A stretch of DNA of 64,000 nt from positions 203,822,001 to 203,886,000 of the forward strand of contig NC_092587.1 in assembly GCF_047663525.1 (NCBI RefSeq). Reading direction: 5' to 3'. Position numbers and translations under genes: made by a program. The notes under the pieces were generated by a model, which saw only the letters and a list, made by a program, of their open reading frames with translations, was not told the origin of the DNA and searched no databases. Shown one piece after another: positions 1 through 64,000 of this stretch. Source of the DNA: Anas platyrhynchos (Eukaryota > Chordata > Aves > Anseriformes > Anatidae). The stretch's first letter is position 1, and each line of letters opens with the position of its first letter.

Positions 1-3000
1 TTCCCTTGGTCATTCTTCGTTATGGCTTTTCTCCAAGCTGTCACCATAGGGTGACTCCTGGACGTCAAAGTGCCTTTTCTCTAGCCCCCATAACACAAAT
101 TCCTAGCTGAGGGTCTTGCTTTCCCCTCCTTTTTACTCCAAATCCATCTGGCCCCTCCGGGCTTCCCGCAGCGCATTACCTGGCCGGCCTCGTGCGGCGT
201 TTCTGCAGCCACTGCGGCTCTCTTGGGCAATACCCAAAAGCCAGGGAGGTTTTTTTTAGGCTGGCTTTTCTTCCCGATACTTATCAGAAACAGTCCCCAT
301 CTTGCTTTCATCTTATTGCCCCTTAGGTTTTCTTCCTAAATAATTCATCTCTAATTTTTGCTGCGTGTGTGCCTTGCTGCTCGTCGCTACTCCGCAGCTT
401 TTTCTTAACCAAGCTGGGTTTTTCGCTGCCTTAAAGACGGCTTTCCAAAGTTTCAGCCACGAAGGGATGTTTTATGGGTTGGGTACGGAAGGGTACACTA
501 AAATTAATCAGCGAGGCATCTATAGAAAATTAAAATTAAAATGCCCTCCTCCCACATCACATCGCCCTCTGCTGCTCTGCGTTTAATTCATTTCCCTAAC
601 GAGATCCTCTGCACGATGCTCTGAGCAGCCTGTTAACCCCGTCTTACCTGCTGCCTCCCCAAAATCCCCCCAAAAGAGTCTTTTTCTTTCCCTGTAAAGG
701 AAAACCTGTGTCCGTAAGCAATTCCTGCTGCTTTTATTTTCTCATTCCCAACAAATACTTGTGCTTTGGTTCACTTCTGAGGGAAACCAAGGCATCGCTA
801 CGCCTTTTCCCAAATAAAAACTTCATTTTGTTTTCTCATCTGCTTAGCACCTCTTGTATCTTTTCTCTGCCCTGCCACTATTTCTAGCTTCAGCCACGCT
901 ACTTTTATCTTTATTCTGTTAATGCAGAGCCAGTTTTCTCCAAATATTTAATGAGATTGTGAAAGAGAACCAGACGTTCGATCCCTCGGGTTTCATCAAC
1001 TCGCTGGTTTGGGGTAGATTATTTTTAACTGGAAAGATCAATTTTTATCTGAATCAGGAAGCAGAAAACTCATATTAAAAATGGCTTTTCCTGTGCTTTT
1101 ATATATATATACGCAAATTTATATATTTCTTAAGGAAAGGTCCCTGTTGTTTTTTGCTTTTTGTATTTTGAAAATGATAAAAGCATAATTACAACTTTAG
1201 AGTTTACAGCAACCTGCATTTTCTGGCTTAAAAAAAAAAAGGGCAAACTGCAGCTTTGCTCATTTTTCAGAGAGGTTAACCACTCAGCAATAGTTGTGCC
1301 ACTTGCACCATTTTTACCTAAGGAGGCACATCGTGAATGATGCATTTTTGGATGGCTGTTTGTGCACGTGTGGGTTTTTTTTTCTAAATTGGGTGAAACC
1401 GGCACTCCGTTAAATTATACATGCAGAATTTTATTTATGAACTAATTAAAGCACTCTTAAATGCGATGAATAAATAAGAGGGGAAATAAGCTTGCCCAAG
1501 GCTGTTTTGCATTGAAAATTATTAAACAAAGGAAGCGTCACAGATAATGAAGGAACTGAGGTGAGGGTTATAAATATGTGAAGATGTTAATTAGTGAAAA
1601 TGGGTGAATTTTGTCATTTCCCACACCGTTTCCTAGCTTCCTGCTGTGTCAACCCCACGACTCTCCCAGGTTCAGACCGATTATTTGCTGAACTAAACTC
1701 CTGGAGTAGAGGCTCCTTATAGAAATGGGCGCTCTGCATCTGCTGAGGATGCTCCTGCCAGTAAAACCCACCTTCAAATTTACAAACCCTGGTCTGCCGA
1801 AATGCTCGGAGGCTCAAGCAGCAGCTTTGACTCAGAAATTGGACTTCTCAATAAAAAATCGCCACAAAGCAAGGCTAGTTTCTCTCAATTTGCATCGCCT
1901 GAAGAGATTATGTCTTTAAATAAGTGTAGTTTTTTTATTTATTTATCTCCTTAACACTAAATTACATCTAGTTTTTGAAAGAAAAATGTATTTAAACCCA
2001 AATCACTCTGAAAGCATGTAATAATACTATGCTCTTTGGTGAAACTTGCATCTTCAGCTCTCAAATTAGATCTCTAGGTGATCTAATCGGACTGAATTTT
2101 AAGTACTGCTTTGGGAGCAGCTCCACAAAAGGCTTTACTGTAATTCTCTTGCTTCCAAGAACCATAACCCAGTTCATACTTGGCCTTGGGGACCGTAGGT
2201 TACAGCCACCCACGGCCACATCAGATGCTCTCCTGCAGCCTCGTGTTCGTGGAAATGCCACCAAGGAGCAGCGAATGCTGTGCTGTGTTCTTGGAGAGCC
2301 TTTCTCTGATATTAGGTCAGATAGGTGCTGAGAGGCCGGAGCCAGACACTTTTTTTTTTAACGTTACCCATTTCAGATCAGTCTGAGCCATCTGCCTCAT
2401 TAATATGTGTGTAACCAGCCGGGTTTGGGATCAGAATAAACTTAGGGTGGATGTTGGGTTTGAAATGGACTCTCTCTTGTCTTCTCACTGAAGATCTGGG
2501 CCATCCAGTGATCTTTAGGTTCTTGATGAGAGAATTTGCCAGGAGAAGGCTGTCGCAGACCCACGGAGGAGGGCATCTCGCTGCAGCTGGCAGACAGCAT
2601 GAGAAAACTCCTCCCGTGGTACCAACAAGCAGGCGTGGGCTCCAAAATCTGCAAACATGACCTATAAAGAAATAACGGGAAAAAAAAATTGGGTTGTTTG
2701 GTCTAAAACAGCCTGAGTTTTAGCAGAGGAGGGAAGCTGTGAACGGGCCTTTGGGCCACTGTCAGTCCTGCCTCTGCAATCTGTGTTATTCGCAGGGAGA
2801 TGTTGGGAACGCTTCTGTTCTCGGCTGAAACTTGAAAAAAAATACGCATTTGGGGCTGGTTTCGTGAATGTCAGACTGTGTTTGTAGCAACGCTTTCACA
2901 GGCATATTGCAAGCCCTTAGGGGGGAAAAATACACGGCAGCCACTCGTACAACAGAATTAGACCGGTTGGAGCCGATATAAAATGGGTTTGAAGAGCTCT

Positions 3001-4448
3001 CGGCTCTAATTTGGGTTGAAGCCTTCAAGAGTGGGAAGTTTGCTGAGACAACAGTGCTGAGGGGAGGGTAACACTGAAACAAACAGCTTTTTTTTCAGGG
3101 TGTTTTTGGCTGAAGTTAGTACCAAGGACGGGCTTTGGTCACGGGGGTGGAGTGGGTGCTGTGTTGCTTTCCACGTGTCTTTATTTGCCACTTTTATTGG
3201 ATGCAGGATCTCTATTGCTTACACAAGCAAAGCCCTCGGTGGATTTGCAAATCTGATTGTTTCCCCTCATTATTGTGCAGTGACAAACGCGCTGTGTGCT
3301 AAGGACCAACACGGGCTACAGGGCAGAGGGAAATGTTATACCTGAACTATGTGACTGCAGAGCTGATAACAACGTTATCCTGGCTAGGATTATTCCATGA
3401 CTATTTAGGCTTAATAAATTTAATTTTAAGGCAGCTGTTGGGCTGCTTTCTGTTGCATGACCATAGCTACTACAGCAAGAGCTACCTCATATCTCTGCAG
3501 CAAATACCGATGGGTTCCCTGCTGCTTTTGAAACAGTCAAAATAAAGCTGGGAATGAACTTGTGGATGCAAGCAAACAAGGAAAAACAGCTGTGCGATGG
3601 AGCAGCAGCTCCCTAAACTGGCTTAGTGTGGGGTCAGGAAAGTGCTGGAGCTGCAGGAAGGAATAAGGACGGTAAGGTAGCGGGTGAAGGGAGGTATGTT
3701 CCCTCCAGAGGCAATGATGCTGAACTGCAGCATAAAATCACATCCTCAGTTTGGCTCAGCTGATTGCAGAGGAGCTGCACAGAAGCTATGCCAGCTGAGG
3801 ATATGGCCCCAATTAATTAGGAAATGTTTTCTCAGGCAAAGTACGTTGGAAGGAGAAAGTCTGATTTTTTTATTTGTATTTTTTTTTCCTGAATGGTAGC
3901 ACTTATGGCAGCACAGCTCGCTGGCTCCCTGCTAGGATGACTGCACACAAATGTGTGCTAGGGGGGTTCTGCCACCACAGCTTCGTTGCTTTGATTACAT
4001 CTTGAGATGCCATGGAAGGTATTGGGAATGTGTCCAGTTCTTGTCCTGCTTTTCTGTTTCCTCTAAATCCTGTGGTCATGAGGGAGATGAGATCAGGTGA
4101 GCCTAGGATCTAACTCTTGAAGTCAGCAGTTGTTCTGCTGTAGGCACCTGTGGGAGAGATTTCACATTCAGCATGACTGCAAAGCTTTGGAAAACTCGTG
4201 ATTTCTGCCACTAAACTGAACTAAACAAAGCCCTGTTAAAGACCCTTAAGAGAAAAAACATCCTGAAGTTTCTTCTCAAGACACATCCGCCAACAACCCA
4301 AGTTCCAATTCCTATGATGAATTATTACCCTGTAGTTACCCAGATATATTTAGTACTCTTTTTTTTTTTCTTTTTTTTTTCCCTGTTCCTTTTGAGCAGG
4401 TTAATGCAGCTGAATGTGTGGTGTTGGATTTTTATTTTTATTTTTTAG
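1..4448. other. Non-coding stretch upstream of KCTD21, probably its 5-prime intron
   Basis: AT-rich sequence with no ORF that resembles a known protein and no clear CpG island. It ends in a polypyrimidine-rich tract and an AG at 4447-4448, a good splice acceptor 30 bases before the KCTD21 start codon. The stretch is therefore best read as intron of KCTD21, whose non-coding first exon would lie upstream of the window. That is inferred from the acceptor and from the family's usual gene structure. Short ORFs here lack splice context or recognisable domains. Confidence 0.5.
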
Positions 4449-4478
4449 AGTTAGCCCCAGCACCGCGGCTTTTCCGTC

Positions 4479-5261
4479 ATGTCAGAACCCATCACGCTCA
4501 ATGTGGGAGGGAAACTCTACACCACCTCCCTGTCCACCCTGACTAGCTTTCCAGACTCCATGCTGGGGGCCATGTTCAGTGGGAAGATGCCCACCAAGAA
4601 GGACAGCCAAGGCAACTGCTTCATCGACAGAGACGGCAAAATCTTCCGCTACATCCTCAACTTCTTACGAACTTCTCACTTGGACCTCCCCGAGGACTTT
4701 CAGGAAATGGGCTTGCTTCGGCGGGAGGTGGATTTTTATCAAATCCAGCCTCTGATCGAGGCCTTGCAGGAGAAGGAGGTGGAGCTTTCCAAAGCGGAGA
4801 AAAACGCCATGCTCAACATCAGCCTCGACCAGAAGACCCAGACCGTTCACTTCACCGTCCGAGAAGCGCCCCAGATCTACAGCCTCTCCTCCTCCAACAT
4901 GGAAGTCTTCAGCGCCTATATCTTCTCCACTTCGTGCCTCTTCCTGAAGCTTCTCGGTTCCAAACTTTACTACTGCTTCAACGGAAACCTCTCGTCCATA
5001 TCCAGCTACCTGCAGGACCCCAACCATTTGACCTTAGATTGGGTTGCGAGCGTGGAGGGCCTTCCCGAAGAGGAGTACACACGGCAGAACTTGAAGAGAC
5101 TCTGGGTGGTGCCTGACAATAAGCAGATCAACAGCTTCCAGGTGTTTGTGGAAGAAGTGCTCAAAATAGCCCTGAGCGATGGCTTCTGCATAGATTCTTC
5201 TCACCCACACACTTCGGATTTCATGAATAATAAGATTATTCGCCTGATTCGATACAAGTAG
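4479..5261 (+). CDS. KCTD21: KCTD21, BTB/POZ domain protein (Cullin-3 adaptor family)
   Basis: The 260-residue product matches the human KCTD21 length and is nearly collinear with it from the start (MSEPITLNVGGKLYTTSLST) to the last residues (IIRLIRYK). The BTB/T1-type domain fills about residues 3-100, with the family signature LNVGGKLYTT and then FIDRDGKIFRYILNFLR. The rest is the KCTD6/21-like C-terminal half. Family knowledge: KCTD21 pairs with KCTD6 and KCTD11 (KCASH group), recruits Cullin-3 and promotes degradation of HDAC1, which damps Hedgehog signalling; it acts in the cytosol and nucleus. All coding sequence is in one exon, as in mammals. The exon begins at 4449 after a pyrimidine-rich acceptor, and the ATG at 4479 is the first in it. 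No damage is visible. ALG8 follows on the same strand, as expected from synteny. Confidence 0.97.
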   Translation: MSEPITLNVGGKLYTTSLSTLTSFPDSMLGAMFSGKMPTKKDSQGNCFIDRDGKIFRYILNFLRTSHLDLPEDFQEMGLLRREVDFYQIQPLIEALQEKEVELSKAEKNAMLNISLDQKTQTVHFTVREAPQIYSLSSSNMEVFSAYIFSTSCLFLKLLGSKLYYCFNGNLSSISSYLQDPNHLTLDWVASVEGLPEEEYTRQNLKRLWVVPDNKQINSFQVFVEEVLKIALSDGFCIDSSHPHTSDFMNNKIIRLIRYK

Positions 5262-8200
5262 GAAGGGCTGTTGATGGTGGTGCCGGCGTGGAGATAACAC
5301 AGGTTAAGTGTTTCCCTCTAAAACACACTTACAGCCTAATTCAGAATCGTGCTTGCCTGGATTAAGAGCCACTAACAGGGAGATGATTTTCCTTTAATGT
5401 ATTTACCGATGCCATCTTCCAGAATATGGCCATATTCTAAGCAGGAGGAATATTGTCTAACACCTGAATTCAGGGTTGGTTCTGTCTCTGCCTCCACCTC
5501 TAACCTGCTGTACAACTGTGGGGAAAATCACTGAACTTCTACCCTTCCTACGTTCTCCGGTTGGAAAATGGGATGGTCCTTAACCTATCCTGCAAGGGTG
5601 ATGCGAATGTTCAGTCATCAAGATCTGGAGAGTAGCTGGAGACCTGACGCGGTGAAAGAAGCCATGGAGCTACACTCCAGCGGGCACATTTTCCTTCTCT
5701 TACCATGCCACCTGCGTGGAGCACGCAAGAAACTTGTTGGATCCACAGAGAAGAAGCCTCGCCACATGGACTCATCCAATATTGCTGCAAAGGACAGTGC
5801 GAACTGCACATGAGTAGGGGATCCTGTCCTATCGCCATCTGAAGGTGACTTTTTTTCCTGAACCCTGGGAGGAAGCCTGTTCTGCTTTCAGGGAAGCCGT
5901 GTTTGAATGATGTGCCTGACACTGGGAACGACCAAGAAAGCCATAAGAGAGAGAATGATGTTCTTAAAAATTGAGAAGATTGTGTCTGTTGGGGAACTTT
6001 GCTTTGGATGCTCTTAAACCTTTACATTCCAAAGTCATCCGAGACCACTGGTCCTTTTCCTTCCCTCACAACGCTATAATTTGTCCTGAGGATGCTCCGA
6101 AAACTCTTAAGAGGTGAAGACATCAAGAGGGCAGAGGACCTCAAATAAATTCTGAACGGTTGAACCTCTTCTGCCTGGACACGGCCTTCTTTTGCCATGT
6201 CAACCAGCATGGGATGGTTTCGAGGTAGGCTGGATTCCATCTGAAAGGACTATTTTTCCATCATTACCCCCAGTATTTCTAATTACAAAGCTAGGGGCTC
6301 GTTTTTGCTGCACATTGAGCCATTTATGATGTCCTTGTGAACAGTCAGGCTGCTAAGGCAGCATTTTGCCTTCTTGCTGGGATTTCCTGTCCAGTCGTCA
6401 GAAAGATTAGGCAGGAGGAAACCAGAGGTGACGACAGTGGTCAAGCCCTTTCCTAAAAGCTTGGCCTGGTGCTACGGTGATCGAAATGATGATTAGCTCA
6501 TCTGTGCCACGTTCAAGGTGGTTCATTCTCAGCTAATTACGTTTAGAAATATTTTAGGTGTCCCTAACCAGATTGCATGAGAGACCCCCCCGGAACATTT
6601 CCCGTAACCTCTAATGAGATAGGAGGGAAAATGCAATAACCAACTTCTGCATTTGTAATTTTATTGCTTCGAAAAGTTCTCGGTAGGGGGCTGCAAAGCT
6701 CAGTGTCGCTCATGTTCTCGTTTCCCAAAGCAGCCAGTTGTTGCTGTGTTAAGCTGACCAGTAAGCAGCATAAAGAAGTGTTTTGTACTGTTGTAAAAAC
6801 AGCAAGAGAAATAGAATAAATAACTTCTACTTCCCAAGCTGTAATTGCATGAACAACACAAATCAGCATGCTGCTGGTGAAAATGCACATTCCGTAGTTA
6901 TTAGCAACCTACTGTAAGCTTCTTTCCCTGTCTGCCATGGTGCTAGACCCACCAGCACGATGATGGAAGTGGGACCATGTTGTTAGGAAGCGCTGACTGG
7001 GATTGAAAACCACGGAACCATTAAAGCTGGCCAGTTTTGTGAGCCTTGAGGATGGTAAACAGTACGTTGTGACCAAATTCCAGCTTGTGGCACCATTCTT
7101 CGGGGTTAGGAAGCATTAGGAAGAACTTTTTTTCCCCACTCCTGCCCTGAACTGTGAAGCAGAAGTCATCTGTTCTAGGGGTTGCAGCGTGTCACTGACA
7201 AAGCAAAGCAAGAGCAATGTGAATCTTATTTCTGCCACGAGTTTGCCGCTCATTTGGACATTCACAGCGATGATCTATGCATGTGATCTTATTGTGATCT
7301 GTAAAATGCCACACCTGAACCCTCCTTCATCAAATCTATGCCTTCAAAATAGGTATGCCCTTGCTGAATTTATGGTAATAGTTTTTGGGGGATGTCAACC
7401 GCGTGTTTTTTAAACTCAGTACTCAAAAGAAAAGTTTTCTTTCAGCTTATTTCGTTTAATTAGTTTAATTAAATCAACGTAATTAGTTTCCTTTCAGCTT
7501 GAGTTAATCAAGGGGCAAGAACAGTGTGCTTAAATCTCATTTGAAAGGGTGTGGGGGAAGGTCTGATCAACACCCCTTCGAGCTCTGGATTGGTACTGCC
7601 TCATTCTGTTTCAGATAATAATAAAGAAAAAGAGCTGAATCATTCATTTTCTGGTGAAAGGCATGTAAGAAGCGGCACCAAAAGCACTATGCATAGCTTT
7701 ACAGAGAGCTCTAAGCCTCCGTTTTGCCCCCACCCCTTTTTCTTTTCTTCAGACAGCAGCAGAGCCCACACTAAAAGCAGTCAGATAGCTCTTTAAAAAT
7801 CTGGGCAAGTGAAGAGTGCCCCAACGTGGCCCTAGTAACTGGGGCAATCTGCTGAGATGGAAATACGAGTTTGAGTCTCCACAGATCAAGGAGAGAACTG
7901 ATCCAGATCCTCATCTGGAGAGCTTGAACCCATCAGGATATTATGCAAAAGATGGACAGCTTGAATCAACATTTTTCTGTGCTCAGGTAATTAAATCAGG
8001 CAAGAGTAGGGTTGACCACAGATCTCTGACATTTATTGATATGCAGAGAAATGTCCAACCAGCGTAAGGACAGGAATGAAAACAGGCTTTGGGAGCTACA
8101 CAAAAGCTTGAAATAGCTCTAAATTGTTAAATGGAATAAACATCTTTGAGAAGGAGGTATTATTTATAGCACCACAGCAGTTCTGCGTGCTAACAAGTAT

Positions 8201-11200
8201 GTGAAGTAAGTGCTAAGCTGGGATTGCAATCAAACATATGTTATACAAATGGAGTTGCTATTTCAGCGGACGTGCTAAGCTAAATATATAGCTGCTCCCT
8301 AATTTTGCGCTCTGATTTATGTTGTAATGACTGTTTGGAGGCACATTCTCTCTCGGAAGCATTTGTTCCCTTGTTATCTTGATAGCTAGCTTTTGCTTAC
8401 CTTCTGTTTCTGAGCCCGAGGGGTGTAACTTGCTTTTCTTTCACCACTCAGCAGCACTGGGGATTCTTGTTCTCTGCAGTTCTCCTGAGTTAAAGAAAAA
8501 TAAACATGCACAAAGCCATATCAAGTGCTTAGGGTACAGCACAACCTCATCTCTAGTCGTGGAAAGCACTTGACGTTGATTAGCAGTAACATCTACAAAT
8601 TATTTCACTGTTGGAGTTGAATATTCCCTCTGAGAACAAACTTATTTTTTTCCTTAAAACAAGGAAAGAATCTTTCTTCCCCTTAAAGTTTGAAGGATGG
8701 CTTCTTCCACATCTCAGAGCTTATCTCCCGTTCTGATTCTGCCATCAGCCCGTCTCCCTCACCACCTCCATCTGTAAAATGAGGCTGAGATGCACTTTAT
8801 TTTTTTTTTTAATGGCCTAAATGCTGAGAGAGTCACTGGGTACAGAGATCAATAGTTTCAGGGCAGAAAAACATCAGAGTTAGGGCAGATGATAAATAAG
8901 TTATTAGCTGTACCATAATGGCATCTTCAGACATGTGCATATCCATGGCACAGTGGGATTTCTTGTAAGACAGAAAGATTATTATAAAGCATCTTAGTGG
9001 AGTCCAGAAAGAATCAGTCATGGATTTATTTTACGTGTTTTTTTGGCTTGATATCGCTTAATTGTCTAATAATGCCCAGTTACGATAAAAGGACTGAAAT
9101 CATACCTGAATACTAAGATGTCTTTGGGTCATGCTGCTGTTCTTCAGAGTCATTAGGAGACAGTGAGAGGAGTGTTTGCTTCTGCAGGTGGTGGTAGGGA
9201 AATAAAAGGTGTAAAATTAGACCTGGAGGAATTCTTAAGTTAACAAGAATGTGAAGGGGGAGAATAAAGGATCTAGGTGCGTTCAGGAAAAGAAAACAGC
9301 AAGGTAACAATGGAGACAAAGATTTTGTTGTGGAAGAAGGCTGTGATTAAAATGACTCCCTGGTCCTCTCCAGTTTTAATCTCTTGTTAAGCAACTTAAA
9401 TATTGTCCATGCCAACAGTTACGCTAGTACCCTGTCAGATGCAGACAGCTTTGCTTAAATTTGCACGTGCTTTAAATCGCCAAGCATATGCACTGCTGTA
9501 GTTACCCGTGTTTTAACTTGGATGCTGAATGTAAATCGCTACTCGAGTTTACTGGCAGTAAATATCTGCAATCAATCAGATTCATTCCCAGTCATAGAAA
9601 GGCTGGTGGGGACTGTACGTAAAGTTCAAAGGGTTGATAAATATGGCCTTCAGCCCATGCCACGGACTGTGTAAAATAAATCTACGATCTTCTGATACTT
9701 CACGGATAAATGGAGAAGTTATGAAGAAGACTTGTTTTGGAAGCACCCCATCCCTTTTAACTTGGTGTCACTGCCCAGAATTTCCACATCTTTGGGAACA
9801 TGAAACTGTCCTTTAATATCTCCTTTAAAATTCTTTAATATCTCCTTTACCCATGCACTGCTGGTCACAAACGTGCAGGGTACAAGCTGTGCTAATTAAT
9901 ATGTGATGCCCCCGTAAAAGTCTCATGTGTGAATTAGTACAGTCAGACATGTCTGTGTTCTGTGTGAGAAGGGCTGGATCGAGTAGATCATGCTGTCAGA
10001 TTCACTCAGGAATAATAGGAGCAATGGTTTTCCTATGGATTCAAAAGTTTAAAATAAAAAAAAAAGAAGGAACTACAGGTGAGGGCTCCATGGAGTAAAT
10101 AATTTATTTTCTCTCTTACTTTCTTGTTCTTAATCCTAATTTGGGATTTTTGGGGATTTTTCTGTTGATCAGAACTCGGTCCCTGATTCACGAAGAGCTA
10201 TACTTTTGAATGAATGTTTTTTGGAAGGTGTCAAAAGATGGTTTGACTTCCTTACCACTTTTATAGGGAGCCTGTAGGGTATCACACTTGAAAATCTGGT
10301 TGCATTTATCTGCCTGTAAGTCTTCTGTGAACTGTTACTAATATGTATTTTTGAAGGCAGTAAATAAAATGTGAATGAAGCAGTAGATGCTCTGCATGTT
10401 ATTAGATGCTCACATATTATTAACATGATTTCAAGGTGCCCCTATGAGTACTGTTCCTAGAAGGACAGAGGTTTGCTATAAGCAACCAAAAACCCATCCT
10501 CTTTGCATATATCTGCCCTCTAGGCTGGCAGAACTATCAAATGGAGCATGTTCCTCTCGAAGAGCACACCTAAAAGGGGACTCAACTCCCAGAGACACTG
10601 TTTGGAGATGGTACCTCCCTGGAAGAGGGCTAAGATTGTAGGTTTTGAAGTGGCTTCTGCTCGATTCAAGGGAATTGTTGGCATGAGAGCTGCTACACAA
10701 TTTCTTCCAACCTTAATGCACCCACAAACACCATGCTTCTTGTCCTAAGGGGGAACCTTTCACAAATCAGATCGATAGGGTTAAACCTGTGCTGATGTGT
10801 AGATTGGCATGGGGGGCTACCCAGCACACTGCCCATTGCCACAAAGGAACAACGAGAGAGACCCTAAAAGATCACCCAAATCCAGTGTGAGCCAGATCCC
10901 TCCGTCTCTTTGACCATATCCCAGGGTTGTCCTGGAAGAAGCAGCAGCTGATGATGAACCCTGTAGGAACATCATTTCTCCGCTCTAGTAAAAACGGAGA
11001 AGGAGCATGAAGGGAGGGAGATTGGGCAGTGCTTGGACAACGCCAACCCTTCATGAGACCAGTAATGATGGACACACAACCACCACCACAGGCTGTCCCC
11101 TCCTCACGGAGGTGCTGGCCACCAGGATCGGCTCAAGCCCTGGCAGCAAATACAGCGTCAGTGTGGCTCCACACCACCCAACCCCACATCCCGCAGGTCC

Positions 11201-12000
11201 AACACAACCCAATACCCCTGGTGGGCCCACAAGAGCCAACCCTGTGCCTAGTCCCACAGCTCTGAACCCCATGCTTTCTCCTACACCACCCCGTAACACC
11301 CAGCACCAATCCTGACCCCACAACACCCAGTTTCACTCCCAAACTCAAGGGGAAGACGTATGGGGGATGGCTGAGGGCACTTCATGTGTTTAGCCCAGGG
11401 AAGAGGAGGCTGTGGGGACGTGAGAAACAAAGTTGTGTTTTTTTAGCAGTAGAGAGTTACTTTTCTGTATTCCAAGGTAGTTGTGTAGTCATAAGGAGAA
11501 AGGCTAAGTAGGTAAGTAGACAGTAGAAGGCCTCACTGCTCCAAAAAAAATCATCCTGGAGAAAAACAGGATGAGCAGTGTGAGAATAGTAAAACAAAGA
11601 TCACAAGTTTTCAAAACAGAAGGAGAAATTAAAGGGTTGGAAAAAAAAAAAAAAGAGAGAGAGAGAGAAAAAAAAAAATTGGACATATATGATTAAGATT
11701 ATGATTTAGCTTTAGATTATGATTTTTCATATATGATCAAAAGATTATGATTTGATTACTAAAATGCGCTCCTGATTGACAGGATGCCTGCTATCGCAAT
11801 CACAAATAAAATAGCTTCACTGAAGAGCCTGTCCGAAGAAAATTATTTGCGGTTTTTCTCACAGGGACACCCTCTGGGTGTTAGGGCAAAGTTAGGGTGG
11901 TTGTCCACTATGACAGGGCCGTGCTCACAGCACCGAGCCTGCAGGACCTCAAGGAGCATTCAGACACCGCTTTCAGGCACAGAATTTTATTTTTATGTGG
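5262..12000. other. KCTD21 3-prime UTR followed by intergenic DNA
   Basis: No further gene is recognised here. Possible KCTD21 poly(A) signals include AATAAA at 6144-6149, but none is decisive. The rest is AT-rich intergenic sequence with small simple repeats, such as a poly-A/(GA)n stretch near 11640-11680. A short C-rich patch at 11080-11330 opens overlapping proline-rich ORFs on both strands. These have no domain or homologue I recognise and look like compositional artefacts. Confidence 0.45.
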
Positions 12001-12129
12001 TGCAGCGTGGAGCCAAGAGCCGCGCTCCCAACCCCTCTGCGCCCCTCCAAGCACCGCCATTCCCCCCCCACCTCCATGGCTCCCCTCAGGCCCAGCCCTG
12101 GCGCATGCGCGGGGGGGGGCGGGCGCGTA

Positions 12130-12146
12130 ATGGCGGCGGGTCCATA

Positions 12147-12147
<1 letters not shown>
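12130..12147 (+). CDS. Five-codon upstream ORF whose stop overlaps the ALG8 start codon
   Basis: The ATG at 12130 opens a frame reading MAAGP and then TAA at 12145-12147. The last A of that stop is the first A of the ALG8 ATG at 12147, giving TAATG. Both ATGs have similar contexts because the stretch is a local duplication of AATGGCGGCGG. If transcripts start upstream of 12130, the arrangement would suit termination-reinitiation or leaky scanning. It could equally lie outside the mRNA; no TSS can be read from sequence. Confidence 0.4.
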
Positions 12148-22764
<10,617 letters not shown>

Positions 22765-24200
22765 AGCTGTGTTGGTGGGACCCGTTCCAGGTTATCCCTT
22801 GAAGAGGGTTATCCAGCACAGTGAGGCGTTGTTGTCTTACAGCCAGCTGTATGTTTACCATCTCCGTGAGGAGAGTTTTTCTTCCAACACTTCCGTACTG
22901 TCCAACTGCTGTACCTCTGCTCAGAAACACTCGTCACAATAATGTGGTCCACTGAGACTATACTTTGCCACGAATAAACTGTGAAGCTTAACAAAAAAGG
23001 ATTTTGTATTCTTGTTAACTATGTAAGAGGTTCAGGCTTCTGTCCTGAGGAAAACCTGCCTGGCTTTCCCGTTACTGTCTGTATTTGAATAAAAAGGGAA
23101 CCAGAAATTACAAGAGGTCATGGTGGTGTAGCGAGAGCATTGTAACTGCATACTGTGGAATATGGAAATAAAAGGAACTTGGTATTTTTGTTTTCAGCCT
23201 TTCTTGCCCCTTTTTCAGCTCCTGTCCAAGCTTTACTGTTGAGGTACAAATAAGGACGTAATGTCCTTGGGGAAACTCTTGGGGTGCTCTGTGAAGCTTC
23301 TGAACACCTGAAGCCACAGCTTTGCATTTCTGCTTAATGTGGCCATGTCCCTTTGATCTATTTCATAGCCTTTTCAAGGAGGTTTTAATGTATTCTAATC
23401 ACACCTACTTTAGAAGACAAGGTTTTTGAAAACCTGCTGTCCCTCAGAGATTTTGCTCTAGGAATAGGATTGTTTTGGGCCCCAGTGATGTCACACCCAC
23501 AAATGGGGAGGGATTCTGTGGGGGAGGGCAGAGGGGATGGAGCTTTTGAGCAGCTTTTGGACTTCAGCCCTGTCAAAGAACGAGGTCCCCTTTAGAGGGG
23601 ATACTTGATTAAAAGTCTCCACTCTGAATATTTTGGATGTTAAAGTAATGTGTGGCTCAGGTAGGAAAGCAGGTAGCAGTTAGAGGGGTTGCTGTGGCAA
23701 TAGGGGTGCTTGGAGTAGGATTTTAGGCAATTTGTGTAAACACAAGGTACCGATAAAACTATTCACAGATGACAAGCTCCTTTTCAGCTTTCTTCACTGC
23801 AGTTGTCATTACTTTCTCATAATTTCTTGAGGCCATTCTCTATAAATCCTGTCCCTGGTTACCTGTGAGCAGAGACCGACCCCCAGCTCCCTGCTTTGAG
23901 GGGGCTCCCGTGTCACCTCCAGCACCCTGCTATGGGACACTGATACCCAAACATCCTCCTTGTGGGGACAGACTAAATAATAAATAGGGTTAGATCGGGA
24001 AGTTGTGTTGTGTTTGGCTTTTTTTTATGGTTATGTTATTGTATGGGTATTGCTCTCACAGGTGGCTTAAGGTAATTTCAGATTCATTTAAAAGAAAAAT
24101 CATTCTGGGTCGCGCTACCATATTAATATTTATCTGTTTTGCAGAAAGAATTCTCAAAATGAAGTGTTTTTGAAGCAGTTTAACCAAAACTTAGGCCTTC
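22765..24200. other. ALG8 3-prime UTR and short intergenic gap
   Basis: Begins with the ALG8 3-prime UTR. Candidate poly(A) signals are AATAAA at 22973-22978 and another near 23089. Beyond these is unremarkable sequence up to the NDUFC2 CpG island. No gene is seen on either strand. Confidence 0.5.
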
Positions 24201-24209
24201 GAAAGCTGC

Positions 24210-24470
24210 AAAAACCTCACAGCCGCCGCGCCCCCTGCTCGACCACCACAAGAGGGCTCAGCCCCGTTACCACCACGCCGCTTGGGGGGGGGGGGGTGGC
24301 ATTTAGGGGAGGGCGTTTGCGTTAAAAACACCGATTTTCGTTCAAAATCGTGGTGAAAACAGAGGAAGGAAGGCGGCGGAACCCGTGTGTGAGGGGCGGG
24401 CGGGCTCGGCGGAGGGGCTGGCTGAGGCGCAGGGAGGCGGGCGGTCACCTTGGGCGGCCCGGGCGCCATG
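24210..24470 (+). promoter_or_regulatory. CpG-rich promoter region of NDUFC2
   Basis: Sharp rise in GC and CpG content just before the NDUFC2 start codon, with no TATA box. A GCGCCCCCTGCTCG stretch at 24228-24241 resembles the CTCF core but departs at two positions, so it is only a weak candidate. A poly-G run lies at about 24283-24295. Confidence 0.5.
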
Positions 24471-27400
24471 GCGGCCGTCCCTGAGGAGGCGCGGGGGCTG
24501 CCGCCGCCACCGCTGGTGAACAAGATGTCGGCGTGGCTGGGAGGCGCCGGCTGGTTGGCGGCACTGCTGGCCAATGGCTTCAGCCAGCGGCCCCTCCTCA
24601 CGGCAGGTAGGGGACGGGGGAAGGGGCTGGGGTGTGGGGTTTTGGGGTGGGTTTGGGGTTTGGGAGGGTGAGGGGAGGTGAGGGAGGTAGGGGGGAGAGT
24701 GGGTTGGGGGCGTTGGGGAAGGGGGAGTGAGGGGTTGGGGGGGAATGGGGAGGGTTTGGGGGGGGGGTTGAGGGGGAATGGGGAGGGATTTGGGGGGACT
24801 GAGGGGGAATAGGGAGGGATTTGGGGGCGATTCTGAGGGGGAATGGGGAAGGATTTGAGGGTCTGAGAGGTAATGGGGAGGACCTAGGGGGGACTCTGAG
24901 GGGGAATGTGGAGGATTTAAGGGGGGCTTTGAGGGGTTGGGGAGGGATTTGGGGGGATTCTGTGGGGTAATGGGGAGGGTTTAGGGGGTCTGAGAGGTAA
25001 TGGGGAGGGATTTGGGGGGTCTGAGGGGGAATAGGGAGGGATTTGGGGGTCTGAGAGGTAATGGGGAGGGTCTGAGGGGCAATGGGGAGGGATTTTGGGG
25101 TCTGAGGGGGAACGGGGAGGACCTAAGGGGGACTCCGAGGGGTAATGGGGAGGATTTAAGGGGGGCTTTGAGGGGTTTGGGAGGGATTTGTGGGGATTCT
25201 GTGGGGTAATGGGGAGGGATTTGGGGGGGCTGAGGGGTAATGGGGAGGATCTAGGGGGGGCTTTGAGGAGTTCGAGAGGGATTTGGGGGAATTCTGTGGG
25301 GTAAAGGGGAGGGACTTGGGGGCGATTCTGAGAGGTAATGGGGATGGATTTGGGGGTCTGAGGGGGAATGGGGAGGACCTAGGGGGGGCTCTGAGGGATT
25401 GGGGAGGGATTTGGGGTGCTGAGGGGTAATGAAGAGGGATTTGGGAGAACTGAGGGAGAATGGGGAGAATCTAGGGGGGGCTTTGAGGGGTTGTGGAGGG
25501 ATTTGGAGGAATTCTGTGGGGTAAAGGGGAGAGATTTGGGGGATCTGAGGGGGACTGGGGAGGGATTTGGGGGGTCTGAGGGGGAATGGGGAGGATCTAG
25601 GGGTAATGGGGATGGATTTGGGGGTCTGAGGGGGAATGGGGAGGATCTAAGGGGAGCTTTGAGGGGTTGGGGAAGGATTTGGGGGGCTGAGGGGTAATGG
25701 GGGAGGATTTAAGGGGGACTCTGAGGGGTTGGGGGGATTTGGGGGGATTCTGTAGGGTAATGGGGAGGGATTTGGGGGGATCCTGAGGGGATGTGGTGAG
25801 GGGTTTAGGAGGTCTCTGAGGGATTTCAGGGGTGTCTGAGGGATATGGGGAGGGATTTGGGGGGATTATGGTAGGTAATGGGGAGGATCTAAGGGTGGCT
25901 TTGAGGGGTTGGGGAGGGATTTTGGGGGCTGAGGGGTAATGGGGAGGATTTAGGGGGAATTCTGAGGGGTTGGGGGGATTTGGAGGGATTCTATGAGGTA
26001 ATGGGGAGGGATCTGGGGGGACTGAGGGGGAATAGGGAGGGATTTGGGGGCGATTCTGAGGGGAAATGGGGAGGGATTTGGGGGGTCTGAGAGGTAATGG
26101 GGAGGGTCTGAGGGGGTCTAAGGGGCAATGGGGGGGGATTTGGGGGTCTGAGAGGGAACAGGGAGGACCTAGGGGAGACTCTGAGGGGGAATGGGGAGGA
26201 TCTAAGGGGGGCTTTGAGGGGTTTGGGAGGGATTTGGGGGGATTCTGTTGGGTAATGGGGAGGGTTTAGGGGGTCTGAGAGGTAATGGGGAGGGTCTGAG
26301 GGTCAATGGGGAGGGATTTGGGGGTCTGAGGGGGAACGGGGAGGACCTAAAGGGGACTCTGAGGGGTAATGGGGAGGATTTAAGGGGGACTTTGAGGGGC
26401 TGGAGAGGGATTTCGGGGGATTCTGTGGGGTAATGGGGAGGGATTTGGGGGTCTGAGAGGTAATGGGGAGGGATTTGGGGGAATTCTGAGGGGTAATGGC
26501 AAGGATCTAAGGGGGATTTTGAGGGGTTGGGGAGGGATTTGGGGGGGTCTGAGGGGTAATGGGGAGGATCTAAGGGAGACTGAGGGGTTAGGGAGGGCTT
26601 TGGGGGGATTCTGTGGGGTAATGGGGAGGGATTGGGGGGGCTGATGGGTAGTGGGGAAGGATTTGGGGTGGCACTGAGGGGTAAAAGGGAGGATCTGTGG
26701 AGATTTTGATGGGTTGGGCAGGATTTGGGGGGATTCTGAGGGGATGTGAAGGGGTTTAGGAGGACTCTGAGGGATAATAAAGAGGATCTGAGGAGGGTCT
26801 GAGGGGTTGGGGAGAGATTTTGGGGGCGTTCTGACGGGTAATGGGGAGAGATTTGGGGACTCAGGGGTAATAGGGAGGATCTAAGGGGGATTTGGGGAAT
26901 CTGAGGGGTAAGTCTCCTAAGGGAGACTTTGAGGGGTTAGGGAGGGATCTGGGGGGATTCTGTGGGGTAATGAGGAGGTATTTGGGACTGAGGTGGTTTG
27001 GGGGATTCTGAGCGATTGGGGGTGATTTGGGGAGATTCTGAGGGGTAGTGGGAGGGATTTCAGGGGGATTGTGAGGGGATGTAAAGGGGTTTAGGAGGAC
27101 TCTGAGGGATAATGGGGAGGGATTTGGGGGGTCTAAGGGGATGTGGTGAGTTTAGGAGGACTGAGGGGTGATGGGGAGGATTTGAGGGAGGTCTGGAGGA
27201 TAATGGGGAGGGATTTGGGGGGATTCTGAAGGGTAATTTGTAGGCATTTGGGGGGACTCTGAGGGACACTGGGGAGGGATTTGGGGTATGCCGAGGGGTT
27301 GAGTGGTTTGGCAGGGATTCTGAAGGGCCTTGGGGATTTGGGATTCTGAGGGGTGTAGGGCAGGGTTTGGGGAGATTCTGAGGGGATGTGGAGCGGGATC

Positions 27401-28533
27401 TAGGAGGACTCTGAGGGGTAATGGGGAAGGTTTGGGGGGACTCTGAGGGATATGGAGAGGATTTGAGGGGAATTCAGGGAACTGGGGGGGAACCCTGAGG
27501 TGACAGGTGGGGGGGGCGGAATTTGGGGCAACTCTGAGATTTTGGAGGGGGATTTGGGGACAATCTGAAGTGAGGGATCTTTTTTTATTTCTTTTTTTTT
27601 GCGTCCTCGATGTCAGATCACCCTTTTTGGCCTTTTCTTTTCCCCTTGCAGGTGTTCACCGCCAGGTTCTCTTCACCACCGTGGGCTGGTTTGCCGGCTA
27701 CTTCCTCGCCAAGCGCACCGAGTACGTGCACGCCAGGAAGGACCGCGAAATGTTCGAGTACGTCAGGCACCACCCGGAGGACTTCAAGACAGCAGGTTGG
27801 TATTTTGGGAAAGACCTCATCCTGCCGTAGCATTTTGGTTAATAAACAAATATATAAATATAACAAGACGTCGATGTGCTGCTTGCAGGTTCTTTTTTGA
27901 CAACTCAAAATGCTTTTGATGCTTTTTCACGGTATTAATTGTAACAGCAGTCAGCAGTTAGCATCTGAAAGCAGGTATTTTTGTTAAGCTGATCAGCTCG
28001 ATGACCAACTCTTCCTCTTAATAATTTATTTATATATAAAAATGGCAGAGCCAAACCGAAATAAGCGGATCGACCAAAATTGTGCCAGTAAATGAAAATC
28101 CAAGAAAATAACGAATATCGGAAATCACAAAAAATGCCTCAGTAAATAAAAGTTTCGCTAGCAGCTGGGGGCAGAATTGTTTGTTTTCTAATAAAGCACA
28201 GCCAGCTGGCTGCCTGTTGGATAATGATGGCATCGTGCTGTGTCAGCGGGCGGCTGCAGACGTAAGGAGGCGTTGCAGAAGTGAGCTCTGCACTTCTGCC
28301 CCATGGAAAAGAAATTGCGTGCTCGGTTTGTGCAGCAAGCTAGCTGGTAGCAGGAGGCAGGTTTTTGGTGGCTTGGTAACCTTCTGAACAGGAAAATAGT
28401 GCTGGTTTGGGCATTTCAATCTTGAAAATTGATCTCAAATGCTGAACAGGGATTTTCCTAAACCATCTCCTTGCCCCTTGCAGGAAAGAAGAGAATCGGA
28501 GAGCTCCTGGAGGACTTCATTCCAATCCGCTGA
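24468..28533 (+). CDS. NDUFC2: NDUFC2, mitochondrial complex I subunit B14.5b
   Basis: Three exons, 24468-24606, 27652-27795 and 28484-28533, join in frame into 333 nt, 110 aa (human 119). The ATG sits in a good context (GCGCCATGG). NDUFC2 is a supernumerary inner-membrane subunit of NADH:ubiquinone oxidoreductase, needed for assembly of the membrane arm. Two hydrophobic segments are visible, about residues 22-38 and 52-68. The most conserved part is AGYFLAKR..Y..ARKDREMF.Y.R.HPEDF, then the C-terminal I.ELLEDFIPIR, which corresponds to the human IFEKFHPIR end. The N-terminus is shorter and more alanine-rich than the human one. The donor of intron 2 is weak (GTTGGT). A poly(A) signal AATAAA lies at 28649-28654. 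Intron 1 is almost wholly a G-rich minisatellite. Confidence 0.94.
24640..27560. repeat. G-rich minisatellite filling NDUFC2 intron 1
   Basis: About 2.9 kb of degenerate tandem repeats. The commonest unit is near 33 bp, of the form GGGGAGGGATTTGGGGG followed by GATTCTGAGGGGTAAT. Variants replace GATTTGGGGG with GATCTAAGGGGG, and a short 21-bp form occurs. At this unit length there would be roughly 90 copies. The non-template strand carries dense runs of three or more G, giving many potential G-quadruplexes. Long open frames seen in it follow from the repeat and are not genes. The array starts soon after the exon 1 donor and stops about 90 bases before the exon 2 acceptor. Confidence 0.93.
27796..27846 (+). 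terminator. Possible intronic poly(A) site of NDUFC2 after exon 2
   Basis: Reading through the weak exon 2 donor adds eleven codons, GWYFGKDLILP, and a TAG at 27828-27830. AATAAA follows at 27841-27846. This makes a potential alternative last exon. It is only a sequence possibility; no cleavage site can be confirmed. Confidence 0.35.
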
Positions 28534-28969
28534 GGGTTTCCCCAGCAGCTACAAGCCTGCGTCTCACAAAGCATCCTCCCAATTCCATCCTGAGAGCTCC
28601 TGCAGGCTGCTCATGGCCTGGGTAAAGAGCTACCCTTCATTTTCACTGAATAAAAGTTAGGATTAAACACAGAGTATTCAGGTTTTTGTTCTTCTGTTAC
28701 GTTATATCAATATATTTTGTGTTCTTATGTTGGTTTTTCTTTGCCTGGTGGTCAGGATTCAATCTTTCTGCCCTGCTTTGTGGATCCTAAGTCAGCACGT
28801 TGACCCCGAACGTGTTCCAGACGTGCTGAGAACCCGCAGCTCTCCTGAATTTCACTGCGGGGTGCTCAGCATGTCTGGAGGTGGGAGTATTTCCAGATGT
28901 ATTTAAACATTTAGGTCTGGAAATATAAAAAGGTGGAAGAAAATACTGCAGGTGCGGCCATGCCAGGGA
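28534..28969. other. NDUFC2 3-prime UTR and flank before the THRSP palindrome
   Basis: Contains the end of NDUFC2 (poly(A) signal at 28649) and about 300 bases of ordinary sequence. No gene is seen. The left arm of the THRSP inverted repeat begins at about 28970. Confidence 0.5.
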
Positions 28970-29411
28970 TCTTTGGAGCTCAGGGCAGGTCACAGCCCCT
29001 TCTGGGTGTCCCCCCCATCCTCCCAAATCCCTCTCATGGGGTCACCTCCCCTTGACAAAACCGTCTTTCCCCCCTTGGAGAGGTGGCTCCTGCCTCTCCC
29101 CAGCACACGCTGAGCCTTGCGCCGGCTCCCACAGCCCCAAAACCCAAAGTGTCCCCCTCCCAGCTCCCTGGGGCCCCTCTGGGGCCACTTGTCCCAGCCC
29201 TGTGCTGGGGCTGCAGACGGACCCCACTGTGGGGTCGGGGCCCCGCTTGTCCCCGTGTCCCACAACACCACAAGCACGCGGCCGCTTCGGAAGAGTCCTT
29301 TTATTAGCAAAGAGAGGGGCAAAGGCCCGCGCGGCTCCAGGTACCAGCTGGAACCAGCTCCGCAGAGCTCGGGGCGAGAGCGCAAGGCCGCCGCCTGCCC
29401 CCGCCGCCGCC

Positions 29412-29415
<4 letters not shown>

Positions 29416-29442
<27 letters not shown>
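29416..29442 (-). repeat. (CAG)9 in the 3-prime UTR of THRSP copy 1
   Basis: Nine CTG on the plus strand, which is CAG in the transcript, within the second, non-coding exon of copy 1. The mirror position in copy 2 has the same count. Copy 3 lacks it. Confidence 0.9.
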
Positions 29443-29447
<5 letters not shown>

Positions 29448-29689
29448 CGCCAAGCGAGAGGAGGGCGCGAGGCGGGCAGCTCCGTGGCGGCCCCGGAGGG
29501 CGGCGAGGGCTCTGGCGCTGAGGGTCCGGCCCCACGGCGTTCCCCGCGGGTCCTGGCGCTGGAGGTGGAGGAGCGGGGCTGCGGGAAGAGGCAGAGACGC
29601 CGCGTGATGCCCGGGCTCCGCCAGCACCTCCCCGGGGCCCCCCCGGGCTCCGGCCCCCAGCGCTCGCTCACCTGGAGCCCGCGGCGGCT

Positions 29690-30091
29690 TCACCAGCTGG
29701 GCTGCCCGTCGCTGGGGCTGATCTGCTCCAGGATCTGGCTGTACCTGCGCGTCAGGGCCGTGGTGTCCCTGGCCAGGTGGCTGAGGACCTGCTGCAAGCC
29801 GGCCAGGTGGTGGGACAGGCGCTCCTCCAGGTTGCCCTCGGCTCCGTCGTCCGGGGCCGCCTCGGCGTCGTCCTCGGCGTCCCCGCTGCCGCCGGGGTCG
29901 GTGACGGAGGCCAGGCCTCGCTCCACCACGGGCTTGATGGCCTTGAGGAGCTGGTAGCGCTCATACAGGTCTGTGGGGCCGCCCTCGGGGGCCTCCCCGT
30001 CCCGCTCCTGCTGCGGGAAGACCCCTCGCAGCAGGCTGGGGAACATCACCTCCTGCTCCATCTTCTGGGTGGCCGACAAGTACTGCTCCAT
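29690..30091 (-). CDS. THRSP: THRSP (Spot 14) copy 1, in the ancestral position
   Basis: Single coding exon, 133 aa (human THRSP 146), starting MEQYLSATQKMEQEVMFPSL. The ATG at 30091 was chosen over an in-frame upstream ATG because it aligns with copy 3 and lies just below the TATA box; the upstream codon sits in or before the start region. Spot 14 is a small, acidic, thyroid-hormone- and carbohydrate-responsive protein. It promotes lipogenesis, pairs with MID1IP1 and influences acetyl-CoA carboxylase polymerisation. The conserved N-terminal helix (VMFPSLLRGV) and C-terminal amphipathic region (LEERLSHHLAGLQQVL) are intact around an acidic middle (DAEDDAEAAPDD). The 3-prime UTR is split by a 93-bp intron (29579-29671). 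The poly(A) signal is at 29300-29305. It is tail to tail with NDUFC2, as in mammals. Confidence 0.93.
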   Translation of the reverse strand: MEQYLSATQKMEQEVMFPSLLRGVFPQQERDGEAPEGGPTDLYERYQLLKAIKPVVERGLASVTDPGGSGDAEDDAEAAPDDGAEGNLEERLSHHLAGLQQVLSHLARDTTALTRRYSQILEQISPSDGQPSW

Positions 30092-30135
30092 GGCCTCAGC
30101 GCTTCTCCTGCTGCTCCCCGTGTGTCCCACAGAGG

Positions 30136-30144
30136 CTTTTTATG
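30136..30144 (-). promoter_or_regulatory. TATA-like box of THRSP copy 1
   Basis: CTTTTTATG on the plus strand, CATAAAAAG on the coding strand, 44 bases before the ATG. The same word at the same spacing precedes copies 2 and 3. A purine-rich tract (GGGGAGGAGGAAG type) lies just upstream in all three. Confidence 0.75.
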
Positions 30145-31102
30145 GGGCCGGGCACGGCCCCGCTCCGCTCTCCTCTCCTCCCCTCTGCTTCCTCCTCCCC
30201 TGGCCGGGCTGGGCTCCAGCCCCATGTCCCTGGCTCTGCCCGCGCGTGGCCTTGGCCCCAGCTGGCCCCCGGTGCCGCTGTGTCCCCAGGGTACCCAGAG
30301 AGCCGGGTGGCGAGGAGGGGAGGGGATGTGCCGTGCGGCCTCTGCCTGAAGATTTCCCATCCTGCCAAGGCCACTCGGGAGGCTGGGGGTGTCACTGCCG
30401 CTGGGGTGGCTTTGGCTGGGGCTCGGTGGCCGCACTGTGTCCCTGGCTCTGCTCCCCCTGCCCCAGCGGTGCTGCTGCCACCCAGGGGGACGTCCCCTCT
30501 GCCCCCGTGCCTGTCCCCCACTGTCCCATTGGGGCCACGGGTGTTGAGCAAGGCCCTGAGGCAGCCAAGGCTCAGGGGGACACACAGGGGGACACCACCT
30601 CCTGCTCCCCACCCCCTGGGCTGAGCGTTGTCCTCCTGGGCTGCTGCGGGGCTCGGGGCAGCTGATGGGGTCTCAGCAACCCAAGGATGGTCCCTGGCAC
30701 CGCAGCGTGTCTGTCCCCATGTGCCGGGGGTGCTGCTTTCAGGGAACGTGGAAAAAGCCAAGATCAGAGCAGGGCTGAAGTTCTGCTGAGCTCCCACCGG
30801 GACCATGCCCGGCGGTGGCGCCTGGCGCTTGCAACAGGGCCAAAGGCCGGGCTGCCAGGGAGTGTGGCAACCCGCTCCTATTTTGGGATCAGCCACAGGG
30901 TCCTTTGGCCCTTTGGCAGCCCTCGCCGGTAGCAGCTCTGCCCCGCATGCACACCGCGGGACGCTCTGCCCCACGCGCTCTCACGCTGGGGCCCCGTGGC
31001 CTCCCCCACCTCTTCCCCTAAACGGACCTAAACGTGCCCCTAAAGGACCAGGGGCTGGAGACCCCAAGGCACAGGACCCTGAGTAGCTGCTGGGGTCGGG
31101 CC

Positions 31103-31697
31103 ACAAAAATATTGAGCAGAGTGGGCACAAAGGAGTCCATGGACCCTCATGGGATGCACCCAGGGGTGCTGAGGGAGCTGGCAGGTGGCGATGCAACAAG
31201 GGGAAATCGTGCCTGAACTAGTCGAGATGCTGCTAAAAGGAAATCACCAGCTTGATGGGAGAGGAGGGAGCAGTGGATTTTGTCTCACTGGACTTCTATA
31301 GGGCTTTGACGCTGTCCCCATAACATCCCCATGGAGTCGCTGCTGAAGTAGGGGAAGGGGGAGAGGCCAGTGAGGGGTTTCAAAAACCAGCTGAATGGCT
31401 GCACCCAGAGAGGGTGGCAGGGGAGCAAAGTCCTGCTGGAAAATGGACACACGTGGAGCACCCCGTGGGCAGTATGGACCCAGCTGTGTTTGACAACTTC
31501 AGTAAGGATCCGGGCGGCCCCGCAGATTGCAGCCTCAGCAAGTTTGCTGATGCCATGGCACGGGGAGGAGCGGCAGGTTGGGCACAGGGCCCCACAGCCA
31601 TGAGGACGTGGCCAGGCCGGGAGGTGGGCTGAGAAACATCTCCTGGAGCTCAGTGAGGGGAAGCACAAAGCCCTGGCACCACAGGGACACACTGCTG
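31103..31697 (+). repeat. Decayed CR1 ORF2 remnants forming the core between the palindrome arms
   Basis: This non-palindromic spacer shows scattered but ordered matches to the CR1 reverse transcriptase region on the plus strand. These are GGGATGCACCCAGGGGTGCTGAGGGAGCTGG, then a GCAGTGGATTTTGTCTC segment (V-D-F-V, followed by L-D-F and the A of the RT motif), then CAGCAAGTTTGCTGATG, then GTGGGCTGAGAAACATCTCC. Segments between these are missing, so it is a LINE with internal deletions. No gene is present. Confidence 0.75.
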
Positions 31698-32654
31698 CCC
31701 AACCCCAGCAGCCACTCGGGGTCCTGTGCTTTGAGGTCTCCAGCCCCTGGTCCTTTAGGGGCATGTTTAGGTCCGTTTAGGGGAAGAGGTGGGGGTGGCC
31801 ACAGGGCCCTGGCGTGAGAGCGCGTGGGGCAGAGCGTCCCGCGGTGTGCATGCGGGGCAGAGCTGCTACCGGCGAGGGCTGCCAAAGGGCCAAAGGACCC
31901 CGTGGCCGATCCCAAAATAGGAGCGGGTTGCCACACTCCCTGGCAGCCCGGCCTTTGGCCCTGTTGCAAGAGCCAGGCGCCGCCGCCGGGCATGGTCCCG
32001 GTGGGATCTCAGCAGAACTTCAGCCCTGCTCTGATCTTGGACTTTTCCCTGCGAGCAGCACCCCCAGCACATGGGGACGGACACGCTGCGGTGCCAGGGA
32101 CCACCCTTGGGTTGCTGAGTCCCCATCAGCTGCCCCGAGCCCCACAGCAGCCCAGGAGGACAATGTTCAGCCTGGGGGTGGGGAGCAGGAGCTGGTGTCC
32201 CCCTGGGTGTCCCCCTGTCACCTCTGTGCCTTGGCTGCCTCAGGGCCTTGCTCAACACCCATGGCCCCAACGGGACGGTGGGGGACAGGCACGGGGGCAG
32301 AGGGGACGTCCCCCTGGGCGGCAGCAGCACCGCTGGGGCAGGGGGAGCAGAGCCAGGGACACAGTGCGGCCACCGAGCCCCAGCCAAAGCCACCCCAGAG
32401 GCAGTGACACCCCCAGCCTCCCGAGTGGCCTTGGCGGGATGGGAAATCTTCAGGCGGAGGCTGCACGGCACCTCCCCTCCCCTCCTCGCCACCCGGCTCT
32501 CTGGGTACCCTGGGGACACGGTGGCACCGGGGGCCAGCTGGGGCCAAGGCCACGCGCGGGCAGAGCCAGGGACATGGGGCTGGAGCCCAGCCCGGCCAGG
32601 GGAGGAGGAAACAGAGGGGAGGAGAGGGGAGCGGAGCGGGGCTGTGCCCGGCCC

Positions 32655-32663
32655 CATAAAAAG
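32655..32663 (+). promoter_or_regulatory. TATA-like box of THRSP copy 2
   Basis: CATAAAAAG, 45 bases before the ATG, preceded by a long purine-rich tract at about 32597-32640. Initiation 25-30 bases downstream would leave a 5-prime UTR of only about 20 bases. Confidence 0.75.
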
Positions 32664-32707
32664 CCTCTGTGGGACACACGGGCAGCAGCAGGAGAAGCGC
32701 TGAGGCC

Positions 32708-33109
32708 ATGGAGCAGTACTTGTCGGCCACCCAGAAGATGGAGCAGGAGGTGATGTTCCCCAGCCTGCTACGAGGGGTCTTCCCGCAGCAGGAGCGGGAC
32801 GGGGAGGCCCCCGAGGGCGGCCCCACAGACCTGTACGAGCGCTACCAGCTCCTCAAGGCCATCAAGCCCGTGGTGGAGCGAGGCCTGGCCTCCGTCACCG
32901 ACCCCGGCAGCAGCGGGGACGCCGAGGACGACGCCGAGGCGGCCGCGGACGACGGAGCTGAGGGCAACCTGGAGGAGCGCCTGTCCCACCACCTGGCCGG
33001 CTTGCAGCAGGTCCTCAGCCACCTGGCCAGGGACACCACGGCCCTGACGCGCAGGTACAGCCAGATCCTGGAGCAGATCAGCCCCAGCGATGGGCAGCCC
33101 AGCTGGTGA
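32708..33109 (+). CDS. THRSP: THRSP (Spot 14) copy 2, in the right palindrome arm
   Basis: 133 aa, differing from copy 1 at two residues only, both in the acidic middle (G68S and P80A). The gene is complete: TATA box, ATG in the context GAGGCCATGG, stop at 33107-33109, donor CAG|GTGAGC at 33128, acceptor CCCCCAG ending at 33220, second non-coding exon with (CAG)9, and AATAAA at 33494-33499. It is transcribed away from copy 1, with about 2.6 kb between the two start codons. The function should be that of Spot 14 (lipogenic regulation with MID1IP1). Chicken is known to have two THRSP paralogues, called alpha and beta; which copy here corresponds to which cannot be settled without alignment. Confidence 0.92.
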   Translation: MEQYLSATQKMEQEVMFPSLLRGVFPQQERDGEAPEGGPTDLYERYQLLKAIKPVVERGLASVTDPGSSGDAEDDAEAAADDGAEGNLEERLSHHLAGLQQVLSHLARDTTALTRRYSQILEQISPSDGQPSW

Positions 33110-33351
33110 AGCCGCCGCGGGCTCCAGGTGAGCGAGCGCTGGGGGCCGGAGCCCGGGGGGGCCCCGGGGAGGTGCTGGCAGAGCCCGGGCATCACGCGGC
33201 GTCTCTGCCTCTTCCCCCAGCCCCGCTCCTCCACCTCCAGCGCCAGGACCCGTGGGGAACGCCGTGGGGCCGGATCCTCAGCGCCAGAGCCCTCGCTGCC
33301 CTCCGGGGCCGCCACGGAGCCGCCCGCCTCGCGCCCTCCTCTCGCTTGGCG

Positions 33352-33356
<5 letters not shown>

Positions 33357-33383
<27 letters not shown>
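33357..33383 (+). repeat. (CAG)9 in the 3-prime UTR of THRSP copy 2
   Basis: Nine CAG triplets in the non-coding second exon, the mirror image of 29416-29442. The equal count in both arms fits recent duplication or ongoing conversion. Confidence 0.9.
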
Positions 33384-33387
<4 letters not shown>

Positions 33388-33887
33388 GGTGGCAGCGGGG
33401 GCAGGCGGCGGCCTCGCGCTCTCGCCCCGAGCTCTGCGGAGCTGGTTCCAGCTGGTACCTGGAGCCGCGCGGGCCTTTGCCCCTCTCTTTGCTAATAAAA
33501 GGACTCTTGCGAAGCGGCCGCGTGCTTGTGGTGTTGTGGGACACGGGGACAAGCGGGGCCCCGACCCCACAGTGGGGTCCGTCTGCAGCCCCAGCACAGG
33601 GCTGGGACAAGTGGCCCCGGAGAGGGGCCCCAGGGAGCTGGGAGGGGGACACTTTGGGTTTTGGGGCTGTGGGAGCCAGCGTGAGGCTCAGCGTGTGCTG
33701 GGGAGAGGCAGGAACCACCTCTCCAAGGGGGGAAAGACGGTTTTGTCAAGGGGAGGTGACCCCATGAGAGGGATTTGGGAGGATGGGGGGACACCCAGAA
33801 GGGGCTGTGACCTGCCCCGAGCCCCAAAGGAGCACTCCACAGCAGATCAAGCCCTCACCACCACGGCATGGGCTCTGCTCTGCTGGA

Positions 33888-34319
33888 GGTGACCCCATAA
33901 GGAGGGCTGACCCCAGAAGGAGGGCCAACCCCATAAGGAGGGATGATCCCATGATGAAGGTTGACCCCATGAGGAGTGCTGATCCCATAAGGTGGGCTGA
34001 CCCCATGAAGAAGGCTGACCCCATAAGGAGGGATGACCCCACAATGAGGGATTACCCCATGAGGAGGGATGACCCTATAAGGAGGGATGACCCCATAAGG
34101 AGGGATGACCCAATGAGGAGGGATGACCCTGTTAGGAGGGCTGACCCCATAAGGATGGCTGACCCCACAAGGAGAGCTGATGCCAGAAGGAGGGCCAACC
34201 CCACAAGGAGGGATGACCCCACAAGGAGGGATGACCCCATGAGGAAGGTTGACCCCATGAGGAAGGTTGACCCCAGAACGAGGGCTGACCCCATACGGAG
34301 GGCTGACCCCATAAGGAGG
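33888..34319. repeat. 18-bp minisatellite, 24 units
   Basis: Tandem copies of an 18-bp unit close to GACCCCATAAGGAGGGCT. The block is exactly 432 bp, that is 24 units with no insertion or deletion, though many units carry substitutions. Because 18 is a multiple of 3, several frames stay open on both strands; one encodes a degenerate DPIRRA/DPIRRD hexapeptide repeat. There is no start context, splice signal or homologue to suggest a protein. It lies between THRSP copies 2 and 3. Confidence 0.93.
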
Positions 34320-35430
34320 CTGGAAACAAGGCAGGAGCTGGGAGGGAGCGGGCAGGCAGCAGCCCCGTGCAGGATCCATGGGTTATGGAGCAGGGTGGGG
34401 GTGACAGAAGCAGCAGAATGGGGATTCAGTGGGGTCACCTCCAGCCCTTACAGGTGAGCAAGGAGGTGCCTGCATGGCACCGCCATGGAGAAATCCCCTA
34501 AATTCGGGACAGATCTGTGTCCCATGCACTTCCTCATCCTGGCACAGCTGTGGGTTTCTGTCTGATCCCCAACCATGGGGTGGTGACGCGGGGAGGCGCT
34601 GAAGCTGTCCTGTGGCAATGAGATCTGGGGAAAAAGAAGAAATCTGGGGAGAAAAGTCCCGTGGGGAGTGGGAGATCCACCAGGGGGCCGCGCTGCCATA
34701 CAGAGGGACCTGGACAGGCTGGGGAGGTGGGCTGAGAAATATCTCCTGGAGCTCAGGGAGGGGAAACTGGTCAGAACCAGCCCTGGACCCCCCAGCACCA
34801 CGTGGACCCGCAGGTGCCCGAGCCCAGGAGCCACGCGGGGTGCTTGGGGGGGGAATGTCCCCGCGGTCATTCACCCACCCGGAGCAGGAGGACGGGGGCT
34901 GAGTGAGGGGGAGGAGGTGGCAGCGCGGTGAGGAAGGCTGAGCCCAGCTCAGGCGATGCTCCTGGCTCAGGATTTTGGGTTGGCAGCTGGAGAAGCTCCC
35001 GGTGCCCTGGGCAGGGTCCCGTCAGGGCATCCGGAGAGCTCAGCACCGCTGATGAACGTGACTGATAAGGGCCCCAAGATGTTCCAGGCAGGGGCTGTGA
35101 CCTGCCACCAGCTCCAAAGGTCCCTGGGCAGCACCCCACAGCAGATCAGGCCCCCTCCACCACGGCAGGGGATGCTGCAACAGCCCCCGTTGCCACTGCT
35201 CACAGAGATTTACCCCAAAAGGACTGCAGCGTTGGGTTCTCAGCCTCACACCGGGAACTGATCCCAAAATCGGTGAGCTGAGTGTACAGACACGAGCGGG
35301 AACACAGGGGACAACCCGCAGTGCTGGACCAAAGACTTCCAGCCCCCTGCCTGGTGCCCTGCTGTCACCAGTGCCACCGAATCCCAACCGAACCCACCCC
35401 AAAAGGCAGCATGAAGCAGCCCAAGAGCCA
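34320..35430. other. Intergenic stretch between the minisatellite and THRSP copy 3
   Basis: GC-rich. It contains a short CR1 ORF2 relic on the plus strand at about 34705-34780 (GGGACCTGGACAGGCTGGGG, then GTGGGCTGAGAAATATCTCC). It also holds a segment at 35088-35180 that is related to the outer ends of the palindrome arms. An E-box CACGTG lies at 34799-34804. No gene is recognised. Confidence 0.55.
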
Positions 35431-35563
35431 TCCAGCTCCCTGGGCACCCGGGGACACGGCGGCACCGGGGCCAAGTGGGGCTAAGGGCACAGCCAGGGAC
35501 ATGGGGCTGGAGCCCAGCCTGGCCAGGGGAGGAGGAAGCAGAGGGGAGGAGAGGGGAGCAGAG

Positions 35564-35572
35564 CATAAAAAG
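35564..35572 (+). promoter_or_regulatory. TATA-like box of THRSP copy 3
   Basis: CATAAAAAG, 42 bases before the ATG, with the same purine-rich tract upstream as in copies 1 and 2. Homology to the copy 2 promoter extends upstream to about 35430 (GGGGACACGG..GGCACCGGGG). Confidence 0.75.
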
Positions 35573-35613
35573 CCCCTGCGGGACACACGGGCAGCAGCAG
35601 AAGCGCTGAGGCC

Positions 35614-36015
35614 ATGGAGCAGTACTTCTCAGCCACCCAGAAGATGGAGCAGGAGGTGATGTTCCCCAGCCTGCTGCGAGGGGTCTTCCCGCAGCAGGAG
35701 CGGGACGGGGAGGCCCCTGAGGGCGGCCCCACGGACCTGTACGAGCGCTACCAGCTCCTCAAGGCCATCAAGCCCGTGGTGGAGCGAGGCCTGGCCTCCG
35801 TCACCGACCCCGGCAGCAGCGGGGACGCCGAGGGTGACACCGAGGTGGCCCCGGATGACGGAGCCGAGGGCAACCTGGAGGAGCGCCTGTCCCACCACGT
35901 GAACGGCCTGCAGCAGGTCCTCACCGACCTGACCAAAAACACCAAAGCCCTGACGCGCAGGTACAGCCAGATCCTGGAGCAGATCAACCTCAGCGACGAT
36001 CAGTCCAGCTCGTGA
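35614..36015 (+). CDS. THRSP: THRSP (Spot 14) copy 3, with a diverged C-terminal half
   Basis: 133 aa, the same length as copies 1 and 2. Residues 6-73 are identical to copy 2, and only L5F differs before that. From residue 74 onward 17 of 60 residues differ, mostly in the C-terminal amphipathic part (copy 3 HHVNGLQQVLTDLTKNTK against copy 2 HHLAGLQQVLSHLARDTT) and at the tail (NLSDDQSSS). The promoter is conserved. The donor GAG|GTAAGA lies at 36041. The likely acceptor is CCCCGCAG ending at 36780, with the non-coding exon 2 running to a poly(A) signal AATAAA at 37131-37136. The intron would be about 740 bp against 93 bp in the other copies, and there is no CAG repeat. The exon 2 assignment is inferred from signals only. 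The frame is intact, so the copy is probably functional. Confidence 0.92.
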   Translation: MEQYFSATQKMEQEVMFPSLLRGVFPQQERDGEAPEGGPTDLYERYQLLKAIKPVVERGLASVTDPGSSGDAEGDTEVAPDDGAEGNLEERLSHHVNGLQQVLTDLTKNTKALTRRYSQILEQINLSDDQSSS

Positions 36016-36780
36016 GCCTGCACCCCCGCCAGCCTCCGAGGTAAGAGTTTTGGGAGATGAGGAGCCCGAGGAGGAGCCGGCCAAGGGGTGGCACAGTGTC
36101 ATCTCCTTGCCCCATCAGCTGGGCGTCTTCCCAGCGTTTGCATCACTCCCCCAAACCCCAGAAGTTTTGAGCCTTCGTTTTGAGCCCTTTGTTGCTCAAC
36201 AGCTCCTCCAGTGTTTGTCCTGCTCAGTTGCCAACTGGCACAGGGCTGTGCCGCTGGACAAAGGTCACTTAGCGAGCTCCAAGTTGTCCCCAAAGCCCCC
36301 AGCTTGCAGTTTAGGCAATGTCTGGCTCCTGCTGGGCGGACTCCAAATATCCCAAAGCATCTTCAGGGAGGAAGGGGCCGGGTGCTTGGAGGACCCCGAG
36401 TTTTGGTCTGCAGGAGCTGCCAGACACTGGTGCTTCAGCTGCTTCTCCTTCCTCTCGGAGGAAAACCATAGGATTAATTTTTCAGGGAGTAAATTGGCCC
36501 TTTTGGGTCTCCAGATGTCTAAATGAGACGTGCCATCAGCTACCTCAATCCTCCCTTAGCCTGGAAAACAAAGCCAGGCTCTGGGCTGGTAGGACTTCAA
36601 TCCCTCAGTCCCTTTGGCCCCTGTACCCAACCCCAACCACGGGCTCAGCACCCAACAGAGCTCTGACAGCGCAAGCATACAGAAAAGATGCCCTGAACAA
36701 CAACACCAACCCTAATTTTGGACAAAATTCAACCAAGGATGAGGTCTTTCCAACCAAACCACCTCCGTTTTCCCCGCAGG

Positions 36781-37155
36781 ATGCTCTGACGTCCACGGCC
36801 CAGCGGCAGCTTTTCTCCTGCGCCAAGTCCCACCGAGGAACGTCCTCTGTGACCAGCGCTGAGCTCGGCCGCCGGCCCGCCGGGCGCTGCCTGGACCAGC
36901 CAAGCTGCCCCGCGGCCGATCCCGCCGGCTTCGTCTCACCTCCGTGCCCTGAAGGTGAAATTTCCCTGCAGCAGGGCAGAAGCAAGCGTTCAGTGTTATC
37001 GCTCTGTATAAGGCATCTGTAACTTTGAAGCAAGGCTTTTATTTTATTTTATGTTATGTTATTTTATTTTTGCGTGTGTCTAAATTACCTCCCCACTGGT
37101 CTCTGATGATGTAACCCAAGGGTGGTCTGAAATAAAATGCAAAGCCTCAAGCAAG
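36781..37155 (+). other. Probable non-coding second exon of THRSP copy 3
   Basis: Begins after a strong acceptor (CGTTTTCCCCGCAG) and ends about 20 bases after AATAAA at 37131-37136. Vertebrate THRSP genes carry all coding sequence in exon 1 and a 3-prime UTR exon 2, which fits. A long ORF overlapping it (36318-37022) shows no known domain and starts inside the intron. Confidence 0.5.
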
Positions 37156-37183
37156 TGTGAACGTGTGTTTTATACGGGCTGAT

Positions 37184-37394
37184 CCCTTCCCTTCCCTTCC
37201 CTTCCCTTCCCTTCCCTTCCCTTCCCTTCCCTTCCCTTCCCTTCCCTTCCCTTCCCTTCCCTTCCCTTCCCTTCCCTTCCCTTCCCTTCCCTTCCCTTCC
37301 CTTCCCTTCCCTTCCCTTCCCTTCCCTTCCCTTCCCTTCCCTTCCCTTCCCTTCCCTTCCCTTCCCTTCCCTTCCCTTCCCTTCCCTTCCCTTC
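37184..37394. repeat. (CCCTT)42 pentanucleotide array
   Basis: An uninterrupted run of CCCTT/AAGGG units over 211 bp, about 42 copies, starting some 30 bases past the presumed 3-prime end of THRSP copy 3. It is a pure polypyrimidine/polypurine tract. Such tracts can form triplex (H-DNA) or G-quadruplex structures on the AAGGG strand and are length-unstable. Confidence 0.97.
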
Positions 37395-40300
37395 ATGTCT
37401 CACATTATTCCTCAAGGGAATAAATTATTTTTGCTCACCCTGTAGCCAGGCAGGGCTTCACCAGCTATTAAAACAAAAAATTACCTCTTTTATTCTGTTC
37501 CCCTAGATTAAAACAGGCGAGGAACCGGGCTGCATTAATAGCAACCAGGCAATTAAGCAACCAGCTGCTTTCGATGGCATCTTGGGGGCTTTCCAAGGCC
37601 ACCTCAGACACCTCCTCAGCCCTCAGCCACACATTCCCCAGGCACGCAGAGGTGGGTGGAGGAGATAAAGGACTGGAAGTGTTGCTGGTGTTTGCTCAGC
37701 GCCCGGCTGTTTGATTTAGGAGTGGCTCCTGGAGCTGCCCAGTGGCGCAGGAGCTATTTCGCAGCAGTCCTGGAGCAAACTGCTGCTGGTTTTGCTTTTT
37801 GGCCACGCTGTGCCTTGTTCCACGAGGCTGGAGGTGTCCCCAGTCCTGGTGTCCTATTGCCTGGCTCTTGAATCATAGAATCACAGAATCGTCTAGGTTG
37901 GGAGAGCCCTCCAAGATCACCCCATCCAACCTCTGACCTAACCCCAACCACTCCTCCACTAAACCATGTCACTAAGTCCAACATCTCAACGTTTTTTGAA
38001 GACCTCCAGGGATGGTGACTCCACCACCTCCCCGGGCAGCCCATCCCAACGCCTCACAACCCTTTTGGTGAAGAATTTCTTCCTAATATCCAACCTAAAC
38101 CTCCCCTGGTGCAACTTTAGCCCGTTCCCTCTCATCCTGTCCCCAGCTTTCCATGGAAATCTCCTTCCCTGCGATGCCCTGGAGCACGTGGGTCATGGAA
38201 ACAGGGCTCTTGAGGTGCCCTCTGCACCAGTTGATGACTCCAACATGACACGAAGGGTGGAGATCAGCCCTGGAGCACCTCCTACACGGAGCAAAGTGCC
38301 TTCATCTCCTCGAGTGACTTCTACACCAGGCAAAAGGGAACCCAAGGCCAACAGGAGCCGCTCAGTGCTGCTTCCAAGCTGCTTCCCCACGTCCAAGCTT
38401 CTCATTTCCCTCTCTGTTTTCACAGCTGCTTTCCGTAATCGTTCCATTATTTTTTTTTCCCCTCGGATATTTACTTGCAGAGGGGTATAAAACCCAGATA
38501 GGAATGCCGTCGACCTAATTCTCTGTAACAGAAGCTGCCTGCTGGATGTGTTAACGAAATAAATCTGGTAAAAAATTCTTGCACGGGCAACACTGCTTTC
38601 CAATCCGATGTACGAACGAGCACAGAGCTCTTCCAGCTCATTGTTGCGTGCCTATTTATACAATTTTCAGAACCACATATTTATTCCCCACGAAGCCATT
38701 GTCAAGTTGCTCGTTCCTCGGCAGACACCGAGTTATTTAACATGATTATTTTTGTCGCTCAATTATTTTTTTAATTACTTTTGTGGTCGCTTGTGTACAG
38801 GGTAATCCTTTCAGGCAATGCAAGGACGGTCCCTTGGAGTCTTGGAGATGTTCTTCTGCCATTCGAAAGCTGGGGACGGTGGGAGATCTACTTTTGAAGT
38901 GTCTACAGGAGAAATGTGATAGCTGTTGGCGACCTTCCCTTTGAGAACAGGAAGGGATCTATGACACTCTGAGCTTCTCACTAAGCTCTACGCAGTGGTG
39001 CCCCCAAATCCATCAAACCTGCAGGTTTTCTCTTCCCAGCTCAGTGCAACCATTGGAAAAGCCTAGCAGAGATCCTGGGTGGAAATTCCAGCTCAATCCA
39101 AAGAAAAATCCATCCCTCAAAGGGAGAAACCCCGCTAACCCCACTGAAACAGCATGGTGGTGGTCAAAGCCTCCCAATGGGTGTGGAGCAGCAGTGGAGC
39201 TACAATAGGGCTGCTGGTTGTGGGAATCCCAAAACCCTGGTCGCTCCAGGCTATGGAGACATTCACCCTCTTGGCTTTTTACTTCTTTCCCGAGGGAAGA
39301 ATGAAATTAAACCAGCCTGGGCTGGGTTTTACCAGCAGCGTGGAGCGCTGAGATCCCATTTCTGCCTTTCAGTGCTTGCTCCCCACCCACCGCTCTCCCC
39401 AGCGTTGCTGTGGCTGTGGGGTAAAAGGAGGGACACGAGCGCCTGTTTCCACTTAGTGCAGGCTCAGGGGGCTTGGATGCAGTCAGATGCTGCCCTGCAA
39501 AACCTTCCTCGACTGGGACAGCAAGCAGATCGGATGTGTGGCCCCAGTAATTCACGAAGGATTTGGTGTGACTGCCAAAAAAAGGCACCAAATCCCCGTG
39601 GGTAAGCAGTGATGTGCCAAGGGTTTGGGCTGCGAGAAAGTTTTTCCTTCAGGACCCTTTTTAGATCAGATGACTTTGGCACTTTAAAGTGGATCCTCAC
39701 CAAAAAGGAGAACAAAAAAAAATATCCAACTGGGAGTAATTTGCATAGCAGGACTGAGAAATGCCATCTTCAAGCAAGTCGTGCAGCTGGCGGGATTAAA
39801 AAGTCCCAGAAGAAGCACGAATAAAAACAATCAGATTTTCTACATACACGGTGACCTCCAGCCAAATATCTCAAAATGCTGATTCTAGGATGTCAGCTAA
39901 TTCCTCTTGCTGAGCTGGCGAGGATCTGTGTTGTGGCACTGAAGGTTTGTTGTCTCTTCTCTCATCAGCCACCCTCAATTCTGGCACGCGGAAATCTTCG
40001 AGGCAAGGTGTTGCACGAAGCAGCCTCTTCTACTGCTCTTCAGCATCTGGGTCCAGCTTTGATGGAGCCTTGAATGAGGACTGGATTTGTTGTAAAGGTG
40101 AGCGGGTAGAGGAGATGAAGCCTTTTATTAGACTGATGGACAAAGCTGGAAAAAAAGAGGCAAGCTGAAACAGAAGCTGAGAGACCTGAGGAAGCCTCCT
40201 GTGCCCCAAAGCCTGCACGTTTTTATCCATCTCCAGCAAAAACTCCTCTTAGCTTTGGACAACCACGTCCAGTTTGGCCAATAACGAAACAAAGACACAG

Positions 40301-41185
40301 AAGCGATGAGTGGCCTTAGGACAAATCTGTAAGCAACAGGGGACCCCGAAACACTGAATTTTTTTAAAAAAAGAAAAGGAATGAACAGATTTCCTTGTGG
40401 GTGTTTCAGTTTTGTGGGAAACAGCCCCACCGCCACGCAACCTGTGGTGTTTCCCACTTCTGATCTTTGCTGAGCACGGGATATCTGAGACCAACACGCT
40501 GCGCAAAAAAGATACCGACCAAATCTTTCCGGCCCGATTGCAAAGAATGGTTCAGGCTCCAGCAGAGATTCGGGTTTGGTCCTGTTTACCCTGCACGAAT
40601 TACTCAGAAGCCGGGGTTTGTATTGGCAACAAGGGAAATAACACCGCCTGGGCCAGATGGTAGGCACCCCGAGCCGACAGCGGCATCGGATACAATAGCG
40701 GCATTGGTGAGATGGTTTGGGGCCAAAAAAAAAAGGGGGGGGGGGAACAAAAAGTGGTAAAAATGTTGATTTGGTTTCAATCCAGCCCAGTGGGGCTCCC
40801 CAGAGGTGCTCCTTCTCTGGAAAGGATCATTGTGCTCCTGGTGACGGCGCAGGTAGAGTTACAGGAGGTGTGCGCTGGCAGCCAGCCCGAGTCCAGCCCG
40901 CTCCCCGCTGATTGCCAGAAAGCTAACGAGCAAATGCTTCCGCTTTCACGCTGTTCCCTCCCCTCTGGCTGGACCTGCAACCTGTCCCGAGGCTGTGTTA
41001 GGGCCAAAACTGGAGCTTCTGGGGCAGCAGATTAGGTAAAAAGAGCAACCCAGCGAAGTAAAATCGAGTGAAGGAGGGCCGGAGGGGCCATCCAGCGTGC
41101 GGGGCAGGAGCTGAGCAGAAAGTATCGGGTTTTGTGGTGTCGACAAGCCACTGCCTGCCTTCTTTCCACCGTGGGTCTCAGGGAG
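37395..41185. other. Intergenic DNA between THRSP copy 3 and KCTD14
   Basis: Apart from the CR1 at 37871-38150, no gene or RNA is recognised. Short ORFs on both strands lack domains and splice context. A poly-A/poly-G junction lies at about 40727-40745. Confidence 0.5.
37871..38150 (-). repeat. CR1 LINE 3-prime end, antisense
   Basis: The plus strand starts with the reverse complement of the CR1 tail (AATCATAGAATCACAGAATC). It continues with GGTTGGGAGAGCCCTCC, CACCATCCCTGG-type and GAAGAATTTCTTCCTAA complements, ending near TGTCCCCAGC. It is truncated at its own 5-prime end, with moderate divergence. Confidence 0.92.
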
Positions 41186-43756
41186 ATGAGCATTTCGTCG
41201 GAGCACAAGCCCCTCGGGAAGCAGGTCACCGGCAGCCTGCACACGGTGAGTAAGGTACGGGCTCGGGGACACAGCTCTCTCCTCTGGGATCACAGCTTCA
41301 TTATAGGCTTCATTATAGGGTTTTTTGTCCCCCATCTGCTACTTCGAAGACACCAGGGCTTGCCAGATGTGTGGTGACGAAGAGGATTCTGCTTTGCTTA
41401 CAGAAGGGCCACGTCCCTCGCAGGCATACAAGGCAGCAGCAAACAGCCTAGGTGGTTATTTTTCTCTTTTGGCAAGTGGTGGAATTAATTTGATATTTGA
41501 TGTTAACCTCGATTTGCTGCATCCCTAACGTAAAAGTGTGCTGTGTGGGTTGTTAGTCTGGCTACTGTATTAACAAAGACTACGTTTTCCATTTGTATGA
41601 GTGGCAAACATTAGGAAACACTCAGCCTGCCTCCCGAAAAAGGAGCAAGGGCTCAAAAACATGAGACTCTCCTAATAATGAACCCTGCTGGGGAAAGCTG
41701 TTGTTATCACTTGGAGTAAGGGCAGATTTCCTAATTTAGAGGTTTTACTGTAGGAACAGCTTTGGGGTGTGCTTTTTAGCAGGTAGAAATCACTAGATAC
41801 TCTCAGAAAATTGTTTTCTCTTCTCTTGGCCCTGTCACAGATGCTTGCCCTTGAGACGAAGCCCCCATCGCTGGGGCAGCTGGGTCTTTGGCCAGCATCT
41901 CCTGTCATTTCCCTGGCTTGCCTAAGCCGTGAGCTCATTTCTGCTGGACCTCACGGCTTGCTGCTGTTTTAAAGACGAGGTTTCCCCCAGCCATGAGTTG
42001 TCTGTTCCTATCCCCTCCTCTTGCCAGCTCTGGCTGGCACGCTTCACTTCCAGCATGTGACTGGAGGCACTGGGGCAGATCCTTGCGTGGTCAGATCCAA
42101 GGAAGAGGAGGGCTGGTTGTTGACTCGCTCCGTCCCAATGGCAGGCGTGGTCCTGGGAGTGTGATTTGTCACAGGAGTGACGTTGTGAGAGGAAAGAAGT
42201 GCCTCATTTCTTCCTCTTCTCGCTCGACTGAGCGCTAAAAAAACCCAAAGGGAGGCTGCTAAAAGTTCTTCAGCAAGGTCAGAAGTGACGCCAGGTCCCG
42301 CGCTCTGCGCAGGCCTCACCTGACATTTCAGACAGTGAACTAAAAGAAACATAAATCAAAATCCAAAATTTGCCTTCTTCCTTCTTCAATCCACCTCAGC
42401 TCCATGAATTATCCTCTTTACATCCCATCTCATGCTACCACAAGCAGATACTGAGGTAAAAAGATTCTGTGCTCCACCTCAGACATGCTGGATGGTGGCA
42501 TCCTGCTTCAGGGTTTGTAACAGACCCCCCAGACAGCTGAAAACCAGTCCCACCACGTCTAAGATTTCAAAAAGCTTGAGTTTTGCTTCTGAAGAGAAAA
42601 TATTACCTCAGGTGAGAGGAACGGAGCTGCACAGCTTTGAGATGTATCCTCACCCCTCTGCAGTGCAGCAACAGGAGGGTGAGGGCCCTGAAAGCAGAGA
42701 TAACGCTCATGTGGGGTTTAGGAGATCGACATCAAACCCCAAAACCACTGACAGCTTCCCCAGGACTCTTCTTATCTGTCTTTCCTACGGGTAAAATGAC
42801 TCTGCTATGTCCCAGGGATGTGGTGAGGACCCATTTAGAAATGTCCAAGTCTCTGCTGCTCTGGTTATGTGGACCAAGCATAAATATCCTAAATTTAGAA
42901 ACAAATGATGAGGACATTCCCATCCACCCCCCTTGGGACAAGGGTTCATCCTGCTCTTTACGCTGCCATTCCAATTTCCAGCTGCAATTGTATTTATTTT
43001 TTCCCCTTTTCCCTGACTCTTCCATGCTGACAGCCACTGAGGGGTAACACATGTGGGGTTTTTGTTCCCTTGTGCCACCCGCAGCTATCACCCATTGTGG
43101 AGCTGAACGTCGGGGGGGAGCTGTACACGACGACGCTGAGCACCCTAAAGAAACACCCTGGCTCCAAGCTGGCAGAGATGTTCACCGGCCAGCCCAAACT
43201 CAGGCGAGACTCAGAGGGAAGGTTCTTCATCGACAGGCCGGGCACCTATTTCAAATACATCTTGGAGTACCTGCGCAGCAACCAAGTGCCCACCCAGTGC
43301 GTCCAAGATGTCTACAAGGAGGCCTTGTTCTACGACATCGAGCCCCTGATCAAGCAGCTGGAGGACTCCCCACAGATTTTCGGGGAGCTCGTGGCAAGGA
43401 AGCAGTTCCTGGCCCGCGTGCCCAACTACAGTGAGAACATCGAACTGATGATCCGCATCGCCAGGGCGGAGGCGGTGGCGTCCCGCTGCTCTGGTGTCAT
43501 CGTCTGCGTTGTCCGAACGGAGGAGGACGCGGCCAGGTGCCAGGATGCCTTGAACAGTTTGGACATGGACAAAAAATCCGTGGTGAAGTTCGGCCCCTGG
43601 AAAGCAGCGCCGAGCATCTCTGATCTGCTGGACTGCATTCAGATGGATGTTGAAGCCAAAGGGTACAAGATATCCTTCCAGCCCCACGTTGCCGAGAAAG
43701 GTTTTCGCTTCAAATCGCACGACTTCTTCTACAAATTCCTGTTCACCTGGTGGTAG
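41186..43756 (+). CDS. KCTD14: KCTD14, BTB/POZ domain protein
   Basis: Two coding exons. Exon 1, 41186-41245, encodes MSISSEHKPLGKQVTGSLHT and ends at a strong donor (ACG|GTGAGTAAG). Exon 2, 43085-43756, starts after the acceptor CCACCCGCAG and continues in phase 0 with LSPIVELNVGGELYTTTLST. The product is 243 aa. The BTB domain covers about residues 23-120 (VGGELYTT; FFIDRPGTYFKYILEYLRS). The C-terminal half contains PQIFGELVARKQFL, ARAEAVASR, SVVKFGPWKA and the terminal FTFTWW-like FLFTWW, as in human KCTD14 (FTFTWW). KCTD14 is poorly studied; a Cullin-3 adaptor role is inferred from the family. Exon 1 is inferred from frame, splice signals and position, since human N-termini differ. An exon 2-internal ATG at 43070 lies before the acceptor and was rejected. 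Candidate poly(A) signals are at 44113 and 44394. Confidence 0.9.
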
Positions 43757-46700
43757 AAAAGTGCCACCGCTGATGGAGGGCAGAAGAAAGCAATTATTTA
43801 AACAACTTTACTTCGTCTGTGGAGGCTGTGGGCCCACGAAAGACTCTCTGGTTGTTTGCCAAGTTAAAGAGCATGTTTTGTTGGGCTTTTGGGGATAACT
43901 ATACAAAAAGTGTGTGTCTTGAAATGCAGTATGATGTTTTCCAAAATCTGTATTCCTTTTGTGTCCACTAGTACTGACTATATTGAGAAGTAAAGGCACT
44001 GCAGAGCCAGAGGTACCAGGAAAAGGAGGAAATTTAATCTCTGTTGCCAACAATTAGATGAATTGAGGGAGCCAGATTTGAGGGTTGAGCCAATCTTACT
44101 CAACCTAAGGGAAATAAATAATCCCAAATACCTCCTGTGGACATGCGTCATTAGTCTCAGTACAAACAGGAACACTCTGCTGCCTTAGGGTCCAAGCTTG
44201 TTACTAGGGTTAAGAGCAGCACATGGACTTGTCCGCCGCACTCAGCTTTATTTTGACTCATAAACACCAAGATCTAGAGTCTCTTCACACTAACGTGCTG
44301 ACCTCAGAGCCTTCTCCTTGCTTTGAACACCCATAAATTAAAGTCTGTTGTACCAGAAGCTGCGCAGAGCGTAGCAGCTGCAGTTTTATTATCAATAAAC
44401 ACAGACAGTATTGACTATAAAGGACACAGACCAACCTCTAAATACTAGCAAACACTTGCAGTGTTGAAAAAAAAAAATCAATTTTGTAAAGCAAGAGATC
44501 AAATCTGGAAGTAGTTTTGAGATTAAAGGCAGGAGTACATAAAGTCTTTCCTCTGATTAATACTTCACTGTTTCTCATGAATAATAATCATAATTATAAT
44601 CAGACATAATCTGAACTGTGGAAAAAAAAAAAAAAAAAAAAAAGGAAACTCCAAGTGGAATCACTGAAAGCTGCGTAAATACTTACTCAACTTGAATTTG
44701 GATCTTTAATGAGAAAGCAAAAGCTCTGGCTGTCATGGTTTTCATACCAGAACCTATGTTAAAAAGAATTTCAGTGTCCCAGTCTCTCCTCTTGTTCCTT
44801 TCTAGCCTGCTCTCCAGCCAATGTATTTATTACTGCTATTTATTATTTATTTGGAAGGAAAGATAGCTTTCCTTTCAGCTATGGTCTAGGATCAACAAAA
44901 AATAAAAATGCCATCACTGATATGAGGACACACACTCCTCTCTCCTGTCACACTACTTCAATCTTTTTATTGGGGCATTCATTATTATTACAGCACCATT
45001 TTTAATTTTATAAGCTTCTGGAAGAATAGGGAACCCCCCTGTGATTTGACTGGAAGGAAGTGCCACTGAAGCTAAGGCCTGGGTCTTTAATGGTTATTCT
45101 GCTTTACAGCATATGTCTTGGGTCCTAAATCAGGTATAAAAAACATGTCAATATTCCAAATGTTTTTTTGTTGTTTTGTTTTTGTTGGTGTTGCTGGTTT
45201 TTATATTATTATTATTTTATTATTATTGTATTTTTTTTTTAATTTTTGTTTTTACTGGAGATGGCTTTTAGGTTGGTTTTAATAACTGGGGATATCTGAA
45301 AATCATGATGGCTAATTTGATTACGGCTATATTTCTTTTACTTCTAAGAACTCTAAGAACTCCTCCCTGTTAAGGGCAATAATCTCTGGGGTGATAAACC
45401 AATATATTTTGACAGCTCTTTGAATGATACAGAAGTGCTATATTTACTGACATCCTCCGAGATAAATCCCTGAATTCAAAAGCTTTATCCTCATGCTAAT
45501 GGATTTGAACCATTTCTAATTGTTTGATTTCAGATGTGCTCATCCTGACACAAATACCCCAGCAGTAAAATTTGGGAGCCATGCCACTGGCCTCCATGCA
45601 GTTCAGCCATAGGCGTGAGGGGACATGTCGAGACCTCTTACATGTATAACCTTGTTAAGAACTGGCAGAATCAAGGTCTGAAAAGGCAAAAGGTTTAGAA
45701 AATAGGATCTGTGATCATAACCAGGTGGTTGATGGCACTTAGCCTGGAAGATAGATGGATAAGGCTTTCACTTAGACAAATGCCTGTTATAAGGAGAGGG
45801 AGATCAGTTACTCTTGATCTATATTAAGGTTGGAAGAAGGGGTAACTGGCTTAAGTCACAACAAAAATTAGCCATTCGGAAAAAAACAAAAACAAAACAA
45901 AACAAACAAACAAACAAAAAAAAAAAACAACAATTATAGCATAGTTAAAGCCTCAACCAACCAACCTCCTAAGACTGTAGAACCGCTGCCATTAAAAAGT
46001 TTAATTCTTTTATTAAGGATAATCTGATTACACTTGGCTCTAGTTTAGAGGTAGAGGACAGACAAGAGCAGCAGTACCCAGGGACTCTTCGCTACTGCTG
46101 CTTCTTTCCTCTCTCTTTGAAGGAGACACATCTGAAGACTTTGTTAATCATTCATGTGTGCCTAATGCAATACTTGCCTATAATATGAGCAAGGCCAGGA
46201 AACTTCAAGCCACATCCGTATTTCAGTTTTTACAAGATGTAGCATCACATACATCAAATATTCCCTCAAATACTTAAAACAGTCGGAGATAACCAGATTA
46301 AAATAGAATGAGGTGACACCTAGCCTTGAAAGGGATTCAGGATGTGCACTTTTTCAATAAACCAGTTTTAGTATTTTAGTATTTTCCAACATTTTTCAAG
46401 GAACTGGTTGCAGCAAGAGCAACACTGGCCATTTACATCAGTTCCATGGGACAAAATTCACTGAAGATCCTTTATATACTTTATTTCTCGATGACTGGGA
46501 CCCTCCCCTTTTTCCCCATTGACTGGGTAGTCCAGGTTCACAACCTATGTGATGCTTCCCAGGTAATACACGGCTTTCAGTTGCCAGCCTGTTGTTTTTC
46601 AGATTTCTTTTGGCTTTCTTACTCTTTGAGGTGGCAATGTTTCTTCACTTATATGACGTGAATTTCACCTAATCTGCACTAAGGAGTCTGGTTGTCTGCA

Positions 46701-47035
46701 TTTTACAAGGTTGTCTGTCAAGCTTTTTTCTCACTGCAAGCATATCTCAATACCACATTCCTTCCCTCTAAACAATGCAACTCTGTACAAAAACAACATT
46801 TTTGTTCCCACACACATGGTTTCGCAGCATCTTTCACCACACTCAGGGAAACACCTGAGGGAAGCTGAAGGAACCACCACTACCACCACTTCTCACCAAA
46901 ATTATAATAAATAATAAACCCACAGCGGAGCAAAGCCACTGCAGCAAGGGTGGTGGGCGTCAATCTTTGGAAATGCTGCCACTTGGCGCCATGTGGAGGG
47001 CATTTTTGAGGAAAAATGAGCCCCTGTGGGGCACT
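43757..47035. other. KCTD14 3-prime UTR and intergenic DNA before INTS4
   Basis: AT-rich with simple repeats: poly-A at about 44622-44643, T/A-rich sequence at about 45170-45250 and an A-rich (CAAA)n run at about 45888-45932. No coding sequence is recognised on either strand. I looked for a transposon in 45500-46900 and could not name one. Confidence 0.45.
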
Positions 47036-47256
47036 TCTGGGGAGGTTCAGGTTGGAAATGAGGAGACATTTCTTCTTAGAAGGAGCATTGGGACGGGTTG
47101 CCCAGGGATGTGGTGGAGTCCCCGTCCCTGGGGGTGTTCAAGGAGAGGTTGGACGTGGTGCTTGGGGACAGGGCTTGGTGGCGACATTGCTGGTATGGGG
47201 TGGTTGGACCAGATTGCAGTTTTTTTTCCAACTTTCATAATTCTGTGATTCTATGC
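47036..47256 (+). repeat. CR1 LINE 3-prime end next to the INTS4 promoter
   Basis: Sense-oriented CR1 3-prime sequence: GGAAATGAGGAGACATTTCT, GGGTTGCCCAGGGATGTGG, GGAGTCCCCGTCCCTGGG, and the tail ATTCTGTGATTCTATG ending at about 47256. It abuts the CpG-rich INTS4 promoter directly. Confidence 0.93.
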
Positions 47257-47440
47257 GCCCCCCCCACCCATAGGCGGCGCAGGCCGCGCGGCCGCCATCT
47301 TGTGACCCCCCCCCCCCCCCCGCGCCGTTCCCATGGCAACAGGCGGCCGCCCCTCCCTTCCCCGGACCTCCAGACCATAGAGACGGACCTCCAGCAGGGA
47401 TAGAGAGGCCGGAACTCTATGGTAGGGCGGCGGTGACAAG
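47257..47440 (+). promoter_or_regulatory. CpG-rich promoter of INTS4 with RFX X-box and YY1 motifs
   Basis: GTTCCCATGGCAAC at 47327-47340 is a near-perfect palindromic X-box of the RFX type (GTTNCC-2-GGYAAC). GCCGCCATCTTG at about 47291-47302 is a YY1 site in reverse orientation. AAGATGGCGGC at 47439-47449 is a second YY1 site that overlaps the start codon. There is no TATA box. The pattern fits a TATA-less housekeeping promoter. Confidence 0.6.
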
Positions 47441-50400
47441 ATGGCGGCGCACCTGAAGAAGAGGGTGTACGAGGAGTTCACCAAGGTGGTGCAGGTAAAC
47501 AGGGCCGGGGGCGGCTGAGGGGGCTTGGGGGGAGTCCAGGGGTCTTCTGTGAGGGGCAGGGGGGAGAGAGCGGGGAGAGGGGGGCGGCTGCCGGTTTGGG
47601 GGAAGGGGGTGGGGGTTTGGGGTGGGGGTGGGGGGGTCTGTGAGGGGTTATTCGGGTTGTGGAGGGGGCTGTGGGGCTGTGGAGGGGGCTGTGGGGCTGT
47701 GGAGGGGGCTGTTGGGTGTTTATTTCGGGGTGGGGAGGCCGGAGGGTCACTGTTGCCAGGGGAGGGGGGAATGGTGGTGGTCCCAGCCCAGGGAGGAGAA
47801 GGGTAAGGGGGTTTCTTAGGGTTGGAGGAGCTGCTCTGGAGGGGGAGGTGAGGGAGGAGCGGCTGTTTGGGGTTGGAAGGGGCTGGAGTTACCTCAAGCG
47901 GTGTTTACCTGCATGTGGGAGCTGCCCCAGAGGGCTGCAGGGTGTTCCAGAATAAAGAGAACCACCAGTGAGTGCCGTAAGAGCTTCCTCAGGGAAATAT
48001 TCCCCCTGTGTTTCTGCCCCGTGCCCCCGCAGCAGCAGCATGAGGACCTGTCGGCCAAGAAGCTGCGCCTGACCAAGCCCAGCAAGTCCGCAGCGCTCCA
48101 CGTCGACCTGTGCAAAGCCACCTCGCCTGCCGATGCCTTGCAGTACCTGCTGCAGTTTGCCAGGAAGCCCGTGGAAGTGGAGAGTGTGGAAGGCGTTGTC
48201 AGGATCCTGCTGGAGCATTATTACAAGGTAGTGAAGCAGGGAGCCAGACATGCTTTCAGAGTCCTTCTGGCCTTATTATCTTGGGGTGGGATTGGATGTG
48301 GAACAGGAATTCTCTGGCTCCTGCGTTATCTCAGTTGCTTTGCATGAGGAGAGTGAGTCCTTTACCTTCACAATTACAGCTCACACCACCTGGTCCGTGA
48401 AACCGTTTAGTTTAGTTTAGTGGCAGGGATGTGAGCTATGTTCTCTCTGCAGATGGTCTGCATGTTTAATTTGAAATTAACTTTCCAAGCATCAGAAGCC
48501 ATGACAAGAAGCTTTCCAAGTTGTCCAAAGCTGGCTCAACTTTATTTAAATACCTCTTAGTTTTTCTAAGAGCGGAGAAACATTTTAACTGTTCCTAATG
48601 CTGTGGACAGGCCACCTTTAAGATGTCATTTGTGAAAAACTCTTAAAGGAAAAGCTTTTCAACCAAAAAATCTTAGCAGCAAGATAACAAATAAATAACA
48701 CTTCCTTCACGCTAGCTGGATATTGATCCTTAATTTGATAAACCAAACGTTATTGTAGCTAACAAAGCTGCACTGTGAGCTGAAATGTTTCTCATAACTG
48801 TCCTTGTTCTGTTTGTTCTTTGCTTTATAATTGAGTCTACTCTGCTTTGAATTGATACTAAAGCTCTAAGCTGTGTTTTAGCAGCTTCTGTACTTAACTT
48901 GCTTTTGGCTTGTGTCTTGAAACTGTTTTACTTTTTTTTTTTTAAAAGGATTTCATTAATTTCATAATTAACTTCATAATTTCACTATTGGACTATTCTG
49001 TGCTCAGAAGAGCTAACAACTTAAGGAACCTAACTTTATAGTTTTCCATGAAGAAAATCATGGTTCCTGATTTTAAAATGCAATTGCAATTTGTGTTTCA
49101 GTCTCTATCAGAAAAGAGACTCTTAAAGCTATAGCTGAGGTTGGGTTTTCAGGTGCCCAGCCAGTTACAGAAAGCAGCTTTTGAAAACCATTGCAGTCCT
49201 GCAGCCGACCTTATGGTACCATAAGGTCAAATTTTCTGAAAAAATGGTTTCTGAGAATCTCCTGGGAGCCTGGAACTGAACTGGTCTTTCAAAAACTTCA
49301 CCCTGAAAGTGGGAACTGCGGTGGAGACGGTTGTGTGATGATGAATTTTGTTTGTTGCTTTATTTAAGGTCATGCTGAGGGTGGCTGGGATGAGGGTTTA
49401 GAGGCACAGCAACTTTCTGGTGTTCTGCTCGTTGAGGTGGCGATCAGACCTTTAATATAAAAGAGAAGTTTCTTGTTCTCTGCTCACAAACCATTAGAAA
49501 GAGGAGAAAACACCTGGGCTGGGAGGCTACTTATAGCTCAGTAATGATAACATTGCAAACATTGTGCACAAGGCATTTAAATGTGCCTTTATAAGGTTTC
49601 TCTTTTTTTGCGTTTTGAGGAAATCCGTGCATCCTAACACTAATGCACGTGGTCCAGTGAGATGAATGGTTGCTCAAGCCCAAGTTTCCAGCTCTAAAGA
49701 GCGAAAATGCTTCTTGGCTCTTTTTGGAAAGAGGCTGCTCCTAGAGGCGTTGCGTTTGTCAAGGGAATATGGCACTGAAGTCTCTCCTAAACACTTCTGG
49801 AAGATGTGATAGTTGTAATATTGCTCCAGTTATTGAAAGTGTCATCATTGTACCTGTAACGTTGCTGCACCTCTGTGTTCAGCACTGTACATTTGCTTGG
49901 TTTAAAATCCAAACTTAATTTTGACTTTTTACCCTATTTTGGATATCATTCACAGCACGAATTTCCTTCCTCTTAGGACTAGAAGGGTTGGGTGCACAAG
50001 TCTGTAGAATGCTCAGATTAATAACTCATGGAAATACATACTGTTTGTTCATTAAAAACTTACAAAATATTAACATTATCAGCAGTGAATTTTCCAGGAT
50101 CTTGAAAACCTAATTATTTAAACTCTAAATTTTCAAACAATCATGAAGGCAACCTTCAGGAATTATGAATAAAAGAATGGTTTTGAAATGTCCTGGAAGC
50201 TGCCACAGAAACATTCCGGTGTGGTTACTTTCCTGTGAGGTGTGCTGTAAAAAGCAGACAGGAGGAAGTAGCCAGACAGTAAAATTCAGTCCCGTGTGCT
50301 GAATTGTAAATGGGTCCTGCATCTGTGCAGTGTTTTTTGCTCTCCAAACTGAAAAAAAGTGATGTCTGTTGTTCCTTCCAGGAGAACGATGCCTCTGTGA

Positions 50401-53400
50401 GACTGAAGATTGCTTCCTTGCTGGGTTTGCTATCGAAGACTGCGGGATTCTCCCCGGACTGCATTGTGGATGATGCCATTAACACACTTCAGAATGAGAG
50501 TAAGCCACAATTTGCAGGTGGTGCTTGAGGTTGGGGCAGAAGGGTGTAGCCAGGAGGTCGAGGGAAGCAATTATTGTCCTTTCCTCAGCACTATTTAGAT
50601 GCTGCATCAACTTTTGGGCTCCTGGTGCCAGATAACTGCTGGTAAGTTTGGTTGAGTTCAGCAGAGGGCAACCAGGGTGACGGGGGGGCTGTTTTACACG
50701 ATGTACAAGGAGAAGCCAAGGCAACAGGGCTTATTTTTGGCCCTAAAAGGAGAAAGCTCTGCGAGGACCTTCAGCACCAAATGATTCTATAATTCTGGGG
50801 CTGGTGAGGAGCTCAGCAATGAGGTAAATCACTTTTCACTCTTTCCTTTTGCAGAGTCTCATCAGGTCCTTGCTCAGCTGTTGGACACCCTGCTGGTGAT
50901 CGGCACGAAGCTCACAGAGAACCCCTCTGTCAGGATGAGGCTGGTAGAGGTGGCCTGTAAGGTAAGACAGCTCCGTAGCAAAGCTCTGCTCTTGAATATT
51001 CATTTTGGGATTCAATCCCTTTTGGGAGAGATCTTGAGGTATTAAAATTTAAATAAGAGTGACTTGAAACTGAACGTGGTGTGAGCACAACACTGACTCT
51101 CGTTAGCAAGTTTATAAATGGCACTGGTGTTTGTGAGGCATCTTTGCTGCTTTTTAAGATATTTTTCTCTTTCTCTTATGTTTTATAAGCATATTGGTGA
51201 TTTGTAGGTGATATTTAGAAACTCAACTAAGAATATTGCCTGACAAATAGCTTATTTTATTAATAGAAAGAATTAAGAAGCATTAAAATACTTAAGCAAA
51301 TGCGTTTATAATCTTTTTAAATGTTCATCGCTGCCAGAGGAAAAAATACGTCCTCACTGCTTAACTTATTTTAAATTTTTTCATCAAAATGCCAACATTT
51401 CTTAACTGCTAGAAATCCTATTATGAGTAGTTCTTTTGAAGGGATAAAAGAACAATCCAAATCCAATTATATCTATTCTTCTCTCGTATTTCATAGCATC
51501 TGACAGATTCTTCCCATGGGGTGAGAAATAAGTGTCTTCAGTTAATTGGCTGTCTTGGACCGGTGGAGAAAGGTGTTGCAAAAGAAGCTGAGAGCCAGGC
51601 TGCCAAAGATGTCCAGAAGATAATAGGGGATCATTTCAACGACCAGGACCCTCGCGTTAGGACAGCAGCTATAAAAGCCATGGTAAGTAGTGCTAATATA
51701 GTGGAAGAAACTGCTTGGGGTTCTATAAGGAAGATATCTCAGAAATTTGTAGCAGCAAAAATACGAGCGATGAATGCGCAGCTGAGAATTTTGGTTGGTG
51801 TGAGTTGCTTCTGAGTAGATGAGTATACAGAACCTCCTCTGTTACTCTTAAAGTTCATAACAATATCCCATCTAACCTGATAGTGAACAAGGGCACTTTC
51901 GTTATTGTTCTTAAACTCTGAAGAAAGAAGCAAAACCCATTTGAGAGGTCACACTTCACTTGAATCTGTCCAGAATCTCCCTCTGCTGGAGGCTGTGCTC
52001 GTCCTTTGTTTTCATTCCATTTTGATTTTTTCATACAACTTTTTAAACCTCTTTAGTGACTTCTGTATTGACATTTGAACCACGTCCCTAGTAAAGTGTC
52101 TGACCTTTAAATTTAATAATTACAGCACAAAGTCAATTGTTTTGCTTCAGTGTAAAGATCCTGAATGGATTCAGGGTCACTAACCTCTTGTAGGCTTTTT
52201 GATGGCAGTTTTCATTGCTACTGTGTTTTTTGTTTATGGATTTTACGCTATGTTACCAGCATATTGTGTTTTGAAATGAATACAGAAAAGCAACTGTTTC
52301 CTTTGTTGTTGACTGTATTCAATGCTGCTGTTCTTGTTTGTCAGATTTACTTTGTTCCAAATGGCGACAAACAAGGTTTAGTATGATTTAGTTTTTCGTT
52401 TTTCGTCTGGTTGGGTAATTGAAGATTTATAGAGCAGGAAAATTCAGTGGCAATACTGCTTCTGGGTCCGTGTTTCAGGTAGTGGATGAAGCTGAATAAC
52501 ACCAAGCAATTGTTTGGAGTTTGAGGGACCGAACAGGCAACGCGTTTATATAAATGGTGTTTTCCTAAGCAATCAAAGCATAAATGGTCGTGACATTTAA
52601 AAGTTTATACTGAAATCAAGATTTTTATTTAAAATACTTGGTTGTGTAATAGCCTAATTATAGCAGCAATCAACAAATGCAAGCAACTAACTTTACTCAA
52701 AGCAGAAGAAGTGATGAAAAGTGACAATTAAAACTGAAGTTATAATCCCTTTTTTCTTTTTCTTTCCCCTGTAGCTGCAGCTTCACGAAAGAGGATTAAA
52801 ATTACAGCAGGCCATTTACGGTCAGGTAAAACCTCATATTCATTTGTATTTATTTTGTACTTGTTTGCCTATCTTGCTTTTTTAGATTCTATGACGATGT
52901 GCTTTGAAAGGTGAAAATCACTGAACAGAGGTGGGGTATTCTGCACACAGGTTGCCCATATTCTTTGTTGCCCTATGGCAGTGCAAATAAGAAACTGATT
53001 TGCATCTTTTTGATCTCAAGTGCACTAAACTATGTGTTTTGATTGGAATATATTGTTCAATGGGGGGAGATAACCATGGGAAGAGCAAGGCATTGCATAA
53101 TTATTACTGCCATCTTGCGATCTCAAAGCGTTAAACCCTTGTATATTGGGGAATATACCTGATGCCTGGGTTTGTTACGGAATCACAGGGTTTGGCTTGG
53201 AAGAGACCTTAAAGCCCACCCAGTTCCACTCCCTGTGCCGTGGGCAGTGACATCTTTCACCAGAGCAGGTTGCTCAAAGCCCCATCCAGCCTGACCTTGA
53301 ACACCTCCAGGGATGGGGCACCCACAGCTTCTCTAGGCAGCCTGTGCCAGTGCCTCAGCACCTTCTGATTGAAGAATTTCTCCCTTACATCTAATCTAAA

Positions 53401-56400
53401 TTGATGCTCTTTTAGTTTAAAGTTACTCCTTGTCCTGTCCCTACACACCCTAGAAAAATGTCTCTCCCCATCTTTCTTACAAGCCCCTTTAAGCATTGAA
53501 AGGCTGCAATAAGCTCTCCCCAGAGCCTTCTCCAGGCTAAACAACCCCAGCTCTTTCAGCCTTTCTTTGCTCCAGCTCCCTGATTATCTTCAGGGCCTCC
53601 TGTGGACCTGCTCGTGTTATGTCAGTAGGGTTGCAGAGCTAAGTCCTAGGAAAGAGTCATGCTGTGTGCTTCCCACACAGTGCAGGCATGTCTGGAGCAC
53701 ACTGCGTGTGCCTAACAGGCTTTATTAGGACTTCCCTACCTGATCAAATTTGGAAATATGGGGGATTAGAAGAGAAGACTGATTTTATCCTCATTTATAA
53801 TGTCTGGACTGATTATGGTGAGGATCATAAATTTGTGGGAAACGGTATACTGGATTGCAAATCTTTTTTCAGGCCTGCAAGCTGTTGGCAGACGATTACG
53901 AGCAAGTTCGCAGTGCTGCAGTTCAGCTCATTTGGGTCCTCAGTCAACTTTATCCTGAAAGGTATGTGCTGTGTGCAAAGTGACTCAAAAAGGAGGCACG
54001 GAAATCTCCTAATCCTGGCAGTTTTGTGCCAGGAAGTCTCAGGAGCAGCTGTTTAAAAACTGATGTGTTCAAAATGCTGACACCTGATGAGAAGGCACTG
54101 ATTCGGATGACGTTTTGGTTCCTGATATTTATTGTACATCCATGGGAATTCAGTTTAATTATATTTTTGTTTTCCATCATGCTGCATGGCATCAGGTCAG
54201 CAAGCTGAGTTCCATTTCTCTCTCCTAGTATTGTCCCGATTCCCTCATCTAATGAAGAAATTCGTTTGGTTGATGATGCATTTGGAAAAATCTGTCATAT
54301 GGTTAGCGATGGCTCCTGGGTTGTTAGAGTGCAAGCTGCAAAATTATTGGTAAGGTGCATTCTTTTCTCTGTCTGATAGTTCTTTTTCTGTTAGGTTTCC
54401 TTTTTTTCATCTACTTGAAATAGGAGGGAATTTTATAACAGCTTAGATCTATTCATACCAAAATTCTGAGAAGGAAAAAAGAGAGAGGTTGAGTGCATGG
54501 TGTTGAGTACGTTTGTTTGTTTTTTCTCAGCTGATCTCTACAATAATTCTTTCCTTGAGGTTAGACAGATATCCAATAAAAAGCAAGCACTTGGAATAAT
54601 TTCCCCTTCCACTTCCCCAGGACATGTAAACAACTGAACTCAAGAAAGGCCAGATTAAATTCAGTGGGAAAATCAGCTGTTCTGCTTATGTTAAGCAAAC
54701 TGTTCTGGGCTCTGCCATGCAGCAGTGTCAAGCAGTATATTAAACTGTTAGCGTGAATTAATTTCTCACAGTAGGAAGAAAAAGTAGGATTTGACCCTAT
54801 GCTGGGATGTATCAGGAAACTGTATGGTAAAATTGAGAAGAATCCTTATTTCCTTTTGATATATATATATTTTTTCTGTCCTTTAGGGTTCCATGCAACA
54901 AGTTAGCTCCCATTTCTTGGAGCAGACCCTTGACAAGAAGCTCATGTCGGATCTGAGGGTATGGAAATGCTTGCGTGTTGTTTTTTTTAACCTGTACACT
55001 AAAATGGCACAGCACCTGTTAATGTTGAGCGTGTTTGTTTTGCATGTCCTTGCCTCAGGGCTGCTGAGAGTTAATTGATGATGGCAGGTTTTCTTTTAGA
55101 TTAAAGTCAGCGAAGCAATTGCCAGTTTTAGATTTCGTTAGCTGAGCTGTGTAATAAACAGCTCTAGGCTATTCAGGTTTCACAGATGAGAGGTAAACGC
55201 TCGTGTTCTTCTGACAGCCGTTTAGCTAAAAGCTGTGTTTTGTGCAGAGAGATTGCATCCTGATTTTGGGAGCAAGTTTATGGCAGCATCCTGCAAGATC
55301 TGGCTGGTAGTCAGAGACATTTCAAGAGCGATGAGCATCTAGAGACTGGAACCTTTGAGCCCTATGAGCAAAAAAAGCCACTTTTCAGTAAAATTTCTTC
55401 CCTAAGTAGCTTGCTCAAGGTATTATGTTCCGTTTTCTCTTGCCTACAAAACAATAATGAAGCCAGAGCTGTGGTATCATCTGTTTTTTTTGTAGATTGG
55501 ATATTGGATACTTGACAGATGGGCCTGTGCTCTACCCAGTTTGGTTACGAAAGATGTCTAAGACTATGTTAATTAAAATATATTCATTACTATCCTTTCC
55601 CAACGTCAGAAGCACAAAGAATTACTGGCAATTCGAAATATTTGTAGAGGAGAAGGTATTAATAGCTTTTCTCAGCATTTGCATGTCTACGTCAGTGTCT
55701 AAACCTCGAGATACATCCGGTTTTGAATTAAAAAATAATATTTTGTTGAGTCATCTTTAAAGGTTCCCATGTTTGTAACTGAGAAATCTGTTTGGACAGA
55801 GGAAGCGCACTGCGCATGAACGAGCCAAGGAACTCTACAGCTCTGGGGAGTTTTCAAGTGGCAGAAAATGGGGAGATGATGCTCCCAAAGAGGAAATCGA
55901 TACAGGTGCTGTGAACTTGATTGAATCAGGAGCTTGCGGAGCCTTTGTTCATGGCCTGGAAGATGAGATGTATGGTAAGTGTTAACTTACGCAGTGACCA
56001 CGTTGCATAGGATGTACAAGCTAAAAAATTTTATGTATTTATTTATTTATGAACAAAATAGATCACCTGGCTGGTGTGCGTCTCTGCATGTGAGGTTTTC
56101 TGTTTTTTAAACTAATTGCAGACTTCAAGGTGTTGGATTTTTATTTTTTCCTTTCTCATCTCGCAGTTGTTTCAGAGATATTAGTGGTGCTCGGTATTTT
56201 GGAAAGAAATGTTGAATTGAGTAGCCAAAATCAAACAGCTTTAAACAGTAAAGTTTTAGTAAAATATCTGGGAAGAAGTGGTTGCTTATGCTATTCAGAA
56301 CCCCCTTTTTTTTTTTTGTGACTTAAATTTAACAGTTGAACATGTTTTGAACATGAAACATAAGCTTATGTTGTTTGAAATTGGTGTTTTTCTCTGGAAG

Positions 56401-59400
56401 AAGGAAAATCAGATCTGCTGAGGGGTTTATGGAACTTGGTATTTAACTCAAGGCACTGCAAGAGACCTCATCCATGGAGTCCAGTGAGAATTCACAATTT
56501 CGCCAGGGGAGTTTTAGGTTAGATGTTAGGAAGAATTTCTTTACTGAAAGGGTTGTTAGGCACTGGAACGGGCTGCCCAGGGAGGTGGTGGAGTCACCAT
56601 CCCTGGAAGTCTTTAAAAGACGTTTAGATGTAGAGCTTAGGGATATGGTTTAGTGGGGACTGTTAGCGTTAGGTCAGAGGTTGGACTTGATGACCTTGAG
56701 GTCTCTTCCAACCTAGAAATTCTGTGATTGTGTAATTCCTTGTGTAAACATTGCAGCTTCGATCCTCACAGATACCAGAACTAGCAAAGACAAGCCCTCA
56801 TATTCCTCAAAACATTTCAGAATCCAGCAGTTCCAATTAACAGAAGCTTTCTAATTTCTAACTGATGTTTATCCATGGCCAACTTGCATCCATTTGTTCT
56901 TAGGCAACGTGTTCTTTTTTTTAGGTTTTAGATTAAACTGTTGTTGCTGCTCTCAAGGATTGGCTTTCCTAATGAATTAAATTAATTTTTTGCAAGGGGC
57001 TAACTAGGCTACGTTCCTTTTACACCATTATTGACCAAAAGCTTTCCTCTTGGCCAGTCAGAATGAATATTCTTGAAAATTGGTGACTGGTTCTGTGTGG
57101 TTTTGGGCATTTGCATTTCAGGTGGGGTCTTGCTTATATCTTTAGCAATTGTATTTATAATTCTTTGATGAAAATAGCTATGTTTTAAGATCACAAGGAT
57201 GTGCTCTAACGTACTAAGGTCTCCCAGCCTTGCTGTGATGAACTTGGAGGCCTTCATCTGCTTTACAGCAGATGATATCTGGTCAGTTCTTTTAAAAAAG
57301 ATAAATTATGAGTATCAAAATGGGCATTCAGGAGCTTTTAAGTTCGGCTGTAGCATTGAGCATGCTGGTGGCCTCAGGAAGGTCTGTGTGTTTTAGCCTT
57401 TTGTAGCCCAACTTTCCTGGGGACAAAGTGGAGGTTTGTATTTCAAAAGGCTGCTGAGAACGGCTGGTATTTGTACAGAACCCTGAAAATGCTCAGCCCT
57501 GAATGTTATTCTGATTTCGATTCTAACACTGCTGCAAGGATGAGACTAAATTAGAAAGTATAAAAGTTCTAACAATATCTCTAGTTTATTAATCCACAGC
57601 TCCTGCAAATAGAAGCACGTTCTCCAGTAGCTAAACTCTCCCTGAAGCTCAAAAATGCAACTTTTTTTCCGAATAACAATAAAAATTTTTCACTGGCTCA
57701 TTCCATTGGTCTGTGGAACTCCTTCTCCAGTTTGTTGACTATTGGGATTGCTGGTAAAATGGAGAGATGTGGATTAGGCACAGGTTTCTAAGTAGTGTGT
57801 ATGTCTCCTTCCACTGCAGCATTTTTAAATCCTGCTGAGCCATCTTCTTCCTGACTCCCAGCTTCTCTTAATTTCTTGAATTCCATCTTTAACTTGAATC
57901 TAAATCAATGTGTCAAGTTTATGAACACAATATTGGCAAATGCATTTTGGTAGTGGTGGTGTTTTTCCTTCCAATACCTTGACCTTAAAGACCACGGAGA
58001 CTCGTAGCCGTGACAAAGGCTTTGCCACAGAAGAAGCAGAGGTCTGGCTGAGTTTGCATTCCTCTGCTTAATCAGAATAATCAGGAATCGAGTATGTGCT
58101 TTAAGAACAATAGGCCTAAAAACTAAACGCAAGTTTAAATAAATGCTTTCAAGATGAACTAATTAGAATGAAAAATAGAAGTGTGCCTAAAACAATAATG
58201 TTTGCAAGACATCAGATTAATCTTCATTTTCATGATCCCAGCATAGAAATGGTATGGAAGTTAGCACTGGGAGGAGGATCTCCTCTCCACATAAGCTTCT
58301 TATATTTGGGTGCTCTTTAAATTCCTGCTATGTTTTACAGCATAAATGCATTCTGAATATGTGTATGTATTGTTTTTCTTCTGCTTAAATTGAGCTGTTT
58401 TAATAATTAGGTGGCTTTTCTTTCCCTTTCTTTTGAGGAAGTCATGAAGCAGAGGAATTTAGTTCTGTCTGCTGCTGAAATGCTGATCCTCTTGAGCTTT
58501 TCAGCAATTCGCCAAGTGCTAAATGGCAAGCTAAAAACACAGCAAATGCTCCGAGCAATTAAAATGTCTGCAAGAATAAAGCAAGCAGGGTTTAATTATC
58601 TAAATGAGCTTGCTTAAGATACCAGGGTTTATAGCTACACTATAAAAATGGCAAAATGTGCCATGAAATATTAATAGCTGGCCAGGAGACCTTCTTTCAC
58701 CTGAAAGTCCCTGTGCAGGCACCTAAAGCAGCAGCACGAGCTGTAGTAGAGGTGAGGCTTTTGATTTGAAGGCTTTCCTGTGAAAAGGTCCCCGGTGTCA
58801 CGGGTCCCTGCTCACTCTCTGTCATTTTCAGTGTTTCCTTAGCAACTCCTGTCCTTAGCCCAGTCCTTGAACAAGCCGAGGCCTGGCTGTCGCTTGGGGT
58901 ATCCTTTTAAACAGCAATAATGATTAAATCCTTCCCTGTCTTTCAACAGAGGTTCGCATTGCTGCGGTCGAGGCCCTCTGTATGCTGGCCCAGTCCTCGC
59001 CTTCTTTTGCGGAGAAATGTCTCGATTTTTTGGTGGACATGTTTAACGACGAGATCGAGGAGGTGAGGCTGCAGTCGATACACACGATGAGAAAAATCTC
59101 CAACAACATCACGCTCCGGGAAGACCAGCTGGATACTGTGTTAGCTGTTTTGGAGGTAAGAACTTCTTAAGGAGGGGAAAAAAAATGCTTTTCAGCTTTC
59201 TTTCAGGAGTTACAATAATTACATAATGCTTAGCAGCCCCTTCTGAGCTGAAACCACACATTTTTGTTTCTTCTCCTCATCTTTAAATGCCCCAAAGACT
59301 CCTACAGTCTAGTAGCTCATGATCTCCAGTACAACAGAATATATTTTTAATAGGTGATACTCAGATAAAAGCTCTCTGCCATTGATAACCACGCTGCTGC

Positions 59401-62400
59401 ATCACGTGGGTTTCCTTCTGTCTCGTTTTCTGCTCCAGCACTTCACAACACTTTGTAGAATCCAGCTTAATCTTTGCCTTGCTTTTGTTCAGCCACTTTC
59501 CCTACACCTTTGCTCACCAAACAGAGCCAGGGTGCCCACCTTTGTTGCCTGAATTGTAGGGGCAGGGGTAACTTCTATTTTCCTTCAGCTGCTTTAACTT
59601 GATCTGAGTGACTCTCAGCTGCTCCTTGCTTTTCTCATCAGCCTTCACATTCTGCTTTTCACTGTGTTTTTGGTCTTATCTTCAGAGCTGTGTTCCTCTT
59701 TCCCTTTGTATTTTTCTTCCTCACCTGTCTCCATCCTGCTCTCCAAGTGGCCCGTGCAGCTCACCTGATGTATTTTATTTCCTCAGCTGTTTCATTACAG
59801 CCTTTAGAGTAAATCTTCTCTTCCAGTCGTATCCTGCACCAAAATAAAGACCAGTTGAGCACCCCCCTGAGCTTTCCTCTTTGGTCATTTGTGTGCGTGA
59901 GCTGTCATTTCAGAGCCTTTACAAGAGGGCTGCTCTTCCTTCTTTTGTGTGAGACAGTGAGGAATGTGCTGTTGATATTTAGCAAATTATAATTTAAGAA
60001 AAAAAAAGGAAAAAAAGACTCCCCCATTGAAATGCAGCCAGTTCTTGTATCCTGTCAAATTTTCACATTCTGTCCACCGATGCCACACAAATGCAGACAG
60101 CAAGGAGCTGCATTATGGAGCTGCAAGGTGGTTTTTTTTGGCAGAAGGATTTAATTAATTATGCTGGAGTCCAGCCACGCTATTTCAAAAAACGCTACTT
60201 CAGGATTGCATGAGCTCCTCTTTACAATATCGCCTGAAACCCTCCGAAGGTAACAGAGGTAAAAGCTGGAGGAATTGACCTTCAGCTGTTGCTGTTTTGA
60301 GGTCAGTGGTGAAAAAGATTAATTTCAACCCATTAAATGAAACACAAGAGTAGAGGAGACCAGCAGCAGGCTGCAGCAGTTGCCTGGTCTGTCAGTTCAT
60401 CTCTGTTTTAGCTATAATAATTAAACACACACAATTTTTCAGATGCTCCTAGTGCTAAGCAACATTTCCAAGGAGCAGGAACTGCTAAATTTAAAATAAG
60501 TGTATGCACAGGTATGCCTCTCTCTGAACGCTCAGAGGTGGTGATTTTTGTTGTGTTTTAGGATTGTTGTTTAGGATTTGCTTACGATGTTTTAGGATTC
60601 TTGGTTTTTTTTTTGTTTGTTTTAGGATTCTTCAAGGGACATTCGGGAAGCTCTGCACGAGCTGCTGTGTTGCACCAATGTCTCAACTAAAGAAGGCATC
60701 CATCTCGCACTGGTGGAACTTCTGAAAAACCTGACGAAGTATCCCACAGACAGAGAATCCATTTGGAAGTGAGTGTGTTCAGTGTCCTCGCGTGTCTTAG
60801 TTTCCTACTTCCTTAAAAACTGAGGCTTTAGGCAAATGAAGAACTAGCTAAGAAGATAACGGATCTAAAATCCTGTTGTTGGGTAAATCCTTGGAATGGC
60901 AGCTGTGCAAATGTTGTACATATTCACAACTGACAGAGAAACTCCACACTTTTCTTGCTTCTCAATACTTGTGGGAATCCAGAAGTGATGACCATGCTGG
61001 GGAAAAAAAAACACCTCACACCTGTCTTACAAGCAGTCACAGCATTCTCAGGGTTTCCAGAAAAGCTGTTTTCACCCTCCAGTTTAAAAGTTACCTCCTC
61101 TGTGCAATTAATGTTTTGTGCTACGTTGAGTAGCGATATTCTCCAGCAGCTGGCTAGCTCAGCCATGGCAAGTGGATTGGCTGCATGGCGTCGTGCTGGT
61201 GGAGGGATTTTTTTTTTCTGTCCGAGGAAAAATAATGAGCAATTGTGGGTTTTTTTGGTCGCTTAATGGAAGTGACGAAGCGATGCTTCAGCACACATAG
61301 CCTGGGATGGAGTTCTTGGTTATTATTGCAGAAACTGTTTACCAGTCTGCTTTTCCTTCTAGTATACTCTTACATTGTTCTTGGAGTTCAGTAGGGTTTG
61401 GTTTTGTTGTGTTTTTTTTTGTTTTGTTTTGTTTGCTTAGTCTTTTACTTCCTTACTCTTCTACCTTTTTTTTTTTTTTTTTTGAAGAAAAAACACTTCA
61501 TATTTATTATTTAGTTATCATTTAATATGAAAGTTTTTCTTAGGTTGTGTAGCTCCAGCTGTTAACTATCTCTTGGACAGCTTAAGTAAACTATTTTTTA
61601 TTACTGTTTGTTTTTTCAAGCCATTTTCTTGGACTCTCAAACTCTAAGACAAATCCTTAGCCTTGAAGAGACAGTGCTGCCCTGAGTTTGCACGTAGCCT
61701 TGAACAGGAGGATTTTTTCTTGCTGCTTGACACCTCAAAGTGCCCCTACAGTACAATAATGTCTTAAAACATTGCACTTTGCGATGTACAAGTTTCCTAG
61801 GAAACATTTTAATCTGTTCACAGGTGCTTGAAGTTCTTGGGAAGCCGGCATCCCACTTTGGTGCTTCCATTAGTCCCCGAGCTGCTGAGCACACATCCAT
61901 TCTTTGACACTCCAGAACCAGACATGGATGATCCAGCCTGTATCTTTTTAATGAAGCCAAACGATCTCTTTAACTGTAAAAGACTTCTTTGTATTTTCCT
62001 GATGCTTAAACTTATTAAACCATTCCAGACTAGCAGGCAATCCCATGACTATTTCTGAATCCCTTTGTCACTTTTATTACTGAGTTTTATTACTCAGCAA
62101 ATGATGGAATAACCGTTACCTGTAACCATTTTCATAAACACCAGTGTGGTATAATTAGCCTTTTTTAACGTTATAATGAATGATCTGTTTGACAAACAAT
62201 TTGTCAAGGTTTAGACTTTGCAGATGAGCCCTTTGATGTGAAAATACACATTTAACTTGCACTAATCTGGAAAATGTTTTAGCTGAGTGGTTTTCCATGC
62301 AACAAGTTGCTCCGGTCTGCGAAGCTAGTCCTTATTTTTCTCACAGCTCAGAGGCCATTAGCTAGCAGATTAAATGCCTTGTGAGAATTGAAAAGGGCAG

Positions 62401-63258
62401 GGATCAGGTGGAGAGAAAGGTAAATCCTTAATCAGACAGCTCAGGAATCATTTGAGTCAATTTGTTTTAGGATTTGAGGATCAAAGGAACTTTGAGGGGT
62501 GAAAACCAAGACCTGTTATTCCAGAGAATGTTCTGGGTGTAAATTGCAACCGAATTTTACAGAGAAATGTTCTGTGAAGAAAGCCTTGGGAGCCAGAAAC
62601 AATAAGGTAGACCTGCATGGTACTGTTCCAGTGAGTAAACTGCTAGCTAAAAACAAAGGGTGCTCTCATTCAGAGTGCCAGGCAGGTTTGAATGAAGCTG
62701 GCTGAATAGCTTCAGCTGAAAACTTGGAAAGGATCTGGAGCGAGGAGGAGGAACTGGTTCCTCAGGTTGGAGCCTTTATGCTTGGCAGCTCACAGATACA
62801 GAAGATTTGCAGGAGTTGGTAAACAGGTTCAGGTCCCTTTTGTGAACTCCTTACTGGCTGCTATCCTTTGAGCTGCCTCAGAGCCTCGCTGGCAGTAACC
62901 TCCTTTCTTCAACATGGCCCGTTCCGTAGTGTTTGCTCTTTGTACTTCATTTCTCTCTGCCCCGACAGCTGCCTCTTTGGGTTTTGCTCAGCATTCTTTG
63001 CCTGTAAAGAACTTCCTAAACAGTCACCAGCAAAGAAAAAGCTGTTGAGTTGTTTTTAACATGCCGTCCCCAAAGAGCTCTTCTGGTGGTTGTTTTATTT
63101 TTCGTTAACAATCCGTTTCAATAGACATTGCTGTTCTGGTTCTGATTTTCAACGCCGCGAAGAGTTGCCCAACAATGCCAGCGCTGTTTTCGGATCATAC
63201 ATTCAGACACTACGCCTACCTTCGGGACAGTCTCTCTCATCTGGTCCCTCCTTTAAGA
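47441..63258 (+). CDS. INTS4: INTS4, Integrator complex subunit 4 (N-terminal 589 residues; continues beyond window)
   Basis: Fourteen coding exons: 47441-47494, 48033-48227, 50382-50499, 50855-50961, 51497-51682, 52775-52825, 53873-53961, 54229-54349, 54887-54958, 55800-55974, 58950-59155, 60626-60768, 61824-61939 and 63125-63258. They join in frame into 1767 nt, 589 aa. Human INTS4 is about 963 aa, so the C-terminal third lies past the end. The start [18 protein letters not shown] is as in human. The sequence is a series of HEAT-type helical repeats (for example [80 protein letters not shown]). INTS4 scaffolds the INTS9/INTS11 endonuclease module that cleaves snRNA 3-prime ends and promoter-proximal transcripts in the nucleus. 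Exon 14 ends in phase 0 at HLVPPLR. Intron 13 looks U12-like. No defects are seen. Confidence 0.97.
47640..47720. repeat. Short G-rich tandem repeat in INTS4 intron 1
   Basis: About three tandem copies of TGTGGAGGGGGCTGTGGGGC at 47656-47716, within a G-rich intron 1 (47495-48032). Like NDUFC2 intron 1, the G runs are on the coding strand, but the array is far shorter. Confidence 0.75.
48228..50381 (+). other. INTS4 intron 2
   Basis: A 2.15-kb intron with no recognised gene, RNA or LINE copy. AT-rich and unremarkable. Confidence 0.6.
50648..50800 (+). repeat. Degraded CR1 fragment in INTS4 intron 3
   Basis: Resembles the CR1 3-prime region before the UTR: CAGAGGGCAACCAGGGTGAC, ACAAGGAGAAGCCAAGG, CAGGGCTTATTTTTGGCC, GAGGACCTTCAGC. 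It is strongly diverged, so the limits are approximate. Confidence 0.6.
53175..53620 (-). repeat. CR1 LINE 3-prime portion, antisense, in INTS4 intron 6
   Basis: About 445 bp. The plus strand starts with the tail complement (GGAATCACAGGGTTTGGC) and GGAAGAGACCTTAAAGCCCA. It then runs through CACCTCCAGGGATGGGGC, GAAGAATTTCTCCCTTACATC, GTCCTGTCCCTACACACCC and CCAGGCTAAACAACCCCAGC. The last is the typical CR1 pre-UTR segment. It is longer and older-looking than the other copies in the window. Confidence 0.93.
55975..58949 (+). other. INTS4 intron 10
   Basis: The largest INTS4 intron in the window, about 3 kb. It contains the CR1 at 56501-56735. No other gene or RNA is recognised. Confidence 0.6.
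56501..56735 (+). repeat. CR1 LINE 3-prime end in INTS4 intron 10
   Basis: Sense-oriented CR1 end: CGCCAGGGGAGTTTTAGG, GAAGAATTTCTTTACTGAAA, GGCTGCCCAGGGAGGTGG, then the same terminal block as at 17405-17552, ending TTCTGTGATTGTGTAA. It is low in divergence relative to that copy, so the two belong to the same, relatively young subfamily. Confidence 0.94.
60553..60625 (+). promoter_or_regulatory. Cluster of repeated splice-acceptor-like words before INTS4 exon 12
   Basis: TTTAGGATT occurs four times in about 75 bases, with AG dinucleotides at 60560-60561, 60573-60574, 60594-60595 and 60624-60625. Only the last is the real acceptor, because it joins GAG|GATTCTTCAAGG in frame. The two middle sites would insert 51 or 30 in-frame bases that include a TAG. 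The first would add 64 bases and shift the frame. Confidence 0.6.
61940..63124 (+). other. Possible U12-type intron 13 of INTS4
   Basis: The donor GTATCTTTT differs from the U12 consensus GTATCCTTT by one base. TTCGTTAAC at 63101-63109 differs from the branch consensus TTCCTTAAC by one base, with the branch A at 63108, 16 bases before the intron end. The exon join is fixed by protein ([18 protein letters not shown]-like, here ACIF is avoided by splicing after GCCT). Weaker than the ALG8 case, but both signals agree. Confidence 0.6.
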
Positions 63259-64000
63259 GTAAGTTGAATCACCCAGGTTTGTGCTTTCCCGCTCTGTTTT
63301 GAATATTGTTGGTCTCTTCCGTGTCCGCCAGCCTGTAATACTTTGGTTCTGAAGTATTTTTTTTCCCCACAAAAGTGAATATTGAAATGGATGTTAAGGA
63401 AGGAGAGCCAAATATTAAATTGCTACAATATGGATTTTGTAATATTTAGGGGGAGAATAAAGTTATCCCTCTCAAGTGAGGGTAGCACATGCTCTGCTGC
63501 TGAGAAAAGAATGCTAGGAGCACGACCCCAGGAGCTTTAAAAGCTTCCCCTATGGGGAAGGGGAGCTCAGCCTTTTGTAGGTCTTGCAACTTTTGGCTTC
63601 TCTCCTACCTAAACAGTTTATTCACGGATGTGTTCCCTGCCACTTTGAAGCAAGCTTTTCCTGCCTGGAAGTACAGGTGGGATTGAAGTCGGTCCTAAAT
63701 CCTGTCACAGTTCATAAACTGGATTGCAGGTTGTGTGGTCTTGGACTTCTCCCGATTTCACGGCTTCGTAGTTAATGGATGAGGAAGATGTTTCCCTCCA
63801 AGGCATGCTGATGTTTGATCTGAAGATCTCGAGCTACAAACAGATTGTAAAATTGAGAGCATTAATGAACAATTTACAGACTCCAAAGCCGTGGTGTAAA
63901 TTTTGAATCAGAGAAACGAACTGGAGCTCGCAGTTGGTAGCAGTTAAATAATGCAGCAGCATTTTGCAGGGCTCTTAACTTGTGTTGGGCTTCCCATTGC
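63259..64000 (+). other. INTS4 intron 14, running off the window
   Basis: Follows the donor AGA|GTAAGT. I see no match to the next expected INTS4 exon (human LPGRKLVSS region) before the window ends. Confidence 0.6.

Follow-up and report, generated by a model that had tools for sequence, protein, structure and literature searches.

The window analysed here, namely the whole stretch of 64,000 nucleotides of Anas platyrhynchos DNA, likely contains a three-gene avian THRSP cluster, in which one gene (copy C) is of the alpha type and the other two (copies A and B) are twins of a second type, probably beta, generated by an inverted duplication. The cluster would lie between NDUFC2 and a KCTD gene, and it looks like three genes where chicken reportedly has two. 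THRSP is a candidate gene for poultry fatness. The features of the locus are the following:

27507 to 27830, plus strand: terminal exon of NDUFC2, an open frame with a Pfam match, tail to tail with copy A
28971 to 31101, minus strand: left arm, with THRSP copy A (self-BLAST)
29300 to 29305, minus strand: poly(A) signal of copy A
29579 to 29671, minus strand: predicted 3'UTR intron of copy A, 93 bp, placed via splice-site matches
29690 to 30091, minus strand: coding sequence of copy A including the stop, 133 aa (Pfam Spot_14, E 2.8e-24)
31102 to 31696, plus strand: spacer between the arms
31190 to 31671: fragment of a LINE-type interspersed element inside the spacer, with matches in many contigs
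31697 to 33829, plus strand: right arm, with THRSP copy B (self-BLAST)
32708 to 33109, plus strand: coding sequence of copy B including the stop, 133 aa (Pfam Spot_14, E 1.1e-24)
33128 to 33220, plus strand: predicted 3'UTR intron of copy B, 93 bp, measured in B
33494 to 33499, plus strand: poly(A) signal of copy B
33890 to 34319, plus strand: minisatellite between B and C, 18-bp unit, about 24 copies
35090 to 35178, plus strand: orphan copy of the outer end of the arm, upstream of C
35614 to 36015, plus strand: coding sequence of copy C including the stop, 133 aa (Pfam Spot_14, E 3.9e-24), with a C terminus of the chicken THRSP type
36041 to 36779, plus strand: putative 3'UTR intron of copy C, 739 bp, its acceptor chosen by the chicken product length
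36780 to 37136, plus strand: predicted second exon of copy C, up to the poly(A) signal at 37131

The first-pass annotation had described an inverted repeat at 28970 to 31102 and 31698 to 33830, and self-BLAST places the arms to within a base of it, aligning 28971 to 31101 with the reverse complement of 31697 to 33829 at 95.94% identity over 2142 columns (67 mismatches, E = 0). In the global alignment, the arms show 68 substitutions in 2122 aligned bases and, as the annotation had also noticed, small indels, of which five are internal (a sixth gap, being only the alignment end, was excluded). Whole genes do occupy both arms, since each contains a TATA box (30137 on the minus strand in A, 32655 on the plus strand in B), a coding exon with an intact frame of 133 residues, a putative 3'UTR intron, a CAG repeat of nine perfect units and a poly(A) signal, and the two proteins differ, as claimed, only at residues 68 (G/S) and 80 (P/A). 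Judging from the splice signals, a 3'UTR intron would follow the single coding exon in A, B, and C alike. Furthermore, the match to Pfam NDUF_C2 within 27507 to 27827 agrees with the proposed tail-to-tail arrangement of the left copy and NDUFC2. These data support an inverted duplication yielding divergent twins, which would have involved roughly 2.1 kb of sequence around an old LINE fragment and equipped the twins individually with a core promoter, a coding exon, a 3'UTR intron, and a poly(A) signal, transcription running outward from each. The spacer element, which we take to be CR1-like, is 66 to 72% like the three relatives compared; a frame in one of these (L015) encodes Pfam RVT_1, and an open frame of another copy of the element (L002) matched no Pfam family.

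A third intact THRSP gene, copy C, absent from the first-pass annotation, begins 2.5 kb past the coding sequence of B and is 87.6% identical to the arms over 622 columns of the self-BLAST. A six-frame protein search of the whole genome with B as the query gave four matches: B itself (100%), then A at 98% and C at 87%, and a relative at 41% on the same contig, away from the THRSP locus, which is presumably MID1IP1. A, B, and C are distinct from this relative and are placed beside NDUFC2, as THRSP genes should be, and all three match Pfam Spot_14 (PF07084) over nearly their full length, with 85.8 to 87.6 bits against a curated cut-off of 21. The sole PDB relative is 3ONT, a Spot 14 protein; the AlphaFold model of B, built from three near-identical sequences, has a mean pLDDT of 55.8 and was set aside. 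By analogy with Spot 14 elsewhere, A, B, and C may be expressed in liver and fat, where they could pair with a MID1IP1-type partner and tune acetyl-CoA carboxylase and lipogenic genes. For chicken chromosome 1, the available part of PMC10976558 lists a gene of the MID1IP1 type.

The comparison with chicken was based on four NM_213577 (THRSP) primers given in the accessible sections of PMC5579026 and PMC5623058, whose lengths add up to 82 bases and two of which overlap by 12. Both primers of the first pair match C at 17/20 positions, and neither matches A or B at more than 13/20. In the second pair, one primer agrees with C at 22/23 positions and with either twin at 15/23; the other is uninformative, being identical (19/19) in all three copies. 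In particular, over 31 chicken bases, 28 positions match C and 20 match the twins, and these bases encode the C terminus of C, VLTDLTKNTK, which in the twins reads VLSHLARDTT. The chicken amplicons of 175 and 184 bp correspond to 178 and 181 bp in C, the acceptor ending at 36779 having been chosen among six AG sites (36700 to 36830) because it gives the product length nearest to that of chicken (178 versus 175). Thus, over the primer stretches compared, only C gives the better match to the chicken sequence and exon structure. On this sequence comparison, C is of the alpha type and corresponds to the gene catalogued in chicken as THRSP. The twins therefore do not simply represent the chicken alpha and beta genes, and the earlier proposal that they are the two chicken paralogues is not supported. 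A and B look like a doubled second-type gene, probably of the beta type, and would then equal chicken THRSPB.

The duck locus shares with chicken the gene family and the neighbourhood, given that THRSP and THRSPB lie in one 1-Mb window with NDUFC2 and INTS4 in Table 7 of PMC10976558, in the part of it available. However, the duck locus has three genes, two of them as an inverted pair, and chicken is credited with two copies (the relevant excerpt of PMC2996973, citing Wang 2004). The published THRSP work, in the portions at hand, refers to alpha and beta copies or to two copies; THRSP is also mentioned in the excerpts available from two studies of copy number in chicken, PMC4226851 and PMC7364486; and, in the literature searched, the accessible portions of text describe neither three THRSP genes nor an inverted THRSP pair in any bird. 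The accessible part of PMC5070854 contains a chicken entry, "spot 14 beta 2", of 14.52 kDa and pI 5.10; the values computed for A and B are 14.6 kDa and pI 4.44. If this entry were a second beta locus and not an allele, the inverted pair could be old and shared. Among birds other than chicken, a duplicated THRSP was reportedly described in duck by Zhan in 2006, and Spot 14 alpha is said to have been described in goose by Su in 2009, and these reports resemble our case in concerning THRSP outside chicken, with a duplication in duck.

It is conceivable, although we hold it to be somewhat doubtful, that the promoter and 5' coding region of C were exchanged with the twins, so that only its C terminus and 3' part would represent the old alpha type. 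C and the twins are indeed alike over the proximal promoter and coding region, and past the stop codon they have no significant similarity (best E 0.016); the C terminus of C is common to chicken; and the C-specific changes step up at codon 96, from 9/285 to 18/117 sites (p 0.004). However, third-position changes are even across codon 96 (6/95 versus 3/39, Fisher p 0.72), so that selection on the C terminus explains the step equally well, and the 19-base chicken primer identical in all three copies lies in the first half of the coding sequence, where strong conservation is thus possible without exchange. For the same evenness of third positions, the description of C as an internal gene-conversion mosaic was rejected, even though the step itself is significant.

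The twins diverge by about 3%, with several differences falling in transcribed sequence, and their proteins are under constraint, with 4 synonymous differences in 94 sites and 2 non-synonymous in 305 (Fisher p 0.03). Transitions account for 53 of the 68 arm substitutions, and 36 of the 51 gap-free transitions fall at a CpG, against 25.8% for unchanged sites given a mock transition. The per-site comparison of coding and flanking parts recommended in the first-pass annotation gave a synonymous divergence about equal to the non-coding one (62/1720), which is what simple ageing predicts. On assumed substitution rates, the duplication would date to roughly 5 to 16 million years ago.

The annotation had preferred gene conversion to a very recent event, and this claim is weakly supported. 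Divergence is uneven, amounting to 33/571 (5.8%) beyond -430 and to 35/1551 (2.3%) on the rest of the arms (permutation p 0.007), or to 33/571 versus 29/1149 when only non-coding sites are considered (p 0.03); this is a modest hint of conversion, to which selection on the UTR could contribute, and the agreement of synonymous with non-coding divergence speaks against it. That the pair is old and that repeated conversion between its arms has preserved their likeness, as happens in palindromes of sex chromosomes, seems to us unlikely. The GC content of the arms (70%, compared with 58% for the spacer and 45% immediately outside the left arm) and the low similarity of the spacer LINE fragment to its relatives are in its favour. 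However, GC is fairly high to the right of the right arm too (58%), identity runs do not exceed those of shuffled arms in length (p 0.23 for the longest run, 0.10 for the sum of squares), and, among the 11 twin differences polarised by C, the change is assigned to A in 5 cases and to B in 6, with no sign of one-way overwriting. Primate X-chromosome palindromes, as presented in the available part of PMC8981503, likewise have inverted arms with GC above their flanks; they are more than 99% identical, the level of arms maintained by conversion, whereas the THRSP arms reach 95.9%, measure just 2.1 kb, and lie on contig 1 (207 Mb), taken as an autosome.

Inverted copies are a known type of assembly artefact, but an assembly fold-back or a haplotype duplicate, which would leave near-identical arms or sequencing-type errors only, is highly improbable because the substitutions (3.2%, with the internal indels) look evolved, being mostly CpG-biased transitions with a synonymous excess and private derived sites in each twin when C is the outgroup, and the window, on a 207-Mb contig, contains no N.

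The twins and the third copy are an ordinary kind of gene duplication, with a few unusual details. If some birds carry a third, near-identical copy, expression and association studies that depend on primers would be blurred. The inverted pair would be a natural setting in which to test both dosage and conversion at a lipogenic switch. It is also possible to hypothesize, as a speculation of low probability, that the bird THRSP cluster evolves in concert, with two C-terminal types under selection and the block at 35090 to 35178 as the scar of a deleted copy. If so, exchange, aided by the inverted twins, would keep the promoter and the first two thirds of the three proteins near-identical, selection would maintain both C termini, and each lineage would tune the number of second-type copies separately.

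Seven motifs were sought in the 1 kb upstream of each of the three genes, with shuffles preserving base composition only. The best sites for ERE, DR4, ChoRE, CCAAT, E-box, and SRE were equalled by at least 21 of 100 shuffles, and those for the HNF4-type DR1 upstream of A, B, and C by 5, 5, and 1 of 100; given the number of trials and this type of shuffle, we claim nothing about response elements. The chicken estrogen-response ChIP primers in the accessible part of PMC5579026 had no convincing site in the window (best 15/19), and Rfam at the gathering threshold gave no match in 24000 to 38500.

The orphan block at 35090 to 35178 is 79% identical to 33800 to 33878 and, over 38 bp, 89% identical to 28963 to 29000; genome searches with 33500 to 34300 (all candidates scored) and with the left arm end met it at this locus only. 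Finally, 31587 to 31725 and 34685 to 34844 are 74% alike, but they were rejected as a common duplicated unit and count as no evidence, since the block upstream of C starts with an interspersed repeat, which made up 37 of the 40 scored matches, out of at least 268 candidates, in a genome search.

The locus contains an inverted repeat whose arms, 28971-31101 and 31697-33829, are 95.94% identical over 2142 columns in the self-comparison of the window; in the global alignment of one arm with the other, 2122 aligned bases include 68 substitutions and 5 internal indels. Each arm carries a complete THRSP gene with a coding frame of 133 residues (copy A, minus strand, on the left; copy B, plus strand, on the right), equipped with a TATA box, nine CAG units, a poly(A) signal and a 93-bp intron shortly 3' of the stop codon, and residues 68 and 80 are the sole differences between the two proteins. 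Self-comparison and gene anatomy thus bear out the palindrome with whole genes in both arms described in the first-pass annotation, which listed these twins correctly but overlooked a third THRSP gene, C. The latter emerged as a further self-match (35427-36015; 87.6% identity to the arms over 622 columns) and is an intact 133-residue gene in the same orientation as B. We conclude that the locus is a genuine inverted duplication within a three-gene THRSP cluster, with the following surroundings.

Features around the THRSP twins
4479-5261, KCTD21-like gene (Pfam KCTD11_21_C)
27507-27830, NDUFC2
31190-31671, interspersed-element fragment in the spacer between the arms, with relatives on many contigs
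36041-36779, plus strand, predicted intron of C, 739 bp
43070-43756, second KCTD gene

The gene order, at 203.8 Mb of contig 1, is KCTD21-like, NDUFC2, A (-), B (+), C (+) and KCTD gene, A and NDUFC2 being tail to tail; in mammals, THRSP lies tail to tail with NDUFC2. The spacer fragment, presumably CR1, shows 66-72% identity to three compared genomic copies, one of which encodes a Pfam reverse transcriptase domain; no Pfam family was found in a frame of another. Where the spacer meets the right arm (31673-31728), a 45-59-bp piece with four further copies (83-88%) within about 0.45 Mb on the same contig is a local low-copy repeat. A large degenerate G-rich minisatellite (24704-27570; unit of about 31-33 bp, nearly 3 kb) lies just 5' of the terminal NDUFC2 exon, a perfect array of 42 TCCCT units (37183-37394) just 3' of the poly(A) signal of C, and a direct 148-bp pair (17405-17552 and 56589-56736; 96.6% identity, 39 kb apart) is perhaps a young repeat.

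The proteins of A, B and C all exceed the Pfam Spot_14 cut-off (85.8-87.6 bits versus 21). A six-frame search of the entire genome (1.26 Gb on 42 contigs) with the B protein (E up to 10) returned four matches, namely the three THRSP genes themselves and, at another place on the contig, a gene with 41% identity that we take to be MID1IP1. A THRSP duplication is said to have been recorded for chicken by Wang in 2004 and for duck by Zhan in 2006. The duplication in birds is already known; for a third copy or an inverted pair, we found no description in the portions of the bird THRSP literature covered by our search.

The small indels in the flanks, from which gene conversion had previously been argued, are equally compatible with ageing. 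Arm divergence is uneven, with 33/571 sites differing beyond -430 versus 35/1551 elsewhere (permutation p 0.007), and remains so when the coding part is excluded (33/571 versus 29/1149, p 0.03), which lends modest support to some sequence exchange between the arms or, alternatively, to constraint on the gene-near part. Against exchange, synonymous divergence between the twins (4.3%) is close to the non-coding one (62/1720, 3.6%), and identity runs do not exceed those of shuffled alignments in length (p 0.23 and 0.10). GC content in the arms is high (70%), with a sharp step at the left palindrome border (28571-29270; 45% outside, 67% inside) and a mild one at the right arm border (67% to 58%); the former is of a type reported for conversion-prone palindromes, but a CpG-rich gene would also predict it. 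If avian substitution rates are taken as 1-3 per billion years per site, the overall divergence of the arms would represent about 5-16 million years. That the inverted pair is an assembly artefact is unlikely: 53 of the 68 substitutions are transitions, CpG is affected by 36 of 51 transitions away from gaps (mock transitions at unchanged arm sites, 527/2044, 25.8%), coding differences are 4/94 at synonymous and 2/305 at non-synonymous sites (Fisher p 0.03), and the 11 differences polarised with C as outgroup arose 5 times in A and 6 in B.

C is highly similar to the twins in its coding exon and proximal promoter; no significant similarity was found 3' of the stop codon. Its specific coding changes rise at codon 96, from 9/285 sites before to 18/117 after (p 0.004); this step is present in first and second positions (3/190 versus 15/78) and absent in third positions (6/95 versus 3/39). 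Either selection sets apart two C-terminal types or sequence exchange keeps the front part of C and the twins alike. Upstream of C, an isolated piece of the arm's outer end (35090-35178; 79% to 33800-33878, 89% over 38 bp to the end of A), without a match elsewhere in the genome when all candidates were scored, may be what remains of a copy since lost.

As probes for chicken THRSP (NM_213577), we used the primers printed in excerpts of PMC5579026 and PMC5623058. The first pair matches C at 17/20 and 17/20 bases but reaches at most 13/20 with either twin; in the second pair, one primer is identical in A, B and C, and the other matches C at 22/23 and the twins at 15/23. Two overlapping primers provide 31 chicken bases, 28 matching C and 20 matching A or B, which encode VLTDLTKNTK, exactly residues 102-111 of C, where the twins read VLSHLARDTT. 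The predicted product in C is 178 bp for the intron-spanning first pair (chicken 175), given the acceptor at 36779 among AG sites giving 130 to 220, and 181 for the second (chicken 184). Moreover, the intron variant reported 965 bp past the ATG of the chicken alpha gene (excerpt of PMC7649070) is consistent with the 739-bp intron of C and not with the 93-bp intron of the twins. Because primer matches, peptide, amplicon lengths and variant position favour it, C is, as judged from sequence, the chicken-THRSP-type gene. A and B form a second type, probably the counterpart of chicken THRSPB, which the excerpted chicken association table of PMC10976558 lists alongside THRSP, NDUFC2 and INTS4.

Since the twins' start codons (30091 in A, 32708 in B) are 2.6 kb apart and each has its own TATA box, A and B would be read separately and outward, each from its own core promoter. 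The predicted product is a Spot 14 protein, for relatives of which pairing (S14-S14R) and action on acetyl-CoA carboxylase are described in an excerpt of PMC6995218; for duck, expression and dosage of A, B and C are presumed. The entry 'spot 14 beta 2' in the excerpted chicken liver proteome of PMC5070854 suggests production of a beta-type protein in that organ.
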